Source: an uncultured Bacteroidia bacterium (lineage in GTDB: Bacteria; Bacteroidota; Bacteroidia; Bacteroidales; UBA932). Taken from it: DNA of 64,000 nt. Below, piece after piece: positions 1-64,000 of this stretch. The notes beneath the pieces are model-generated. The model did no database searches. It saw only the letters and a program-made list of their open reading frames with translations, and had not been told where the DNA came from. Made by a program: the position numbers and the translations under genes. How positions within the stretch are numbered: position 1 is the first letter of the stretch; the number at the start of each line of letters is the position of its first letter. The stretch is from assembly GCA_902780935.1 (NCBI GenBank), contig CACZHP010000005.1, positions 16,644 through 80,643 on the forward strand. The letters run 5' to 3'.

Positions 1-1
1 A

Positions 2-577
2 GGCATCGAGGTTGCCTACGCCCTGAGGGACAAGGCGGACTTCCTGGGCGTTTCTCCCGCCGAGGTGCTCGCCGATGGTATGTTCAACTACGAAACCATA
101 ACCGATTTCCTGTTCCGCCAAGGTTCCCCGGATCTCACCGGCCTCTTCAAGGACTGCTTTGAAAGATATAACCGGCAGACCGGAGATTACCGTTCCTCCA
201 CCGTCGCTTTGATTCGTTCCCAAGGCCTGGACAACCTTGCCATTGTTTGCGGACAGCTCATATCAAATTATTCAGAAGCGATAGCGAACGCCCCTTACAC
301 GGATATCCAGAGATACTACCGGCAAAACCGCCACTATTTCTTCGACCTTGAGGACATTTTCGCTCAGTGCGGCGTCTCTGCCGACGAGATGAGCGCCCTT
401 CACAAGGCCCTGGACGATTGTGTGGTCTACAAGGCCGCTACCCCCTCTTTCATACATGCGTTCAACATCACGAACTATTCCGGGCTGAGCATGTATCTTC
501 CCTGCGCCGGCACGTCCCTGCTGAACTCCATCTATATGGACGAGCCTTGGAACAAGGCGGTCGGGTTGGTAAAATAA
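2..577 (+). CDS. Clostripain-like cysteine peptidase (family C11), C-terminal part
   Basis: The frame is open from the first bases of the window, so the 5' end and the catalytic His/Cys lie outside it. The visible ~190 residues begin GIEVAYALRDKADF and continue with SPAEVLADGMF, which matches the stretch after the catalytic cysteine in clostripain/C11 peptidases (IEVAYEL..ADY....EIL). The rest is helical, with a closing SGLSMYLP segment also typical of the family. C11 enzymes are secreted or surface cysteine endopeptidases that cleave after Arg or Lys. An internal GTG at 65 could be mistaken for a start, but the homology extends upstream of it. The family call is good; substrate and localisation cannot be judged from the fragment. 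Confidence 0.75.
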   Translation, partial: GIEVAYALRDKADFLGVSPAEVLADGMFNYETITDFLFRQGSPDLTGLFKDCFERYNRQTGDYRSSTVALIRSQGLDNLAIVCGQLISNYSEAIANAPYTDIQRYYRQNRHYFFDLEDIFAQCGVSADEMSALHKALDDCVVYKAATPSFIHAFNITNYSGLSMYLPCAGTSLLNSIYMDEPWNKAVGLVK

Positions 578-608
578 TTGCGCATTAAATAATTAATTCA
601 TATATTTG
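578..608 (+). promoter_or_regulatory. Bacteroidota-type promoter for rplY
   Basis: TTG at 578-580 and TATATTTG at 601-608 are separated by 20 bases, matching the Bacteroidota primary sigma consensus (TTTG, about 19-20 bases, TAnnTTTG). It sits just after the stop of the peptidase gene and about 90 bases before rplY, leaving a transcribed leader of roughly 80 bases. Confidence 0.65.
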
Positions 609-618
609 CGGCCGCTTT

Positions 619-667
619 AAAAGCGCGCGAAGCGCTTTTGGTGCGATGGGGCCCCGGCCATCCGGGG
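619..667 (+). promoter_or_regulatory. Two-hairpin 5' leader of rplY
   Basis: The leader holds two strong hairpins. The first has a perfect 8-bp stem (AAAAGCGC at 619-626 with GCGCTTTT at 632-639, loop of 5). The second has a 6-bp GC stem (CCCCGG 652-657 with CCGGGG 662-667, loop of 4). Neither is followed by a U tract, so they are not ordinary terminators. An autoregulatory ribosomal-protein leader is possible. No known family was recognised. Confidence 0.4.
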
Positions 668-695
668 TTGAGTAACACATTTTAATTATATTACA

Positions 696-1289
696 ATGAA
701 GCATTTTGAGCTTAACGGCAAAGTCCGTGAGGTCGGCAACAAAGCCGTCATCAAGGCCATCCGCAAGCAGGGTCTTGTCCCTTGCAACCTCTATGGCCAG
801 GGTATTGAGAATGTCCTTTTCACTGTCACAGACAAGGACCTCCAGGGTATCACCAACACCCCCAACTCCTACATCATCGACATCAAGCTTGATAACGGCA
901 AGGCCTACACCGCCGTCGTCCATGAGCTCCAGTTCCATCCCGTCAAGGACAACTGCCTCCATGTCGATTTCCTCGCCGTCTCTGAGGACAAGCCTATCGC
1001 GATCAAGGTTCCCGTGGTGGTCAGCGGCCATCCCGTGGGTGTCCAGAAAGGTGGAAAATTCGTTCTCGTGTCCAGGTTCATCAAGATCTGCGCCCTGATG
1101 AAGGATCTTCCCGACACTCTTGACGTCGATGTGACTTCTCTCGACATCGAGAAGAGGATTGTCGCCGGTGACATCAAGCTTGAGGGCGTCAGCGTGGTCT
1201 CCCCTAAGGACACCATCATCTGCACCGTCAAGGCCACCCGCAACATGTCAGCCCAGGTCGCTGATGAAGGTGCTGAGAGCGCTGAGTAA
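696..1289 (+). CDS. rplY: 50S ribosomal protein L25 / general stress protein Ctc
   Basis: L25 binds 5S rRNA in the large subunit. The 197-residue length is that of the long Ctc/TL5 form: an N-terminal 5S-binding beta-barrel (MKHFELNGKVR, then KQGLVPCNLYG) and a C-terminal Ctc domain (VPVVVSGHPVGVQKGG). The ATG at 696 follows a leader with two hairpins and a consensus promoter. The pth gene follows 37 bases after the stop, an arrangement found in many bacteria, so the two are probably cotranscribed. The acidic tail after residue 185 is normal. The call is secure. Confidence 0.95.
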   Translation: MKHFELNGKVREVGNKAVIKAIRKQGLVPCNLYGQGIENVLFTVTDKDLQGITNTPNSYIIDIKLDNGKAYTAVVHELQFHPVKDNCLHVDFLAVSEDKPIAIKVPVVVSGHPVGVQKGGKFVLVSRFIKICALMKDLPDTLDVDVTSLDIEKRIVAGDIKLEGVSVVSPKDTIICTVKATRNMSAQVADEGAESAE

Positions 1290-1326
1290 GCTGTTTTGCA
1301 AAAAACAGCCTGAAGTTGACCCTGGT

Positions 1327-1896
1327 ATGAACTATCTTGTCGCCGGCCTTGGTAACATTGGCGCCGAGTACGCTTCAACCAGACATAACATGGGTTTTAT
1401 GGTATTGGATGCCTGGTCCGAGGCATCCAATGCCGTTTTCAGCACCCAGAGATACGGAGACATAGCCGAGGTCAGCTTCAAGGGGCGGAAGTTCTATCTC
1501 CTGAAGCCGTCCACATACATGAATCTCAGCGGAAATGCCGTACGTTACTGGGTGGACAAACTCAAGCTGCCCCTTGAGAACCTTGTCGTGGTATGTGACG
1601 ACATCAACCTGCCGTTCGGCACTATCCGGATGCGCAAGAGCGGAAGTGACGGCGGGCACAACGGCTTGAGGGACATCGAATACAGATTGGGGACAACAGC
1701 ATGGTCCAGGATCAGGATAGGGGTCGGGAATGATTTCCATCCCGGGAGTCAAGTGGACTACGTTCTGGGCCAGTTCTCAGACGAGCAGAAAGCCGCCATC
1801 CCTGAGATTTGCGCGAAGGTGATCGAGGGGATAAAGAACTATTCGACCATAGGTCCCGACAGGGCGATGAACCTTCTCAACGCGAGGCAGAAGTAA
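1327..1896 (+). CDS. pth: Peptidyl-tRNA hydrolase
   Basis: The enzyme releases tRNA from prematurely dropped peptidyl-tRNAs. The 189-residue protein begins MNYLVAGLGNIGAEY with the family motif (GLGNxGxxYxxTRHNxGF), including the catalytic His in TRHNMGF. It also has KPSTYMNLSG and the DDINLPFG and GSDGGHNGL motifs. The frame is open upstream with another ATG at 1264, which would overlap rplY and add 21 poorly conserved residues; I chose 1327 because the fold starts there. A short inverted repeat (AAGCT...AGCTT) followed by a T run at 1911-1916 may end the rplY-pth transcript. Confidence 0.93.
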   Translation: MNYLVAGLGNIGAEYASTRHNMGFMVLDAWSEASNAVFSTQRYGDIAEVSFKGRKFYLLKPSTYMNLSGNAVRYWVDKLKLPLENLVVVCDDINLPFGTIRMRKSGSDGGHNGLRDIEYRLGTTAWSRIRIGVGNDFHPGSQVDYVLGQFSDEQKAAIPEICAKVIEGIKNYSTIGPDRAMNLLNARQK

Positions 1897-2029
1897 GCTG
1901 ATAATTAGCTTTTTTGCGTTTTTTATTTGTTTATTCCGTTTTTTTACATAAATTGCAAGGCGGAAGAAATTATAGGTGAAGAAAGTACAAAACATTATAT
2001 ATCAACTATTCACTAAATTTTTATAAGAA

Positions 2030-2206
2030 ATGGAAAAGCTTGTCGCACAAATCAAGGCCGAGATTGAGGCTTTCGTCGTGAATGCTGACGCTCAGGTTGA
2101 AAAGGGTAACAAGGCTGCTGGCGCCCGTGCCCGCAAGGCCGCTCTTGATCTCATGAAGGATCTCAAGGAGTTCAGGAAAGTTTCCGTCGCCGAAGCTAAG
2201 AAGTAA
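2030..2206 (+). CDS. Histone H1-like nucleoid protein
   Basis: A 58-residue lysine- and alanine-rich protein starting MEKLVAQIKAEIEAF and ending FRKVSVAEAKK. This is the small histone H1-like/Hc1 family common in Bacteroidota, thought to bind DNA. It stands alone, 133 bases after pth in an AT-rich gap, and is followed directly by a GC hairpin with a T run. Length and ending are typical for the family. Binding to DNA is family knowledge; nothing in the context says more. Confidence 0.85.
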   Translation: MEKLVAQIKAEIEAFVVNADAQVEKGNKAAGARARKAALDLMKDLKEFRKVSVAEAKK

Positions 2207-2228
2207 TTCACTGCCAAACTCTTACAAG

Positions 2229-2255
2229 CGGCCGCCGTCCAGGGGGCCGTTTTTT
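2229..2255 (+). terminator. Rho-independent terminator after the histone H1-like gene
   Basis: CGGCC (2229-2233) pairs with GGCCG (2245-2249), followed by six T. It ends only five bases before the ATG of the next gene, so that gene's promoter is weak, overlapping or absent, and read-through may feed it. Confidence 0.6.
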
Positions 2256-2259
2256 GTTG

Positions 2260-4392
2260 ATGAGACGGGTATTTCTGATAACATTATTGTCGGTTCTCGC
2301 CTATGCCCACGCCGCCGGGTCAAATCCCAGGAAGGGTACTTTCCTCATGCTCCAGCCTGACGGAACGTCCTTTATGGCAAGGCTCCATGGCGACGAGTTC
2401 ATGAAGGTCCTGACCACTTCCGACGGATATGCCGTAACCAAAGGAACTGACGGATATTACTATTACGCTTCTTTCCTGCCTGACGGATCACGTGTGAGTT
2501 CAGGTCACAAGGTCGGAAGCGACGCTCCCTCCTCCGCCCTCGACGCTAGCCGGGCCATCCCTTGGAGAGCCCTCAGGAGCAACGCGTCACGACTGCGGAT
2601 GGACAGGCGGTATGCCTTGAGGTCGCAGCCTGGGACAAGAGCCGCCTCTTCCCAAAAGCACTGCATAGTCATCCTTGTGCAATTCCCCGACATCAGTTTC
2701 ATAGGTGGGGAGTCAAGACGCTCGGACTTTGAGACAATTATAAATAAGGAAGGGGCAAACAGCGTCCTGGGCTATTTCAAAGATCAGTTCCAAGGTCAAT
2801 ACGAGTTCGAATTCGATATCGGCCCTATCGTGACAGTTTCAAGGAATCATGATTACTACGGGAAGAACGAGGACGACAAGGCCGGTCAGGATTCCAACCC
2901 CCAGGAACTTGTACGGGAGGCCTGCACCCTGTCTGATTCAGAGGTCGATTTCTCCCGATATGATGATGACGGAGACGGTGTTGTTGACAATGTCTTCGTG
3001 ATAGTGGCGGGGAAAAGCGAGGCTGAGGGAGCGGACTCGGATTGCATGTGGCCTCACCAATGGTACGTTCCGAACCTTAACCTGGACGGGAAAAGAATTC
3101 GCTCATATGCCCTGTCCACGGAACTGACTGTCAAGAGCCAGAACAGTTCCGGACAACTTGTCTGGGGTCTTTGCTCAATCGGACCGTTCTGCCATGAATA
3201 TGCCCACATCCTCGGCCTGGAGGACTACTACGACACCGACGAGGAAGGAAGCGGGGGTATTTCCAAAGGGATGTGGGACTCCACAGCCCTTATGGACGGG
3301 GGCAACTTCAACGACAACGGGGCCACTCCCCCGTACCTGAACGCCCTTGACAGGCATATTCTCGGGATTGGAAGGCCAGAGGAGATGAAACTCGGATCCG
3401 TGACTCTTGAGCCGGTAAACCGTAACGGGCGCTATCTTATACTGGAGAATCCCTCGAACCCGGAGGAATTCTTCATATTCGAATGCAGGACAAATAAAGG
3501 ATGGGATGCCTTCATTGGAGGAGCCGGTCTGGCCATCTATCATGTGGACATGAGCCAGAACGAGGCCGGGTACTCTGATGATGCCGGGAAAGTCGTGACA
3601 GCCAATTACCGTTGGGAGAACAACGAGATCAACTGTAATCCCTCCTTTGAGTGTGCCGACATGATCGAGACCTCCTCCTCGGCCATGGATGTGAGACAGG
3701 CCTTTTTCCCCTACAAGACAATAACCTCTTTCAACCAGAATTCCTCCCCGGCTTTCAAGTTCAATGACGGGACAATATCTCCTTTCGCCATCTCAGGGAT
3801 AAAGATCAGCGGAGAGAATGTCAGTTTCAGGGTCTATAACAGCTCAGACATAGTTCCCACGGCTACAGACGTGGTCACCGAAGTGTACCAGGACGCGGCC
3901 ATCCTGACTTGGGATTCAGACATTGAAGGATATTCAGGAGACGCCACGGTCTCCTGGGGCAAAACTTCCGGGAGCATGAAGACAGAGAGGGTGAGCCCCT
4001 ATGCCGATGGTAAATATTCAATCACATTGGAGGGACTCTCCCCTACCACCGCCTACACTGTCAATATCTCTTTCGAGAGAAATGAAGTGATAGGAGACAC
4101 AGTCACAAGCGATTTCCTCACTAAAGCCCTGCAATCAGATGGCAAACCTTTCATCTATCTGGAATATCTTTCAGGAATAAGAAGCGGAGGTGTATTCCCC
4201 GCGGGGACAGGACTACCGCTCAGAGTTTATAACGCTGTCGGGGAAAAAATCAGCTGGAGCTATGACGGAACCACGGTCCAGACTGACGACAGCGGGTACT
4301 TCCACCCCACAAAATCCGGAATCCTCAAAGCCGTAGTTTACCATTCTGACGGTTCGCAAGATATTCTATATAAAGAGATTATCATTCAATGA
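2260..4392 (+). CDS. Secreted M6-type (immune inhibitor A-like) metalloprotease with fibronectin-III-like tail
   Basis: The start is the ATG at 2260; TTG codons just upstream lie in the terminator tail. Residues 1-20 form a signal peptide (MRRVFLITLLSVLAYAHA). The zinc site HEYAH is near residue 312, followed by ILGLEDYYD, as in the M6 family that degrades host or environmental proteins. A calcium-binding-like DDDGDGVVDNVF run precedes it. From about residue 540 a fibronectin-III-like domain follows (AAILTWDS... TAYTVNISFERN), and the protein ends in a short beta-rich C-terminal segment. The stop overlaps the next start (ATGA), so the two are translationally coupled. The substrate is unknown. 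Confidence 0.85.
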   Translation: MRRVFLITLLSVLAYAHAAGSNPRKGTFLMLQPDGTSFMARLHGDEFMKVLTTSDGYAVTKGTDGYYYYASFLPDGSRVSSGHKVGSDAPSSALDASRAIPWRALRSNASRLRMDRRYALRSQPGTRAASSQKHCIVILVQFPDISFIGGESRRSDFETIINKEGANSVLGYFKDQFQGQYEFEFDIGPIVTVSRNHDYYGKNEDDKAGQDSNPQELVREACTLSDSEVDFSRYDDDGDGVVDNVFVIVAGKSEAEGADSDCMWPHQWYVPNLNLDGKRIRSYALSTELTVKSQNSSGQLVWGLCSIGPFCHEYAHILGLEDYYDTDEEGSGGISKGMWDSTALMDGGNFNDNGATPPYLNALDRHILGIGRPEEMKLGSVTLEPVNRNGRYLILENPSNPEEFFIFECRTNKGWDAFIGGAGLAIYHVDMSQNEAGYSDDAGKVVTANYRWENNEINCNPSFECADMIETSSSAMDVRQAFFPYKTITSFNQNSSPAFKFNDGTISPFAISGIKISGENVSFRVYNSSDIVPTATDVVTEVYQDAAILTWDSDIEGYSGDATVSWGKTSGSMKTERVSPYADGKYSITLEGLSPTTAYTVNISFERNEVIGDTVTSDFLTKALQSDGKPFIYLEYLSGIRSGGVFPAGTGLPLRVYNAVGEKISWSYDGTTVQTDDSGYFHPTKSGILKAVVYHSDGSQDILYKEIIIQ

Positions 4393-4808
4393 AAAACATC
4401 GCTCTCTCCATAATCCCAGTTATCCTGGCGATGGTTCTGGCCACCTCGTGCAACAGGATCCTGGAGCCGGACAGCACATTTGTCGGGAGCTCCAACATCG
4501 AGCTGACCGTAGCAGGTAACGTGATTCATAAATACGACCCTGCATCCTGGCAGCTCGGTTACAATCCCTCAAGGAAAGAGTTCAGGGTTTTCGACGACCC
4601 GATGAAAAATTACTACACCGTCACCTGCTCGGCCATCCCTTCCTCTACAGGACAGAAATTGGAAGCCACAGTGACCTGGTCCTCAGGCAGTTCCACACAG
4701 TCAACAAAGGGCAAGTTCGAGGTCGCCAAAGCCCAGGGCGACACCTACTGGCTCTGGTGCGGAGACAAAAAGAGCCCCGTAGGTGTCACGGTACGTATTC
4801 TAAAGTAA
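4389..4808 (+). CDS. Small lipoprotein coupled to the M6 protease
   Basis: The 139-residue protein has a lipoprotein signal peptide with lipobox LATSC (Cys near 21). The rest is beta-rich with no family I recognise. It overlaps the protease stop by four bases, which implies coordinated synthesis. A function with the protease, such as binding or inhibiting it, is a guess from position only. A strong bidirectional terminator follows. Confidence 0.7.
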   Translation: MKNIALSIIPVILAMVLATSCNRILEPDSTFVGSSNIELTVAGNVIHKYDPASWQLGYNPSRKEFRVFDDPMKNYYTVTCSAIPSSTGQKLEATVTWSSGSSTQSTKGKFEVAKAQGDTYWLWCGDKKSPVGVTVRILK

Positions 4809-4841
4809 ACCATAACTTATTGGTAGTTAACACTTAACAAA

Positions 4842-4870
4842 AAACGCGTAGTCAAAAAGACTACGCGTTT
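4842..4870. terminator. Bidirectional terminator between the lipoprotein gene and tpiA
   Basis: A 12-bp perfect stem (AAACGCGTAGTC at 4842-4853 with GACTACGCGTTT at 4859-4870) with a loop of five A. A or T runs on both sides let it serve both converging transcripts. A very similar GCGTAG stem occurs at 8904-8936. Confidence 0.85.
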
Positions 4871-4908
4871 TTCATATTTGCTTAACTATCAAATATTTCC
4901 GAAATGGA

Positions 4909-5664
4909 TTAATAGCTCTGGGCGATGGCGATGAAGTCATCGGCCTTGAGGGCGGCGCCACCGATCAGTCCACCATCGATGTCCTTCTGGGCGAAGAGTT
5001 CCTTGGCGTTGGAAGGCTTGCAACTTCCACCGTAGAGGATGGTGGTGTCCTCAGCGACAGTCTCACCGAACTTGCCGCAAAGGACCTTGCGGATGCAAGC
5101 GTGGATCTCCTCAGCCTGCTCGGCTGTGGCGGTCTTTCCGGTACCGATGGCCCAGACGGGCTCGTAGGCGACGACGATCTTAGCCATGTCCTCAGCGGTG
5201 AACTGGAACAGGACGTTCTCGATCTGGCTGGTGACGACCTCGAAATGCTTTCCGGCCTCTCTCTCGTCGAGATTCTCACCGACGCAAAGGATGACACCAA
5301 GACCAGCGCCGAGGGCGAGCTTGACCTTCTCGACAAGTTTCTCGTCAGTCTCACCATAGTACTGCCTTCTCTCTGAGTGACCGAGGATGGTCCACTGGCA
5401 ACCGACGGAAGTCAGCATGCCGACTGAGACCTCACCAGTGTAAGCGCCCTTCTCATGGTCAGCGCAGTTCTGCGCGGAGACCTCAACCTTGGAACCCTTG
5501 ACAGCCTCGGCGACAGCGCAGAGGTGGGTGAAAGGAGCGGCGACGATAAGTCCCACATTCTCGGGAGTCTCAACTGATTTGGCGGCAACAGCCTTGGCGA
5601 GTTCAATGCCTTCCTGGAGGTTGGTGTTCATCTTCCAGTTACCGGCGACGATTTTCTTTCTCAT
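4909..5664 (-). CDS. tpiA: Triosephosphate isomerase
   Basis: Interconverts dihydroxyacetone phosphate and glyceraldehyde 3-phosphate in glycolysis. The 251-residue TIM barrel shows every key element: N-terminal [10 protein letters not shown] with the catalytic Lys, the electrophilic His in GHSERR, the catalytic Glu in [15 protein letters not shown], and the phosphate-binding GGSCKPSN and [10 protein letters not shown] loops. It is monocistronic on the minus strand and shares a 110-base upstream region with tyrS. Confidence 0.97.
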
Positions 5665-5706
5665 GTTCTTTGATATTCTTTAGATTGTTAATTTCGTAAC
5701 AGCCTG

Positions 5707-5725
5707 CAAATTTAACTTATTTTTG
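5707..5725. promoter_or_regulatory. Back-to-back -7 boxes between tpiA and tyrS
   Basis: On the minus strand TAAATTTG (5714 down to 5707) and on the plus strand TATTTTTG (5718-5725) both fit TAnnTTTG and face away from each other. They would serve tpiA and tyrS. Neither has a perfect TTG at the expected distance. Confidence 0.45.
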
Positions 5726-5774
5726 CCTAAATTCGCGAGATTTAAAGAACAAAAAGAAAACATACTATAAGAAG

Positions 5775-7067
5775 ATGAAAAATTTCGTAGAGGAACTTAA
5801 GTGGAGAGGCATGATCCAGGACATCATGCCCGGGACTGAGGAGAAACTCATGGAAGGCCCGCAGGCGGCTTATGTCGGTATTGACCCGACAGCTGACTCC
5901 CTGCACATCGGTCACCTTGTCAGCATAATGATCCTGAAGCACTTCCAGCAATGCGGGCATAAGCCTATCGCCCTCATTGGTGGTGCCACGGGCATGATTG
6001 GCGACCCGTCGATGAAGTCCCAGGAGAGAAAGCTTCTCGACGAGGAGACTTTGAAGCACAACATCGAGGGAATCCGTGCCCAGCTCTCCAAGATCCTGGA
6101 CTTCGATTCCGACGCCCCGAACAAGGCCGAGCTTGTCAACAACTATGAGTGGATGAAGGGATATTCCTTCCTCAATTTCATCCGCGACATCGGCAAGCAT
6201 ATCACCGTCAACTACATGATGGCGAAGGATTCCGTCAAGAAGCGCCTTTCAGACGAGTCACGCGAGGGCATGTCCTTCACCGAGTTCAGCTACCAGCTCC
6301 TTCAGGGATATGACTATCTCTGGCTCTATGAGCACAAGGGCTGCCGCCTCCAGCTTGGTGGAAGCGACCAGTGGGGCAATATCACCACCGGTACCGAGCT
6401 GATCCGCAGGATCCTTGGCAAAACCGACGCTTTCGCCCTCACCTGCCCTCTCGTGAAGAAGGCCGACGGCACAAAGTTCGGAAAGACAGAGAAGGGTAAC
6501 ATCTGGCTCGACCCGGAGAAGACCTCCCCCTACGAGTTCTACCAGTTCTGGCTCAATGTCAGCGACGAGGACGCCGAGAGGTACATCAAGATATTCACTA
6601 TGCTGGATAAGGAGACCATTGACGCCGCTATCGCCGAGCATCGCGCTGATCCTGGCCGCAGGACCCTCCAGCAGCTCCTTGCGAAGGAGATCACCACGAC
6701 AATTCACGGGGCCGCTGAATATGAGAACGCCGTCTCCGCTTCCAAGATGCTCTTCGGCAACTCCACTTCCGACGAGCTCCGCAAGCTTGACGAGAAGACT
6801 TTCCTGGCGGTTTTCGCCGGTGTTCCGACGTTCGATGTCCCCCGCTCGGAACTGCCTTGCGACATCCTTGACTTCCTCGCTGTGAAGACGCAGGTTTTCC
6901 CTTCAAAGGGCGAGGCCAGGAAGATGACCGTCGGAAATGGCGTGTCGATCAACAAGGACAAGGTCACTGATCCCGCATACCAGATCTCCGAGGCTGACAT
7001 TGTGGACGGGAAATATATCCTTGCCCAGAAAGGTAAGAAGAACTACTTCATAATCAATATTATATAA
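5775..7067 (+). CDS. tyrS: Tyrosyl-tRNA synthetase
   Basis: Class I aminoacyl-tRNA synthetase charging tRNA-Tyr. The 430-residue protein has the HIGH signature in DSLHIGHL, the tyrosine-binding stretch [15 protein letters not shown] and [10 protein letters not shown], and a KMSKS-type loop [12 protein letters not shown]. The C-terminal S4 RNA-binding domain begins about residue 360 ([23 protein letters not shown]). The stop is two bases before rbfA, so the two form a translation-related operon. Confidence 0.96.
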
Positions 7068-7069
7068 TT

Positions 7070-7417
7070 ATGGAAAGACAGGCCACGACAAGACAGCTCA
7101 AGGTCGCCCGGGAGATTCAGAAGGATCTTGCCGAGATCATACGGAGCAAAGGCATGGCCTTCTTCGGAGGAGCCATGGTGACGGTCAGTGAGGTACGGGT
7201 CAGCCCGGACCTCTCGATCGCGAAAACCTATGTCAGCATATTCCCTTCTTCCAAGCAGGAAGAGGCGATGAAGACCCTCAATGACAACATGGGAGAGATC
7301 CGCGGGGCTCTCGGCCGCCAGATCGGCCGCCAGCTTCGGATAGTTCCCGAGATCGTCTATTACCTCGACACAACTCTCGACTACGCCGAGCACATCGAGG
7401 AACTGCTGAAGAAATAA
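7070..7417 (+). CDS. rbfA: Ribosome-binding factor A
   Basis: A 115-residue KH-type protein that binds free 30S subunits during late 16S rRNA maturation. It has the family features: an N-terminal helix TTRQLKVAREIQKDLAEII, VRVSPDLSIAKTYVSIF, and the C-terminal YYLDTTLDYAEHIEELL. It begins two bases after tyrS and is followed nine bases later by a thioredoxin-like gene. Confidence 0.93.
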   Translation: MERQATTRQLKVAREIQKDLAEIIRSKGMAFFGGAMVTVSEVRVSPDLSIAKTYVSIFPSSKQEEAMKTLNDNMGEIRGALGRQIGRQLRIVPEIVYYLDTTLDYAEHIEELLKK

Positions 7418-7426
7418 TCCCACTCT

Positions 7427-7825
7427 ATGAGAAAGGTTTCAGCGATAATCATTGCGGCTTTCCTCATGATCGCCGCTCAAGCACAGGAAAGGCTTATCCC
7501 GCTGAAGTACATTCAGGACAAGGAGAAGCCAACTTTGGTCATGTTCACCGCATCTTGGTGCGGGCCATGCAAGTACATGAAGGAGTCCGTCATGAAGGAA
7601 TCGAAAGTGAAAAAGGTACTTGATGGGTTCAACGTACTGCTTCTTGATGTCGATCAGAATGACGGTAAAGTATTTTCAGAGAGGTTCATCCCTATGGGTT
7701 ACAAAGGCTCTATCCCCTATTTCGCCATTCTGGACAAGTCCGGAAAAGTAATTGACACATTGCTCGGCTCCGTCAAGCAGAAGGAGTTCCTCGCGTTCTT
7801 GTCAAAGGCTGAAGAGGAGAAATGA
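7427..7825 (+). CDS. Exported thioredoxin-like protein
   Basis: The 132-residue protein starts with a signal peptide (MRKVSAIIIAAFLMIAAQAQ) and carries a thioredoxin fold with the redox pair in TASWCGPCKYMK (around residues 45-48). The cis-proline loop is GSIPYFAIL. It should act as a periplasmic thiol-disulfide oxidoreductase or reductant. The stop overlaps the next start by four bases (ATGA), so it is coupled to a second protein with a thioredoxin-like N-terminus lacking the CxxC. Confidence 0.85.
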   Translation: MRKVSAIIIAAFLMIAAQAQERLIPLKYIQDKEKPTLVMFTASWCGPCKYMKESVMKESKVKKVLDGFNVLLLDVDQNDGKVFSERFIPMGYKGSIPYFAILDKSGKVIDTLLGSVKQKEFLAFLSKAEEEK

Positions 7826-8718
7826 TTGGAAGGAAACTGGTTATCGCATTAGCGACGGCATTGATCTGCAATCTCGCGTCAGGCCAGGTGTCCAATCCCA
7901 GGAACCTTAAAGTCCTGTGCTTTGGAAATTCCAGCCACATCATGTTCGTGGATTTTAAGGAAGCCATTGACACATCGGAAGTTCTGAAGACAGAGGCGAC
8001 CACATACAATCTCGAGACAGTCGATCCTGACAATCCCGGAGAATTCGCCACGTATCTTCCAGTCGCACGGGCTTTCCCTTGTTTCATCGCCCTGAACCAG
8101 TCAGGAGACTACCTCGCTAATCTTACCGGATTCGTCGATCCCGAGGAACTCATGAGTTTTTTCAGCAAATTGGACACACTGAGTTCAGAGCCTTATTCCA
8201 AGGAGTCGATGGAGAATCTTTATAAGAAGTGGCGCAAGAAGATCAAGAAAACAGAACGGTATAATAATATGATCGCCGCCGGAAGGTTTTATGATTTCCA
8301 AGTTGGCGGAGGCTACGCTTTCCTTTCCGGGGATGCCGTGGAAAACCGTTCTGGTTTCGCGATGACCGCCGGCATGTCTTTCAGGCAGCATATTAAAGGA
8401 ACCAGATTGTTCCTATGCGCGGGTCCCGCATTGGACTGTCTCCCCAAGAAGGAATTCAGACTTAGGCTGCCTGTCGATGCGGAACTCTTTCTCGGCAGGA
8501 CATATCCGATTGACTGGAGAGTCAGGGCAGGAGCCTGGGGAGGTTATTCATTGAATAATTGGGATGCGGGCTTGAGTACCTCGATCGTCGCGGAAATGGG
8601 ATCCTTTGACTTCTCGATCGGGTATGTTCGAGGATTGATTGACAGGAATCCTGCAGCTGAAACATCATCTTTCAGCAACATGGTCATCGCCAGCATCAGG
8701 CTGAGAATAGGAGACTAA
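7822..8718 (+). CDS. Thioredoxin-like domain fused to a beta-rich, barrel-like C-terminus
   Basis: After a signal peptide (MIGRKLVIALATALICNLASG), residues 25-120 resemble a thioredoxin fold without CxxC: a cis-Pro-like segment ARAFPCFIALNQSGDYL and then GFVDPEELMSFFSKL. From about residue 150 the sequence becomes alternating and aromatic (YAFLSG..., MTAGMSFRQHI, VRAGAWGGYSLNNW), ending in IASIRLRIGD, which resembles outer-membrane beta-barrel strands. I do not know a named family. Coupling to the preceding thioredoxin suggests a shared redox or envelope role; this is inference. Confidence 0.6.
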   Translation: MIGRKLVIALATALICNLASGQVSNPRNLKVLCFGNSSHIMFVDFKEAIDTSEVLKTEATTYNLETVDPDNPGEFATYLPVARAFPCFIALNQSGDYLANLTGFVDPEELMSFFSKLDTLSSEPYSKESMENLYKKWRKKIKKTERYNNMIAAGRFYDFQVGGGYAFLSGDAVENRSGFAMTAGMSFRQHIKGTRLFLCAGPALDCLPKKEFRLRLPVDAELFLGRTYPIDWRVRAGAWGGYSLNNWDAGLSTSIVAEMGSFDFSIGYVRGLIDRNPAAETSSFSNMVIASIRLRIGD

Positions 8719-8903
8719 AGTCTTCAAGCGCAGAATGGGGGGGCTAGGAGATAAAGCCAAAGTTTACAAACCTAGGCCTTGAGGACATGCCAGAAGGGTG
8801 CCTGAGGCGGCGTTTTGGGTGGCGAGAGAGGCTACAAATGAGTGGTCTCGCCATGGGCAACTTGAGCGTTTTTGAGAAGTATCTAATAATCAACATTTTA
8901 CAG

Positions 8904-8936
8904 AAAAATGCGTAGTTTAATTAGCTACGCATTTTT
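8904..8936 (+). terminator. Terminator downstream of the thioredoxin pair
   Basis: AAAAATGCGTAG (8904-8915) pairs with CTACGCATTTTT (8925-8936), loop of nine, with T residues at the 3' side and A residues at the 5' side. The stem resembles the terminator at 4842-4870. It lies 185 bases after the last stop. Confidence 0.75.
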
Positions 8937-9756
8937 TGCCTTATTCCTGATTATCAAGCTGTTACGAAAAACGGTTCACCAAGCCAAAAAACGATGACAC
9001 ACGACGCCACTGTTTTTGACGTTCGCATCGCCTTTTCATGAAAATCAGAATCGGGTCCCAAGCCCAGGACACCGATCGGCGTATTTCGTGCCGCAAGGCT
9101 CTTTCCTGAGGTTTCAAGGCACCGTTCAGCGGGAACCGTGTCAGCAGCAAGACCCAAGTCAGCAGCAATAAAGGCATCGAAACGACGCCTACTCCTTCAA
9201 AAGTGCCTTTACGGTGTCATTTCAAATGGCGTAGTGCTCCCTTATCCTCCCATGCTGTTTTTAACATTTGCTCATGACACGGAATACCTGTGGCACACAC
9301 ATGCACTTAGGGATATGTGGTACGAAGACGATGGTGAAGACTACGGCATGTCCTTGATAAGAATTGCAGGCTTAATGTCCCGACTCTCGGATGCGAGGGT
9401 AAATGGATTGTCCCAGATACTGGAGTGATTACTCAAGTCCCTGTCATTTCGAATAGATCCGACAGTCTTTTATCATGAGAAATACCCTGCTCAGTATAGC
9501 AACGAGTGGTATTTCGTGGTATTATTCCAACTTCGCGAAATATGGCTTCGCAGACACAAATTATATTTGCCATCAGAACGAGGGAATGACTATGAGAAAA
9601 GAAAAAAGGTTACCCTTGTTTTAGGATGTCCTTGGGCCACCAGTGGCATTATAACACCAAGCAGAATCCGAGGTCTCTCTCTCCCGGTTCGTCCGTGTTC
9701 AAGGGTTTGATTAGAGGCTTAGTGTTAATAAAACGGACAAAAAAACTATTGTTATC
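8937..9756. other. Gene-poor stretch at the left edge of the helicase island
   Basis: About 820 bases in which I find no convincing gene. The longest frame (96 codons at 9138-9428) has no recognisable domain, no good ribosome-binding site and codon use unlike its neighbours. There is no tRNA, no inverted-repeat pair I can see and no transposase remnant I recognise. It separates core genes from the accessory block starting at 9757 and may be a decayed junction. Confidence 0.4.
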
Positions 9757-11016
9757 ATGGTTACTAATGAAACAACCAAGACCAAAGAGGGACTATTTAG
9801 ATTCGGGCTCGTCGCCAATCTGAAACAGGGAGTTTTCCTCAAAGAGCTGCATCGAGTTATTGAAGGAGCCGTTGAAGAGCTCCCGACATCACAAGAACTG
9901 CGAGCGATCGCAGACGATGCAGAAACTATCTATTTAAATGCAAGTGGCTATCCCAAAGATCGTGACGGCTCTCGCGTAACTGAATCAACCTCTAAATTCA
10001 TTGCTTTTAACACCGGCTATCAAACACTTGATGGCGAGGATGTTTATGGTTGGTTTGAAAAGGAAGACAACGGCGTTTTTGTCGGAGTAAACTGGAACAC
10101 ATTAGGTGAAATCCGGGCATATGCATCTGTGCAGAAGTTCCAATTGAAGAGCTTCAAGATGGGCAAGTTCTATTTCAAGGATCTTGACGACTGTAATGCC
10201 TTCTTGGAGGACCTGGCTAAAAAAACCATCGACGAGGATTGGAACTACAAGAAAAAACCGTCCAAAATATCAGCACCTATTCTCCGTTCGTACATTCAAA
10301 CCCTTTTCTCCAAGTTGGAAAAGGAGCGCGAATCTGGAGAACCGGATAAGATTATCAAAAACAAAGACGGAAGTCACATTATCTTCAATACAAATCTCCT
10401 TGACCGGTTCTTTAACGACGAATATATCATAGCCGAAGTAAAGAAGATTGATGACACACAAGAGGTGTATATAAACCCAGTCCGTGTTTCAAAGGATTCC
10501 GGGTCTGAACTCATCAAGTATGGTTTTTCACGAAATGTCGCACCAAAGCCTCCCAAGTTCTTCGAGAATGTAAACGAGGTTATTTTCCATCCTGAGTATT
10601 ATATCGAGAAGAGCTATGACAGCCTCACTCATATAATAGAGCAGCGCATTGACCGTTTTCCCGAGGAGCAGAAAGGGAAAACGTCAGATAACCTTGCCAA
10701 CAAACTCTATAATGCTATCGATTATGCTCTAGCTATTGCACAGCGCAACTATAAGTATATCGTACCTATTTACTACCCTCGCTTCGATACGATTTCTTTC
10801 ATTATGCCGATATTCCTGGAACGGAGCTACAAGAAACGTCCTGATTTTGCTCTGGTGCTACAAAACATTCCGCCAGTTCTGGATCGCGATGGTAAGGTCG
10901 TCGAGGAAGGATACTATGTTGCCCGTACCATTCTTGACCTAGAGGATGGTTACCAAGATGCCCGAGTTATTGCAAAGCCGGATGAGTCTTGGCTTAACCC
11001 TGGGGAGATCAAATAA
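9757..11016 (+). CDS. DUF3825 domain protein
   Basis: The 419-residue soluble protein ends in a DUF3825 domain (about residues 270-415). It is recognised by IVPIYYPRFDTISFIMPIFL, then FALVLQN, YYVARTILDLEDGYQDARVI and the closing AKPDESWL. The N-terminal LFRFGLVANL also fits the start seen in such proteins. DUF3825 has no established activity; in other bacteria it occurs alone or with OST-HTH/LOTUS-type RNA-binding modules. Here it stands upstream of a WYL regulator and two helicases, so a defence or nucleic-acid role is plausible but unproven. A strong terminator follows. Confidence 0.75.
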   Translation: MVTNETTKTKEGLFRFGLVANLKQGVFLKELHRVIEGAVEELPTSQELRAIADDAETIYLNASGYPKDRDGSRVTESTSKFIAFNTGYQTLDGEDVYGWFEKEDNGVFVGVNWNTLGEIRAYASVQKFQLKSFKMGKFYFKDLDDCNAFLEDLAKKTIDEDWNYKKKPSKISAPILRSYIQTLFSKLEKERESGEPDKIIKNKDGSHIIFNTNLLDRFFNDEYIIAEVKKIDDTQEVYINPVRVSKDSGSELIKYGFSRNVAPKPPKFFENVNEVIFHPEYYIEKSYDSLTHIIEQRIDRFPEEQKGKTSDNLANKLYNAIDYALAIAQRNYKYIVPIYYPRFDTISFIMPIFLERSYKKRPDFALVLQNIPPVLDRDGKVVEEGYYVARTILDLEDGYQDARVIAKPDESWLNPGEIK

Positions 11017-11020
11017 ATGG

Positions 11021-11048
11021 GGCGCTCAAGAGAGCGCCTTCTTTTTTT
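11021..11048 (+). terminator. Terminator after the DUF3825 gene
   Basis: GGCGCTC (11021-11027) pairs with GAGCGCC (11032-11038), loop AAGA, followed by TTCTTTTTTT. It separates the DUF3825 gene from the WYL regulator gene. Confidence 0.85.
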
Positions 11049-11121
11049 GGGGGCATATCATTGCGAAGATACGTTTCGCAAAATATCCTTATCTTTGTCT
11101 TCGTAACCAACTATAAGCAGT

Positions 11122-12210
11122 ATGCCAGCAAACAAAAACGCCATCGTAAGATACAGGATTCTGGACAGGAAACTGTCTGACCAGCACCATTACTACACCC
11201 GCACCCAGTTATTGAATGCGGTTAACGATTATCTAAAGGGCATTGACGAATCCCTTCAGGTCAGCAAGCGTACAATAGAAATGGACCTGAGAGATATGGA
11301 GGATATTTTCCAGATCGACCTCGATGAGAGCAAATTAATCAACGGGAAAGCTGTAATTCGGTATGCAGATCAGACGAGATCCATCTTCTCAAAACCACTA
11401 TCGGACGATGAGAAAATGCTTCTGAATGAAGTGTTAAGCACACTTGGCCAGTTCTCCGGGCTGGACAATTTCACATGGCTGGATGACTTGAAAACAAAAA
11501 TAGGGAGCCAGCTTTCTTTCGGCGGAAGTGAGTTTGACGCTGGGAATGGTGCCCCGCAGAGAAAAGTGATTAGTTTCAGCTCAAACGAATTCCTTCAGAA
11601 TAAGGAGTATTTAGGGTGGTTCTTCTCTGCCATAACCAACAAGAAGGTCGTCTCAATCACATACCGGAAATTTGATGCTGACATAGCGCAGGAAATCATC
11701 GCCTACCCTTATATGCTTAAACAGTATCGGGACAGATGGTACCTGTTGTGCACTCCAACCTGCGACAAGAAGCTGCCATACAACCCGCATTTCATTGCCA
11801 ATATCCCACTGGACAGGATTGAGGCATACGAGGAAGTGCAAAACATTCCTTATGTGGAGTGCCAGGTGGACATCGACGAACTCTTCGATGACATAGTGGG
11901 AGTGACATATTACTGGGACAAACCCGTAGAACACGTTGTGTTCGCCGTTCACAAGTCCTCCGCCAACTATATTCGCACAAAGCCAATTCATCCATATCAG
12001 GCCGAGTTGTCAAAGGAGGACCAGGCCGAACTACGTCGAGAGAACCCCAAACTGGAAGATTATTCCTTTTTCTCCCTAGATTGTAAGTTAAACTACGAAC
12101 TGTCCTCGTTATTCAGAAGCTATGGTCCCAGCTTAATCGTCCTCTCTCCTAACACTTTACGGGAGGAGATGAAAGGGAACGCTAGAAGGCAGATTGAGTT
12201 ATATTCATAG
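11122..12210 (+). CDS. WYL-domain transcriptional regulator (island copy)
   Basis: The 362-residue protein has an N-terminal winged helix (NAIVRYRILDRKL... YTRTQLLNAVNDYL... SKRTIEMDLRDME) and a WYL domain from about residue 180 (VVSITYRKFDADIAQEIIAYPYMLKQYRDRWYLLC shows the core in two pieces). WYL proteins sense nucleic acid or nucleotide ligands and often control phage defence. A TATCTTTG -7 box lies at 11090-11097. The protein matches the regulator at 60856-61971 almost from end to end (for example FSKPLSDDEK and TLGQF are shared), so the two are paralogues. It may control the DUF3825 gene or the divergent helicase block. Confidence 0.9.
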   Translation: MPANKNAIVRYRILDRKLSDQHHYYTRTQLLNAVNDYLKGIDESLQVSKRTIEMDLRDMEDIFQIDLDESKLINGKAVIRYADQTRSIFSKPLSDDEKMLLNEVLSTLGQFSGLDNFTWLDDLKTKIGSQLSFGGSEFDAGNGAPQRKVISFSSNEFLQNKEYLGWFFSAITNKKVVSITYRKFDADIAQEIIAYPYMLKQYRDRWYLLCTPTCDKKLPYNPHFIANIPLDRIEAYEEVQNIPYVECQVDIDELFDDIVGVTYYWDKPVEHVVFAVHKSSANYIRTKPIHPYQAELSKEDQAELRRENPKLEDYSFFSLDCKLNYELSSLFRSYGPSLIVLSPNTLREEMKGNARRQIELYS

Positions 12211-12244
12211 TTTTACTATAGGCTCAAGCCTGAGCTGCAGATAC

Positions 12245-15133
12245 TTACGCCCAAGGGTCGAGGTACTCTTCATTTCCTCCAGAAGTTTGGATACTACCAT
12301 TCTCATCAAATGAAGGAGCCTGATCTTCTTCAATGGGGTGACATGTTAAGCAGCGCAATTCATGGTTCCCCGCCCTATCAACATAATCAGTTTTCTGTGT
12401 TCCACATTGCGGACAAAAAACCATATTTAGTTCTTTGTGTCCTTTTCCTGCATTTCGTGATATAAAGGCCGGAATATGTCTTCCTTGGCGTTGATACTTC
12501 AGCGCCATAGATTCGAAAAACTTATTTGAACAACATGAATTACATGTCGGACAAATATACAACCCATTAGGACATTGTTTTGTTTCCCTTGAATCAATGA
12601 TTCCTTTCTTACAGTCGTAACAATAATTAAGATAGACTTCTTTATTGTACTCAGAACAGACAGGCAAAAGACATTTGAAACGGGTATGTCCCTTTGGTTG
12701 AGCGGGAAACAGAATGTGCCCACATTCACGGCATGTTAGCCTCTTATAGAAACGAATTGCTTTATTAATCTGGTTCACAAACTGGTTGTATACCTGATTA
12801 GGAATAAAACCGGCCTCTGTCTCCTCCAAGACATTATATCCGATTATCTCCAGAATATGGATAAGAGACAACTCTTTCCATTCAGGCTCCTTTTTTATGC
12901 TGGTCAAGAAGCACATATCACCTTGACAATAGGCACATTTACGACCAGTGAGCAGATTGGGTTCGTCGGCAAGTTCTGGGGCACAATAAATCTCTCTTTC
13001 GCGATAATAGTGCTTTATCTTCTTTACGAAGCATTCCGGGCTTTCTTCCCCGCGACCATATTGCGAGTCTGTTTGTGCGCGCTCATAAAGAGTTTGGTCA
13101 TAATCACATTCAAGTGTTTCTCCGAACAGAGCAATCAGACGATTCTTGACACGCTCCTTCACTACGGCATCTTCTACACCCGGGGGAATTCCGATATGCG
13201 AGGAGTCGTTCATCTCCGCTTTCATTTTAATGGGGAACGAAAACATCCGAATCAATTCCGCATCATTTCGATCCGAAATGTATGGGGTAAGCGTCCCATA
13301 ATTATCAAGAAAGAACTGTTCAAGTTTTTCAAAAGTAAGTGATTCCTTAATCAGTTCAGGAGTGAAATATGTGTATTCATATTCCTCAATGCAACCATAT
13401 TCCTCTGGGTCTTCATTGACTAATATCCTCTGCAAAGAAATATTATCGATATCCTCATTATTTCTGAGCATCCAGCGATCCTCTTTAATTGTGGCTGATC
13501 GAATTATCGGCTCTCCGGTTGAGGGATCACGTTTTATAAGCCCAAGTGTTTCGTCAATTTCTACTATTTCTACTTGATGCGATATCTGATCACAGTATCT
13601 TGACAACACTCTGTGCTTTACATCGTCTATTGAGTGGCCTTCAATTGTATATGAATCGTCATCCAGCATATCAGGTGTTAGGATTATAACACATTGGGTA
13701 AGATCTACGAATTTACGGAGGAATGTAAAATCTTCATGACCGCGTGCCCTCCATAGATTCTCCCAGATTCTTTCTTCGTCGTATTTAGGCTTTTTTGATT
13801 CAAGATAATGATTATATTTTCCTGTTTTACAATCATATGAGAGTTTATAGACAGAATGAAATACTCTGTCAGTGTGACGTTGAAAGATTGTTTTGATTGA
13901 ACTTGACAACGACTCTTCTTCAAACATCAAGTCGTCTAATTCATATTGAAGATAGAACTCGGCAAAACCTCGAAACTCTTTGTTTAGAACAACCCCGCCT
14001 TGGCAATAGCATAGCCAGTCATAAAACTTCATCTCAACAGGTCGATTCAATTCAATAGCTTTTTGTATCGCCCAATCAAGAATCCCGTCGCTTACTTGAA
14101 ATTGCTGTTGGTTGGTTTCTCTGTATGTATCAAGGCAGTCTAAAAGAAACTCCGTTGACACATTACGATTTCCTGGCCACTTCTCAAATATATATCTTAA
14201 AGTCGAATAGTACTGATAGTTTTGTGATGCAAATACTTTTAGAGTCTCGCTATCATAGGAGAGCACGTTTCTTTTAACATCGTAAAAGTATCTTTTTATT
14301 GTGGTGCTTCTCTTCTCCTCACTCAGATACGGGAAGAAAGCATCAAGTTCCTGGAGAGAGATGCTTATCGAATCATCATTTAGCCATTGGATAAAACGGT
14401 TAAAACCGGTCGGGTTATCAAGTTCGCTCTTTTTCGCCAGATTATATAATTTATCGGCTAAGTTGTGGACACAGATATCCTTGTATTCTAAACCATACTG
14501 TTGTGCAGCCTCTATAAGAGCGTTTGGAAAAAACAATTGAACTGTTCTGCCAACAGCATTGTTGAGTTCTGTTATCTGCTGTATTTTGGAAACACTTAGC
14601 CCAAATGCAACGTGATTGATTAAACCGATTAACTGAGACTGTATATCCTCGCTGAAAGAATTGAGGGCATTGATGATTATATCGGGATTAATCTGGAATT
14701 TACCTAAAGCAATGGCAAGATTAGCGTATGCCATTTTATCGCCCATTCTTAGAAATGCGTTGGTGTCGTAAAACAAACAGCCCCAATCTTCAACCGAGTT
14801 AGCATTGAATCGGCTCGCCACCAAATTGTATTCGATCAGTTCTTCGTCATTTGACTGAAAAGGGGCGACCATTACTAGTGAACAAGCATCGCTGCCAATA
14901 CGAGCGTTTCTATAAATCTCTGTTGTATCACTCTTTCCATCAATGTGAATGGTACAGAGAATGGGCGCATCACTATCACCGTATCGCTTGTTAAAAGAGA
15001 CTCTTTTGCTATACCTTACAACCGCAGGACGTCGTACTTGGCCAAACCGACTCTCGTATCCTTCGTATTTGAGGTAAATCTTATTGTCCTTTATCATACT
15101 TGCGATGGGAAATCGTGGATAAAACACCGTCAA
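12245..15133 (-). CDS. Large zinc-ribbon protein of unknown function (962 aa)
   Basis: I do not recognise a family. The N-terminal ~650 residues are soluble, mixed alpha/beta, with no Walker A, signal peptide or membrane segment. The C-terminal third carries several zinc-binding knots: KCAYCQGDMC, CRECG, CYDCKKG, CPNGLYICPTCNSCC, FCPQCG and RCLTC. It is divergent from the UvrD-type helicase gene, with only 71 bases between the starts, and convergent with the WYL gene. GC is lower than in the core genes. The pairing with two helicases and a WYL regulator suggests a nucleic-acid-targeting accessory system; activity cannot be inferred. Confidence 0.6.
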   Translation of the reverse strand: MTVFYPRFPIASMIKDNKIYLKYEGYESRFGQVRRPAVVRYSKRVSFNKRYGDSDAPILCTIHIDGKSDTTEIYRNARIGSDACSLVMVAPFQSNDEELIEYNLVASRFNANSVEDWGCLFYDTNAFLRMGDKMAYANLAIALGKFQINPDIIINALNSFSEDIQSQLIGLINHVAFGLSVSKIQQITELNNAVGRTVQLFFPNALIEAAQQYGLEYKDICVHNLADKLYNLAKKSELDNPTGFNRFIQWLNDDSISISLQELDAFFPYLSEEKRSTTIKRYFYDVKRNVLSYDSETLKVFASQNYQYYSTLRYIFEKWPGNRNVSTEFLLDCLDTYRETNQQQFQVSDGILDWAIQKAIELNRPVEMKFYDWLCYCQGGVVLNKEFRGFAEFYLQYELDDLMFEEESLSSSIKTIFQRHTDRVFHSVYKLSYDCKTGKYNHYLESKKPKYDEERIWENLWRARGHEDFTFLRKFVDLTQCVIILTPDMLDDDSYTIEGHSIDDVKHRVLSRYCDQISHQVEIVEIDETLGLIKRDPSTGEPIIRSATIKEDRWMLRNNEDIDNISLQRILVNEDPEEYGCIEEYEYTYFTPELIKESLTFEKLEQFFLDNYGTLTPYISDRNDAELIRMFSFPIKMKAEMNDSSHIGIPPGVEDAVVKERVKNRLIALFGETLECDYDQTLYERAQTDSQYGRGEESPECFVKKIKHYYREREIYCAPELADEPNLLTGRKCAYCQGDMCFLTSIKKEPEWKELSLIHILEIIGYNVLEETEAGFIPNQVYNQFVNQINKAIRFYKRLTCRECGHILFPAQPKGHTRFKCLLPVCSEYNKEVYLNYCYDCKKGIIDSRETKQCPNGLYICPTCNSCCSNKFFESMALKYQRQGRHIPAFISRNAGKGHKELNMVFCPQCGTQKTDYVDRAGNHELRCLTCHPIEEDQAPSFDENGSIQTSGGNEEYLDPWA

Positions 15134-15204
15134 AGTTAGTTAATTATCGTATAGCCGTCAAATTTTTGTAAATTTGTAACTTAAACCACGAAACGTTTTT
15201 TCGT

Positions 15205-17391
15205 ATGGAAGAGAAACAAGTACACCTCTTCTATGAAGAGATGAAAAATACCTTTGTTAAACCAAGTAGCGATTGGGTTGACAAAGCAAAGACTTTTCGA
15301 ACCTTACTTGAAAAGTTCTTCCAGAATCTTACACCAGAGATGGATTCACAGGCCACTCTTTGGGAAAGGATGGTTGCTTATTACGATGCCAATCCTGATG
15401 AGGATGCCATGAAATCTCGCGTGCATCGGATCAGAAAGAAATTGAACGACATCGTTCATGATGAACTTGAAATAGGTCCGGAAGATGTAAAACATGTAGT
15501 CGTTACCAAAGAAGAGATTAGAAAGATATATGAGGATTTCGTACTTGTAGTCTACAATTCTACGAAAGTTTTCCCTGACGGCGCAACATTCGAGCTTCTC
15601 GGGATAAATCAGTCTGATTGCCTCAAGGGGCTGAACGAGCAGCAAAAAGATGCTGTTCTTGCAGATTCCCGGATTGTTTTCGTTAACGCCGGCCCCGGAA
15701 CCGGAAAGACCACCCTCCTCGTCCAGAAGATGGTTCACCACATCATCAAGAATCCGCAGAGTAATCACATTGTAGCTCTATCATTCACAAATACCGCAGC
15801 CAGGCAGCTGGAAGAGAAGTTTCAACAGCAGGCGTTCAAGTACCTAAAGGAGAATCAATATGAACTCTTCAACGGGACCATTCACTCTTTTTGCCTGCGG
15901 AAAATGCGAAAGTATTATCAGCTAAAGGGCCGCTCTTTTGAATACATGATTATTAGCGACGACGAGTTGTTTGATTTCGCTCCTGACATATGCAGGCTTT
16001 TGAATGACAAATATACCCTGGAAGAGATAAATGGCTTCCTGAGCAATAGTAGCAAGTTGTGGCCGGAGGATTTAACAGCAGCCGTCGCTGACATTAAGAC
16101 TAGGTATAAGTTTATCTCCGTCAATGGCATCCTTTCCTTGTTTGACGACTTGTTATCGAAGGATAAAGACTTCGCCGACTGGATATTAGCCTCGTCGGAC
16201 ATGCTTGTAATTGATGAAGCGCAGGATCTCAATGAGAGCAATTTCAGAATTTTTAGCCGCTTGTTGGAGCTTAAGCCCTCGCTTAAGATGTTTATGGTTG
16301 GAGATCCCCGACAGAACATATTCGAGTTCAACGGCGGTTCGTACGAGTATTTAGATAAGTTCCTGGCTCAGTATCAAAATGACGTGACTCGTCGAGACCT
16401 TTCCGTCTCATATAGATGTCCGGAGGCTGTACTCGGGTTTGTCAACGGGTTTACCTTTCTGGACTGCGAGAACGTCCCTTTATGTTCCGATATTGCTGGT
16501 CAGATTCAGGCAAAAGCATACCCTACAATTCAAGACGAAAGCGCAAGCGTCGTAGATGCCATTTCAGCTATTGGGGACTTTGATTCTTGCTCCATTATAT
16601 CCCCGAACATTAAAGGATTAGCCAACATTATCGAGCACCTGAACGCCAAAAGTATCCCGTATGTGGTACTGGGGGGCCGCCGTAAGATCAAAAGCCATAT
16701 CAAATTCGTCAACAACCTGTTGCGTATTCTCTACAACAACAACGAAAAAAGTATTCTGTCTGTCTGTAGAGTCCTTGCCATCGATGTCAAGACTCAACCA
16801 ATAGGTGCTCCTCGCCATTTCTCGCCGAAAGAGCTATTCTATCGTAATACATATGGTAGAAGTCTTCGTGAAATTTACAAAGAATATGACAGGCTGGAAT
16901 GGAGTCTTCCCAGTCTGGTCGATGCGATCGTAGACAAACTCTTGCCTACGGGGATGTACACAGAGCCTCAGGTGGCAGAAGATTTCAAAAAGTTAAGGTC
17001 GCTTATCTCGGGTTACGGGACCATCAAAGAGTATTTGGATGCATTTACTATAGATAAGGAGAGGTTTATCCGCTTCTATGAAAAAGACTTTGTTGAAAGT
17101 GTTGCAGCAACAGATGGCCCTTGTCTTACGCTATCAACAATCCACTCGGCGAAAGGCCTGGAATGGAAATACGTTTTTCTGATCGGAATGTACGATCGCA
17201 ATTTCCCGGGTCTTAAGAAATACAGCAACAAGACAACGGATAAGCACGAAAAATACTTGAATACTAAGAAGAAAGAGCTGTACGTTGCCTGTACGAGAGC
17301 CGCACAGCAATTGAATATTTCCTATCCGGAAGTCATCGAGAGTATTGAACAAACCCCTTCTCGCCTTATTGCCGGTTTGGAGATTAGTTAA
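15205..17391 (+). CDS. UvrD/PcrA-like SF1 helicase with DUF4145/HEPN-like N-terminus
   Basis: The 728-residue protein has a helical N-terminus (about 1-120) with RKKLNDIVHDELEI, resembling DUF4145/HEPN-like bundles found on restriction helicases. SF1A helicase motifs follow: LNEQQKDAV (Q motif), NAGPGTGKTTLL (Walker A, about 161-172), LVIDEAQDLN (Walker B), VGDPRQNIFEFNGG (motif III), SYRCPEAV (motif IV), STIHSAKGLEW (motif V) and YVACTRAAQQL (motif VI). It should unwind DNA 3' to 5' with ATP. No nuclease domain is visible. The N-terminal domain call is inference from pattern; the helicase call is firm. Confidence 0.88.
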   Translation: MEEKQVHLFYEEMKNTFVKPSSDWVDKAKTFRTLLEKFFQNLTPEMDSQATLWERMVAYYDANPDEDAMKSRVHRIRKKLNDIVHDELEIGPEDVKHVVVTKEEIRKIYEDFVLVVYNSTKVFPDGATFELLGINQSDCLKGLNEQQKDAVLADSRIVFVNAGPGTGKTTLLVQKMVHHIIKNPQSNHIVALSFTNTAARQLEEKFQQQAFKYLKENQYELFNGTIHSFCLRKMRKYYQLKGRSFEYMIISDDELFDFAPDICRLLNDKYTLEEINGFLSNSSKLWPEDLTAAVADIKTRYKFISVNGILSLFDDLLSKDKDFADWILASSDMLVIDEAQDLNESNFRIFSRLLELKPSLKMFMVGDPRQNIFEFNGGSYEYLDKFLAQYQNDVTRRDLSVSYRCPEAVLGFVNGFTFLDCENVPLCSDIAGQIQAKAYPTIQDESASVVDAISAIGDFDSCSIISPNIKGLANIIEHLNAKSIPYVVLGGRRKIKSHIKFVNNLLRILYNNNEKSILSVCRVLAIDVKTQPIGAPRHFSPKELFYRNTYGRSLREIYKEYDRLEWSLPSLVDAIVDKLLPTGMYTEPQVAEDFKKLRSLISGYGTIKEYLDAFTIDKERFIRFYEKDFVESVAATDGPCLTLSTIHSAKGLEWKYVFLIGMYDRNFPGLKKYSNKTTDKHEKYLNTKKKELYVACTRAAQQLNISYPEVIESIEQTPSRLIAGLEIS

Positions 17392-17475
17392 TGCATATGA
17401 CATAAACGCGGAGTTTTAATCTCGCGCTATTCTTTTTACGACCACGATGCGAAAAAACACTGCGCGTCGTGGTTT

Positions 17476-17483
17476 TACCTTTG
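17476..17483 (+). promoter_or_regulatory. -7 box upstream of the PIF1-type helicase gene
   Basis: TACCTTTG fits TAnnTTTG and lies 25 bases before the ATG. Just upstream (about 17439-17474) is an imperfect hairpin built on ACCACGA...TCGTGGT, which could end the previous transcript. The second helicase gene may therefore have its own promoter. Confidence 0.4.
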
Positions 17484-17507
17484 TCGTGAAAAGAAAAAAC
17501 AATTGTC

Positions 17508-19577
17508 ATGCAAACCTCTTTCGACGCTAACAACATTGAGCAAAATCATGCCTTTGACATGATCGCCAAGACTAATAATTCTTTCTTTCTCACAGGCCGT
17601 GCGGGGACAGGTAAGACCACGTTCCTAAAAATGGCCCAGGAAAAGATTGACAAGAAGTTCATCGTTCTGGCTCCTACGGGGATTGCTGCAATTAACGCTG
17701 GAGGTCAAACCATTCACTCCTTCTTCGGACTTGATTTCGGAGTACTTGGCCCTGGCGACATCGGCACAATGAATGCCAATAAAATCTCCCTCGTGAGGCA
17801 CATAGACACAATCATCATTGATGAAGTGTCAATGGTCAGGTGCGATATAATGGATGCGATAGACAGGACACTTCGTTTTTACCGTAAGAATTCAGCGCCC
17901 TTCGGCGGACTGCAGATGGTATTCGTCGGAGACATGTTTCAATTGGAACCGGTAGTAACTCAGGAGGATCGCGAAATACTGATGGACCTGTACCACTCGA
18001 GCTCATTCTATTTCTATAAATCGGCTGTAATCCAACGTTATGGGTTGCCCAAGATTGAGTTCATGAAGATTTACCGGCAATCAGACCCCGTGTTTATCGA
18101 ACTCCTGGAACATGTAAGGACGGGCACCGTCTCTTATCGGGATATGCTGCGTATTAACAGCCGGGTAGTTGTCCCTGGAGAAGGAAGCCAAAAACTCAAA
18201 GTAACGTTGACATGTACCAAGAAGGCGGCCCAGCTCATAAATGAAGAGAGGCTTGCCGAATTGGATGGAGACCTGATGGTCTATGAAGCCGAGCATGCTG
18301 GGGATTCCAGAAGGTGCCAAGACGCTGCAGAGGACAAACTGTATCTCCGTGTTGGTGCCCAGGTTATGTTTACAAGAAATGATTCGTTCCACAGGTGGGC
18401 CAATGGAACACTGGCGACCGTCGACAGCCTTACAGATGACTGTATAAAAGTACGTTTTGACGATGGTTCTACTCAAGAAGTTCAACGGGTAAAATGGGAA
18501 AGCATCGAATACAAATTTGACGAGGCTACAAAATCAAGCATCAAGAAAACAGTTGGTTCTGTAACGCAATATCCTTTGAAGCTTGCATGGGCAATTACTA
18601 TCCATAAAAGCCAGTCCTTGACTTTTGACCGGGTTGCCATAGACTTTGGCAAAAGTGCATTCACGAATGGTCAGGCATATGTTGCATTAAGCCGCTCCCG
18701 ATCGCTGGAAGGATTGGAACTGCTCCGTCCAATGACCTTGTCTTCCATACTTGTCTCCAAGGATGTACTTGACTTTTCCTCGGATGTAAACAACACCGAG
18801 AAGATCATGCGGGAAATCAATATCGGTGCTGCAATAAACGGCTTCATCAAAAACATGGATTGCGATGGCGCTGCCACTACGCTGTATGAAATGGCCATCG
18901 AAGAAGTCAAAGTAGGCAATTACGACTTTGCATCTGAACTTATGGCCAGAGCAATGTCCTACGTTGTTGATGATGAATGTTTAAGAGGCAAAGAGTGGAA
19001 GACTATAGATAGCGATAACATTGAGTATCGTCTTATGGACGCCATCGGTTTGTTCTACGCTGGTCGTGAGGATGAGTCCGAAAAAATCATCACAGGAATG
19101 CTGTCTATTCTGGATTCGAATTTCGATGGACTATATATCCTCTCCCGCTGCTATGAGGAGAAGAAAGAGTGGGATAAGGTGGACGAAATTTATAAGAAGA
19201 TGATGGCGCTGTTTAACCAGTCCAGAGAGATGGGGCTGGATTCCATTTCCTATCGAAAATTCAAGTACAGACTGGCAATCCTGAACGAACAGGTCTATTC
19301 CGATCCAGGAGCCGGCCTTATGCGCCAGCTACTGGCAGAGAATCCAGCGTATGATAAATATCACACGGCCCTCAGGGCAATGTTGATTGGTAATGCCGAA
19401 GCCCAACAGGAATTTGAAGAAGAGACGGATAACCCCATCGCAGCCCTGCTGTTCGACAGGGAGAAGGATGATGCCGCTTTTCTCGAACTTCTGCGAGACG
19501 AGAGGGATAAGAAATCGGTCAATTGGAATTCATATCGGAGATTCATCAACAATCTCAAACTCGCAATGCCATGTTAA
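17508..19577 (+). CDS. PIF1-type SF1B helicase with repeat-rich C-terminus
   Basis: The 689-residue protein opens with a PIF1/RecD-like ATPase: FLTGRAGTGKTTFLKMA (Walker A near 31-38), VLAPTGIAAINAGGQTIHSFF (motif Ia in the PIF1 form), TIIIDEVSMV (Walker B), VFVGDMFQLEPV (motif III), LAWAITIHKSQSLTF and AYVALSRSR (motifs V/VI). PIF1 enzymes move 5' to 3' and clear structured DNA or RNA-DNA hybrids. From about residue 410 to 689 the sequence is helical and TPR-like (NYDFASELMARAM, YILSRCYEEKKEW). With the neighbouring UvrD enzyme the locus holds helicases of both polarities. Confidence 0.87.
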   Translation: MQTSFDANNIEQNHAFDMIAKTNNSFFLTGRAGTGKTTFLKMAQEKIDKKFIVLAPTGIAAINAGGQTIHSFFGLDFGVLGPGDIGTMNANKISLVRHIDTIIIDEVSMVRCDIMDAIDRTLRFYRKNSAPFGGLQMVFVGDMFQLEPVVTQEDREILMDLYHSSSFYFYKSAVIQRYGLPKIEFMKIYRQSDPVFIELLEHVRTGTVSYRDMLRINSRVVVPGEGSQKLKVTLTCTKKAAQLINEERLAELDGDLMVYEAEHAGDSRRCQDAAEDKLYLRVGAQVMFTRNDSFHRWANGTLATVDSLTDDCIKVRFDDGSTQEVQRVKWESIEYKFDEATKSSIKKTVGSVTQYPLKLAWAITIHKSQSLTFDRVAIDFGKSAFTNGQAYVALSRSRSLEGLELLRPMTLSSILVSKDVLDFSSDVNNTEKIMREINIGAAINGFIKNMDCDGAATTLYEMAIEEVKVGNYDFASELMARAMSYVVDDECLRGKEWKTIDSDNIEYRLMDAIGLFYAGREDESEKIITGMLSILDSNFDGLYILSRCYEEKKEWDKVDEIYKKMMALFNQSREMGLDSISYRKFKYRLAILNEQVYSDPGAGLMRQLLAENPAYDKYHTALRAMLIGNAEAQQEFEEETDNPIAALLFDREKDDAAFLELLRDERDKKSVNWNSYRRFINNLKLAMPC

Positions 19578-19599
19578 AGATTAATAATCTTTCTTTTGT

Positions 19600-20697
19600 A
19601 TGATAGGTCTCATCATTAAACAATTGCCTTTATTACTCTTTGTCTCGTGCTGGATTGTTCTATTCCCATCCTGCATGACCAAGGGCAAAGATGAAGCCAG
19701 GTTCAAACAAGACGTAACTAAAGAGTCCGCATCGGATTCCCACAACGCGGTCTATTATTGGAAGACCGTATTCCAACTGTCGGAGGAGGAGCGGCGGTTC
19801 ATTAAGGAACACGCTATAGACAGGATATACCTGCGTCTATTCGATGTGGATGTCTCGGAAACAATTGGTAGCGAATACGATGGCATAGTCCCTGTTGCGA
19901 CAACCACATTCAAGGACTCAATCCCGAATGGAGTGGAAATCGTACCCACCTTTTTCATAACGGTAGGTGCAATAAAGGAGATGATCGGCTTAAATCTAAG
20001 TAGCGAACAACTCTCTGCGAAGATTCTGAGAAGGATTCTGAACATGGCTGATTACAATGACCTGGGACGCATACGGGAAATCCAACTGGACTGTGACTGG
20101 ACCGCCGCAACTCAAAGAGGCTATTTCGATCTATGCAAGGGACTAAGGTCAAAGGCCGGAAAAGAAGGAATATCAGTTAGTTCCACCATTCGGCTCCATC
20201 AACTAAAACTCGATCCACCACCAGTTGATCGAGGAGTACTTATGCTGTACAATACAGGATCTTTTAAAGTTCCGGGTAAAAGGAATTCAATTCTTAGATA
20301 TGACGATGTCAAGCAATATCTTAAAGGCCGAAGGATTGACTATCCTATTCCGTTGGACTTTGCTTATCCCGCATACTGTTGGGGCGTGTGGTTCCAGGAC
20401 GGAGTATTCATGTCGCTGCTACATCATTCTGATTTCAGTGACGAGAGTTGCTTCAAGGATAAAGATGGCGACGGTATTTACTCTGTTATCAAGGATTGCG
20501 TTATTGACGGGCATGAGCTTGAAAGCGGCGACTGCATAAGGTTGGAAAAGCCTTCGTTCGAGACAATACAGAAAGTATCCCGACTCGTAAAAAAGTCTTT
20601 CCCGGAGACCACCCATCGAAATATCATATATCATCTCGATTCCACGCTATTATCCATATTCACTGATGATGAGATTAAGGACATTTATAGTTTTTAG
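19600..20697 (+). CDS. Uncharacterised exported protein, probable lipoprotein
   Basis: The 365-residue protein has a hydrophobic leader ending in a possible lipobox (FPSC). Blocks include VYYWKTVFQLSEEERRFI and IDRIYLRLFDVD, which I associate with an uncharacterised Bacteroidota family that is usually paired with the next type of gene. The RLFDVD and QLDCDWTAATQRGYF segments resemble TIM-barrel glycosidase-like strands, but no catalytic pair is certain. It overlaps the following gene by 32 bases, so the two are cotranslated. It follows the helicase gene by 22 bases, yet an envelope role makes it an unlikely partner for it. Confidence 0.6.
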   Translation: MIGLIIKQLPLLLFVSCWIVLFPSCMTKGKDEARFKQDVTKESASDSHNAVYYWKTVFQLSEEERRFIKEHAIDRIYLRLFDVDVSETIGSEYDGIVPVATTTFKDSIPNGVEIVPTFFITVGAIKEMIGLNLSSEQLSAKILRRILNMADYNDLGRIREIQLDCDWTAATQRGYFDLCKGLRSKAGKEGISVSSTIRLHQLKLDPPPVDRGVLMLYNTGSFKVPGKRNSILRYDDVKQYLKGRRIDYPIPLDFAYPAYCWGVWFQDGVFMSLLHHSDFSDESCFKDKDGDGIYSVIKDCVIDGHELESGDCIRLEKPSFETIQKVSRLVKKSFPETTHRNIIYHLDSTLLSIFTDDEIKDIYSF

Positions 20698-22876
20698 CCT
20701 GCCAATCCTCCTGCATTGCCTGGACGCTTCTGGTTGCTACATGCCGTCGCATGAGCCTAGGGATTATTTCATGTACAGGATAAATGACAATTACCTTCAC
20801 AAAAAAGATCTTGTTTCCCATTTCAATATAGGTTCGGATGAGAATTGCCTATTATGGCAGTCCCAGACTTCCAGGAGCATCCCTGTAGCAGATATCTACT
20901 CAATCGTGTATAAAGCCCCTGTAGGAGTAATCATGGATGCCATGGAGCAAGGCATTGCTTTAGGTGAAGAGAACAAGTTCAAGCAATGGCTGCGCCACGA
21001 TAGAGAGGCAGCAGAGTTCCTTCTGCTGGCAAAAAGATGTGAAGCGGCGAGAGAAGAGATTAATTCACCGTGGTATTACCCGTCCAAGAACTGTCCGGTC
21101 AGGAGAGAATTGGAAGATGTCGTCGATGCATACCGCAAATATTCAGGAAAGCGCTTTTCAGCAAGGTACCTTCTTCAGGCCGAAAGGGCGCTGTTCTCCC
21201 TCAAACGATATGAGGATTGTGTCAGCCTTTGGGATCTCGAGGGCAAGAAGGTAGGGAATACCATACTTCGGAATTTGATTCTTCGATACGTTGCCGGGGC
21301 ATGGCTTAATCTTGGGGATACAGAAAGAGCGGAAAAACTCTATGGTGAAGCCGGTGCTATAGAGGATCTCGCTTCAATCTACCATAGCAAGGTTGGAAGG
21401 GATTGGATTGCTTCCGTTTATGAACGCTCTCCGGATTCACCTGCCATAAGGGAAAAACTGGAGGCAATCATTATTGATGCCGAGAGTGCGGTGGAATGGT
21501 CTCATTTCTCGAACCAGATGGATCTTGACTCCAACTACTTGCGTTCTGTCCGGGACCTTTGCCTCAAGATTGGAAGAGAACAAAAGGTGAAAGATCCCGA
21601 CCTGTGGTACTATTCAGCGGCGTTCATTGAGCATATTCTAGGAGACAACACCTCCGCCACACATACTCTCACCCTTGCCGAAAACAGTCCAGGAAGCAAG
21701 TACATTAAGGAATCTATCAGAGTATTAAGGATTTACATTGACTCAATGAGTGACTATCGCAAAGGATACGAGGCCAGAATGCTTGACGATGTCAAATGGC
21801 TTGAACGGAAAATCAACGACGAGATAGAAGTGTACAGAGACAGAACGGAGACAGAGGGAATCCATGCGATATCTGGTAATTGGAGTTTCTTCTATTGGAA
21901 TGATATGCTCCGAATGATTGTTCATTCCGGAATAGTTCCTACACTTCTTAAGGGCCATCAGGAAGTTACCGCATTGGCTTTTGCCAATATGGCTGACAAC
22001 TATCTTCTTCAGAAAACCGATACTGTTTGGTCAGATTGTAAAGATACGTCAGGGGAACGGGTATTCAAGAAGATGTCCATGCAAGAATACAGAATAGGAG
22101 ACGGCTTTAACTACCACGATTATAGAGACTCGTTCTTCAATCTAGTCGACATTGTTGATGTAGATTGCCTGATTAAATATGTTGATAACTTGAAGCATCC
22201 AGCAACAAGCATCTTGAGTTATCTTAACATAAAAGGATACTCTGAAGAAGCCTTTTTCCAAGATGTAATAGGCACCAGGATGATCCGTCTTATGCGGTAT
22301 GAAGAAGCGGAGGAATGGCTGGCCAAGGTGCCGACATCTTTCCAAAAAAGGACTAACGTCTATAGAGATGGATACCTGAAATATGACCCGTTCAAACCCG
22401 AGTTGGAACCCTTACGGGATCGTGATGACTACAAATTCAAGTTCGCTCACGAGATGGCTTCGCTTGAGAGAGGTATCAATATGACTGAGGATCCCGACCG
22501 GAAGGCATTGATGATGACCAAGTTCGCCACAGGAATGAAGAACTCTGTTGGCAATTGCTGGGCATTGTCCTTTTACTCTAATTCAGCCGGATCATTTCCG
22601 TCTGTATGGGTATTCGAGAGCGACGCATTCCATGATCCTGGTGAATTGGTTCCGGACTTCCAGACAAAAGTGTTTTTACGTGCGGAAAAGATATTCAAGG
22701 AAGCCTTGGCTATTTGCGAGGACGAGGAAACAGCCGCGCGGATCAACCACATGATGGGGAACAACGCGACAATTATTAAAGAATATCCAAACACCCAAGT
22801 CGCTTCAATGGTCAGAGGCAGTTGCGACACCTACATTGACTATCATTTCGAGCGCAAAGAGTATTTCCTTAGATAA
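20666..22876 (+). CDS. Uncharacterised exported repeat protein, partner of the preceding gene
   Basis: The 736-residue protein has an N-terminal signal peptide (FIVFSLPILLHCLDASGC) and then CYMPSHEPRDYFMYRI, which recalls an uncharacterised Bacteroidota family with a GPWxxxPxEYxMFR start. The middle is helical and TPR-like (YLLQAERALFSLKRYEDCVSLWD; LNLGDTERAEKLYGEAG). The C-terminal third has SVGNCWALSFYSNSAG and ends in helices. No catalytic motif is recognised. The long overlap with the previous lipoprotein gene indicates that the two proteins work together, probably in the envelope. Confidence 0.6.
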   Translation: MMRLRTFIVFSLPILLHCLDASGCYMPSHEPRDYFMYRINDNYLHKKDLVSHFNIGSDENCLLWQSQTSRSIPVADIYSIVYKAPVGVIMDAMEQGIALGEENKFKQWLRHDREAAEFLLLAKRCEAAREEINSPWYYPSKNCPVRRELEDVVDAYRKYSGKRFSARYLLQAERALFSLKRYEDCVSLWDLEGKKVGNTILRNLILRYVAGAWLNLGDTERAEKLYGEAGAIEDLASIYHSKVGRDWIASVYERSPDSPAIREKLEAIIIDAESAVEWSHFSNQMDLDSNYLRSVRDLCLKIGREQKVKDPDLWYYSAAFIEHILGDNTSATHTLTLAENSPGSKYIKESIRVLRIYIDSMSDYRKGYEARMLDDVKWLERKINDEIEVYRDRTETEGIHAISGNWSFFYWNDMLRMIVHSGIVPTLLKGHQEVTALAFANMADNYLLQKTDTVWSDCKDTSGERVFKKMSMQEYRIGDGFNYHDYRDSFFNLVDIVDVDCLIKYVDNLKHPATSILSYLNIKGYSEEAFFQDVIGTRMIRLMRYEEAEEWLAKVPTSFQKRTNVYRDGYLKYDPFKPELEPLRDRDDYKFKFAHEMASLERGINMTEDPDRKALMMTKFATGMKNSVGNCWALSFYSNSAGSFPSVWVFESDAFHDPGELVPDFQTKVFLRAEKIFKEALAICEDEETAARINHMMGNNATIIKEYPNTQVASMVRGSCDTYIDYHFERKEYFLR

Positions 22877-23019
22877 TGGCACATTGGCTAACGATGATGG
22901 GACCTGGTACATATATAATTGATAATCAACGACAAACGCAAACTGATGGTTCCATAATTGTGACCAGCAGAATAAGGAAAACACTGATTAATAATCAGTT
23001 GTGTAACAGCGACGGTTCA

Positions 23020-23694
23020 TTACAGCGCAAGGACGGTGTCGGAGTAGAGGGCGCCGTCGTGGATGTCGTGGGTGGAGAAGATGATGGTGGTCCCGGTCCC
23101 GTGAGCTATGCGCTGAAGGGTCTGAAGAACCATTACCCTGTTCTCCACGTCAAGAAAGGCTGTGGGCTCGTCAAGCATCAGGACGTTCGCCCTTCGGGTC
23201 AGCGCCGCGGCGACACAAGCTTTCTGGAACTCGCCATCGCTGATCCGGCTTAAATCCTTATCCGCCAACTGGTTCAACTCCATCATCCGGATGGCTTCCT
23301 CGACTCGGCTCTCCGCTCCCCTGTCAAGCTTTCTGAAAGCCCCGGACTCAGCAAGCATTCCAGTCCGAACGAAATCACTGACTGTAAATCCTTTGACTTT
23401 TGGAATACGGGTCGGAACCAGGATCGCGACGCCACCGGTTTCGAGGGTTCCGGACAGCGGCGGCAGGATCCCGGCTATGGTCTTCATCAAGGTAGTTTTG
23501 CCGCTTCCGTTCCTGCCTCTGAGCATGACGCATTCCCCGTCCGCATATTCAAAGGACAGAGGCCCGGCGACTACTGGCGAGAGGTACGACTCCTGCCTCG
23601 CTGCGCTTCGCGCCCTATCCGGGTAAATGCTCGGCAGGAGTCGTCCTCTCGCCGTGGACAGATAGCCAACTACTATGTCAGAAGCCTTTATCAT
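23020..23694 (-). CDS. FecE/BtuD-like ABC transporter ATPase carrying an in-frame palindromic insertion
   Basis: ATPase of an iron-siderophore, haem or cobalamin importer. The 224-residue protein starts MIKASDIVVGY and has Walker A GRNGSGKTT, the Bacteroidota-style signature ISDGEFQK, Walker B VLMLDEPTAF and switch His in STHDIHDG. The usual Q-loop glutamine is replaced in LVPTRIPKVKGF, as in several Bacteroidota relatives. Residues 15-41 are encoded by a 78-base palindromic element that lengthens the strand 1-strand 2 loop. The start (23694) overlaps the permease stop by four bases. I set the start at MIKAS; the longer upstream frame is only the permease read in another frame. Confidence 0.88.
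   Translation of the reverse strand: MIKASDIVVGYLSTARGRLLPSIYPDRARSAARQESYLSPVVAGPLSFEYADGECVMLRGRNGSGKTTLMKTIAGILPPLSGTLETGGVAILVPTRIPKVKGFTVSDFVRTGMLAESGAFRKLDRGAESRVEEAIRMMELNQLADKDLSRISDGEFQKACVAAALTRRANVLMLDEPTAFLDVENRVMVLQTLQRIAHGTGTTIIFSTHDIHDGALYSDTVLAL
23576..23653. repeat. 78-bp palindromic element inserted in frame in the ABC ATPase gene
   Basis: The left arm (23576-23597) and right arm (23633-23653) are inverted copies matching over 21 bases except for one extra base; each contains the core ACGACTCCTGCC or its complement. They flank a 35-base centre. The total of 78 bases equals 26 codons, so the reading frame survives. Translation gives a basic stretch (ARGRLLPSIYPDRARS) absent from ordinary FecE proteins. 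It looks like a mobile palindromic repeat that tolerates insertion in coding sequence. Confidence 0.7.
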
Positions 23695-24668
23695 CTCCGT
23701 AAAAGAATATAGATGATTATCGGGGCGCCGATTATCGCCATAGTGCTGCCGACCGGAAGTGGACGGCTGAAAACCTGTGAGAGGATATCCGCCACTACGG
23801 AAAGACCAGCACCAGTCAAAAGCGTCACTGGAATAGTCTTTATATGCAGGGACGATCCGGCTAAAGCTCTCGCGACGTGCGGAGCCACAATCCCGACGAA
23901 ACCCAACGGGCCGCAGAATGCTGTGACCGCTCCAGCCATGAGGCAACTCCCTATCATTGAGAAATTTCTGGTACGAACTGGACTGACTCCCGTCATTGAA
24001 GCGTAGTCTTCTCCGAAAAGAGCCACATCAAGGCGGCGGTTATTGACCAGCGACAGCAACAAACCGGCCAGAAGGGAAATTGCCATAATAGCTATGCCTT
24101 CATAGCCGCCCCCGATGAAACTGCCGGCCGACCAGCTGTAAAAGACTTTAAGGCTCTCGGCATTGGCTGAATATTCAAGGATAGAAGTCACCGCACTGAA
24201 AACGAAACCAAGCATAACTCCGAAAACCAAAAGTGTTGTGGCTCCGCGGATTTTCGAGGCGACCAGGACAACGAGGGCAGAGGTCAACATGGCACCAAGG
24301 AAAGCGGCCGAGACCACCGTCAGCCCGGACAATGCCACAGGCAACGAAGTCCCGATAAGCAAGGTCGCAACCGCAGCCCCGGTACCTGCCCCGGCGCTAA
24401 CCCCCATGATATGGGGATCAGCCAAAGGATTACGGAATATGGTCTGCATCTGCAGCCCGGCCAAGGCCAGGGAGGCTCCGGCAAGAATGGCAGTCAACAT
24501 CCTTGGGAATCGCAATTTAAGGAAAATCACCCGGTCCGGAGCGCCAAACCCGGCTCCTCCACATAACAGATCGGCCGCCGCCAACAAGATGACAGCCAAA
24601 ACAAGGGATATGACAATTGCCGGATAGCGGTTCCTCATCACCAAACGATACGGGAAATTGATTGTCAA
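23691..24668 (-). CDS. FecCD-family ABC transporter permease
   Basis: The 325-residue membrane protein has about nine to ten helices and the family blocks FLKLRFPRMLTAILAGASLALAG (given here in its usual place near residue 50), QTIFRNPLADPHIMGVSAGAG, and FCGPLGFVGIVAPHVAR. It forms the channel of a siderophore, haem or B12 importer with the ATPase encoded just downstream (four-base overlap). No substrate-binding protein gene is adjacent. The divergent TonB receptor gene starts 76 bases away, suggesting shared control. An alternative start at 24638 (MRNRYPAIV) is possible. Confidence 0.9.
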   Translation of the reverse strand: MTINFPYRLVMRNRYPAIVISLVLAVILLAAADLLCGGAGFGAPDRVIFLKLRFPRMLTAILAGASLALAGLQMQTIFRNPLADPHIMGVSAGAGTGAAVATLLIGTSLPVALSGLTVVSAAFLGAMLTSALVVLVASKIRGATTLLVFGVMLGFVFSAVTSILEYSANAESLKVFYSWSAGSFIGGGYEGIAIMAISLLAGLLLSLVNNRRLDVALFGEDYASMTGVSPVRTRNFSMIGSCLMAGAVTAFCGPLGFVGIVAPHVARALAGSSLHIKTIPVTLLTGAGLSVVADILSQVFSRPLPVGSTMAIIGAPIIIYILLRR

Positions 24669-24744
24669 ATATAAGTATTATCCCCGAGAATGCAACCGGA
24701 TTGCGATTCCGCCTTCGTATCTTCGCGGACGGAAAAAGGGAAAA

Positions 24745-27111
24745 ATGATGAGAAGGTCACATATAATATTTGTCTTTATAATACTGGCTGTCCTGCCGTG
24801 GTCGCGTCTTGAAGCGCAAAGCAGGAAAGCTGTGATCTCCGGCCATGTCCGCGACGCCGGAAGCGGAGAGCCGCTGACAGGTGCGGTCATATTCACAAAA
24901 GACAAGAAATCAGGCGTTTCCGCCGACAACGCCGGTTATTTTTCCCTCTCCGTTGACAAAGGAAAAGTGATAGTCCTCTGCTCTTTCACCGGCTACAAGA
25001 CAATAGAAAGGACGCTTACGGTCAGTTCTTCCAAAACCGAGGACTTCGAGATGGAGCCGGACAACGAGACCCTGGAGGCGGCCACAGTGTTCTCCAAGAC
25101 TAAAAGGGACGAGCTGAAAATCCCTCAACTCGGCAAGCAGAGGGTGGATGCCGCCCTTGTGAAAAGCCTTCCCGCCCTGATGGGAGAGAACGACATCATA
25201 AGGGTCATCCAGATGATGCCTGGGGTACAAACTCCGAGCGAGGGAGCCACAGGTTTCAGCGTCAGGGGCGGGGGCGTGGACCAGAATCTTATCCTCATGG
25301 ACGGCGCGCCCGTCTATAATTGCGGCCACTTCCTCGGGTTCCTTTCCATGTTCAACAGCGACGCGATCCGGAGCGCGGAACTGTACAAAGGCGATTTCCC
25401 CGCCCTGTACGGCGGCAGGATATCCTCGATCCTGGACATCAGCGGCAAGGACGGCAACAACAGGGAGTTCGGTGGGAACGCCTCGATCGGACTTATCACC
25501 TCGAAAGTTTTCATTGAAGGGCCTATCATTCCGGAAAAGCTCTCGTTCATGGCGGCCGGGAGAAGGACATATCTGGACCTTTTCTTCCCGCTGCTCGGAG
25601 ACAATCTTCCGGACCACACGAAGATGTTCTTCTATGACCTCAACGCGAAACTTACCTGGATCGCGGGCAAGAAAGACCGGCTGTACCTCGGCGCTTTCGA
25701 CGGGAAAGACGTTTTCGGCCTCAGCATGGAGGAATTCGACATGGGAATGATGGATTTCGGGTTCGCCAACCACACCCAGTCCCTTAGGTGGAACCATGTG
25801 TACGGCCATAAACTCACCTCAGACGTGACGCTATATAACTCCATCTACCGTAACACCCTTGCCGGGGACATGAGCGAAGCCAAGTTCGATTATCTCCAGA
25901 GCATCCGTGAGACGGGCATAAAGGCCGGATGGACATGGTTCATCGGCCCGAGAAATACGGTCCAGGCGGGAGCGGGACTGGCGTATTATTCGATAGCGCC
26001 GGGAGAATGCTCTCCGCGCGAGGGAAGCACAGTGGTGAATAAAGTGGTAATGCCTTCGACATTCGCCGCCCAACCCTTCGCTTACTTGCAGAACGAGAGC
26101 AAGTTAGGTCCTTTGACTGTCCGCTACGGCTTGCGCTTCTCGTCCTTCACGACTCTTGGAGGCACTTCCCAAAGGTATTTCGACCCTGTGACCCATGAAC
26201 TTACGGTTGTCAAGGACATTCCCAAAGGCGAGAGAATCAAGACGTACAACGGTATTGAGCCGAGAATATCCGCTTCTATGCCTCTCGGTAAAGACTGGTC
26301 TGTCAAAGGGGCATATTCCCGCTCATTCCAATACCTCCAACAGGCCAGGATAAGCATAACCGGGAGTCCTATTGACACGTGGTTCACAGCCTCGCCCAAC
26401 ACCAAGCCCCAGCGCTCGGATCAGTTTTCCATAGGCTTCAACGCATTATTCGCTGACGAAGCCCTGGAGGCTTCTCTCGAAGGATTCTACAAGAAAGGAA
26501 AGAACGTGATCGACTTCGTCGAGAACCCGGGAATAGTCATTGACAATGTGGACCGGGAGGGGCTCCTGCGAAGCGGGACCTCCACCGCTTACGGAATAGA
26601 GACAATGCTGAAATACGATTTCGACAAATGGAACGGATGGATCTCATACACCTGGTCCAGGGCTCTATACGATATCCCGGAGCTTAATGGAGGCCAGAGT
26701 TACCGCTCCCCTCTCAACCATGAGCACGCTGTCAATTTCGTCCTGACATACGATTTCAGCAAGAGGATATCCGCATCGGCGGAATGGGTCTTCTACAGCG
26801 GGTCTCCGACCACCTATCCAGTCGGAAGGTACTCATTCATGGGAACTTGGGTGCCGGTTTACTCGGAAAGGAACAGCGACCGTCTGCCTGATTATCACAG
26901 AATGGATATGTCGCTGACATACCGTACGGCCGGGAGGGCCGCCGGGAAGCGCTGGAGCGGGGAATGGAACCTATCGCTGTACAACGCCTATTCCCGCCAC
27001 AACGCATGGAGCATCGCATTCAACTACGACCGCACCGACGACACAGCAAAAGCCATAAAGGTCTATCTGTTCACGATCATTCCTTCTGTGTCATATAATA
27101 TAAAGTTTTAG
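24745..27111 (+). CDS. TonB-dependent receptor with carboxypeptidase-regulatory-like N-domain
   Basis: The start is taken at MMRRSH because the preceding frame is not signal-like. A signal peptide (IIFVFIILAVLPWSRLEAQ) is followed by a CarboxypepD_reg-like domain (ISGHVRDAGSGEPLTGAVIF... YFSLSVDKGK... FTGYKTIERTL), a plug domain (MPGVQTPSEGATGFSVRGG, QNLILMDGAPVYN) and a 22-strand-type barrel ending in YNIKF. It imports a bulky ligand across the outer membrane. It is followed two bases later by a DUF4249 lipoprotein and is divergent from the FecCD/FecE genes. The ligand is unknown. Confidence 0.9.
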   Translation: MMRRSHIIFVFIILAVLPWSRLEAQSRKAVISGHVRDAGSGEPLTGAVIFTKDKKSGVSADNAGYFSLSVDKGKVIVLCSFTGYKTIERTLTVSSSKTEDFEMEPDNETLEAATVFSKTKRDELKIPQLGKQRVDAALVKSLPALMGENDIIRVIQMMPGVQTPSEGATGFSVRGGGVDQNLILMDGAPVYNCGHFLGFLSMFNSDAIRSAELYKGDFPALYGGRISSILDISGKDGNNREFGGNASIGLITSKVFIEGPIIPEKLSFMAAGRRTYLDLFFPLLGDNLPDHTKMFFYDLNAKLTWIAGKKDRLYLGAFDGKDVFGLSMEEFDMGMMDFGFANHTQSLRWNHVYGHKLTSDVTLYNSIYRNTLAGDMSEAKFDYLQSIRETGIKAGWTWFIGPRNTVQAGAGLAYYSIAPGECSPREGSTVVNKVVMPSTFAAQPFAYLQNESKLGPLTVRYGLRFSSFTTLGGTSQRYFDPVTHELTVVKDIPKGERIKTYNGIEPRISASMPLGKDWSVKGAYSRSFQYLQQARISITGSPIDTWFTASPNTKPQRSDQFSIGFNALFADEALEASLEGFYKKGKNVIDFVENPGIVIDNVDREGLLRSGTSTAYGIETMLKYDFDKWNGWISYTWSRALYDIPELNGGQSYRSPLNHEHAVNFVLTYDFSKRISASAEWVFYSGSPTTYPVGRYSFMGTWVPVYSERNSDRLPDYHRMDMSLTYRTAGRAAGKRWSGEWNLSLYNAYSRHNAWSIAFNYDRTDDTAKAIKVYLFTIIPSVSYNIKF

Positions 27112-27113
27112 AA

Positions 27114-28028
27114 ATGAAGAGTTTCCGCATATCAATAACAATCTGCGCCATTCTGGCCGCGACGGCCTGCTCCGAGGAGACCGACCTGCGCTCCATGGGT
27201 GAGCATCAGGAGTTCATTTCCGTCGAGGCCCTGCTCACCGACAGGGCGGACCGGACGCAAAAAGTGATCCTCTCCAAGACTGTTCCCTACTTTGAGAATG
27301 CGTTACCCGAAGGTGTCTCGGGAGCGCTTGTGACGGTCAGCGACGGGATGGAGGAAATCCGTTTCACTGAAAAGGACAACGGGGTTTACGAGGCCCCGTC
27401 CGGGTACTGTGGCAAAGCCGGAGGAAGATACCACCTGACCATATCCCTCGTGGACGGAGAAGTCTATGAGGCGGACGCCACAATGCCCCACAACGGCTTC
27501 AGGCTCGACGAGGTGGACTACGCCTTCGCCGGCAACAAGACCATGGGACTCGACAGCCTGTGGACCCTCGCCATCTGGGGGCAGGATCTGGAAACCACTG
27601 ATTATTACTATGTCACGGCCGGGGTCAACGACAATTTCTATCCTTTCGAGATGGGGGAGGTGACAGACGACATCTACTTTAGCGGCAATGTCATCAACGG
27701 CTTCCCTATCGCCACTCTGATGCAATATTCCATGATGAGGAAACTCTACGGCGATTGCGCCAAATACCTCGAGACCGGAGATGTCGTGACCCTGGAGGCA
27801 ATGACCTTGAGCAAGGATTTCTTTGACTACCTGATGGCTGTCCTGCTCAACGGGACCATGTCCGCTATCCCCTTATTCTCTCCGCAGCCTGCCAACTGCC
27901 CCACCAACATAAAAGGAGGCGACGGGAACGTGGCCGGCTACTTCGCCGCCTGTCCCGTCGTCTCTGCCAGCGTCACAGTTGACGACCCGCTGAGGCCGTA
28001 CTACAAAAAATCAGCGCCTACTTTTTGA
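27114..28028 (+). CDS. DUF4249 lipoprotein
   Basis: The 304-residue protein has lipobox AATAC near residue 19 and the DUF4249 pattern: FISVEALLTDRADRTQKVIL, VSGALVTVSD, YEAPSGYCGKAGGRYHLTI and the YEADATMP block. DUF4249 proteins accompany this class of TonB receptor as probable surface-exposed partners. The gap from the receptor stop is two bases. Its last 11 bases overlap the convergent M49-like gene with no room for a terminator. Confidence 0.88.
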   Translation: MKSFRISITICAILAATACSEETDLRSMGEHQEFISVEALLTDRADRTQKVILSKTVPYFENALPEGVSGALVTVSDGMEEIRFTEKDNGVYEAPSGYCGKAGGRYHLTISLVDGEVYEADATMPHNGFRLDEVDYAFAGNKTMGLDSLWTLAIWGQDLETTDYYYVTAGVNDNFYPFEMGEVTDDIYFSGNVINGFPIATLMQYSMMRKLYGDCAKYLETGDVVTLEAMTLSKDFFDYLMAVLLNGTMSAIPLFSPQPANCPTNIKGGDGNVAGYFAACPVVSASVTVDDPLRPYYKKSAPTF

Positions 28029-29622
28029 ATTTGAAGCGGATGTCCATCGGGACCTTCTCAAGGTTGAGGTTCATCAAGTCGGTCTGGAAGTCGGGGTCGT
28101 GGTGGGAATACTTATCCTCGAAAGACATGGCGAACTCGATATCGCCGGTGGCCTGAGTCCTGAGAATCAGGGCTGAGAGCTCACCCAGGGCTGTCTCCAT
28201 CTTATGATAGTCGATGCTGTAACGTCCATCGGGATGGCGCTCGAAAGCCTCTTTTTCCTTCAAATAGTTGAACACCATCGTGTTGGCCCTTCCGAGGGCG
28301 GATCCCTCGCCGAAACGCTCCGAGCGGATGAGGGAGGTCAGGAAGGTCGTCAGAGCGTCTTCGGTCGTGAACAGACGGTCCATGGCGATATGGCTCTGGA
28401 GCTTGCAGACCAGGTACATACCAACGGCGTTGCCCTTCATCTCCTCGAATGTGAGGGCTGAGCTTCCAAGAGCCTCCTCAACAGTTCCCTTGCCATTGAT
28501 AGTTTCCTTGACACCGAGCCCATGAGCTACCTCGCGGAATACGATATTCCAGAAGAAAGCGTCCTGGGAGAGGTGAGCTCTAGCCGCCTGGTCCAGTAGG
28601 ACCTCCCCGGTGGGGTTGATCACGTAATTGAACTTCTGGCGTATAACGTTTTCCAGCAGGATCGTGCGGGTGCCGAGGGTCTCCTGGATATCAGCATCAT
28701 ACGGGAGGTTCAATGCGATGACCTTGATGCCGGCGTTAGCCTTGCCGGCGTAATAAATGGCGTCGCAGGAGAATATGTCTGACCTGGGTCCGGGCTGGAA
28801 AGCCTTGTACATGTCCTCGACAGGCAACATCCTCTGGAACTCCTCAAGGCGGGAGACATATCTCATAAGCTGCTCGGTACGCTCCTCATTCTTGAGGAGC
28901 ACGAAGGCCTCATAAGAGCGCTTGATGCCAAGAAGCTGGTCGTCAGCGGTCTCATTAGGGCCTATCACGAGATCCATCTTGCTGTCTTCCATCTCAAGCC
29001 ACGCCTTGCCGCTGGCATAATAATCATCCGTCTTGAGAGCCTCGGCCTTACGGAGGAGATACTCCTTAACGCTGGGCTTGATGGTGATGTCAGCCGCCGC
29101 CTGAAGATAATTGGCTATCTTGTCGATATGGTCCTTGTAAGCGTCATGGTACCAGACTGCCTTAAGGGAGCCGTCTTCGCCACGGCGGATCATTGTGTAG
29201 GGGCTTAGCTTAGCTGAGTCCTCGAGAGCCTCGAACTCCTCCGGCTTCATATCAGCGGGATAGAAACCGGCTCCGGGAAGCCTGTCTTTATACCCCTCAA
29301 CGAAAGAACGGCCGTCCACACGGTTCCAGGGGCCATAATTGATGGCAGCGAATTCTTTCTGTTTCGGATCGGCGATCCCGCCGAGAAGAGCGGCCTTGTC
29401 CCCAAAATACTGTTGCCAGTAAATGGCATCTATCTCATCGGCGGCGAAACGGTAGAGGTTCAGGACCTCCTTGCCGTTGTCGGTGATACCATTGAGATTG
29501 GGGGCAGGAATCGTCACAAGCGCATAATCGGACACCTTCCTTGAGAATGGTGATTTCGAACCCTGGCCGCAAGCCGTGGCAAGAGCCATGGCGACCAAGA
29601 TGAATATCATATTCCTTTTCAT
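28018..29622 (-). CDS. M49-like (dipeptidyl peptidase III fold) lipoprotein with substituted zinc motif
   Basis: The 534-residue protein has lipobox ATAC and the organisation of Bacteroidota M49-like proteins. At the expected zinc site (HExxH/HExxxH type) it reads FREVAHGLGVKETINGKG, where the first metal-binding His is Arg (codon CGC at 28536-28538, one transition from CAC). The second motif reads LTFEEMKGNAVGMYL where relatives have EE.KAD. Both changes predict weak or lost metallopeptidase activity. Nudix-type annotations exist for relatives, but I see no NUDIX box. It lies ten bases after the transporter gene in the same direction. Confidence 0.65.
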   Translation of the reverse strand: MKRNMIFILVAMALATACGQGSKSPFSRKVSDYALVTIPAPNLNGITDNGKEVLNLYRFAADEIDAIYWQQYFGDKAALLGGIADPKQKEFAAINYGPWNRVDGRSFVEGYKDRLPGAGFYPADMKPEEFEALEDSAKLSPYTMIRRGEDGSLKAVWYHDAYKDHIDKIANYLQAAADITIKPSVKEYLLRKAEALKTDDYYASGKAWLEMEDSKMDLVIGPNETADDQLLGIKRSYEAFVLLKNEERTEQLMRYVSRLEEFQRMLPVEDMYKAFQPGPRSDIFSCDAIYYAGKANAGIKVIALNLPYDADIQETLGTRTILLENVIRQKFNYVINPTGEVLLDQAARAHLSQDAFFWNIVFREVAHGLGVKETINGKGTVEEALGSSALTFEEMKGNAVGMYLVCKLQSHIAMDRLFTTEDALTTFLTSLIRSERFGEGSALGRANTMVFNYLKEKEAFERHPDGRYSIDYHKMETALGELSALILRTQATGDIEFAMSFEDKYSHHDPDFQTDLMNLNLEKVPMDIRFKFKK

Positions 29623-29632
29623 ATCTTTGGTT

Positions 29633-31357
29633 TTATAACATTATCATAATCAATACCTGGGCGGCGACGACCCTGAGGAACATCGTGAGAGGATAGACAG
29701 TCGCGTAGTTGACCGCTATCTTCCCGCCATAGAGCTGCTCGGAGAAAGACAGGAGCGCAGGATCCGTGGTTCCGCCGGACAGGAGGCCGCACATCTTGAA
29801 GAAATCCATCTTCATGAATACCCTGGCGACAAAAGCGATAATCGACATCGGGACCAGCGTTATGATCAGGCCATAGAGGATCCAGATATATCCGCCGCCC
29901 GTAAGGCTGGAGACGAAAGTCTCTCCGGCTCCGAGACCGACGGCAGCCATGAAGAGAGAAATCCCTATCTCGCGGATCATAAGGTTCGCGCTGAGCGCGG
30001 TATATGTCGTGATCTTGAGCTTCGGGCCGAAATGGCCGAGCAATATGGCCACGATCAACGGACCACCGGCAAGACCAAGTTTGAGAGGCTGCGGCATCCA
30101 GGGAAAACGGATCGGGATCATGCCCACAAGCACTCCAATCGCTATTCCGAAGAAGATCGGCACCAGATTCGGCTTCTGGAGCGTCTCAGGCTGGTTACCG
30201 ACCAGATTGGCCAGCTGGTTTATGGCATCCTCTGTTCCGACTACCTGTATGCTGTCGCCAACCTGGAGAATGATGTCGGGATCAGCCTGCAGCTGGACTC
30301 CGGACCGCAATATCCTGGTCACAGTGACACCGTATTTATGACGGATGTCAAGCTTGCGGAGACTGTAGCCAGTGATGGCCGACTTTGTGATGGAAAGGCG
30401 GCGGTTCACAAGGCTTGAATCAGGTGATATCCACTCGTTCATGTCCACAGGGCACTGCTCCCCGAAAATGATCGGCGCTTTTTCCTTATGATGCACATCA
30501 GTGACAATCAGCAGCTTATCCCCTTCCTTAAGAGGCATGCCAAGATCCGGGACGGAAACTTTGCCATCCCTCATCATCCGGCTGATCACGAGATGGTCAC
30601 TATTCTCGCATCCAATGATGTCGTGGAGAGACTTCCCGAACACGGCCGGATTCTCGACCTTGCAAGCCAGCCGGTATGCGCTGGACTCCTGGTCCACGCC
30701 GCTCTCCGACTTCCGCTTTTCCTTGCCGAGGTCAATCTTGAAAAGCGCCTTGCTGAGGATCACGACCGCGATGGCGCCGAGAACGCCGAGAGGATACGCC
30801 ACGGCATAGGCCGAGGCTATCCCGGCGGAAGCGGCGGCAGCCCTCTCCGGAGACCCTCCGGTCGCGATAGTGGCGTCAACAAGAGTCTGCTGGGCGGCTC
30901 CAAGTCCGGGAGTATTCGTGACTGCGGCGGACATGATACCGGTCATGGTACCGAGGTCCTCTCCTGTGATCAGATGGATAATATATGTGGTGGCGACTGC
31001 CAGCAAGACAAGCCCGACGGCCAGAAGGTTCATGGGCAGGCCATCTTTTTTGAAAGAGTGGAAGAATCCGGGGCCAACCTGAAGACCTATAGCGAAGACA
31101 AATAAAATCAGTCCGAAATCCTTGATGAAAGACAACATCGTGGGATTGATCCGCAGGCCGAAATGGCCGAGAAGGATACCCATGAAAAGGATCCACGTCG
31201 TCCCAAGGGATATTCCCTTCAACTTGAAACGACCCAGATACAAACCGGACGCTATGACAAGCGCCAAAATCAATATGGCACCAGCTGTGCCCCCCTGCGT
31301 GAACAACTTCAACATATCGGCCGCGAATTTACTCAAAATTGGCATATAATAGTACAA
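29633..31357 (-). CDS. AspT/YidE-family transporter with two TrkA-C domains
   Basis: The 574-residue membrane protein shows the duplicated AspT/YidE arrangement: about five helices, two cytosolic TrkA-C domains (CKVENPAVFGKSLHDI... and SLVNRRLSITKSAITGYSLR), then about five or six more helices. Repeat blocks TNTPGLGAAQQTLVDA and SGGTTDPALLSF are typical. The family includes aspartate:alanine antiporters, but substrates of the YidE group are unknown. The start may be later, at 31315 (MLKLFTQGG). It is divergent from the peptidase gene at 31426. Confidence 0.88.
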   Translation of the reverse strand: MYYYMPILSKFAADMLKLFTQGGTAGAILILALVIASGLYLGRFKLKGISLGTTWILFMGILLGHFGLRINPTMLSFIKDFGLILFVFAIGLQVGPGFFHSFKKDGLPMNLLAVGLVLLAVATTYIIHLITGEDLGTMTGIMSAAVTNTPGLGAAQQTLVDATIATGGSPERAAAASAGIASAYAVAYPLGVLGAIAVVILSKALFKIDLGKEKRKSESGVDQESSAYRLACKVENPAVFGKSLHDIIGCENSDHLVISRMMRDGKVSVPDLGMPLKEGDKLLIVTDVHHKEKAPIIFGEQCPVDMNEWISPDSSLVNRRLSITKSAITGYSLRKLDIRHKYGVTVTRILRSGVQLQADPDIILQVGDSIQVVGTEDAINQLANLVGNQPETLQKPNLVPIFFGIAIGVLVGMIPIRFPWMPQPLKLGLAGGPLIVAILLGHFGPKLKITTYTALSANLMIREIGISLFMAAVGLGAGETFVSSLTGGGYIWILYGLIITLVPMSIIAFVARVFMKMDFFKMCGLLSGGTTDPALLSFSEQLYGGKIAVNYATVYPLTMFLRVVAAQVLIMIML

Positions 31358-31425
31358 GGAAGAGACGTGTTTTGTTGGTTATCCGGCGATTTATCATTAT
31401 TTTTACCGAAATCAAACGATCAATC

Positions 31426-32823
31426 ATGAAAAAAGCAACACTCATTCTCACAGCCGCCTTAGGAATACTGTCCTGCGGCATGGCTTCCGCGCAGCAAAAG
31501 GCCGATCCGAAGGGAGGGATCTCTCCCGATATGCTCAAGGAGATCCGCAAGGGATACGAGGGCACAGCCGCTGACAAGGCCATCAAGAACGCCCTCAATT
31601 CCACATCCATCGGTGTCCTGGCGGCCAATTCGGAGAATATCGCTATGATCGACACCCACTTCTCCGACCAAGTCAAGACCAAGGGTATAACCGACCAGAA
31701 ATCCTCCGGCCGCTGCTGGCTTTTCTCTGGACTCAATGTTCTGAGAGCCAAGATGATCGACAAATACGACCTGGGCGCTTTCACCTTCTCCCAGAACTAC
31801 TGCTTCTTCTACGACCAGCTCGAGAAGGCCAACCTGTTCCTCCAGGGTGTGATCGACACGAAAGACAAGGGATTCGATGACCGGGAGGTTGACTGGCTCT
31901 TCAGCAACCCTATCGGGGACGGAGGCCAGTTCACCGGTGTCGCCAACCTAATCATGAAATACGGTGTGGTTCCCTCCGACGTGATGCCCGAGACCCTGAA
32001 CGCCAACAGCACTGGCGCCATGAGGACCCAGATAGCGACCAAGCTCCGCGAGGACGGCCTCAAGCTCAGGGACGCCAAGCCCAAAGAGTGCCAGGCGATG
32101 AAGACCGAGATGCTCAAGGAGATATACAGGATGCTTGTTCTCTGCCTTGGTGAGCCGCCGCAGGAATTCGAGTACACCATGCGCGACTCCAAGGACAAGG
32201 TCATCAGCACCAAGACCTACACTCCCCTCTCCTTCTATAAGGAATGGGTCGGCACCGACCTCAACAACGGCTACGTGATGCTTATGAACGATCCTTCAAG
32301 GGAATATGGCAAAGTCTATGAGATCGCCTACGACCGCCACGTCTATGACGGCCAGAACTGGGTTTACCTCAACGTCCCGATCGAAACCATCAAAGTTATC
32401 GCCATAGCCTCCATCAAGGACAACACCGCGATGTATTTCTCCTGCGACGTGGGCAAGTTCAGCGACCGCAAGAAAGGCACCCTCGACCTCGCCAATTTCG
32501 ATTACGGCTCCCTTTTCGGAACCACTTTCCCGATGGACAAGAAGCAGAGGATCATGACCCACGCGAGCGGCTCGTCCCACGCGATGACCCTTATCGCAGT
32601 CGATATCAAGGACGGCAAACCGGTCAAGTGGATGGTCGAGAACAGCTGGGGAGCCGCCAGCGGCTACAAGGGCAACCTCATCATGACCGACGAGTGGTTC
32701 AATGAATATATGTTCCGTCTTGTCGTCGAGAAAAAATATGTCCCCGAGAGCCTGAAGGCCCAACTCTCGCAGAAACCTATCCTCCTTCCCGCATGGGATC
32801 CCATGTTCATGCCTGAAGAATAG
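31426..32823 (+). CDS. pepC: Exported C1-family aminopeptidase (bleomycin hydrolase/PepC type)
   Basis: The 465-residue papain-fold enzyme has the catalytic Cys in SSGRCWLFSGLNVLR, His in SGSSHAMTLIAVD and Asn in VENSWGAASGYKGN. Unlike cytosolic PepC it has a signal peptide (MKKATLILTAALGILSCGMASAQ), as do many Bacteroidota copies, so it probably acts in the periplasm or on the surface. The start at 31426 is preferred over upstream in-frame codons because the signal peptide begins there. polA follows after 14 bases. Confidence 0.9.
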   Translation: MKKATLILTAALGILSCGMASAQQKADPKGGISPDMLKEIRKGYEGTAADKAIKNALNSTSIGVLAANSENIAMIDTHFSDQVKTKGITDQKSSGRCWLFSGLNVLRAKMIDKYDLGAFTFSQNYCFFYDQLEKANLFLQGVIDTKDKGFDDREVDWLFSNPIGDGGQFTGVANLIMKYGVVPSDVMPETLNANSTGAMRTQIATKLREDGLKLRDAKPKECQAMKTEMLKEIYRMLVLCLGEPPQEFEYTMRDSKDKVISTKTYTPLSFYKEWVGTDLNNGYVMLMNDPSREYGKVYEIAYDRHVYDGQNWVYLNVPIETIKVIAIASIKDNTAMYFSCDVGKFSDRKKGTLDLANFDYGSLFGTTFPMDKKQRIMTHASGSSHAMTLIAVDIKDGKPVKWMVENSWGAASGYKGNLIMTDEWFNEYMFRLVVEKKYVPESLKAQLSQKPILLPAWDPMFMPEE

Positions 32824-32837
32824 AACCTTAAACCCAG

Positions 32838-35483
32838 ATGCCCCGTAAAATATTCTTCATCGACGGACACGCCCTCGTGTTCAAGATGTATTACGCCTTT
32901 CTCCGGAGGCCCATGGTCAATTCCAAGGGGGCGGACATGTCAATCCTGTACGGATTCACGAAATACATCCTGGAACTAATTGAGAGAGAGGAGCCTGACT
33001 ATCTGGCAGTGGCCTTTGACCCTCCAGGCGGGACCTTCCGGAACAAGATGTACCCGGAGTACAAGGCCAACAGGGCTGAGACTCCGCAGCTGGTGATCGA
33101 TGCCCTGGAACCCCTGCAGGGGCTCTGCGAGGCTATGAATATCCCGACACTTATGATCATGGGATATGAGGCCGACGACGTGATCGGCTCGATGGCGAAA
33201 AGATGCTCCAGGGAAGGCCTCGACGTGTATATGGTCACCCCGGACAAGGATTACGGCCAGCTCATCGAGGACCACATCTGGCAATATAAGCCCGGAAAAT
33301 CAGGCGGGGACAATGAGGTAATCGGAGTAAAAGAGATCTGCGACAAGTACGGAATCCAGTTCCCCGCCCAGGTCATCGACATGTTGACCATCTGTGGAGA
33401 CACCGCCGACAATGTGCCGGGAGTAAAAGGCGTCGGCGAGGTCGGAGCCGGGAAACTTGTCGCCAAATATGGCTCGGTGCAAGGCATTTACGACCATCTG
33501 GACGAACTCTCCCCGAGGCAGAGAACCATGTTTGAGGAGGCCAGGGATCATATCTCCTTGAGCAGGGAGCTTGTGACCATCAAGACGGATATCGACGTGG
33601 ATGTTGCCACCGACGACATGTTGGTGGACAAGGCCTACGGACCGGCCCTGGCCGACCTTTTCGAGAAGTACGAGTTCAATTCCCTCCAGAGGTTCCTTGG
33701 GCATGCGGCCGCACCAGCTGTCAAAGAGGAGAAGCAGTTGGAAATCAACAAAGTAAGCCCCAAGGAGTTTAAGGCCAGGTGTGACGGGAAAGTCATCTCA
33801 ATCATCACCGAAGGGGCCGGCGGAGGGATATTCTCAAAACCCCAAAGGGTCATCACCGCCACTGCCATTCCGAGCGCATATTTGGTCGCCGAAGGCGGAC
33901 CGGAGGAATTCCGTTCCCTCCTGGAGGACGAGTCCGTCGCCAAAGTGGGAGACGACCTCAAGCGCCAGATGAACCTTCTCAGTGCCGCCGGCATCGATTT
34001 GAAGGGACAACTCCGCGACATAGGCCTGACGCACTATCTCATTGACCCGGAAAAGAGCCATAAGATCGAGGTCCTCGCCCAGAGTTATCTCGGCATGTCG
34101 ATTGAATCCGGGGCCGCCGAGACGGAAGCCGCCACCGGTTCCCTTTTCGACGAGACTCCTGAGGAGACCCCCTTGGCCGATCGTTCCAAAGAGGCCGCAA
34201 TCATTCTTCTCCTTGGTGAGAAACTTGGGAAAGAATTGGATTCCAAGGGGTTGACGGAGTTATATTCATCCATGGAGGAGCCCCTGCTGAGGGTACTCTC
34301 GAAAATGGAGAGAAACGGGGTGAGGGTTGATCTCAGTTCACTTAAGGACTTCACCAGTGGGCTTAGGGAAGAGATGATCCTCCGAGAGGCGAAGGTCAGG
34401 GAACTGGCCGGCGAACCGAGCCTTAACGTCTCATCTCCCAAGCAGATAGGAGAGATTCTATTCGAGAAGCTCAATCTGTCTGGCAAGCCCAAGAAGAACG
34501 CCAACGGAACCTACTCGACAGACGAGACCACCTTGTTGGACATCGCTGACAAGCACCCTATCGTGGACGAGATTCTTGAGTTCAGGGCAGTGAAAAAACT
34601 CCTGTCCACCTACATCGAGCCCTTCCCCTCATATATCGACCCCTCCGACGGAAAGGTCCACACCACTTTCAACCAGGCGCTTACCGCCACTGGACGGCTC
34701 AGTTCCTCAAACCCGAACCTCCAGAATATTCCCATCCGTACTGACAGGGGACGTGAGATCCGCAAAGCTTTCGTTCCAAGCGTCCCGGGAGGGTTGATCC
34801 TGTCGGCTGACTATTCCCAGATCGAGCTGAGGATAATGGCTCATCTGAGCTGCGACCAGCATCTCATCGGAGCTTTCAAGCAAGGGATCGATGTCCATGC
34901 GGCGACTGCGGCTAAGATATTCGGGATCCCGCACGAAGAGGTCACAGCCGATCAGAGAAGGATCGCGAAGACCGCCAACTTCGGAATCATGTACGGCATC
35001 TCAGCCTTCGGCCTTGCCCAAAGGCTTCGGATAGGCCGGAAGGAGGCACAGAAGATCATTGATGACTACTTCGCCGGCTTCCCTTCCATCCTCTCCTTCA
35101 TCGAAGACACCAAGGCTGCGGCGAGGGAAACCGGTTATGTCGAGACCATCTTCGGCAGAAGGAGGTATATCCCCGAGATCAATTCCAAGAATGCCACCAT
35201 CAGGGCGCTGGCGGAGAGGAACGCTGTCAACGCGCCGATCCAGGGTACTTCCGCGGACATAATCAAACTGGCCATGATAGCCGTTGACAGGGATATTTCC
35301 GCTAAAGGGCTGAGCTCCAAGATGGTTTTGCAGATCCACGATGAGCTCGTGTTCGACACCATTCCGGATGAAGTCGAGACCCTGAAGGGCATCGTGGTGG
35401 AGAATATGGAGAATGTTGTTAAACTGAGCGTCCCGCTCACAGTCGAATGTAACTATGGCGCTAACTGGCTTGAAGCCCATTGA
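32838..35483 (+). CDS. polA: DNA polymerase I, apparently without proofreading residues
   Basis: The 881-residue protein has the 5'-3' exonuclease at 1-290 (FFIDGHALVFKMYYAF, GYEADDVIGSMA, VTPDKDYGQL), a central 3'-5' exonuclease-like domain at about 300-470, and the A-family polymerase (motif A LSADYSQIELRIMAHLS, motif B RRIAKTANFGIMYG, motif C LQIHDELVFD). In the central domain the acidic ExoI motif (normally DTE) reads VISIITEGAGGG and the other exonuclease motifs are also changed, so editing is probably lost, as in Bst or Taq enzymes. The 3' end overlaps the sigma factor gene by 29 bases. Confidence 0.94.
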   Translation: MPRKIFFIDGHALVFKMYYAFLRRPMVNSKGADMSILYGFTKYILELIEREEPDYLAVAFDPPGGTFRNKMYPEYKANRAETPQLVIDALEPLQGLCEAMNIPTLMIMGYEADDVIGSMAKRCSREGLDVYMVTPDKDYGQLIEDHIWQYKPGKSGGDNEVIGVKEICDKYGIQFPAQVIDMLTICGDTADNVPGVKGVGEVGAGKLVAKYGSVQGIYDHLDELSPRQRTMFEEARDHISLSRELVTIKTDIDVDVATDDMLVDKAYGPALADLFEKYEFNSLQRFLGHAAAPAVKEEKQLEINKVSPKEFKARCDGKVISIITEGAGGGIFSKPQRVITATAIPSAYLVAEGGPEEFRSLLEDESVAKVGDDLKRQMNLLSAAGIDLKGQLRDIGLTHYLIDPEKSHKIEVLAQSYLGMSIESGAAETEAATGSLFDETPEETPLADRSKEAAIILLLGEKLGKELDSKGLTELYSSMEEPLLRVLSKMERNGVRVDLSSLKDFTSGLREEMILREAKVRELAGEPSLNVSSPKQIGEILFEKLNLSGKPKKNANGTYSTDETTLLDIADKHPIVDEILEFRAVKKLLSTYIEPFPSYIDPSDGKVHTTFNQALTATGRLSSSNPNLQNIPIRTDRGREIRKAFVPSVPGGLILSADYSQIELRIMAHLSCDQHLIGAFKQGIDVHAATAAKIFGIPHEEVTADQRRIAKTANFGIMYGISAFGLAQRLRIGRKEAQKIIDDYFAGFPSILSFIEDTKAAARETGYVETIFGRRRYIPEINSKNATIRALAERNAVNAPIQGTSADIIKLAMIAVDRDISAKGLSSKMVLQIHDELVFDTIPDEVETLKGIVVENMENVVKLSVPLTVECNYGANWLEAH

Positions 35484-36060
35484 TGAGCTGGTGATTCTGG
35501 CCAAGAATGGCAATGGTCTGGCCTTCACTGCTTTATGGGACCGGCACATTGACCAGCTGCGGTCGTATATCAAGACCCGTTTCAAGAATATCGACGACTA
35601 CGACGTCGATGACATCTGCTCCAGGAGCTTCGAGAAGGCTTTCCGGCAGATCCACAATTACGACGACACCAAGAGCCAGTTCCTCACATGGCTTTGCACC
35701 ATAGCGAGGAACACTACCCTGGACACTCTTGACAAAGAGAAACGGATCCACCCCAAAAACCAGATAGTATATCTCGACGACGAGGCCCAGTCCTCCGGTC
35801 TGGAAGGGATCCCCGATCAGAGTGAGGACGCTCTTCACTCGCTGATAAAGACAGAGTCAGAGGAAGAAAGGATCAAGTATATCGACCGCCTTCCAGAGCT
35901 CTATAGGGAGGTCGCCCGCAAAAGGCTGATAGAAGGGATGAAGTACGATGAGATAGCGGAGAACATGGGACTGGAACTAAACACAGTTAAGACACGCATA
36001 AGGCGAGCCAAGCGGATAATTGACGCGCTCAGGGCGGACGAGGAGGAGGATGAGATATGA
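35455..36060 (+). CDS. Sigma-70 family (ECF-like) RNA polymerase sigma factor
   Basis: The 201-residue protein has region 2 (YDVDDICSRSFEKAFRQI, FLTWLCTIARNTTLDTLDK) and region 4 (LPELYREVARKRLIEGM, YDEIAENMGLELNTVKTRI), with no anti-sigma gene beside it. It overlaps polA by 29 bases and rsmG by four (ATGA), so it is part of a polA-sigma-rsmG operon. Such conserved Bacteroidota sigma factors near housekeeping genes have no agreed regulon; I make no claim on targets. The ATG at 35455 is the first in frame. Confidence 0.88.
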   Translation: MALTGLKPIDELVILAKNGNGLAFTALWDRHIDQLRSYIKTRFKNIDDYDVDDICSRSFEKAFRQIHNYDDTKSQFLTWLCTIARNTTLDTLDKEKRIHPKNQIVYLDDEAQSSGLEGIPDQSEDALHSLIKTESEEERIKYIDRLPELYREVARKRLIEGMKYDEIAENMGLELNTVKTRIRRAKRIIDALRADEEEDEI

Positions 36061-36728
36061 TAGAATTCAGCGTTTTCGAGGCCATACTCAGGGAAGCTTT
36101 CCCGGAAGTAACTGACGATCAGGTGGGAAAGTATCGCCAGCTGGAGGATCTGTACAAAGATTGGAACAGCAAGATCAATGTCATCTCCCGCAAAGACATG
36201 GATGGCATCTATGACCATCACGTTCTTCATTCACTCGCTATAGCGTATTATCTTAAGACGCGTAAGCCAGAGGAATATTCATCCCTTACAGCACCTGATG
36301 GCGGTGTAAGGATCCTGGATCTCGGAACCGGAGGAGGTTTCCCGGGGATTCCGCTCGCGATCTTATTCCCGGAAACCAGATTTCTCCTTTGCGACTCTAT
36401 CCGGAAAAAGACGACTGTCGCCTCTGAGGTCGCGAAGAGTCTCGGACTCCAGAACGTCGAGGTGGCCAACGCGAGGGCCGAGTCCTTGCCCGGCAAGTTT
36501 GACTATGTGGTCTCCAGAGCCGTCGCCTCGCTGTCGGATTTCTACCCATGGGTGAAGGGGAAATACACGAAAGGGATCCTGTACCTCAAAGGAGGAGAGA
36601 TCAACGAGGAGATCAGCGAGATGATGGCGCGCTTCAAGATGAGAAAAGGTTCGGTCTCAACATGGCCGGTCACTTCATGGCTGCAAGACAATTATTTCGA
36701 GGGTAAATTCGTGATAAATATTTTGTAA
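36057..36728 (+). CDS. rsmG: 16S rRNA (guanine-527-N7)-methyltransferase
   Basis: The 223-residue enzyme methylates G527 in the 530 loop using S-adenosylmethionine. Family marks are YKDWNSKINVISRKD, HVLHSLAIAYYL, the SAM-binding ILDLGTGGGFPGIPLAI, and VVSRAVASL. It overlaps the sigma factor stop by four bases. Its last codons overlap the rpmH promoter. Confidence 0.94.
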   Translation: MIEFSVFEAILREAFPEVTDDQVGKYRQLEDLYKDWNSKINVISRKDMDGIYDHHVLHSLAIAYYLKTRKPEEYSSLTAPDGGVRILDLGTGGGFPGIPLAILFPETRFLLCDSIRKKTTVASEVAKSLGLQNVEVANARAESLPGKFDYVVSRAVASLSDFYPWVKGKYTKGILYLKGGEINEEISEMMARFKMRKGSVSTWPVTSWLQDNYFEGKFVINIL

Positions 36729-36752
36729 ATTTCAGTAAAAGGCTTAAATTTG
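36722..36752 (+). promoter_or_regulatory. Consensus promoter for rpmH
   Basis: TTTG at 36722-36725 and TAAATTTG at 36745-36752 are spaced by 19 bases, a perfect Bacteroidota promoter. The -33 element lies in the last codons of rsmG. Confidence 0.85.
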
Positions 36753-36787
36753 CACTCCCTTTTTGGAATATATAAAATAAAGTAGAT

Positions 36788-36940
36788 ATGAAAAGAACAT
36801 TTCAACCCTCAAGGCGCAAGCGCGTGAACAAGCACGGATTCCGTGAGAGAATGTCCACCCCTAACGGTCGCCGCGTCCTCGCTTCCCGCCGCCGTCACGG
36901 TCGCAAGAAGCTTACGGTATCATCTGAGGACAGGTGGTAA
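36788..36940 (+). CDS. rpmH: 50S ribosomal protein L34
   Basis: A 50-residue, highly basic protein reading [20 protein letters not shown] at its start, then the [19 protein letters not shown] core of L34. The gene is easy to miss because longer overlapping frames cover it. It has its own promoter and is followed by a terminator-like hairpin just before tadA. Usually rpmH lies near rnpA and dnaA; neither is here, as in other Bacteroidota. Confidence 0.96.
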
Positions 36941-36959
36941 TCGTCAGGTGACTCTTACG

Positions 36960-36986
36960 GCAGGTCCTTCAAGGCCTGCTTTTTTT
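36960..36986 (+). terminator. Terminator between rpmH and tadA
   Basis: GCAGG (36960-36964) pairs with CCTGC (36975-36979), with an inner CCTT/AAGG stem, followed by seven T. It ends about a dozen bases before the tadA start, so it probably attenuates read-through into tadA. Confidence 0.75.
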
Positions 36987-36998
36987 GTATCAAGAAGA

Positions 36999-37433
36999 AT
37001 GGATATTGACGAGAAATACATGCGCGAGGCCCTCCGTGAGGCTTTGGCGGCACTGGACGAGGGAGAGATCCCTATCGGTGCCGTTGTGGTGCTCAAAGGG
37101 AGAATCATCGGCAAGGGGCATAACATGACAGAGAGGCTGCATGACCCTACCGCTCACGCCGAGATGATCGCCATCACGGCAGCCACAGAGGCCATGGGTG
37201 GGAAATACCTGAATGACTGCACATTATACGTCACTGTCGAGCCATGCCCGATGTGTGCCGGAGGGCTGAACTGGGCTCAGATTGGTCGGATTGTCTATGG
37301 GGCTCTCGATCCAAGGAGGGGCTACTCGATGTTCTCCCCTTCCCTGCTTCATCCAAAGACAGAGGTTAGCGCTGGGGTCCTGGCTGAGGAGTGCGGCGCG
37401 CTGATGACGGACTTTTTCAAGTCGAAAAGATAG
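36999..37433 (+). CDS. tadA: tRNA-specific adenosine deaminase
   Basis: Converts A34 to inosine in tRNA anticodons. The 144-residue protein has the zinc deaminase signature: HAEMIAI with catalytic Glu, and VEPCPMCAGGLNWAQI. It begins MDIDEKYMREALREAL; the longer upstream frame runs through rpmH and is not used. The C-terminal FKSKR end is normal. Confidence 0.93.
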   Translation: MDIDEKYMREALREALAALDEGEIPIGAVVVLKGRIIGKGHNMTERLHDPTAHAEMIAITAATEAMGGKYLNDCTLYVTVEPCPMCAGGLNWAQIGRIVYGALDPRRGYSMFSPSLLHPKTEVSAGVLAEECGALMTDFFKSKR

Positions 37434-37460
37434 TTTCGAACCATTTTAGGTAAGAAAAAA

Positions 37461-37491
37461 CTTGTATTATCGAAAAAGATTCCTATCTTTG
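37461..37491 (+). promoter_or_regulatory. Consensus promoter for tRNA-Val
   Basis: TTG at 37462-37464 and TATCTTTG at 37484-37491 are separated by 19 bases. The expected start of transcription falls a few bases before the tRNA. Confidence 0.8.
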
Positions 37492-37502
37492 CAATCCCAA
37501 AC

Positions 37503-37577
37503 GAGGGCTTAGCTCAGTTGGTTTAGAGCGCTTGCTTGACAGGCAAGAGGTCGGCAGTTCAAATCTGCCAGTCCTCA
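37503..37577 (+). tRNA. tRNA-Val (anticodon GAC)
   Basis: A full cloverleaf: acceptor GAGGGCT with AGTCCTC, D stem GCTC/GAGC, anticodon stem CTTGC/GCAAG around loop TTGACAG (anticodon GAC), T stem GGCAG/CTGCC with loop TTCAAAT, discriminator A. CCA is not encoded. A promoter precedes it and a terminator follows. Confidence 0.95.
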
Positions 37578-37588
37578 CTCGAAAAAAG

Positions 37589-37611
37589 CACCGGATTTCC
37601 GGTGTTTTTTT
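37589..37611 (+). terminator. Terminator of the tRNA-Val gene
   Basis: CACCGG (37589-37594) pairs with CCGGTG (37599-37604), loop ATTT, then seven T; an A run upstream extends the stem. Confidence 0.85.
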
Positions 37612-37626
37612 GTTTTCCGTACCGGC

Positions 37627-37760
37627 CGGGCAAGGTCTAACTAGTATAGGTGCAAAAATTAACTTGATGCCCTCGACCTTGCCCACCTATTCGGTCCCTG
37701 GAGGACCTCAGAGCCCACCTTCCCGGGCATGGTCCCCACCCTAAAATTAGACCTTGCCCG
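37627..37760. mobile_element. 134-bp MITE-like element with 14-bp perfect terminal inverted repeats
   Basis: CGGGCAAGGTCTAA at 37627-37640 is repeated exactly as its complement at 37747-37760. A third partial copy (GACCTTGCCCA) lies inside at about 37674-37684. There is no gene inside. The right repeat supplies the premature stop of the HAD gene fragment at 37747-37971, so the element appears to have interrupted that gene. I see no clear target-site duplication. Confidence 0.6.
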
Positions 37761-37971
37761 AAAGCCCAAGGCAACTATTGCCCTGTACAAGCGATGCTCG
37801 GTTGGTGTCGTCAGTGGTTACAATTGAGGCTCCGGTCGCTTCCACAATCTCGCGGAGATTCTCGACCGCCTCGTTGTCGAAACGGTGTCCATACCTTTCA
37901 GGATCCTTGTTTTCATCCCGCTCGGTGTTCAGCGGGCCGTCAATATCAAGGAAAATGTATTTGTTCATCAA
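37747..37971 (-). pseudogene. Truncated HAD-like hydrolase
   Basis: The 74-codon remnant starts MMNKYIFLDIDGPLNTE with the HAD nucleophile motif (DxDG) and runs to IVTTDDTNRASL before entering the 14-bp inverted repeat, which supplies its stop. The remaining HAD motifs are missing and are not found on the far side of the element, where the tRNA-Val terminator lies. The start is six bases after the stop of the preceding lipoprotein gene, so it was the last gene of that operon. Relatives include HAD domains of RNA-repair and polynucleotide-phosphatase proteins. Confidence 0.65.
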
Positions 37972-37977
37972 AGAGTT

Positions 37978-39210
37978 CTATCTATTATCCAACGAATCCA
38001 GAAACTCCTTCCAGCGCTCATCAAATGAGGGGCCATCCAGTTCCTCGTCAGGAACTGTGTACGGAATTCTCAGTCTCCACATGTCGTCGCTGGTGACGCC
38101 ATACCCCTCATACCGGTTCTTGAGCATTATGTATTTCATCCGCCTCGCATTGTTCGTGCAGTTGTCATAAACGGCTTTCCGTGAGCCGCTTAATAACCCG
38201 GAGACTGAATCCCTGGCGTCCATCCACTTCTTCCATGCCTCCATTTCCTCTTCCAGAACGGTTCGCCTTTCCTCCAGTGTGTAGGAATACTCATCATCCT
38301 TGAAAGTGACCATGAAACGACGGTATTCCCGCATCACTTTTTGAGCACTGACGGTCACATGACGGACAATATCGCATTCGTCAAGTTCTCCTATCTGGTG
38401 GAAAAGGTAGTCCGATAGGGAGTGTTCGCGTATCAGGGCGTCATCCTCACGTATGCCCGAGATCGCCATGCTCCATGATGACCCGTCCATACCGCTCGGA
38501 TTTCCATCGATTATCCTGAACGCGGAATCAACGGCCGCATGGTAGTTCAGCCATTCGTCATTCTCCTTCTTCAATGCCATGACGACCAGACTGTCCGAAT
38601 GACTGATGACCTCCTTAAAGAACAGTCTTGAGATAAATTCCTGAAAGTCAGCGAGAAATCCGGTGTGAATATTCAAGTCAATCTGGAATTGCGGCTCAAA
38701 GTCGCAAAGGCTTTGTATCCTTGTCTTAAGGATGTCGAATCTCTCACGTTCTAAGGTTGGGGAATGAGAGGCGGTGTCGTACTGTTCAAGCCGCCACAAT
38801 GTGAGTTCATCATTATACCGGTTTGTACTATCATAGTACCACAACGAGTATAAGTCCTGGACTGTCACATATTGGTTGATGGATTTATAGCCAATCAGGC
38901 TCGCACGTTGTACTTGTTCACCATCTGGATTCTTACCAGCGCATAGTTCTTTCCATTCCTCTATACGGCCGTCAGCAGGTTTGCCGAAAAGATAGTCTCC
39001 AGGCTCAATCTCTCTCCAATAATGCTTAATCAAGATTTCCGCATTTAGGCTTAACAACAATGAGTCATTCAGTCCAGCATAGTATTCATCCGTATAATTA
39101 TCCTTGGAATCTATGCCCCCCTTCATCTTCCTGTTGTTACCGCATGAGGCCACAAGTGCGACAAGGGTGGCAAGGATCAATACACGCTTGATTTGTTTTT
39201 CCACTATCAT
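37978..39210 (-). CDS. Uncharacterised lipoprotein (410 aa)
   Basis: A lipoprotein signal (VLILATLVALVASC) is followed by a helical protein rich in charged and aromatic residues (DSLLLSLNAEILIKHYWREI). No known domain is seen. Its start overlaps the phosphoesterase stop by four bases (ATGA), so the two are coupled. The C-terminus keeps WKKWMDARDSVSG and a final EFLDSL. Function is unknown. Confidence 0.6.
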   Translation of the reverse strand: MIVEKQIKRVLILATLVALVASCGNNRKMKGGIDSKDNYTDEYYAGLNDSLLLSLNAEILIKHYWREIEPGDYLFGKPADGRIEEWKELCAGKNPDGEQVQRASLIGYKSINQYVTVQDLYSLWYYDSTNRYNDELTLWRLEQYDTASHSPTLERERFDILKTRIQSLCDFEPQFQIDLNIHTGFLADFQEFISRLFFKEVISHSDSLVVMALKKENDEWLNYHAAVDSAFRIIDGNPSGMDGSSWSMAISGIREDDALIREHSLSDYLFHQIGELDECDIVRHVTVSAQKVMREYRRFMVTFKDDEYSYTLEERRTVLEEEMEAWKKWMDARDSVSGLLSGSRKAVYDNCTNNARRMKYIMLKNRYEGYGVTSDDMWRLRIPYTVPDEELDGPSFDERWKEFLDSLDNR

Positions 39211-39959
39211 GAAATATCAGTATTTTTTCTCACACTCTCATTGTACCGGCAATCGTAAATTTTTCCGTCCTCCTGATCTAGGCAGAATGCCTGCCGGCAA
39301 TCGAGGCAATAGAACTTATCTTGATAATACACTGGCACTTCCATCTGGGTATGGCCGAATACCTGGACAATGCCGGGGATATTGTTGTCTTCATTGAGGT
39401 GGTCTCTCAAGTCAGCCCAGACCATGCTGCCGCAGGGCTTGTCACCACCACGGTCAAATGAGATGTCACCAAGGGCAGACATGAACTCCGGATGCCCCAC
39501 GAGGTCGTTCATGAGCTCGGCGGTGATGTCCTCGTCCTCAAGCCTGGGGAAATTGGCGGAGACCCATCCCCGGCATATTCCCGCATGGGAGAAAAGGAAA
39601 CGCTTGCCTCTAGACTTTACCTCATACGCCATCTTGAACAGATCCTGGTTATCCCAGAACTTATGGGCGTTCCTCACGGCGTTGTCGATGTCGAAGCGGC
39701 TTCCCATCATCTCTGGATACAGGTAATGGAGATCGTGGTTCCCCCAGAGAAGCGTCACCCTGTCCGGGTTCTCTCTCTTGAAGCTGATTATGTCCTCAAG
39801 CCCCTTGAACGCCTCCTCGTCCGTGTAGCCTTCATCAGGATAGGGATCGAGATAGTCCCCGAGGAATATGAACTCCTCCCCGGAATTCCTCTTGACGGCG
39901 TCCCGCCAGAAGCTTCTTCCGTGGACATCAGGAATGATTATCAGCTTGCCGCTATTCAT
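39207..39959 (-). CDS. Calcineurin-like metallophosphoesterase
   Basis: The 250-residue protein has the metallophosphoesterase motifs: IIPDVHGR (DxH), FLGDYLDPYP (GDxxD), LLWGNHDLHYL (GNHD), SHAG and VFGHTQME (GHT). It probably hydrolyses a phosphodiester or phosphomonoester of a nucleotide or protein. Its start overlaps the stop of the macro-like gene by eight bases. Sitting next to a macro-like protein and a HAD remnant, it could act on ADP-ribose derivatives or RNA ends; this is inference. Confidence 0.85.
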   Translation of the reverse strand: MNSGKLIIIPDVHGRSFWRDAVKRNSGEEFIFLGDYLDPYPDEGYTDEEAFKGLEDIISFKRENPDRVTLLWGNHDLHYLYPEMMGSRFDIDNAVRNAHKFWDNQDLFKMAYEVKSRGKRFLFSHAGICRGWVSANFPRLEDEDITAELMNDLVGHPEFMSALGDISFDRGGDKPCGSMVWADLRDHLNEDNNIPGIVQVFGHTQMEVPVYYQDKFYCLDCRQAFCLDQEDGKIYDCRYNESVRKNTDIS

Positions 39960-40353
39960 TGGACTGCGTTAAAACTTCCCAGAAACGCTGCGGTAAAGTA
40001 ATATTCTCAACATCAACAGCTTTGGCGAATAGAGGCGCTATCTCTTCTGGAGCGAAGCCGGCAATTCCGCAACCGATCTCTGTGACAAGGAACCTCTTTT
40101 CAGGGTGGTTCTTGGCATATTCGATGAACTCATCCACGTAAGGCGCGATGGTCTCGACTCCGCCTTGCATCGTGGGGATCGCATAGCTCTGGCCTTGCAT
40201 GCCGACGCCCTGGCCCCAAATTGCGCCAAACTTATTGTAAGCCGTCCGAGCGGCGCCTCCGCCATGGAAGCCACCCAGGTTACTTCCGAAGACGAACACC
40301 TCATTAGGCCTGAGGGAAACAACTAAAGAATCAGTTATACGAGCTTTGTTCAT
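39952..40353 (-). CDS. Macro-domain-like protein, copy 1
   Basis: The 133-residue protein begins with EVFVFGSNLGGFHGGGAART and contains a block from WGQGVGMQGQSYAIPT to FLVTEIGCGIAGF. Proteins of this kind are annotated as phage-associated A1S_2505-like proteins. The glycine-rich start and the IGCGIAGF loop resemble macro (ADP-ribose-binding) domains, which is my inference. A second copy at 46119-46514 shares almost the entire central block in protein and DNA. It overlaps the phosphoesterase gene by eight bases. Confidence 0.7.
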   Translation of the reverse strand: MNKARITDSLVVSLRPNEVFVFGSNLGGFHGGGAARTAYNKFGAIWGQGVGMQGQSYAIPTMQGGVETIAPYVDEFIEYAKNHPEKRFLVTEIGCGIAGFAPEEIAPLFAKAVDVENITLPQRFWEVLTQSNE

Positions 40354-40398
40354 AATTAGGGTTATTAGATCACATGTGAACTATATACTACTTGTTGG

Positions 40399-40962
40399 CT
40401 AAGAATGTTTCATGGGGCGGAGGTTATTTCTGAAAGATTCGAACATGACCCTATAATGATACCGCAGTTTTCTCGACGACTCGTCAAGAAGGTTGATGAA
40501 GAAGCGTATGGTCTCGCAGTAGGTGTCGGGCTTCAGCGTGACCGACCCGACACTGTATTTGACGAGCTCTTTCTCCAAGTCCAGCGAGACACTGGCGCTA
40601 AGATCGTAGAGTGAGGTAATGAGATACAATATGTTCCTGTTGACGTCAGGGTCCAACTCCTCCCCAAGGATCAACTCAATAGAACCGTCGCTCCGCAGAC
40701 GCAACTCATAGTCCTTGAACATGTCCGTGAAAAGGATTAGGCCAGCCCCCTGATACGTTCTCGTATGGTAACCCATGTCCTTCAGGAACTCATCGATCAT
40801 ATCCAAGGACACCTTGTCATCTTCTCCAGTATCAGGGACCATCTGGAGGTCCTCCAGTAGCGCTGACACCTCAGGAGGCATCTCCGACACGGCCAACCTA
40901 GCCTCAAGATCCCTTATTCTCGCCTCCAACTTGGCGATCGCTTTCCTGGTCTCGTGATCCAT
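40399..40962 (-). CDS. Uncharacterised coiled-coil / YbjN-like protein
   Basis: The 187-residue protein starts with a coiled coil (KAIAKLEARIRDLEARLAV), followed by an alpha/beta domain (IDEFLKDMGYHTRTYQGAG..., YELRLRSDGSIELILG) whose pattern recalls YbjN or secretion-chaperone-like folds. It has no signal peptide. The gap to the macro-like gene is 45 bases. The call is weak; I cannot name a function. Confidence 0.45.
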   Translation of the reverse strand: MDHETRKAIAKLEARIRDLEARLAVSEMPPEVSALLEDLQMVPDTGEDDKVSLDMIDEFLKDMGYHTRTYQGAGLILFTDMFKDYELRLRSDGSIELILGEELDPDVNRNILYLITSLYDLSASVSLDLEKELVKYSVGSVTLKPDTYCETIRFFINLLDESSRKLRYHYRVMFESFRNNLRPMKHS

Positions 40963-41222
40963 TTTTCTTATTTCTTAACAATAACTCCATAGTAATAAGG
41001 GAGTTGACTCAGACTTGATCAGCCTCTCAAGATAGTTCATGCCCTTCGATGAAACCGTGATGCAGACTTGGCAACTCGGGCCATGCAAGGGAATATATTT
41101 CTTGTGGCACCATTTGTCCACCCAAGTCGAGCGATGAATCATTAACCCTCTTTTGTATGCGCCTTCAACACCTTGAATTTGCCCAATGAGGAGCATTGGC
41201 TGCCCACTTATTCATTCATTCC

Positions 41223-41628
41223 CTAATTTTCTTTGACCTTGAACGCCGGGTAGGCCATATTGTTTGCGAAATCAAATGTCCAGTTGTTGGCTCTGAGGAA
41301 ATCTACGCCGAGTATGCCGTGAACCAGACCTTTCATCCGATGCCTTCGCTATGCCATTTCCGGTGGAGATCACACTCACCTTCCCTTCCCTGGGTGCAAC
41401 AGAGAATGTCTCCTGGCTCAATTCCTCGACGACACTCCTGTTAATGTGGCTCCCGTCGCTTCCGGTGTCCAGGATAAAAAGCAGTTCTTTCCCCTTGCAG
41501 GTTAATTCAATAACAGGAAGGCAGATCTTTGATAAGTATTCCGTGAATGATACGGCGAACGGGGTTACCAGCTCCTGTTCTTTGCTTAAAGTATTTTCGT
41601 TTTTCATGGTATTCATATTATTGTTCAT
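41223..41628 (-). pseudogene. Retropepsin-like aspartic protease with a frameshift
   Basis: The first frame encodes VIELTCKGKELLFILDTGSD with the DTG catalytic motif, then loses the fold after AKASDE near 41340. The next frame restores it: MKGLVHGILGVDFLRANNW followed by TFDFANNMAYPAFKVKEN and a stop at 41223. The whole is 406 bases, one more than a multiple of three, so a single-base change explains it. It is either a pseudogene, a sequencing error or, less likely, a +1 recoding site. The second half of a retropepsin normally carries HGILGVDFL, so the repaired reading is convincing. Confidence 0.65.
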
Positions 41629-41727
41629 CAGTTAATGTCGGTTTGTCAAAAAGGTAAACACTGAAGGCTCACACAAAAATAGCGTGAGGCCACGAAATGT
41701 ATTTTCGCTTTGGGAAAGGATGAATGA

Positions 41728-42609
41728 CTACTGAAGGACTTGGGACAAATAGCCAAGTTCACCATAAGCAGTCTGTTGCCTGACCGCCGAGATAATCTGG
41801 ATGAAGATCCTCGGGAAAGGCTTGATTGTTCTTTGGGCGATCTCGACAGGAACCTCCTTATAGAAGGCTTCTGCAATCCCTCCTGTAATACAGGCTAAAG
41901 TGTCGCTATCTCCTCCCAGAGAAACAGCTTTTTTGATCGCATCCTCAAAACCTGTAGAGTCAAGGAAAGCGATGATCGCCTGAGGCACGGTCCCCTGGCA
42001 ACTTGATTCCCATTTGTAGATAGGGTGCCAATAGTCATAAGTTTTCTGCAGATCGTACCCGTACTGAGTCTCAACATATTCCCGTATCTGCTCCTTCGTT
42101 TTTCCGTTCCTGGCCATCCAGATGGCGGCGGAGGTTGCCTGGGCGCCCTTGATTCCTTCAGGATGGTTGTGGGTGATGGCGGCGGAGATAGCGGCGACCC
42201 GCTCGGTCTCCTCCAAAGTGTCGAAGAACCAACCCACAGCGCTCACCCGCATCGCAGAACCGTTGCCCCAGGAGCTATACGGATGCCTTCCGGTACTGGA
42301 CTCATACGGGGCGGCACCGTACTGGCCGTCATATGCTTTCAGGGTATTGGGGAAAAAAAGCCAACGATAAAACCCGCCACCATAACCACCTCTCGGGCAT
42401 GGGCACTTTTCGGCGAAAATGACCATGATGTCCTCAAGGCCCTGGTAAGTGTGCCCCTTGTCCTTAAGCAGCCAATATGCTACGGCCATGGTCATGATGC
42501 TGTCGTCAGTGTATGCGCTGTCCTCCCTGAACAGCTTGAAATTGTAGTCTTTGGTGTTGTGGAACTCATAGACTGATCCTATGGTGTCCCCTGCGATCGC
42601 TCCTAACAT
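41728..42609 (-). CDS. ADP-ribosylglycohydrolase family protein
   Basis: The 293-residue protein has the DraG/ARH motifs: MLGAIAGDTIGSVYEF at the N-terminus, YTDDSIMTMAVA (TDD metal ligands), WGNGSAMRVSAVG, ITHNHPEGIKGA and LGGDSDTLACITGG (GDSDT metal site). It removes ADP-ribose from proteins or small acceptors. It follows the NUDIX gene by 13 bases with a clear AGGAGG-type ribosome-binding site. Together with DUF6939, NrtR-like NUDIX and macro-like genes it forms an ADP-ribose set. Confidence 0.93.
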   Translation of the reverse strand: MLGAIAGDTIGSVYEFHNTKDYNFKLFREDSAYTDDSIMTMAVAYWLLKDKGHTYQGLEDIMVIFAEKCPCPRGGYGGGFYRWLFFPNTLKAYDGQYGAAPYESSTGRHPYSSWGNGSAMRVSAVGWFFDTLEETERVAAISAAITHNHPEGIKGAQATSAAIWMARNGKTKEQIREYVETQYGYDLQKTYDYWHPIYKWESSCQGTVPQAIIAFLDSTGFEDAIKKAVSLGGDSDTLACITGGIAEAFYKEVPVEIAQRTIKPFPRIFIQIISAVRQQTAYGELGYLSQVLQ

Positions 42610-42622
42610 AGTTTTTCCTCCT

Positions 42623-43321
42623 TTAAAACTCCAGCCGGAAGCCCTTGGCTTTCAGCAGGTCATATTTCTCTTTGTTGAAACGGTAAGTGACAGGTACTCT
42701 CGAGGACGCTCCGGCGGGACGGTCCCCCGTGTCCTCCAGGATGTCGAGGTGCAGCATCTTCGCCGCGAAGTTGCGACGGTCGAAACGCACCCCGAGAATG
42801 CTCTCGTAGAGGTGCTGCAGCTGGGGCATCGTGAACACATCCGGCAACAGCTCGAATCCAACCGGCTCGAAGTGGATCCGCTCCCGGAGGGTCTTCATCG
42901 CCACACGAAGGATCATGTCGTGGTCGAAAGCCAGCTGGGGAATATCCTTGACGCTGAACCAGTCCGCCTTCGCCGCGTCGTCCCCGCCATGAACCTCGGA
43001 GATATTAAGAAGCGCCAGGTAGGCAATCGTTATCACCCGTCCCCTTGGATCCCTCCCGACCTCCGAGAATGTGTGGAACTGCTCGATGTACGAGGGAACC
43101 AGGCCGGTTTCCTCAAGAAGCTCGCGTCTCGCGCCCTCCTCCGCCGTCTCGTCCATCTGGAGATAACCTCCCGGGAACGCCCACATCCCCTTGAAGGGAG
43201 GAATTCCCCTCTGAACTAACAAAACCTTCAGGTCCTTGCCATCGTATCCGAATATCACGCAGTCTGTCGTCACCGACGGCCGAGGGTACGGATATGTGAA
43301 CTCGCCTTTCTCTTTTTTCAT
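42623..43321 (-). CDS. NUDIX hydrolase of the NrtR type
   Basis: The 232-residue protein has an N-terminal NUDIX domain with box GGYLQMDETAEEGARRELLE followed by ETGL, and a C-terminal winged-helix-like segment (LLPDVFTMPQLQHLYESIL, RRNFAAKMLHLDILEDTG, and the final KAKGFRLEF). This is the NrtR layout, in which an ADP-ribose-sensing NUDIX domain controls NAD genes. The NUDIX box keeps its catalytic Glu residues, so it may also hydrolyse ADP-ribose. It lies three bases after DUF6939 and 13 before the glycohydrolase. Confidence 0.88.
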   Translation of the reverse strand: MKKEKGEFTYPYPRPSVTTDCVIFGYDGKDLKVLLVQRGIPPFKGMWAFPGGYLQMDETAEEGARRELLEETGLVPSYIEQFHTFSEVGRDPRGRVITIAYLALLNISEVHGGDDAAKADWFSVKDIPQLAFDHDMILRVAMKTLRERIHFEPVGFELLPDVFTMPQLQHLYESILGVRFDRRNFAAKMLHLDILEDTGDRPAGASSRVPVTYRFNKEKYDLLKAKGFRLEF

Positions 43322-43324
43322 ATG

Positions 43325-44104
43325 TTACTTTATAATTTCCAACTTGGCCAGCCTGACAGCCAGCGTCTTAATGCCCTCTTCGTCGAAATCGACGGTTACC
43401 CGGCCAACCGCGGGATCAACAGCGGTCACCGTCCCCTCTCCGAACTTCTGATGACGGACCCGCATGCCCTCTGACAGGACCTCGATCCCTGCGGATAAGG
43501 ACTCTGCCGCCTCCGTCGTGACCGTCCCCTCCGAATTCGAGGACTTTGTGTCCCCGCACTCAGGGTAGTTCCCCTCGAGGTAGGCCTTTATAAGGCTGGC
43601 GTGGGAGAGAGGTTTCCGGGGATCCGACACGTCGCCGTTGGTCTCATAGTCAAGAAGCACCAGCGTGCCGGACTTCGAGATCAGCCGCAGCTTCTCCAAC
43701 TGGGGAGCGAGCTTATGGTCGAGAACCCACTTGTAGGATGGCAGGTAGATGAGCTTGCGGGCCTCGAGGTAGCCCAGAAGCTCCGTCCCGTCCACGCCCT
43801 TGCGGTGGCCCAGCGTCGGCCCGAAACGGCGGGTCGTGCGCTTCAGGTCCTTCATCGTGGCGTTCCGGAAGCACGATCGGTCAACACCGGCCGTACCGAA
43901 CACCTTCAGGCCTTGCCAGATCCCCTCCACGGACATAGAGGTCATGTTACCGGAATATGGGACCGGAATCCCGCCATGGGGGTAGAACGGGCTGAAACGG
44001 ACCATCTCGCCGGTGGCGTGGCTCGTCACATCGACTATCACCGCCCCGGGATAATCTCGCTCCAGGGTCGATAATTTCTTCCTCTTTGACTCTACGACTA
44101 TCAT
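43325..44104 (-). CDS. DUF6939 protein with C-terminal Tudor-like domain
   Basis: Residues 1-190 match the DUF6939 pattern as I know it: MIVVESKRKKLSTLERDYPG, VRFSPFYPHGGIPVP, SVEGIWQGLKVF, LGHRKG and YLEARKLIYLPSYKWVL. The C-terminal 50 residues (MRVRHQKFGEGTVTAVDPAV... VTVDFDEEGIKTL) resemble the Tudor-like tail of UvrD/PcrA helicases, an unusual fusion. The linker carries a serine-rich segment. DUF6939 has no fixed activity. It is the first gene of the cluster with the NUDIX and ADP-ribosylglycohydrolase genes, which suggests a role in ADP-ribose or NAD-derived modification. Confidence 0.72.
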   Translation of the reverse strand: MIVVESKRKKLSTLERDYPGAVIVDVTSHATGEMVRFSPFYPHGGIPVPYSGNMTSMSVEGIWQGLKVFGTAGVDRSCFRNATMKDLKRTTRRFGPTLGHRKGVDGTELLGYLEARKLIYLPSYKWVLDHKLAPQLEKLRLISKSGTLVLLDYETNGDVSDPRKPLSHASLIKAYLEGNYPECGDTKSSNSEGTVTTEAAESLSAGIEVLSEGMRVRHQKFGEGTVTAVDPAVGRVTVDFDEEGIKTLAVRLAKLEIIK

Positions 44105-44139
44105 ATATCGCGAATTTAATGAATATCTCTTTCAAAAGA

Positions 44140-44160
44140 GAGGGGGATTTCTCCCCCCTC
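44140..44160 (-). terminator. Probable terminator of the cytosine-depleted gene
   Basis: GAGGGGG (44140-44146) pairs with CCCCCTC (44154-44160), loop of seven. Read on the minus strand it is followed by a modest T-rich tail (CTCTTTTG). It lies ten bases after the stop of the gene at 44171-44782. Confidence 0.5.
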
Positions 44161-44170
44161 AAACAACTCT

Positions 44171-44782
44171 TTACCCTCTCCTCAATCCAATCTTTCCCCA
44201 CATCCCATCAAGACTCTCAACACTGTCGAAAACAACATAGTCTTTCTCTTCCATCCCCTCCAGGAAACCAAGGTCACTCTCAACCTCATATTCCCTCAAA
44301 CCATTTGCCCACAACAACTTCTCCACGTTGTTCCTCTTCTCCCCACTCACAAACACCATCTTTCCTCCAGTCCTCTCACAGATCCTCTCCAGCAACTTCA
44401 AATCCTCCCTTATCCCAATCACCCTCTTCCCAAAACTCTCCTCAGAATATCTCCTCCTCATCACATCCATCCTCTCATTCTTATTCCCTTCCCACACTTC
44501 TAACTTCTTTCTCACACCCCTCATCCAATACAACCTCTCAATATTTCCTTCCTCCTTAAATCTCCTCTCCCACTCTTCCAACTTCTTCATCATCTCACCG
44601 AACCCCACAACCTTTCTCACAACCTTCCCATTTTTCTTCTCCTTCCCCACAAACTCACTCTCAAAAAACTCATCCCCAACAAGTTCTCTCACAACCCTTT
44701 TAGCATTCAACTCATCATTCCTCCTCTCATCAAAACCACCGACCAAAACATTCTCAACCTTGAAAACAATAACTTTCCTCAT
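44171..44782 (-). CDS. HAD-like protein encoded by an almost cytosine-free coding strand
   Basis: The 203-residue protein starts MRKVIVFKVENVLVGGFDER; the position of the HAD nucleophile (VFDxxNVL) carries Lys, and a later MVFVSGEKRNNVEKLLWANG segment fits the HAD core, so an inactive HAD fold is likely. By hand count the coding strand has about 20 C in 612 bases, including a 154-base stretch without any (44446-44599). The protein has no Pro, His or Gln and only one Thr, one Cys and two Ala: every residue needing C is avoided. Codons are AGG/AGA, TTG, AGT. A consensus promoter lies upstream. A random strand of this G/A/T content would hit stops often, so the open frame is real. Confidence 0.7.
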   Translation of the reverse strand: MRKVIVFKVENVLVGGFDERRNDELNAKRVVRELVGDEFFESEFVGKEKKNGKVVRKVVGFGEMMKKLEEWERRFKEEGNIERLYWMRGVRKKLEVWEGNKNERMDVMRRRYSEESFGKRVIGIREDLKLLERICERTGGKMVFVSGEKRNNVEKLLWANGLREYEVESDLGFLEGMEEKDYVVFDSVESLDGMWGKIGLRRG

Positions 44783-44815
44783 ATTTTAAAGAACTTTAAT
44801 TGTGTAAAAACAACG

Positions 44816-44846
44816 CAAAAATAATGCGTATTTTTTACACATACAA
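44816..44846 (-). promoter_or_regulatory. Promoter of the cytosine-depleted gene
   Basis: On the minus strand TTG (44846-44844) and TATTTTTG (44823-44816) are 20 bases apart. The same region forms an imperfect palindrome (GTGTAAAAA...TTTTTTACAC, 44801-44840) between the divergent genes, which could be an operator or a terminator for read-through. Confidence 0.6.
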
Positions 44847-44897
44847 GTTTTTCGAGAGAAAAAACAACGAAATGCTGGTGTTAAAGCAAACTTTTAC

Positions 44898-44905
44898 TAA
44901 ATTTG
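44898..44905 (+). promoter_or_regulatory. -7 box for the DUF4143 ATPase gene, with a following imperfect direct repeat
   Basis: TAAATTTG fits TAnnTTTG, 60 bases before the ATG; the -33 element is poor. Just after it ACCCGTATTCC (about 44907) recurs as ACCCATATTCC (about 44939) with similar flanks, an imperfect direct repeat with a ~32-base period that could bind a regulator. Confidence 0.4.
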
Positions 44906-44964
44906 TACCCGTATTCCCGAATTTCATAGTAAAATCGGACCCATATTCCATAATTTTATAAAAG

Positions 44965-46104
44965 ATGTACGAGAGAGTTTTCGACATTGAGAACCAACTG
45001 GACGAGGGCATGTTCCTCTTCGGGGCGCGTCAGGTGGGTAAATCAACACTCCTGAAGGAGCGTTTTCCGGATGCGATCTACTACGACTTGCTGATTGATT
45101 CGATCCGCAAGGCACTCAAACGCAACCCGGACTCCTTCAGGGAAGCGCTGATAGCCAAACCGGCCGGCACATTGGTGATAGTGGACGAGATCCAGAAGGT
45201 GCCGGATCTCCTGGATGCTGTCCATTGGCTGATGGTTAACCGCGGTCTTCATTTCATCCTCAGCGGGTCAAGCGCTCGGAAGCTCAAGAAATCCGGTGCC
45301 AACACCCTTGGAGGACGGGCGAACCCGAGGACACTGTTCCCGCTGGTTTGGAAGGAGATCCCTGATTTCCAGATTGACAAGGCCGTCCAGAATGGTATGA
45401 TTCCCCGCCATTACATGGTCGATGACGCTACTGATCGCTTGGAGGGATATGTGGAGGTCTACCTCAGGGAAGAGATCCGGGACGAGGCCGCTGTCCAGGA
45501 TGTCGAGGCATTTGAGCAATTCATGGAGGCCGCGGCTATTTCGGACGGGGAGATGATTAATTACTCAAACATCGCCAGCGACTGTGGTGTCTCCGCGAAG
45601 ACCGTCAAGGCCTACTATCAGATCCTGAAAGACACACTGATGGGATATGAGATCCCGGCATACACGAAGGTTGTCAAGAGGAAAGTGGTCCAAGCGTCCA
45701 AATTCTACTATTTTGACGTGGGCCTTACCAACTATCTGATGGGAAGGCACCATCTCAGGCGTGGCTCCGATGATTATGGGCACGCCTTTGAGCACTTGAT
45801 CATGCAGGAAATCATCGCCTACCGGGGATACAACCGCCGCAGGGAGAAAATTTCCTACTGGCATACTTATAATGACCAGGAAGTGGATGCGGTCATCGGA
45901 GATGCCAAGGTGGCGATAGAGATCAAGTCCAGCGAAGAGGTAAAGACTCGCCATAAAATCGGCCTGAAAGCCTTCAAGGAAGAGCACCCGGATTGCAGGT
46001 TGATTCTTGTCTCACTTGATCCTGTCACAAGGCCATCCGGGGACATTGAGCTTCTCTATGTCAACGACTTCCTTAAAATGCTGTGGTCTGGCGAGATATT
46101 CTGA
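44965..46104 (+). CDS. AAA ATPase with DUF4143 domain
   Basis: The 379-residue protein has Walker A FGARQVGKSTLL (near residues 20-27), Walker B LVIVDEIQKV, sensor ILSGSSARKL, a winged-helix segment (NYSNIASDCGVSAKTVKAYY) and a C-terminal DUF4143/PD-(D/E)XK-like domain (GHAFEHLIMQEI, VDAVIGDAKVAIEIKSS) with the nuclease-like D...ExK pattern. Many such proteins lie in mobile or defence-like settings and their role is unknown. It is the only plus-strand gene between 37.9 and 59.8 kb. Confidence 0.88.
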   Translation: MYERVFDIENQLDEGMFLFGARQVGKSTLLKERFPDAIYYDLLIDSIRKALKRNPDSFREALIAKPAGTLVIVDEIQKVPDLLDAVHWLMVNRGLHFILSGSSARKLKKSGANTLGGRANPRTLFPLVWKEIPDFQIDKAVQNGMIPRHYMVDDATDRLEGYVEVYLREEIRDEAAVQDVEAFEQFMEAAAISDGEMINYSNIASDCGVSAKTVKAYYQILKDTLMGYEIPAYTKVVKRKVVQASKFYYFDVGLTNYLMGRHHLRRGSDDYGHAFEHLIMQEIIAYRGYNRRREKISYWHTYNDQEVDAVIGDAKVAIEIKSSEEVKTRHKIGLKAFKEEHPDCRLILVSLDPVTRPSGDIELLYVNDFLKMLWSGEIF

Positions 46105-46118
46105 AAGCCTTCCTGAAC

Positions 46119-46514
46119 CTACCTCTCTAGAACTTCCCAGAACCTGGAAGGAAGTGTAATGTTGTTGATTGTTACGGCCGCTTTGAATAGAGGAGCTATC
46201 TCATCTGGAGTGAACCCCGCTATGCCGCAGCCAATCTCTGTCACGAGGAACCTCTTTTCAGGGTGGTTCTTGGCATATTCGATGAACTCATCAACGTAAG
46301 GCGCGATGGTCTCGACCCCGCCCTGCATCGTGGGGATCGCGTAGCTCTGTCCTTGCATGCCCACTCCTTGGCCCCAGACGGCACCGAAAAACATGTGCGC
46401 GGCAGCCGCGGCACCGCCCCCGTGGGCCCCGGCCAAGTTACTGCCGAAGACAAAAACCTCGTCAGATTTGAGGTTAGTAATGAAATCATCCGTTATTCTA
46501 TTCTTGTCATCCAT
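46119..46514 (-). CDS. Macro-domain-like protein, copy 2
   Basis: The 131-residue paralogue of the protein at 39952-40353. It starts with EVFVFGSNLAGAHGGGAAAA and the central block from WGQGVGMQGQSYAIPT through IGCGIAGF is the same; DNA identity across about 130 bases is near complete (compare 40071-40200 with 46241-46370). The copies diverge at both ends. It is convergent with the ATPase gene (14 bases apart). Confidence 0.7.
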   Translation of the reverse strand: MDDKNRITDDFITNLKSDEVFVFGSNLAGAHGGGAAAAAHMFFGAVWGQGVGMQGQSYAIPTMQGGVETIAPYVDEFIEYAKNHPEKRFLVTEIGCGIAGFTPDEIAPLFKAAVTINNITLPSRFWEVLER

Positions 46515-46600
46515 ATACAGAAAAGATTAAAAGTTATTAAGGCTCTAAACCATTAGCTACCCGGTCGCCTTCATAAAGGTAGTAATTCTCATTGTTCATA

Positions 46601-47245
46601 TTACATTGAATGATCATTTGCCATAGGGTAGTACTCTATCTTACGGTTTAATTTCACCACTCCGTTAATGATTCGTACTGTCCAATTTCCGGCATCGTCG
46701 TATTCATACGAATATTCAAAAACGCGTGACTCCGGGCTCCCGTCTTCCCGTTTGCTCATCCTTATCTCACGTATAAGATGTTCCTCGGAGTCATACTCGA
46801 ACCTCGTGAACACTCCTGAATCAGCCGAATAGGCCAACTTGCCGTCTTTACGGTAATAGTTGACGGCCCGGCTTTTTTCAGGCGGATAGCCGGCCCAGAT
46901 CCTCGTCCTCTTAATCCTGGCCACACGGCCATCATGACTCCAGTCCCAGGACTCATCCATCATTTTAAATCCATGTGTATCATAGAGCGAGAGTCCGACC
47001 GCGCCACCCTCATCGTCATACTCATATACGGTCCGACTTGTAAGGATCCCCCTCACATATTCCTTGCGTTCCAACTCCAGGCCATCCGGGAGATAAACAT
47101 GCTCCACCTTACCGGAATCACATTCCTCAAGTGTCAGCCTCCCCTCCGCATCGAAGTGATCGACTTCCGAGAACAGTGGTTCCAACTCACGTTCCAAGTA
47201 TACGGACGTGGTTATCTTTTGGGGTATCATCAATTTCATTATCAT
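46601..47245 (-). CDS. Uncharacterised protein with YD/RHS-like repeats
   Basis: About 214 residues with repeated short beta-hairpin units (SRTVYEYDDEGGAVGLSLYD; FTRFEYDSEEHLIREIRMS; YSYEYDDAGNWTVRIINGV) of the YD-repeat kind seen in RHS proteins and in small Bacteroidota immunity-like or surface proteins. No signal peptide is evident. The start is uncertain: ATG codons occur at 47245, 47239 and 47230, and a GTG at 47251. It abuts the decayed reading frame upstream. Confidence 0.5.
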   Translation of the reverse strand: MIMKLMIPQKITTSVYLERELEPLFSEVDHFDAEGRLTLEECDSGKVEHVYLPDGLELERKEYVRGILTSRTVYEYDDEGGAVGLSLYDTHGFKMMDESWDWSHDGRVARIKRTRIWAGYPPEKSRAVNYYRKDGKLAYSADSGVFTRFEYDSEEHLIREIRMSKREDGSPESRVFEYSYEYDDAGNWTVRIINGVVKLNRKIEYYPMANDHSM

Positions 47246-47247
47246 AA

Positions 47248-47703
47248 TCACAATTGCTCCAGGCGTAACATCAAGTTAAGGAACTCTTCACAGACTACGA
47301 CTGTGTCTTTCCACCGCTGTTTAATTTCTTCGGGATCGTCATCATCAGGTGGAATGCGTAACGCATCGGAAGGTTGTCCGGCTCTATGTCATAAGGTTTC
47401 AGCGCCATCGTTGAAACGACTCTTGTTATTATCGCTTTGTGAATGATTGTATAATGGGTTCCAGTTCGGCCAGGGATTCTATCAGGACCTGGCGTTTCTT
47501 CGCTCCGTTGGACGGTCCGAGGCGACCACAGTCCCGATGAGCGAGATGAGCGTCACACGCCAGACCGACCACCTGGACCGACGCAGAAGCAATCTGACCA
47601 ATAACACTAAAGGTATGAGCGACAAAATCCATGTCGCCCATCCGAAAAGTTTAACCATGACTGATTCCAGCATATTCACAAATATATATCCCGTTACTGC
47701 CAT
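47248..47703 (-). pseudogene. Decayed gene with an intact N-terminal membrane segment
   Basis: One frame runs the whole length but is broken by TGA and TAG (47484-47479) and TGA (47391-47389). Its first part (73 codons) has two hydrophobic helices (VMVKLFGWATWILSLIPLVL and VWRVTLISLIGTVVA). The last part reads PPDDDDPEEIKQRWKDTVVV then EFLNLMLRLEQL, which looks like real protein. An alternative frame (47429-47641) supplies KKRQVLIESLAELEPI, so shifts may also be involved. No family is recognised. The short membrane ORF alone could still be a gene. Confidence 0.35.
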
Positions 47704-47759
47704 TATTATTCAGTGACGTATTATTTGATTCACTATTCGTCAAGGGGGGGGACTGCGGG

Positions 47760-48329
47760 TCACGCGTTAAGCCAGTCCGTGTATCCCCGAAGCCTGTCCT
47801 GGTCTTTCCATGTCTTGTCCCCATCATAATGTTGGATGGTATATTCAGTTTTCTCGCTCACAAAACTCGCCCACTTCTTCCACTCCCCTGTGTGACACAG
47901 TCCTCCAGGCACGGTGTGGATGAGCTCGTGGATCAGGGTGTTGCGCAGGGATTTCTCGGAATTCCCAAGTGTGTGACCTGAAATCTCGATGTAATAGTCG
48001 TATTGGTCATACTTCTTGCGGCTGCCTTTAGCGCAACATCTTCCATAATGGCTTCTGGATCCGGTCAGAACCACTTCGGGGCATATATCTTTTGAGATAG
48101 GAACACCTAGCCCGTTCATCAGATCTATGCACTCCGCCAGCATCCGGTTGATTCTCGTGTCCGTTCCCGGTCCTTGCCAGCGGGATAGACGGTTCCCGTA
48201 TTTCTCCTGAAGCCTCAGCAGTTCCGGATAATGGTCGGCTGAGCTTCCGGCGAACAGTTGTTTATCGAGCAGTATCGGCAAGACAAGCAGCAAGGCCAAT
48301 ACTGACAGCAATAGTATTTTGACAATCAT
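47760..48329 (-). CDS. Membrane-anchored SprT-like metalloprotease
   Basis: The 189-residue protein has an N-terminal membrane helix (ILLLSVLALLLVLPILL) and a SprT-like zinc site: TLIHELIHTVPGG (HExxH) followed by CHTGEWKKWA with the third His. SprT/Spartan proteases cleave DNA-bound or other proteins; here the helix would put the domain at the membrane. It is the last clear gene of the conjugation gene set, 28 bases after the MreB-like gene. Confidence 0.75.
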   Translation of the reverse strand: MIVKILLLSVLALLLVLPILLDKQLFAGSSADHYPELLRLQEKYGNRLSRWQGPGTDTRINRMLAECIDLMNGLGVPISKDICPEVVLTGSRSHYGRCCAKGSRKKYDQYDYYIEISGHTLGNSEKSLRNTLIHELIHTVPGGLCHTGEWKKWASFVSEKTEYTIQHYDGDKTWKDQDRLRGYTDWLNA

Positions 48330-48357
48330 ATTATTTACTTCTTGTTAGTCTTCATTC

Positions 48358-49380
48358 TTACCGCATCAGGAACGGATACCTGTCCGTGCCGTCGAGGGCG
48401 AGGCAGGTGCCGCGGGCGACGGCCTTGAGGGGGTCATCGGCCACATGGAAAGGTATATTCACCTTGTCAGAGAACCTCTTGGCGATTCCCCTCAGCAGGG
48501 AACCCCCGCCGGCCAGCCAGATGCCGCTCTGCGCTATGTTGGAATACAGCTCCGGTGGAACCCGCTGGAGAACCTTGATGATCTCGCTCTCGATCTTCGA
48601 GATGGTCTTGTCAATGCAGGCGCAGATCTCCTTGTAACTGATGGAGGCTTGCGCCGGATGGGCCGTGACCATATTCCTGGCCACGACCACATAGTCCTCC
48701 GGTTCTTCATCCTCAGGAAGTTCCATCAGCACCGAGCCGACAGCGTACTTGATATCCTCACCGGTCGTGCGGCCGATACTGACGCTGTGCTGCTGGGCCA
48801 GGTAGTCGATGATGTCGGTCGTGATCTCATTCCCGGCCACGTGAATACTGGAAGACTCTACGATACCACCGAGGGAGATGACGGCGATCTCCGTTGTCCC
48901 GCCGCCTATGTCAACCACCATGCTGCCCTTCGGCACCATCACGTCCAGGCCGATCCCCATCGCCGACGCCATAGGCTCATAGATCATGAACACGTCGTGG
49001 GCGCCGGCGTGGGAGGCAGAGTCACGGATGGATCTCATATCAACGGGCGTGCTGCCGCCAGGAATGCCGATAACGATCTTCAGGGCTGGTTTGAATATGC
49101 CCTTACGGCCTCCCGTCGCCTTCTTGATAAAGCCCGTAAGCATCTTCTCGGCCGCGTCATAGTCGGCTATCACCCCGTTCATCAGGGGACGGACAGTGTA
49201 GATCCTCGGAGGCGTCAGTTCCTCCATCTGCTGAGCCTCCGTTCCTATCGCCACAAGTTTGTCCGTCTTGGACTCAAGCGCTATTATGCTGGGCTCGTCA
49301 AGGACGACCTCGCCGTCCTTGAATATCACCGTGTTGGCCGTGCCCAGGTCTATCGCCAACTCCTGAGTGAAGAATGCCAT
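48358..49380 (-). CDS. MreB-like actin in the conjugation gene set
   Basis: The 340-residue actin-fold ATPase has phosphate-1 LAIDLGTANTVIF, phosphate-2 MVVDIGGGTTEIAVISLGG and adenosine LAGGGSLLRGIAK motifs, with HVADDPLKAVARGTC near the end. Length and motifs are those of full MreB, a filament-forming cell-shape protein. No mreC, mreD, pbp2 or rodA lies nearby, so this is probably an extra copy serving the operon. The start is one base after the vWA stop. Confidence 0.9.
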   Translation of the reverse strand: MAFFTQELAIDLGTANTVIFKDGEVVLDEPSIIALESKTDKLVAIGTEAQQMEELTPPRIYTVRPLMNGVIADYDAAEKMLTGFIKKATGGRKGIFKPALKIVIGIPGGSTPVDMRSIRDSASHAGAHDVFMIYEPMASAMGIGLDVMVPKGSMVVDIGGGTTEIAVISLGGIVESSSIHVAGNEITTDIIDYLAQQHSVSIGRTTGEDIKYAVGSVLMELPEDEEPEDYVVVARNMVTAHPAQASISYKEICACIDKTISKIESEIIKVLQRVPPELYSNIAQSGIWLAGGGSLLRGIAKRFSDKVNIPFHVADDPLKAVARGTCLALDGTDRYPFLMR

Positions 49381-49381
49381 A

Positions 49382-50056
49382 TCACTTCGTTCTCTTTTCT
49401 TCCTCAGTGAAGAACTCCTCCACTGAATTGTCCATTTTTCTGGAGATCCTGCTGTAGAGCCTCTTGCTTGCGGACCTGTGTTTCATCCACATTGCTCTTG
49501 TTCCCTCCTCGTCGGCGTCGAAGTCCATAGAGTCATAGATGCCCAGGTCTTTGGACACCTCCACGGAGTCCTGGTTGGCGCCGATATAGACGAACGTCCA
49601 GCCTTTCTCACGCAAGCGGTCTACCATGGCTTTCACGGCCGCCCTGGAGTATTCCCTGGACGCGTTCTCGAAGCCGTCGGTGATGACCGTCACAAGGACA
49701 GGCTCACCTTCTTTCACCTTGCGTTCGAGAGCCGTGATGGAGATGCCCATCGCGTCATAAAGAGGCGTGCAGGAGTCCGGACGATAGTCCTCATTCGTCA
49801 GGTCGCGGACCTCCGCGATCGGGACATCGTCGAATACGGTCTTAACCCATTGGCCGGTAGTGTTGAACGTCACGAAGGTGAACCGGTGATCCTGGTCGGG
49901 ATGCTCCCTCTCCGACGCCCTGATCGTCTGGATGGTCTCATTGGCACCGCCAAGGGCAGCATTGTAAATCGCCTGCATCGATCCGCTCTCGTCAAGGATC
50001 ATAAGGTTGTGGACTGTTGTCCTCTTAGTCACTTTCTCGTTGATATTCTGTTCCAT
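49382..50056 (-). CDS. von Willebrand factor A domain protein
   Basis: The 224-residue soluble protein has a complete metal-dependent adhesion site: LDESGSMQAIYN (DxSxS), DSCTPLYDAMG (Thr) and VITDGFENASREY (Asp). The C-terminus (RAMWMKHRSASKRLYSRISR) is basic and helical. vWA proteins of this size scaffold AAA ATPases and other partners. It sits one base from the MreB-like gene and downstream of a strong hairpin. Confidence 0.88.
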   Translation of the reverse strand: MEQNINEKVTKRTTVHNLMILDESGSMQAIYNAALGGANETIQTIRASEREHPDQDHRFTFVTFNTTGQWVKTVFDDVPIAEVRDLTNEDYRPDSCTPLYDAMGISITALERKVKEGEPVLVTVITDGFENASREYSRAAVKAMVDRLREKGWTFVYIGANQDSVEVSKDLGIYDSMDFDADEEGTRAMWMKHRSASKRLYSRISRKMDNSVEEFFTEEEKRTK

Positions 50057-50103
50057 GATGTGTTTTATTTTGTTGGTTAATGATGGTTTACATGTATAAT
50101 AGG

Positions 50104-50165
50104 CGCGGCCGGGCCCGCCAACCGCCTTTCACGCCTCACGGCGGCGGGCCCTCTATTCCGCGCGG
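50104..50165 (-). promoter_or_regulatory. Long GC-rich intercistronic hairpin before the vWA gene
   Basis: GGGCCCGCC (50111-50119) pairs with GGCGGGCCC (50143-50151), with further complementary bases outside (CGCGG around 50105-50165) and inside (CCGCC/GGCGG). It has no T run on either side, so it may stabilise or process the mRNA rather than end it. Confidence 0.5.
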
Positions 50166-50168
50166 TAA

Positions 50169-50840
50169 TTACGACACGATCTTGCCCTCCCGGTTACTGA
50201 CAGCCTCGATCGGGATGCCGTTGGCCTCAAGTTTGGAAATATCCTCCCTGTCGTTGAGCATCTGGTTGTAAGTCTCGCCGAACATGTTCTCAAGATCGTT
50301 GATTATGCTGACATACTCGTTGAAAACATCCCTGAAATGGCCGTACTTGGGTTCGATTGCGCTGACAAAGAAGCAAAGGACCCCGCCATCGTCCGAGACC
50401 GACACCTTGCCAATCAGTCTGGCGTCGGTCGTCTTGGCAGCGGCCTGACGCAATAGCACGATGTCATATTTCTCCTTATCAATACTGAATCGCTTCATGA
50501 CAAGGAGATAAGGGAGTCTGTCGGTTGGGACAACATATCTCTCGCCTTGAACCATAAAGAACACGGCATCTTCCTTCTTGTCAGGGACATAACCGTTGTA
50601 CTTCACCACATCGGCGACCAGGTCGGGAGTCAGGTCCCAGAGATCCTGGTCGTCAACCCGGCCCTGGGTCACCGGGCTTGACGAGACAACGGGTGTGTAT
50701 GCCGTTTCCTCAAGGCTGCGGATCCGCTCTTTCTGAGACTTTATCTCCTCACGGTACTCATGTGTGGAACCCCGCTCATCAATGAAGAGGGCGATGAAGA
50801 TGATCGCCACGGTCACTGTTATTATCAATGCTGTTATCAT
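50169..50840 (-). CDS. Single-pass membrane protein with YbjN-like cytosolic domain
   Basis: The 223-residue protein starts with a transmembrane helix (ALIITVTVAIIFIALFI), then a coiled coil (REEIKSQKERIRSLEE) and an alpha/beta domain (LVADVVKYNGYVPDKKEDAV, VLCFFVSAIEPKYG, VFNEYVSIINDLENMFG) that recalls YbjN/chaperone-like folds. No catalytic residues are seen. It may tether a complex to the membrane. The fold call is tentative. Confidence 0.5.
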   Translation of the reverse strand: MITALIITVTVAIIFIALFIDERGSTHEYREEIKSQKERIRSLEETAYTPVVSSSPVTQGRVDDQDLWDLTPDLVADVVKYNGYVPDKKEDAVFFMVQGERYVVPTDRLPYLLVMKRFSIDKEKYDIVLLRQAAAKTTDARLIGKVSVSDDGGVLCFFVSAIEPKYGHFRDVFNEYVSIINDLENMFGETYNQMLNDREDISKLEANGIPIEAVSNREGKIVS

Positions 50841-50997
50841 GTTAGTAATGCGAGAAATGTGTTAATGTGATTGTGGTTGCCGCCCTCCGTTGAGAGTCGG
50901 CGAACGCTTATACGGGAAAACCTCAGTAAATGTTTCAACCAGCCTCTGAAACGTCTGTGGAACCATTGGCCCACCTTTTGAAAGCGGCCGCCACTCC

Positions 50998-53088
50998 CTA
51001 ACGCTTTATGATTATCTTGTTGTTGGCGTTGTCGATGGTGATGGTCCCGAAACGCTCCATGGCGCTCTGGCCAAGAAGGAGCGGTGCCTTCTGGCTGCCG
51101 ACCACAGAGGCGTCGACATTATGCAGCACGGCATCACCGATCTTGACCTCACGAAGAGTGATGACCGTACCCTCGCTGATCTGGCCGTTGGCTGTCTGGT
51201 AATATTTCTTACCCTTGATGTCACGGTTGGAAAGGTAGCCGTTCTTCAGCATGAAGCTGGCCTCCACGGAGGAGATGGTCACGTCGGACGCCCCGGTGTC
51301 GAAGATCATCTGGAGCGGAAGCCCGTTGATGTCGCACGGGATCTCGAAAGTGCCGCCTGAATGTCGCTTTACCGCCACCTCCGTCGTTATTGGCTCATGC
51401 TCTTTAACCGCCTCGGCTCCGTTGAACCCGTTATCCTCCAGGTATTTCTGATGAATCGTCTTATATTCAGCTACAAGTTCCTTGAACTCCGGGAGATCCC
51501 TGACCGGATCCATGTCGTCGTCCATGCCGATGTGGGCGAAACTCCGGTACCCCTTCCCGAAGGCGGTCCTGAGGGCGGCGACAGACTCCTCCAGCCGGCC
51601 CATCCGGGAGTACAGGCATGCGCGGTCGTAATAGTGCCCGGCGTCTGCGGGGTCAGTGGCGATGATCCTGTCCATCCACTCCTCGGCCTCCTTGTCCTTC
51701 CCGAGGAAGTGAAGGGCGTAATGGCGGCAACTTCCGTCACGTACCACCGTGTCCAGTTTGACCACGGCCTCAAAGTCCTTCCTGGCCTCGGCCTCTTTGC
51801 CCTCAATGAGGAGCAACTCGCCACGCATCAAATGAAGGTAGGGATATTTGTCATTCAGCTCGATGCCGGTGTCATAGTCCTCAAGCGCCCCTCTCCGGTC
51901 GCCCGCCATCTCCTTGCACCAGCCCCTGCGGTAGTAGCAGAAGGCCTCTTTCGGAGACTCCTCGATCGCGTCGGTGAAGTCATTAATGGCCGACTCAAGG
52001 TCACCGGAGAGACGGTGGTAGTCTCCGAGCATGCACAGGGAATACATGTCACTCTCCCTCTCGATCGCCTTGGTGATGTCGGCTATCGCCTTGTCGTAGA
52101 GCCCGAGCTCCTTGTAGCAGTCGCTACGGTAATAGAATATCTCCCCGACCTGGCCGTATCCCGCCTCCATCTCGTCATAGACCCGGACAGCGTCGGCGTA
52201 TTTATGCGTATGGGATAGGAACTCGGCCAGGAGAGCCTTCCACGGGAAAGGGTCGTCCACGCTCTTCACCTTATCCTTGATAGCCGCCTCGGCGTAGGCC
52301 GGGCGCTTGGCGCAGACGGCCAGCACGGAGTCCGACTGGGCGTTAGTGTCCTTGTCGAGCCACTCCAGGCCGGCGTCGATCGCCTTCGAGGTCTCGCCCA
52401 GCTTGTCGAAAGCGTACATCTTGAAGCGGTAAGGCTCGGCGTATTCCCTGTCAAGCTTCTGGCATTTGTCCAGGAGATCCAGCGCCTCGCGGTACTCGCG
52501 GCGGTCCACCCTCGTCCTGGCCAGGCCTACCATGGCACCCACGTCGGCCTCGTTCTCGGACAGCATGTGCCTGTAAACCGCTTCAGCGCCGTCAAGGTTC
52601 TTGTTCAGATAAAGCGCCTGGGCATAGTCGAAGGATATGCTTTGGAGGTTCTCCTTGTTGTCCTTCTGTGCCAGGGCGTATGCCGTCCCCAGTGACTCCG
52701 CCGCCTTCGGGCGGTCACCCATGTCACTGTAAAGGTGGCCTTTCCACCAGTGGAGCGTGGAGTTGGCGATCTCGGACTTCTTGGGCTTGTTGACCTTTAG
52801 GGCGTGGTTGACGTCCGCCATCGCGTCGCCGTAAGCCCCCTTGCGGCGGTAAAGGCGGACACGGAGCAGAAGGGCCTGGACATTGTCCGGGGTCTCCTGG
52901 AGCTGCTTGTCCACAAGGTCGAGCGCCTTGGCATCGTCCTTCTCCTGGTCAAGGGCCTCCCAGGCCCGCTGGAGGTTGTAGTCGTTACCGGCTTTGCCGG
53001 CGCCGGTCTTGGCGGTTCCCTGGGCGAACGCCTGGCCGCAGGTCAGGGTCAGCAGAAGCGCTGACAGGATGGTAAAAATTCTTCTCAT
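50998..53088 (-). CDS. Exported TPR protein with C-terminal retropepsin-like protease domain
   Basis: The 696-residue protein has a signal peptide (IFTILSALLLTLTCGQAFAQ), about ten TPR-like repeats (ALLLRVRLYRRKGAYGDAM; FYYRSDCYKELGLYDKAIAD; CYYRRGWCKEMAGDRRGAL) from about 35 to 540, and a clan AA retropepsin-like domain at about 575-696 with LQMIFDTGASDVTISS (catalytic DTG) and APLLLGQSAMERFGTITID. Such single-lobed domains act as dimers. It is probably periplasmic, in contrast to the cytosolic conjugation enzymes of the same operon. Confidence 0.85.
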   Translation of the reverse strand: MRRIFTILSALLLTLTCGQAFAQGTAKTGAGKAGNDYNLQRAWEALDQEKDDAKALDLVDKQLQETPDNVQALLLRVRLYRRKGAYGDAMADVNHALKVNKPKKSEIANSTLHWWKGHLYSDMGDRPKAAESLGTAYALAQKDNKENLQSISFDYAQALYLNKNLDGAEAVYRHMLSENEADVGAMVGLARTRVDRREYREALDLLDKCQKLDREYAEPYRFKMYAFDKLGETSKAIDAGLEWLDKDTNAQSDSVLAVCAKRPAYAEAAIKDKVKSVDDPFPWKALLAEFLSHTHKYADAVRVYDEMEAGYGQVGEIFYYRSDCYKELGLYDKAIADITKAIERESDMYSLCMLGDYHRLSGDLESAINDFTDAIEESPKEAFCYYRRGWCKEMAGDRRGALEDYDTGIELNDKYPYLHLMRGELLLIEGKEAEARKDFEAVVKLDTVVRDGSCRHYALHFLGKDKEAEEWMDRIIATDPADAGHYYDRACLYSRMGRLEESVAALRTAFGKGYRSFAHIGMDDDMDPVRDLPEFKELVAEYKTIHQKYLEDNGFNGAEAVKEHEPITTEVAVKRHSGGTFEIPCDINGLPLQMIFDTGASDVTISSVEASFMLKNGYLSNRDIKGKKYYQTANGQISEGTVITLREVKIGDAVLHNVDASVVGSQKAPLLLGQSAMERFGTITIDNANNKIIIKR

Positions 53089-53153
53089 TGCGTGAAAGTG
53101 TTTGTGATGTTTTCTATAGTTAATGTCAGTTTTGGGGAAAGGTAACCACCTTC

Positions 53154-53324
53154 CTATTTGATAAGCTTACCCACGGTCTTCACGAGGGTGCGGCCGATCT
53201 TGCGCTCGAGCCCCTGCTTGGTCAAGGGGATCCCTGTCGCCCTTGCGATGCTTCTCTTGATGACGTCGACACCGAGGGCCCTTCTGGGCGAGAACGATGT
53301 CCCTGGAATTCCGAAAATCTTCAT
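53154..53324 (-). CDS. Small basic protein (56 aa)
   Basis: The protein starts MKIFGIPGTSFSPRRALGVD and continues IARATGIPLTKQGLERKIGR, ending VKTVGKLIK. It is strongly basic (13 Lys/Arg in 56). I recall small Bacteroidota proteins with the same MKxFG...RALG...ARATGIPTT...RKIG layout, uncharacterised and often phage- or mobile-associated. It lies between the ClpB-like and TPR genes and has a clean ATG. A role in binding nucleic acid is only suggested by charge. Confidence 0.6.
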   Translation of the reverse strand: MKIFGIPGTSFSPRRALGVDVIKRSIARATGIPLTKQGLERKIGRTLVKTVGKLIK

Positions 53325-53365
53325 GGTTGTGTTGTGTTTGGTTGTTGACGCGAAAATAGTCCCGT

Positions 53366-55882
53366 TCAGCGAACTGTTTCTTCGTCAGAATTAATGAACG
53401 AAAAATCCCCATCCTCCGCCGAGACACGTATCGGCGCGTCCCTCCTCAAGGAGCCGTCAATGAATCCCGTGGCGAGCGGGTTGATGATGTGGTCGTTGAT
53501 CGCCCTCTTTACCGGGCGGGCCCCGTAGCGGGGGTCATATCCCTTCCCGGCCAGAAGATCCAGGGCCGCCTCGTCAAAGGACACCGCGGTACCCTCGGCA
53601 GAGAGCTTGTGGGACAGGGACTCCAGCTGAAGGGCGCAGATTCTCCGCACAGCGTCCATGCCCAGGGGGGCGAAGGCCACGATGTCATCGATCCTGTTGA
53701 TGAACTCCGGGGCGAGGCGGGACCGCAGCTCCTCCTCACGGATATTGGATGTCATGATGACGATCGTGTTGCGGAAGTTGACGGTCCGTCCTTGCCCGTC
53801 AGTCATCCGGCCGTCGTCAAGGACCTGGAGAAGTGTCTCGAACACCTTGGGATGCGCCTTCTCGATCTCATCCAGAAGGACCACCGAGTAGGGCCTGCGA
53901 CGTACGGCCTCGGTCAACTGTCCGCCCTGGTCGTAACCCACATAGCCGGGAGGGGCACCGAAGAGGCGTGACACCGAGTGTTCCTGCTGGTACTCGCTCA
54001 TGTCGATCCGCACGAGCATGTCACGGCTGTTGAAGAGGTAGTCCGCCAACGTCTTGGCCAGCTCCGTCTTCCCGACACCCGTCGGGCCCATGAAGAGGAA
54101 CGACCCGACCGGCCGGCCGGCGTCCCCAAGCCCCACCTTGTTGCGCCTGATCACCTTCGACACGGCGGCGACAGCCTCCTCCTGGCCGATCACCGAGCGG
54201 GAAAGGGTATTCTCGAGGCCGGCGAGTTTCTCGGACTCGTCCTCCCTCAGGCGGCTCACAGGGATGCCGGTCCAGGCCGTCACCACCCCCCGGATATCGT
54301 CGTCGTCAAGGCTGTCCTTCAGGAGGGTCGGCTCGGCTCCCTCTGTCGCGGAGGCGATCTCATCCCGGAGAGCTGACATCCTGTCCCTCAGCGAGACCGC
54401 CTCCTCGTAACGGCCAGCCTCCTCGGCCTCCCGGCTCCTAGATCTCAGTCCCTCAATCTCATCACGCAGACGCTGGAGCGACTCCATCCGCTCGCGCTCG
54501 TTACTCCAGCGGGCATTCAGGGCGTTCTCCCTCTCCCGCAGGTTGTCGATCTCCCTATCCAGTTCCGAGAGGTCATGGTCCATCTCATCCTGGCGCAGGG
54601 ACTCCCGCTCCATCTCCCTGGAGCGGATCTGCCTCGACAGCTCGTCCAGCTCCACCGGCACCGAGGAACGCTCCATCCTCATCCTTGAGGCGGCCTCGTC
54701 AAGAAGGTCGATCGCCTTGTCGGGGAGATACCTTCCCGAGACATACCGGGAAGACAGCCGGACGGCGGAGACGATAGCCTCGTCCAGGATCCGTATGCGG
54801 TGGAACGACTCGAACCGGCCCTTGATCCCCCGCATGATCGTTATCGCCGTCTCCTCGTCAGGCTCGTCGACGACAACCTTCTGGAACCGCCTCTCGAACG
54901 CCTTGTCGCTCTCGATGTACTTGGTGTACTCCTCGTCGGTCGTCGCCCCGATCACACGGATCTCCGAACGGGAAAGCTCGGGCTTGAGAATATTCGCCGC
55001 GTCCATCGACCCCCCGCCGCGACCGGTGCCGATAAGAAGGTGCATCTCGTCGATGAAGAGGACGATGTCCGGATCCTCCCTCACATCCCTCATGACCTTC
55101 TTCAGCCTGTCCTCGAACTCTCCCTGCATCCCGGCTCCTGCCATCAGCGAGGGCACGTCCAGGGCGTAAAGCTTGGTTCCCCGGAGATCCTGCGGCACGT
55201 CCCCGCGGACCAGCCTCTGGGCCAGGCCCTCCACTATGGCCGTCTTGCCGGTTCCGGGAGGGCCGACGAGCACGGGGTTGTTCTTGGTCTTCCTCGAGAG
55301 GATCTGCAGCACCCGGCGGGTCTCGTCATCACGTCCTATAACAGGCTCAAGGTTTCCCTCGCTGGCCAGGAGCGTGAGATTCCGGGCGTACTTCTTCAGG
55401 TGGCGGGGCACGCGGCCCTCACCATCAGCGGCTTCCTGCCTGGAGATGTTTCCCTCGCGGAACAGGCGCACTGCCTCCGCCACCCCATCCTCGGTCACCC
55501 CCACGCGGCGCATCAGCTCGCGGGCCTCTCCGGGAACCACGGCCATCGCCCAGAAGACATGCTCGAGAGCGACGTTGGAGCTGCCGCTGCCGACGGCAAG
55601 GGAGAGGGCCTTCCCGAAAACAGTCTCAAGGTCACGGGAGAGAGGCACGGACCTCGGTTCCTCGTATCCCGGAAGCGGCAGGGAGGAGTTGATGTAATCC
55701 CTGAATGCCCTTGGGTTGATCTCCATCCTCTGAAGGAGGAAGGACACCATGTCCGCACCCTCGTCGAGGATGGCGGCGAGCATCACGGTAGGGGTTATTT
55801 CCGGATAGCGGCTCTCCTTGGCTATGGAGAAAGCGCGGGTCACCGCCCGGCGGGTATTCTCTGTGAATTTTGAATAGTCCAT
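53366..55882 (-). CDS. ClpB-like double AAA+ unfoldase
   Basis: The 838-residue Hsp100 protein has an N-terminal Clp_N domain (FTENTRRAVTRAFSIAKE), AAA-1 (VLVGPPGTGKTAIVEG; LFIDEMHLLIG), a coiled-coil middle domain (about 400-520, rich in Glu/Arg), AAA-2 (FLFMGPTGVGKTELAKT; LLDEIEKAHPKVF; FGAPPGYVGYDQGG pore loop) and a small D2 domain. I start it at MDYSKFTEN (55882) because the extra 11 codons upstream lie in the leader. No IGF/IGL-type ClpP-docking loop was noticed, so disaggregase action is more likely than ClpP feeding. It divides the conjugation enzymes from the protease/actin half of the operon. Confidence 0.9.
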   Translation of the reverse strand: MDYSKFTENTRRAVTRAFSIAKESRYPEITPTVMLAAILDEGADMVSFLLQRMEINPRAFRDYINSSLPLPGYEEPRSVPLSRDLETVFGKALSLAVGSGSSNVALEHVFWAMAVVPGEARELMRRVGVTEDGVAEAVRLFREGNISRQEAADGEGRVPRHLKKYARNLTLLASEGNLEPVIGRDDETRRVLQILSRKTKNNPVLVGPPGTGKTAIVEGLAQRLVRGDVPQDLRGTKLYALDVPSLMAGAGMQGEFEDRLKKVMRDVREDPDIVLFIDEMHLLIGTGRGGGSMDAANILKPELSRSEIRVIGATTDEEYTKYIESDKAFERRFQKVVVDEPDEETAITIMRGIKGRFESFHRIRILDEAIVSAVRLSSRYVSGRYLPDKAIDLLDEAASRMRMERSSVPVELDELSRQIRSREMERESLRQDEMDHDLSELDREIDNLRERENALNARWSNERERMESLQRLRDEIEGLRSRSREAEEAGRYEEAVSLRDRMSALRDEIASATEGAEPTLLKDSLDDDDIRGVVTAWTGIPVSRLREDESEKLAGLENTLSRSVIGQEEAVAAVSKVIRRNKVGLGDAGRPVGSFLFMGPTGVGKTELAKTLADYLFNSRDMLVRIDMSEYQQEHSVSRLFGAPPGYVGYDQGGQLTEAVRRRPYSVVLLDEIEKAHPKVFETLLQVLDDGRMTDGQGRTVNFRNTIVIMTSNIREEELRSRLAPEFINRIDDIVAFAPLGMDAVRRICALQLESLSHKLSAEGTAVSFDEAALDLLAGKGYDPRYGARPVKRAINDHIINPLATGFIDGSLRRDAPIRVSAEDGDFSFINSDEETVR

Positions 55883-55892
55883 ATTATCATTA

Positions 55893-56153
55893 TTAACTGC
55901 CGCACAGCGCCGCAAGGACGCTCACGGCCGCGTAGACGGCGATGTAAGCGAGGACCTTGACCAGGCCTTGGAAGAAGCCTCCCGACTCTCCGGAATTAGC
56001 CCCCGACCTTGGCGGAGGTGGGGTGGTGCGGGTATAGTACGGCCTTGAGGAGGTCTGCCTCGGTTGGGGTGACGGTCTTGGTGACGGTCTCGGCCGGCTC
56101 ATCTCGGGGACATCCTCGAACTCCCCGGTGCGCTCGTTATAGACGTAAGGCAT
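55893..56153 (-). CDS. Proline-rich tail-anchored membrane protein (86 aa)
   Basis: The N-terminus reads MPYVYNERTGEFEDVPE, then comes a Pro/Arg/Ser-rich linker and a C-terminal transmembrane helix (VLAYIAVYAAVSVLAALCG) ending CGS. The E1-like protein has a related sequence near residue 27 (LVFDPVTGDFRQV), so a short motif of pattern hV[YF][ND]xxTG[ED]FxxV is shared. The gene overlaps the E1 stop by one base (TAATG). A recruitment or anchor role for the complex is my inference; no family is known to me. Confidence 0.6.
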   Translation of the reverse strand: MPYVYNERTGEFEDVPEMSRPRPSPRPSPQPRQTSSRPYYTRTTPPPPRSGANSGESGGFFQGLVKVLAYIAVYAAVSVLAALCGS

Positions 56154-57613
56154 TATCCGAGATCGATATTGATGTCCTCAAGACCGGTGACAGAAGGCTC
56201 ACCTTCTCCCCCGATATTCACCTCTCCGCAGACAGGGCACTCCATGTCCCTCTCGATCCTCGCCCCGTACCAGCGGAGGATGGTGGGCATGCCCCCGGCC
56301 TCTGGCATGGGCTTCCAGTTGGAGAACCTCTTCTCGCGGCGGTTAGCCCAGATGTAATAGTCATAGACCAGCTCCTTCTCAAGGCAGGATATCCCCGACT
56401 CCCGGCCCCTTGAGAGCTCGAGGAGCGAGAGCTTGACCATCATGTCGCAGATGGGGGCAATGTCCGATGACAGTCCCACCTGCACCATGGCGTCTGCGTC
56501 CTCGGGCGAGACGTAGGCGGCTATCCGACCGTCCCTGCGGGCAGAAGCCTCATCTGTGATCTCCTCCTGTTGGAGATTTCCACCACCGACAAGACAGCAG
56601 TAGCATGGGCCTCCAGGACGCTGGATGAGGACATCACCACCCTCAGCCCTGGTAAACGCCCTACCGTAGATACCAACCTTCCCGGCATAAGCTATGGCGG
56701 CGGAAAGATTGTAACGACTGGAGTTGTTGTCCGTGGCACAGATCACCAGGTCGGCCTTGGCCACCTCGTCACTGAGGATATGGACATCCTCGTTGATATT
56801 CACTGGGAACTTGTCTACCCGTGCGTAAGGGTTCTTGCCGAGAATGGCCTCCTCGATGACATTCGTCTTAAGGCGTCCGAGGTCACGGACCGAGGCGATG
56901 TGGCGGGAAAGGTTGTGGATCTCGACACGGTCGAAATCCATCAGGGCGAAGCTCCCCACACCGGCCTGCGCCAGCTCGACGGCTATCCTGGAGCCGAAAC
57001 TGCCGAGTCCGACTATCATGACCCGCTTGTCCTTAAGGACCCCGACCTCAAGTATCCCCTTGGATCTGGAGAAGAGGTTCTCCTCCGAGGGGATAAGATA
57101 GAGGTCGGCCTCGCACCAGATGTTCCTCTTCTCCTCCTTCGAGAGCGCCGAGACGAAGGCTCTGGGCTTCTCTCCAGAATGGAGTACGCAGACGCCCTTC
57201 CAATCATCCCCGAAGGGTATCTTTGGCAGCCTGTCTTCTAAGCTCATGTAGCAGCCGATCTCATCGTCGGTCACCAGACGGCTGGCGGAGTCAGGGTTTA
57301 CGTGGAAGACACCCTTCTCGATCTCGGCGGCCGGGAGGCGTATCCTCCTCTTCCGCTGAAGCTGCCCCACCGCACCGTTGAGATCGTCCTCCCTTATGAC
57401 GACTATCGCCTTGGGGTTCTCCTCACCGGCGGCGAAGCCCTTGTCGGTCATCTCGGTCACCACGTCGCCGTCACCGTGGCTAGCGCCCCTCTCCACCTGC
57501 CGGAAATCTCCTGTAACCGGGTCGAAGACAAGATCCTTCATAGTGCTGCCCTGATTGAGTCCCTGCTCGCGGACATCACGGGCCAATTCGTTAAGTTGCT
57601 GTTCGTTGCTCAT
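56153..57613 (-). CDS. ThiF/E1-like adenylating enzyme
   Basis: The 486-residue protein has an N-terminal part of about 190 residues with the motif LVFDPVTGDFRQV (28-40) and a mixed domain, then an E1 Rossmann fold: MIVGLGSFGSRIAVELAQAG (GxGxxG at 202-207), LMDFDRVEIHNLSRH (Asp and Arg of the active site) and VICATDNNSSRYNLSAA. Cys pairs in GPCYCCLVGGG and ECPVCGEVN give a zinc site. Such enzymes adenylate the C-terminus of a ubiquitin-like protein and pass it to an E2. A separate E2 gene follows the same orientation 13 bases upstream. The thioester Cys is not certain. Confidence 0.87.
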   Translation of the reverse strand: MSNEQQLNELARDVREQGLNQGSTMKDLVFDPVTGDFRQVERGASHGDGDVVTEMTDKGFAAGEENPKAIVVIREDDLNGAVGQLQRKRRIRLPAAEIEKGVFHVNPDSASRLVTDDEIGCYMSLEDRLPKIPFGDDWKGVCVLHSGEKPRAFVSALSKEEKRNIWCEADLYLIPSEENLFSRSKGILEVGVLKDKRVMIVGLGSFGSRIAVELAQAGVGSFALMDFDRVEIHNLSRHIASVRDLGRLKTNVIEEAILGKNPYARVDKFPVNINEDVHILSDEVAKADLVICATDNNSSRYNLSAAIAYAGKVGIYGRAFTRAEGGDVLIQRPGGPCYCCLVGGGNLQQEEITDEASARRDGRIAAYVSPEDADAMVQVGLSSDIAPICDMMVKLSLLELSRGRESGISCLEKELVYDYYIWANRREKRFSNWKPMPEAGGMPTILRWYGARIERDMECPVCGEVNIGGEGEPSVTGLEDINIDLG

Positions 57614-57626
57614 TGTACTATATGTG

Positions 57627-58061
57627 TTAGATTTGATGTGTCAGGTAATAGTCTATCGGGTTGCCGGTACGCAGGTGAGCCTCGTACATCTCAAGCCAGA
57701 GCCTGCACTTCACGTACACCTTGTAAAGGGAAACGGCCGGAGTCCACGACTGTGGGCCGTAGTGGCAGATCCGTGTCCATCCGCGCTCCGATCCCAGGGT
57801 ATGCATCGAGCAACTCGCCGAGGCGAGGCTGTTCCCATCCCGGTCTTTCAGCATCCGGGTGACGAAGACAGCCGGGGGCATGAAAGGAAAGCCGGTGAGG
57901 CTTATATGAAGAGTATAGACATTCCCGCTGTTGGTCTTTGCCCCTATGCGCAGGTAACGCTCGCCCGTGGCCCCGTCCTCCATGTTGAAGAACCTGAAGG
58001 CGTTTGTCGGGAACTTGCCGCTGAGCAGTTTGAGCTCAGCCTGGTATCTCGCTTTTTCCAT
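57627..58061 (-). CDS. E2-like conjugating enzyme (UBC fold)
   Basis: I place the start at MEKARYQAEL (58061), eight bases downstream of the JAB stop, giving 144 residues. The UBC pattern is clear: a beta sheet (YTLHISLTGFPFMPPAVFV), then the active-site strand GWTRICHYGPQSWTPA with the conjugating Cys at about 99, and the two C-terminal helices (LYKVYVKCRLWLEMYEAHL) ending NPIDYYL. This mirrors eukaryotic E2 (G.IC....W.P...L..V). An HPN motif is not present as such. It lies between E1 and JAB genes. Confidence 0.82.
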   Translation of the reverse strand: MEKARYQAELKLLSGKFPTNAFRFFNMEDGATGERYLRIGAKTNSGNVYTLHISLTGFPFMPPAVFVTRMLKDRDGNSLASASCSMHTLGSERGWTRICHYGPQSWTPAVSLYKVYVKCRLWLEMYEAHLRTGNPIDYYLTHQI

Positions 58062-58068
58062 AATAATG

Positions 58069-59064
58069 TTACAGGTTTTTGTAAAATGTCTTGAATGATG
58101 AAAGTATATCTTCGGAGCCATTATCCCAGATCGCATCAGCATAATCCGGGGTTGTGGTCAAGTCCTTGTATATACTGATGAAGGATGGACACTTCTCCGG
58201 GAAACCCACCGGGAAGGTTATCACCTCACGCTTGTCCTTCGAGTGTATGATGTCAATCCTGACCTCGCCTCGCTCGTTCAGCGACGGCCGCACCACATTG
58301 TCTGGGTTCCGCTCTTTGAGGAACGCCAGTATCCCGTTAAGTATCTGGCCGCTTCCCTCACGCAGCATCCAGTAGCCCGGAGCGTAGGCCGGCCTCAAGC
58401 TCCCGTCCCGGTCTCCGCCAAGTGACGCCGCGGAGGTCTCCGGATGGATCAGTATACCCGCCAGATCCCTGTCTATGACCGGACGCACCGGGCTGTCCGT
58501 ACGGATCACCTCCCAGGGTGTCTGGTCACACCCGATCCCGTCGCAGAGGAACGCCTTTACCTTGGCGGATGAGGCGTCACAGTTGCCTATGCACAGGATG
58601 AACTCCCCGAGATCCTTCTCCCTGATGGTGGAGTTCATGGTGCGCGCGTCATGGACGCTCGGCCAGGCGAGGCCCAACTGGTGATGGGAGTGCCACTCGC
58701 CGATGTGGTGCAGCCCGTAGCGCCTTTTGAGCTCACGGCCGACGGTTACCAGGTAATCGACATCCTGGTTGAAGAACGTCTTCTGGTGGTTCGCCTTGGG
58801 TCCGGGGCCGATGGCGTAAAGGACGACAGGGATGCCGCTATCCGTCCAATGTCCGAATAGCTGCCCGCCGGTCTCTATGTCGGGACGGTCCAGGATACAA
58901 CGGGAGAGGTAGTCAAGTTCGGAACGGTAGATGACCACCTGGGTTGTGCCAGTCCTCAACTCCAACGGCTTCGCTGAAAGGCTCTTCCTTGTCTCTTGAA
59001 TATGTGCGAGCCTCGACTTGCGGGCCGCAGCCAGACGTCTCTGTCTCTTGATGCATTTTTTCAT
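58069..59064 (-). CDS. JAB/JAMM isopeptidase with an extra C-terminal domain
   Basis: The 331-residue protein has a JAMM domain at about 40-190: IETGGQLFG (Glu 64) and GEWHSHHQLGLAWPSVHD (HxH at 125/127, Ser 136, Asp 139), the form seen in bacterial E1-E2-JAB operons. It should remove a ubiquitin-like protein from targets or mature it. Residues 230-331 form a second domain (EVRIDIIHSKDKREVITFPV, then GFPEKCPSFISIYKD) whose sheet-loop pattern resembles an E2/UEV fold without a catalytic Cys in place; this is tentative. Confidence 0.87.
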   Translation of the reverse strand: MKKCIKRQRRLAAARKSRLAHIQETRKSLSAKPLELRTGTTQVVIYRSELDYLSRCILDRPDIETGGQLFGHWTDSGIPVVLYAIGPGPKANHQKTFFNQDVDYLVTVGRELKRRYGLHHIGEWHSHHQLGLAWPSVHDARTMNSTIREKDLGEFILCIGNCDASSAKVKAFLCDGIGCDQTPWEVIRTDSPVRPVIDRDLAGILIHPETSAASLGGDRDGSLRPAYAPGYWMLREGSGQILNGILAFLKERNPDNVVRPSLNERGEVRIDIIHSKDKREVITFPVGFPEKCPSFISIYKDLTTTPDYADAIWDNGSEDILSSFKTFYKNL

Positions 59065-59113
59065 CTTCGCGTTTCTTTACTTATTTTATGTCGTAAAACG
59101 GGAATTGTAACCA

Positions 59114-59779
59114 CTATTTCTTGTTAACTATCCGTCCGGTCCTGGTGGGCGGCATGTCCTCAAGACGCGAAACTACTGCGCTGTCGCGAACTGAAGGTTC
59201 GCTTTCGCGGATCGCCCACTTGATCACAGTCCGGGGAAGCCCGGTATCATCCAGGGGTATCCCGTCAATTCGCCTTGGCGGTTTCATGAACCAGTAATCA
59301 GGCCGGTGCCTTATCCTGACACATTCCCCAGGGCCTATCACAATCTTCTCATCAGGCTTCCTGTAATATTTAGGGTGAGTGTGGTCATTGGCGTACTCTA
59401 TTGGATAGATGAGGAAAGTCTTGTCCGTGTTGTTGGCAAGATACCTGCGGAATGGCCTGATGTCCTTCCCGTACAGCGGGAAGACATCCTTGAGGGGTGT
59501 CACGAGATCAGGTGTCCCGTAGACCTTATACTCCGAGAGCCGGTGAATAGCCAGACCATCCGGATCATACAGCTCAACGACCGTGACTCTGGATGCCGAC
59601 ACGGCGACGACCAGGAATGCGAGACCGTCGGCAAGAAGGCCGGCGAGAAGACACAAGGGACGGGTTTGGAAGGCGGATACCGCCTCTCCCCGGCCTCTAT
59701 GGTATCTGCCTATAATAAGGCTCGCCTCGAACGCGGCGAAAAGAAGGATGATAAGGTATAGTGAACGAGAGATGATCAT
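59114..59779 (-). CDS. Membrane protein, first gene of the conjugation gene set
   Basis: The 221-residue protein has two N-terminal helices (LYLIILLFAAFEASLIIG and CLLAGLLADGLAFLVVAVSA) and a soluble C-terminal domain (about 75-221: LYDPDGLAIHRLSEYKVYG; GPGECVRIRHRPDYWF), possibly facing the periplasm. No family was recognised. It is 49 bases before the JAB start. Hairpins at 59780-59803 and 59821-59839 lie just upstream and may regulate the operon. Confidence 0.55.
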   Translation of the reverse strand: MIISRSLYLIILLFAAFEASLIIGRYHRGRGEAVSAFQTRPLCLLAGLLADGLAFLVVAVSASRVTVVELYDPDGLAIHRLSEYKVYGTPDLVTPLKDVFPLYGKDIRPFRRYLANNTDKTFLIYPIEYANDHTHPKYYRKPDEKIVIGPGECVRIRHRPDYWFMKPPRRIDGIPLDDTGLPRTVIKWAIRESEPSVRDSAVVSRLEDMPPTRTGRIVNKK

Positions 59780-59820
59780 AGTGGCGTGTGATTAAAAGCG
59801 CCACGAAAATACACCGCTAC

Positions 59821-59839
59821 GGCGAACTGGTTGTTCGCC
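59821..59839. promoter_or_regulatory. Hairpin upstream of the conjugation gene set
   Basis: GGCGAAC (59821-59827) pairs with GTTCGCC (59833-59839), loop TGGTT. A second imperfect hairpin (GTGGCG...CGCCAC) lies at 59780-59803 next to the start of the first gene. Neither has a T run. No consensus promoter was found for this strand. Confidence 0.4.
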
Positions 59840-59931
59840 TAACGCCATGTTATCCTCATACGGGGATTCATAGCTTGTTTCCTCAGGTTAAGAGATGCCT
59901 TTAATTCTTTTCGTATTTCGTTGAAGCTTCG

Positions 59932-59976
59932 TATCTTTGTATTGGTAGTTTTTCTTTGACATTTTGTTTATCTTTG
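59932..59976 (+). promoter_or_regulatory. Candidate CRISPR leader promoter boxes
   Basis: TATCTTTG occurs at 59932-59939 and again at 59969-59976; both match TAnnTTTG and point toward the array, which starts about 100 bases later. No -33 element is at ideal spacing. The AT-rich stretch 59880-60073 is the expected leader because the degenerate repeat is at the opposite end. Confidence 0.45.
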
Positions 59977-60073
59977 CATAGAGTATAGGTACATTATTTC
60001 CATGAGATTGATGCTTTTTTCGTCATTTTTTACTTTTAATAGCCTAAGAATCAATCAAATGAATAAAGTTGCC

Positions 60074-60760
60074 CTCAAAGACCATCTTCCTCTAAAACAA
60101 GGATTAAGACCGCAAGCTCTTTTCCTATCATAATACACTTCGAATTCTCAAAGACCATCTTCCTCTAAAACAAGGATTAAGACAGCTTCTCGATGTCTTC
60201 CGCCGTGGCTTCGTCGCGGGCTCAAAGACCATCTTCCTCTAAAACAAGGATTAAGACGAAATCTTATCTATAAGTTTGCAACTTTCACCGAACTCAAAGA
60301 CCATCTTCCTCTAAAACAAGGATTAAGACCCGCCAAAGGGTGTCCTCATAAAGAGAGACGCTGAAAACTCAAAGACCATCTTCCTCTAAAACAAGGATTA
60401 AGACATATCAGTGTGCCTCAAATAAAATCGTGTCACCACTCAAAGACCATCTTCCTCTAAAACAAGGATTAAGACTGTTAACCGTGAACCACATAACTAA
60501 ATGAACAACTCTCAAAGACCATCTTCCTCTAAAACAAGGATTAAGACCAATTATCTGCTAAATCTGCAATATAACAATCATCTCAAAGACCATCTTCCTC
60601 TAAAACAAGGATTAAGACGACGATCCTTATATAGATCGAGAGATTACTCGGCTCAAAGACCATCTTCCTCTAAAACAAGGATTAAGACGCCGTTCTCGTT
60701 GACGGTAGGCCAATAGCCGATGCCTCAAAGACCATCTTCCTCTAAAACAAGGATCAAATC
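60074..60760 (+). CRISPR. CRISPR array, ten 37-bp repeats and nine spacers
   Basis: Repeats begin at 60074, 60147, 60221, 60293, 60368, 60439, 60511, 60582, 60652 and 60724. The unit starts CTCAAAGACCATCTTCC and ends GGATTAAGAC. Spacers are 33-38 bases and all differ. Repeat 10 is altered at its 3' end (GGATCAAATC), marking the old end, so the leader is on the left and transcription runs rightward. The repeat end would give an 8-base crRNA handle, ATTAAGAC, typical of type III and type I-B systems. The array is followed by a WYL regulator, cas6 and cas10. Confidence 0.98.
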
Positions 60761-60800
60761 TTTATATATTTCGCCGCGAAACGAATGTTCGCAATCCGAT

Positions 60801-60832
60801 GTTGCTAAAACAGTTAATATTGTTTATATTTG
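60801..60832 (+). promoter_or_regulatory. Promoter of the CRISPR-linked WYL regulator
   Basis: TTG at 60802-60804 and TATATTTG at 60825-60832 are 20 bases apart, 23 bases before the chosen start codon. Confidence 0.75.
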
Positions 60833-60855
60833 ATGAGAGCAACTCAAATAACCAC

Positions 60856-61971
60856 ATGCCACAGAATAAAAACGCACTGGTACGTTACAAGATTCTTGAT
60901 GAACTACTTTCAAATCCATCAAGAAGGTACACACGCAAGGACCTTTACAACATTGTACTCCAACGATTGAAAAGCATTGACGATGAAGCGACCCTGACAA
61001 AACGCACAATAGAGAAGGATCTTTACGATCTTCAAGACCGCCCTTTCGAAATGGAAATAATCGAGGAAGGAGGATATGGTGAAAAGTTCGTGCGCTACGC
61101 AGACCAATCCCAGTCTCTCTTCTCAAAACCACTTTCTGACGACGAGAAAGTCCTTCTGCGTGAAGTCCTAAACACCTTAGGGCAATTCGATGGATTGGAC
61201 TCATTCGACTGGCTTCAAGCCCTTCAAGAGAGACTTAACGATCCCGACTCTCTTCTTGGATTTCCCCAAGGCTATCCATCCGAACATGGGAAAATCATTT
61301 CCTTCAGCAAGAATCCTTACCTCAATAATTTGTCCGAAGAAGGGCCGAGGCCCATCGCCAACGCCCTATCAAGCCTTTTTTCCGCAATATCCAGTCAGAC
61401 AACCGTCACTGTTGATTACAAGAAATTCAACGAGGATGAGATAAAGACATTCGTTGTATTCCCCTATCTTCTTAAGCAATACAATGACAGATGGTATTTG
61501 ATCTGCGCCCTTTTCAATGCCGATCCCAATTTCATAATGAACCTTCCTCTGGACAGGATGCTAAGAGTCGAGATGGTCCCTCAGATTCCTTTCCAGCCAT
61601 GTGCCGTTGACCTCGAGGACAGGTTCTCACGAATCGTTGGGGTCACCTATCGCTATGACCGCGAGGAGATTCCTATAGTATTCGCCGTCTCAAATGATAA
61701 AGCCCCGTACATCAAGACAAAACCAATCCACGAGACACAACGAGAGTTCATCGAAACCGAGCAAAAAGAATGGAAACAACGGTACCCGATGCTAGACAAT
61801 TACCGGTTCTTCGAGATCGAATGCATTCCCAACAACGAGTTAATGAGCCTCTTCTTCTCCTTTGACAAAGATATCATAGTGATCAGCCCGAAGGAAATTC
61901 GGGATGAAATCACAGAGGAGCTTGACAAGCAGTTCAGCACTTATAAAAGAGTTTTTTTAAACGATGTATAA
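60856..61971 (+). CDS. WYL-domain transcriptional regulator of the CRISPR locus
   Basis: The 371-residue protein is started at MPQNKNALVRYKILD (60856) because the paralogue at 11122 starts MPANKNAIVRYRILD; the 19 codons before it overlap the promoter. It has a winged helix (YTRKDLYNIVLQRLKSI, TKRTIEKDLYDLQ) and a WYL domain (TVTVDYKKFNEDEIKTFVVF, LLKQYNDRWYLICALF, PLDRML). WYL proteins act in CRISPR control and as ligand sensors. Its position between array and cas6 suggests it controls the type III genes. Confidence 0.9.
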   Translation: MPQNKNALVRYKILDELLSNPSRRYTRKDLYNIVLQRLKSIDDEATLTKRTIEKDLYDLQDRPFEMEIIEEGGYGEKFVRYADQSQSLFSKPLSDDEKVLLREVLNTLGQFDGLDSFDWLQALQERLNDPDSLLGFPQGYPSEHGKIISFSKNPYLNNLSEEGPRPIANALSSLFSAISSQTTVTVDYKKFNEDEIKTFVVFPYLLKQYNDRWYLICALFNADPNFIMNLPLDRMLRVEMVPQIPFQPCAVDLEDRFSRIVGVTYRYDREEIPIVFAVSNDKAPYIKTKPIHETQREFIETEQKEWKQRYPMLDNYRFFEIECIPNNELMSLFFSFDKDIIVISPKEIRDEITEELDKQFSTYKRVFLNDV

Positions 61972-62028
61972 GAACTTGAACACTTCTTTTTTAATTATTC
62001 ATATTTGTCGTATCACTTATAATAAGAA

Positions 62029-62727
62029 ATGGTGACTACCGAACGCCAGAAAATACTCACGATTATCTTCGAAAACGAGATTTCATATAATGAGGTTCCC
62101 TTATTCCGGGGGGCTGTTATACAAGCTACCGGATCAGAGACCTCGCATGTTCTTTTTCACAATCATCTTGGAGATGGATTCAGATTCTCTTATCCGCTAA
62201 TTCAGTACAAACGAATTCACGGCAAAGCCGCTATCGTATGCATAGGTGAAGGCACGGATATCATCGGAGACTTTTTTTCATCGGTCAGTCCCACGGTACA
62301 GTTGGGGGACAGGACCATTTCGTTGAGAATAGAAAAGAGTCTCGCTCAATCTGTTATCATCAAGGTATGGGACACATCTTTCAGATACTCCATCCGCAGA
62401 TGGATGCCCCTGAATTCCCAGAACTATGCAAAGTATATGGAGTTTGAAGACCTGGTCGAAAAGATCGTATTTCTGGAAGGTATCCTCACCGGAAACATCC
62501 TGTCGATTGCCAAGGGACTCGGAGTGAATCTCATGGAACAGATTTCGGTACGGCTGACGCATCTGGATGACCCATACATCATAACAGTCAAATCCGTCAA
62601 AATGATGACTTTCAACGCAGACTTCGTAACAAATGTATCGCTTCCGCAGTTCATCGGGCTGGGTAAGGATGCCAGCATCGGCTTCGGGACCCTGTTCCGG
62701 GCGGACCGGAAAGACAATGAAAGATAA
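62029..62727 (+). CDS. cas6: CRISPR endonuclease Cas6
   Basis: The 232-residue protein has the end-loop pattern of Cas6: SLPQFIGLGKDASIGFG near the C-terminus (glycine-rich loop) and a ferredoxin-like body (VLFHNHLGDGFRFSYPLIQY). Cas6 cuts the repeat in pre-crRNA. A candidate catalytic His is in FHNHLGDG. It is 23 bases upstream of cas10. Confidence 0.85.
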   Translation: MVTTERQKILTIIFENEISYNEVPLFRGAVIQATGSETSHVLFHNHLGDGFRFSYPLIQYKRIHGKAAIVCIGEGTDIIGDFFSSVSPTVQLGDRTISLRIEKSLAQSVIIKVWDTSFRYSIRRWMPLNSQNYAKYMEFEDLVEKIVFLEGILTGNILSIAKGLGVNLMEQISVRLTHLDDPYIITVKSVKMMTFNADFVTNVSLPQFIGLGKDASIGFGTLFRADRKDNER

Positions 62728-62750
62728 AACTAGTAAACGGACCAATTGAT

Positions 62751-64000
62751 ATGAATACTGAAAAACAGGATCAGATTTATCTTGAAACCCTGATGGCAGA
62801 TGTGGAGGTCTTCCGCAAGCTAGCAGGATCGGATCGGCGCATCGTTCTTCCCTTTGCCAGTGCGCTCTCCGCGGAGGACGGAGCGCTCATCGGCAGGGCC
62901 GTCCGCCTGGCCTCCGGGAAGGCTTCCGTTCCCGACGCAGGCCTGCTCGGGGAAGCCCGCCTCCATTCCATCCTCTCGCTCGCCGGGGGATTCCAGCCTG
63001 GGGAGCAAGAGAATATCATCCCGTTCCGGCCCTTGAGGGCGGACAAGTCGGTTTTCCCCGGGCAGTCCGATCTGTCAGGTGAAGGGCCGTCAGCCTTGTG
63101 GGAGGTCTTTGCAGATGATGCCGACCAGATCAGGTCTTCCACCATACGCTCCTATTCGGAGACTCTCCTGGCAACGATGCAGCGGTATATGTCCTGCCTT
63201 CCTGCCGAGGACGGTCCGGAATGTGATGTGTCTTTGTATGACCATGCGAGAATGGCGGCGGCCGCAGCAGTATGTTTTTACCGCCAGGATAGCCCTGGGC
63301 GACCCGAAGAAGATTACTTCACCTTGATTGGCGGCGATGTCAGCGGTATCCAGTCGTACCTGTATGAGATATCTTCCAAGTATGCCGGGAAGAACCTGAA
63401 AGGCCGTTCCTTTTACCTACACATACTGACGGACAGCATTGTCAGATTCATTCTGAAGAAGCTTAATCTGTATAACGCCAATGTAATTTACAACTCCGGT
63501 GGAAGTTTCTATCTTCTGGCACCAGGGGGGGAGGATGTCCAAGAGATTCTGCGCAGGGCTGTCTCCGAGATCGAGGTCCGCATGTACCGTCACCATGGGA
63601 CGTCTCTTTATGTGGCAGTCGATTCGGTCCCTCTCCCCCATGCGACCTTGACGGGAGAAGGTGAACCTCTCGGGACCATATGGGACCGTCTCTTCGCACG
63701 TCGGGAAGCCCGGAAACAGTCTCGCTATGCCGACCTTATCCCAGAGCACTTTAATGAATTCTTCAGCCCCTCCCGGGTCCTTTCCGGGATGGAGACCCGC
63801 GACAGTATCACCGGGGAGGCTTTCTCCGCCGGTGAGCATCCAGTACGGATAGGAGAACTTACTCTGCGTCCCGACAGTGCAGCGCAGATTAAGATGGGGC
63901 GCGCACTGAGGAAAACCAGACACATCGTCATCTCTGATGGCGGACGGTATGACTGGGAGGACAAGGCACTGGCCGTCATCGAGCCCGCCGATATGGGATT
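62751..64000 (+). CDS. cas10: Cas10/Csm1 (partial), HD nuclease motif degenerate
   Basis: The gene runs off the window (416 codons seen). Family marks are SLYDHARMAAAAAVCFY, IGGDVSGIQSYLYEISSKY, KNLKGRSFYLHIL and VIYNSGGSFYLLAPG (Palm-1). At the N-terminus relatives read LLHDIGKF; here the aligned stretch is LMADVEVF, with Ala for the metal-binding His and no Lys. The later AD motif also reads VRLASGK. The N-terminal domain is short. The single-strand DNase should be inactive. The GGDD cyclase motif lies beyond the window. The ATG is the first in frame after a stop. Confidence 0.92.
   Translation, partial: MNTEKQDQIYLETLMADVEVFRKLAGSDRRIVLPFASALSAEDGALIGRAVRLASGKASVPDAGLLGEARLHSILSLAGGFQPGEQENIIPFRPLRADKSVFPGQSDLSGEGPSALWEVFADDADQIRSSTIRSYSETLLATMQRYMSCLPAEDGPECDVSLYDHARMAAAAAVCFYRQDSPGRPEEDYFTLIGGDVSGIQSYLYEISSKYAGKNLKGRSFYLHILTDSIVRFILKKLNLYNANVIYNSGGSFYLLAPGGEDVQEILRRAVSEIEVRMYRHHGTSLYVAVDSVPLPHATLTGEGEPLGTIWDRLFARREARKQSRYADLIPEHFNEFFSPSRVLSGMETRDSITGEAFSAGEHPVRIGELTLRPDSAAQIKMGRALRKTRHIVISDGGRYDWEDKALAVIEPADMG

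Follow-up and report, generated by a model that had tools for sequence, protein, structure and literature searches.

The gene run in the window

The window, the whole 64,000-nucleotide stretch of DNA analysed, belongs to a contig from an uncultured Bacteroidia bacterium. A sequence-only reading had described twelve minus-strand genes with mostly short gaps or overlaps between positions 47760 and 59779. All twelve ORFs are present at these coordinates, with inter-gene distances of -74 to +157 nt. The genes are listed below together with X, the small protein fused to the N-terminus of E1. Gene calls represent simple ORF picking, and frameshifts are possible in MAG contigs.

59114..59779, minus strand: two-TM membrane protein upstream of JAB, candidate member (TM-like segments 1-27 and 39-71)
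58069..59064, minus strand: JAB/JAMM metalloprotease (66/66 motif rows, AF2, Foldseek)
57627..58142, minus strand: E2-like conjugating enzyme, His114/Cys126 (61/61 rows, PDB profile matches)
56153..57613, minus strand: E1-like adenylating enzyme, 486 aa with fused X (ThiF 1.2e-30, conservation, AF2, Foldseek)
57431..57613, minus strand: small tailed protein X, E1 residues 1-61 (homology to separate ORFs, AF2 secondary structure)
55893..56153, minus strand: tail-anchored hairpin protein (N-terminal hairpin, C-terminal TM 59-86)
53366..55915, minus strand: ClpB-type disaggregase paralogue (TIGR03346 985 bits, two Walker A motifs)
53154..53324, minus strand: 56-aa basic protein, p56 (tblastn relatives)
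50998..53088, minus strand: TPR protein with C-terminal retropepsin, secreted or anchored (Pfam, DTGA at 597)
50169..50840, minus strand: membrane-anchored protein with N-terminal anchor, no family (TM-like 1-24)
49382..50056, minus strand: vWA protein (phrog_7371 9e-44)
48358..49380, minus strand: MreB paralogue (PF06723 9e-104)
47760..48329, minus strand: SprT-like HExxH protease with N-terminal TM segment (PF10263 4e-6, HExxH at 134)

The SprT-like gene is the last of the close-packed run, and a 508-nt gap lies beyond it. TM-like or signal segments in 5 of the 12 proteins agree with the membrane setting proposed earlier. The name YbjN-like, which had been given to the 50169..50840 protein, is backed by none of the libraries scanned, from which this protein received no name. 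A CRISPR array adjoins the locus.

The E1, E2 and JAB enzymes

The homologue set comprised the best 80 of 88 relatives found with two E1 patterns, and these lie on 79 contigs. As judged from the sequences of this set, JAB-E2-X-E1 is a conserved cassette. It places the enzymes of general E1-E2-JAB conjugation (E1, E2 and a JAMM protease), each with an intact active site, in one operon. Retention of the catalytic residues, as claimed from the window, extends to the usable homologues.

E1 has a ThiF match of 1e-30 (Pfam), with one ThiF stretch rather than an inactive and active pair. A beta-rich N-domain (residues ~70-175) precedes the ThiF domain, and the zinc cysteines are residues 337, 340, 459 and 462. 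GxGxxG and these four cysteines are kept in 73-76 of the 77 usable homologues. No cysteine beyond the four zinc ones reaches 85 % of rows, and a thioester step on E1 is therefore in doubt, which counts against X as a modifier (see below). The AF2 model (pLDDT 85.8) is matched by ThiF, BubCD, Cap2 (Cap2-CdnD02), Uba4 and MccB in Foldseek, and PADLOC profiles detect JAB (1e-15) and E1-E2 (2e-29).

E2, which is an ORF separate from E1 in the window, matches the libraries weakly (PADLOC 0.014). A three-sequence profile searched against the PDB found mostly eukaryotic E2 enzymes (best E 0.0015), and His114 and Cys126 are kept in 61/61 usable homologue rows. As the homologues are mostly 139-157 aa long, the true start is probably near residue 28 (~58061), in which case E2 would not overlap JAB.

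The JAB protein falls just under the Pfam cut-off (Prok-JAB, 5e-5), and Glu64, His125, His127, Ser136 and Asp139 are kept in all 66 usable homologue rows. Foldseek matches to its AF2 model (pLDDT 89.2) include BRCC36, Rpn11 and Cap3 (9ild at rank 42). A C-terminal domain (238-331) with the element order alpha-4beta-alpha looks RWD/E2-like, judged by eye from the secondary-structure order of the model.

The small tailed protein X

X has ~60 residues and is built of a helix and a hairpin followed by a conserved tail, in which GFA is the typical motif. In the window, it consists of a helix (3-19), the hairpin LVFDPVTGDFRQ (about 57497-57532) and the tail VVTEMTDKGFA, which ends at Ala61 within the fusion to E1. 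Separate X ORFs, mostly 56-85 aa long, lie between E2 and E1 in 55/79 contigs (best 80 of 88 relatives), and X is found either as its own gene or fused to E1 in all 73 of the E2-bearing contigs from the same best 80 of 88, the classes separate, fused and tail-less being assigned partly by eye.

Its presence with every E2 favours the reading that X is the missing modifier, the small non-beta-grasp donor of a ubiquitin-style conjugation cassette. We adopt this reading tentatively and put its chance at somewhat short of even. Alternatively, X may be an adaptor or a detachable subunit that belongs to the N-terminal part of E1, with its hairpin and GFA packed on E1 and shaping a binding site, and the true donor would be another protein, from the host or the operon, with a free C-terminus. 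This is a possibility to be taken seriously, though on the doubtful side.

One of 46 X rows matches Multi_ubiq (E 0.02), the Pfam scan of window proteins revealed no Ubl family, and the AF2 secondary structure, helix-hairpin-helix, led us to reject X as a beta-grasp Ubl. Matches of the X profile to designed SAKe proteins in the PDB (best E 5e-7) were taken to reflect a resemblance of the hairpin to Kelch-type blades. The earlier statement that no ubiquitin-like protein is visible is thus correct for the beta-grasp fold in these scans, but it missed the small protein fused to E1. Outside the core clusters, 103 small ORFs in the neighbourhood of E1 were examined and not one ends in GG, which also favours X as the modifier.

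The tail was counted in 45 separate rows, to which those of 11 more contigs, although inspected, were not added. A G-[FYW]-[AFY] tripeptide lies 0-5 residues before the stop codon in 43/45, in support of the modifier reading, and [GR][FY]A is found in 35/45, at the exact C-terminal end in 16 rows. A strictly C-terminal tail was rejected because 27 of the 43 extend 1-5 residues beyond the tripeptide, and these extensions count against a modifier, as do the aromatic endings without Ala of L064, L069, L073, L074 and L107. In 5/45 rows, the E1 gene begins within the codon for the final Ala, which also weakens the argument, as the overlap could help to maintain that Ala.

In L083, a single ORF contains two full X copies, each with GFA, and resembles poly-modifier precursors. 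This favours a modifier and is left unexplained by an E1 subunit. Since the extra copies in L036 and L047 have no GFA tail and the second half-copy in L054 ends in IFGG, all three counting against the modifier and the tail-less copies fitting a subunit, L083 is the one case that carries the duplication argument. X is also retained in L043, L052, L053, L060 and L086, where E1 is without its N-domain. X is therefore not merely part of that domain, and its retention is a second observation that the subunit reading does not explain.

Several features fit the E1-subunit role. Fused X continues directly into the N-domain of E1 at its first strand, and residues 31-50 of the fused E1, most of the hairpin, have AF2 block means of 93 and 89. 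The fusion label changes 4 times on the E1 tree (fused L060 being counted among the separate rows), and fusion in several lineages thus suits a subunit too. For this tree, rows were trimmed at the N-terminus, seven rows were left out by name, and L105 had no usable start.

One X clade has no tail (10 rows, support 100/100) and retains X-like residues fused to E1. SMODS was searched in the genomes of 50 contigs, from 68 first listed. A SMODS CD-NTase lies beside E1 in 5/5 members of the tail-less clade searched versus 0/45 other stretches; 42 of these 45 genomes have no SMODS match and 3 have one outside the fetched stretch. The clade is CBASS-like, with SMODS, Cap4-SAVED and TIR (Pfam) in L095, and its donor is likely to be the CD-NTase. 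Tail loss where this putative donor appears favours the modifier reading and is not explained by an E1 subunit, but the retained X-like residues suit the latter. Tail loss with CD-NTase gain represents a single switch event, and the C-terminal residue of the CD-NTases in this clade is Ala in 4/8, Gln in 3/8 and Val in 1/8; both points count against the modifier. Because the extra copies of L036 and L047 are tail-less and only half of these CD-NTases end in Ala, we lowered the modifier reading and the wider proposal built on it (see below), and raised the E1-subunit one.

Shared hairpin, downstream genes and proposed mechanism

Of 278 genes located downstream of E1, 30 encode an X-like hairpin near the N-terminus, as against 1 of 963 elsewhere, again in favour of the modifier reading. 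The Fisher value of 2e-19 overstates the evidence because the pattern was picked after seeing examples; the contigs also share ancestry, and short proteins sorted into different BLAST groups may in some cases be homologous. In the window, the tail-anchored protein (55893..56153) bears the hairpin YVYNERTGEFED (about 56112-56147), and short hairpin proteins also follow E1 in L032, L061, L035 and L038.

Co-occurrence in other genomes had been set as the refutation test for a unified system, and JAB, E2, E1 and ClpB do recur together. Among the 63 usable contigs, i.e. those with at least 3 kb downstream of E1, ClpB is downstream of E1 in 28 and absent from 35, mostly lying within about 300 nt, and the proposed link of a ClpB-type unfoldase to the cassette is borne out to this extent. 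The window ClpB scores 985 bits with TIGR03346, below the equivalog cut-off, and is outscored by a different ClpB-like gene of the genome. A role as ClpP partner was rejected, as no ClpP-docking loop was seen in a motif scan of the 53366..55915 product, and [LIV]G[FL] occurs once, at residue 594, ahead of the second Walker A motif.

The remaining genes recur rarely. Among the 79 contigs (best 80 of 88 relatives), relatives of the TPR-retropepsin (TPR and gag-asp protease, 3.5e-17, Pfam) are found in 4, after ClpB in L032 and L061 (62-63 %) and before JAB in L043 and L052 (29-30 %), a count that omits a partial minus-strand match in L047. In the same best 80 of 88, L032 and L061 are also the 2/79 contigs with relatives of the 50169 membrane protein. 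p56 was detected by tblastn in 9/79 (best 80 of 88), and also in 4 genomes with no E1 cassette in the surrounding 19-20 kb. It was rejected as a modifier on both grounds. MreB, vWA and SprT had been proposed as standing parts, which these contigs (best 80 of 88) do not support: an actin-like protein, FtsA-type, is present in 1/79, vWA in 1/79 (L107, a 48 % relative upstream of JAB) and a SprT homologue in 0/79. The vWA domain is weak in Pfam (TerF-like, 0.0012), and a higher-scoring MreB exists elsewhere in the same genome; both the vWA protein and the MreB paralogue are probably lineage-specific additions. For the 59114-59779 membrane gene, the contigs searched yielded no homologue with E <= 1e-3. 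Other contigs carry SH3, DUF4407, helicase, radical-SAM or Cap4/TIR genes.

These distributions bear on a narrower view, in which only JAB-E2-X-E1 forms the unit and everything from ClpB to SprT is merely carried along in a defence island. The scarcity of MreB, vWA, SprT and the upstream membrane gene, the contigs that are missing ClpB, the p56 genes away from E1 and the neighbouring CRISPR array all suit it. However, ClpB downstream of E1 in 28/63 contigs and mostly close to it, the enrichment of hairpin proteins downstream of E1 and the recurrence of the TPR-retropepsin in two arrangements do not, and we consider this view unlikely.

If X is the modifier, E1 would adenylate the end of its GFA tail, and X would pass from E1 to Cys126 of E2 and then be joined to target proteins. 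JAB would trim residues past GFA and reverse conjugates; in the window, JAB would need to begin by cleaving after Ala61 to release X from E1. Hairpin-sharing proteins, here the tail-anchored protein, may dock at the same site of the machinery as X, and either bring the machinery to the membrane or act as targets, while the ClpB-type disaggregase would remodel tagged complexes. The cassette is perhaps used in defence against phages. As a whole, the proposal is of a ~60-residue non-beta-grasp modifier (helix, docking hairpin and GFA tail) on which true E1, E2 and JAMM enzymes act. A similar hairpin would be the recruitment handle of varied partners, and the donor could be exchanged for a CD-NTase, linking the system to type II CBASS. 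We offer this composite with caution, as less probable than not.

Comparison with known systems

The cassette differs from BilABCD and canonical type II CBASS, as the sequence-only reading had held. BilABCD likewise has E1, E2 and JAB in one operon, but neither the two consecutive ubiquitin-like domains of BilA nor the inactive and active adenylation domains of BilD, as described in the relevant passages of PMC11354881, were found here. Bub is an E1/E2-type conjugation operon in a defence-like setting, according to the part of PMC13373217 that introduces it. The operon type and the Foldseek match to BubCD are shared, but Bub has the Ubl BubA and no Ubl family was found here. Bub works through oxyesters, with an E2 chemistry that does not use cysteine, whereas E2 Cys126 is kept here in 61/61 rows.

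Operon types 6a-6e, in the section of Iyer et al. 2006 (PMC1779556) that defines them, contain E1, E2 and JAB, and 6d also encodes a small protein whose C-terminus is conserved. That protein is predicted there to be beta-grasp with a C-terminal Gly, whereas X has the order helix, hairpin, tail, and in most rows its Ala lies at or close to the C-terminus. The FtsH-type vWA-MoxR ternary systems, as outlined in part of PMC7159879, combine JAB, E1 and E2 with vWA and, rarely, ClpN fusions; the Ubl fused to E2, RING-type E3, MoxR and FtsH-type parts that they also include are absent from the window proteins scanned. MccB, a Foldseek match, is a ThiF-fold enzyme that adenylates a small non-Ubl peptide, MccA. 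It serves in antibiotic maturation, without E2 or JAB.

In type II CBASS, Cap2 joins the CD-NTase itself, a non-beta-grasp protein, via a conserved C-terminal Gly or Ala, as stated in the part of PMC10097602 on this step. X, were it the donor, may be comparable in this, given the [GR][FY]A of 35/45 separate rows (exactly C-terminal in 16), though it is fused to E1 in the window. E1, E2 and JAB are present in both, Foldseek matches include Cap2-CdnD02 and Cap3, and one homologous clade is CBASS-like. The E2 and E1 fused as Cap2 there are separate genes here, a small tailed protein replaces the CD-NTase in the window and the other searched homologues, JAB has an extra C-terminal domain, and many loci have ClpB and hairpin proteins. 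A divergent type II CBASS ancillary cassette that serves, in trans, a CD-NTase encoded at another locus would fit the CBASS members among the E1 relatives and the Cap3-like fold of JAB (shared with other JAMM enzymes), but is very improbable given that 42/45 genomes searched outside the tail-less clade have no SMODS match (3 having one outside the stretch) and that a Pfam scan of 19 window proteins shows no CD-NTase.

If confirmed, the modifier reading would add a new bacterial way of tagging proteins, for which type II CBASS, with a bacterial E1/E2 pair that conjugates a protein that is not ubiquitin-like, is a precedent. The loci suggest a whole family with a dedicated mini-modifier in free, duplicated and E1-fused forms, including a clade whose donor is probably a CD-NTase, and the origin of the CBASS conjugation arm would therefore be testable. 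The shared hairpin would also make it easy to look for the partners of such systems in further genomes.

A literature search of limited scope found no earlier description of the cassette, and viral contigs gave no E1 relatives, either by single sequence or by alignment. The 295 class genomes gave 28 E1 matches at E <= 1e-15, with one strong match besides that of the window. Among plasmids, 453 records match E1; none of the best 20 of these 453 reaches 80 % E1 coverage, and the best two are from Bradyrhizobium (60 % cover, 39.5 % identity).

The operon and its surroundings

All twelve minus-strand ORFs proposed in the sequence-only reading are present in the window, with gaps between neighbours of -74 to +157 nt, and a gap of 508 nt follows SprT. 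Library scans backed the labels JAB, ThiF-type E1, ClpB-type AAA+, TPR-retropepsin, MreB and SprT. The vWA label had weak backing in these scans, with a further match to phrog_7371 at 9e-44. E2 was weak in the libraries, but a profile search matched mostly eukaryotic E2 enzymes (best E value 0.0015). The name YbjN, given to the membrane protein at 50169-50840, found no support in any library scanned. Because higher-scoring copies of both genes exist elsewhere in the genome, the ClpB and MreB of the operon look, by sequence score, like paralogues. The AlphaFold2 (AF2) model of JAB (minus strand; pLDDT 89.2) pairs a JAMM domain with an alpha-4beta-alpha domain at the C-terminus, and the latter looks RWD/E2-like judging by the order of its elements. 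The Foldseek matches listed for this model were mainly JAMM/MPN proteins, Cap3 among them.

The following features lie upstream of the operon.

60073-60781, CRISPR array directly upstream of the operon, ten copies of a repeat of ~37 nt
60799-61971, + strand, WYL protein, beyond the CRISPR array
62029-62727, + strand, Cas6b, after the WYL protein

The adjoining array and Cas6b are compatible with a defence setting, but are no proof of one. On the other side, a YD/RHS-repeat-like protein (46601-47251) separates SprT from a gene for an A1S_2505 family phage non-structural protein (46119-46514; NF049995, 147 bits; PHROG 2072). Relatives of the latter were found in homologous contigs L042, L043 and L052, fused in L043 to an ADP-ribosylglycohydrolase, and L032 also includes an ADP-ribosylglycohydrolase. 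This hints at ADP-ribose chemistry in these islands.

The conserved cassette and protein X

The E1 alignment was searched against one genome per species (84,980 species), and the homologue set comprises 79 distinct contigs from the best 80 of 88 relatives. Bacteroidota MAGs recovered from animal guts and rumens account for many of these, alongside Kiritimatiellota, Fibrobacter, Cyanobacteria, Verrucomicrobiota, Planctomycetota, Armatimonadota, Rhizobiales and a small number of archaea. E2 was matched in 73 contigs and JAB in 71 (E <= 1e-3), with several of the misses falling on short contigs. Active-site residues are kept across the rows compared, namely His114/Cys126 of E2 (61/61 rows), the JAB motif (66/66), and GxGxxG and four zinc cysteines of E1 (73-76 of 77 rows). 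Beyond these four, no E1 cysteine is conserved in 85 % of rows.

The proposed unified gene set survives in part. The order JAB-E2-E1 recurs, and among the 63 contigs that extend 3 kb or more past E1, 28 have ClpB on that downstream side (30/79 overall, nine of them of a shorter type with 738-790 residues), but vWA and an FtsA/MreB-type protein were each found in 1/79 contigs and SprT in 0/79. TPR-retropepsin was present in four of the 79 and the 50169-50840 membrane protein in two.

A short gene between E2 and E1 encodes a small protein, X. In the window X forms residues 1-61 of a fusion with E1, which is why the sequence-only reading overlooked it. X is separate in 55 contigs, fused with a GFA-like tail in ten, fused without a tail in nine and absent from five. 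Four of these five (L105, L106, L108 and L109) have distant E1s and no E2 match, and L088 begins within the cassette; all 73 contigs with E2 have X. From its N-terminus, X runs through a helix, an LVFNPxTGEFE-type hairpin and a tail, for example VVTxMTKEGFA. Among 45 separate rows, a count that leaves out 11 further contigs read, including Barnesiella types ending PYYVK or DYYTLL, [GR][FY]A occurs in 35, GFF in three, other aromatic pairs in five and none in two; the tripeptide closes the protein in 16 rows, and another 1-5 residues come after it in 27. One ORF in L083 holds two full copies of X. L054 has one and a half copies, with IFGG closing the half copy, and the additional X-like gene found in each of L036 and L047 lacks the GFA tail. 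In L043, L052, L053, L060 and L086, E1 lacks its N-domain, yet X is retained.

A Pfam scan of 46 X rows gave no credible family. In the AF2 model of the window E1 (pLDDT 85.8), X comprises a helix (3-19), two strands (26-31 and 36-41) and a short helix (53-57), a predicted order that is not that of a beta-grasp.

The shared hairpin and other neighbours

Core clusters aside, 30/278 genes downstream of E1 carry the hairpin pattern in their first 40 residues, versus 1/963 elsewhere on the same contigs, with the pattern defined after examples had been seen. Its carriers, which form 15 groups kept apart by BLAST at 26 loci including the window, are the tail-anchored protein, SH3 proteins, a helicase, Ig-like proteins (by eye) and several short unknown proteins, some of which may be kin. 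We infer that the hairpin may be a handle by which its carriers dock on one shared receptor, placed in the JAB-E2-E1 core because contigs that have no ClpB call (L042, L043, L052 and L083) carry the hairpin too. The part of the literature covered by our search contained no description of X or the hairpin.

Five contigs (L036, L041, L054, L055 and L057) share an order in which a hairpin-tagged protein of cluster c15 and then a member of the DUF4407 cluster (Pfam on L055) come after ClpB; L036 and L041 have one extra gene in between. In L040, the short ORF 9644-9985, located between E2 and X, itself carries two hairpin motifs. Radical SAM cluster genes (Pfam, one L050 member), often several in tandem, lie near the cassette in L050, L053, L068, L069, L071 and L074. 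The 56-aa basic protein p56 (window 53154-53324; SFSxxRALGI...TGIP.TK.GxERKIG) recurs in 9/79 contigs, and also in unrelated regions (L123-L126), four genomes without an E1 cassette within the fetched 19-20 kb. In L124 and L126 it lies at most two genes from a predicted NTPase (named by eye).

Tail loss, CD-NTases and the role of X

In the E1 tree, tail-less fused rows form a single clade (10 rows, support 100/100), adjoined by L093, whose separate X ends TRFA. An SMODS CD-NTase adjoins E1 in 5/5 searched members of this clade and in 0/45 searched contigs outside it, within the fetched stretch; in three of the 45, such a gene lies elsewhere in the genome. Cap4-SAVED relatives follow in 10/10 rows and TIR protein relatives in four of the ten (BLAST clusters; Pfam on L095). 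For type II CBASS, PMC10097602 reports that Cap2 joins the CD-NTase via its C-terminal residue, which in 1,583 proteins is either Gly or Ala, and that Cap3 is an isopeptidase. X has thus lost its tail where an obvious alternative donor, the CD-NTase, exists; as a single evolutionary event, this does not amount to a statistical test. Of eight CD-NTase C-termini read, four are FGSTFGA, one is FGSTFGV and three end in Gln (FGSQFGQ, FGSTFGQ and FGNELGQ); the Gln and Val ends speak against a simple Gly/Ala rule.

Our preferred reading, held tentatively at somewhat short of even, is that X is a modifier. Its tail would be the site of activation, E2 would carry X, and JAB would both trim and remove it, with the hairpin proteins and ClpB as partners. 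The best rival makes X a split subunit of E1 and is rated slightly less likely. Membership tests placed the window system in none of type II CBASS, Bil, Bub and Iyer type 6d; it may nevertheless work like CBASS conjugation.

In L103, E1 and an apparent CD-NTase share one 770-aa ORF (9497-11806) ending GSTFGQ, either a natural fusion or an assembly slip.
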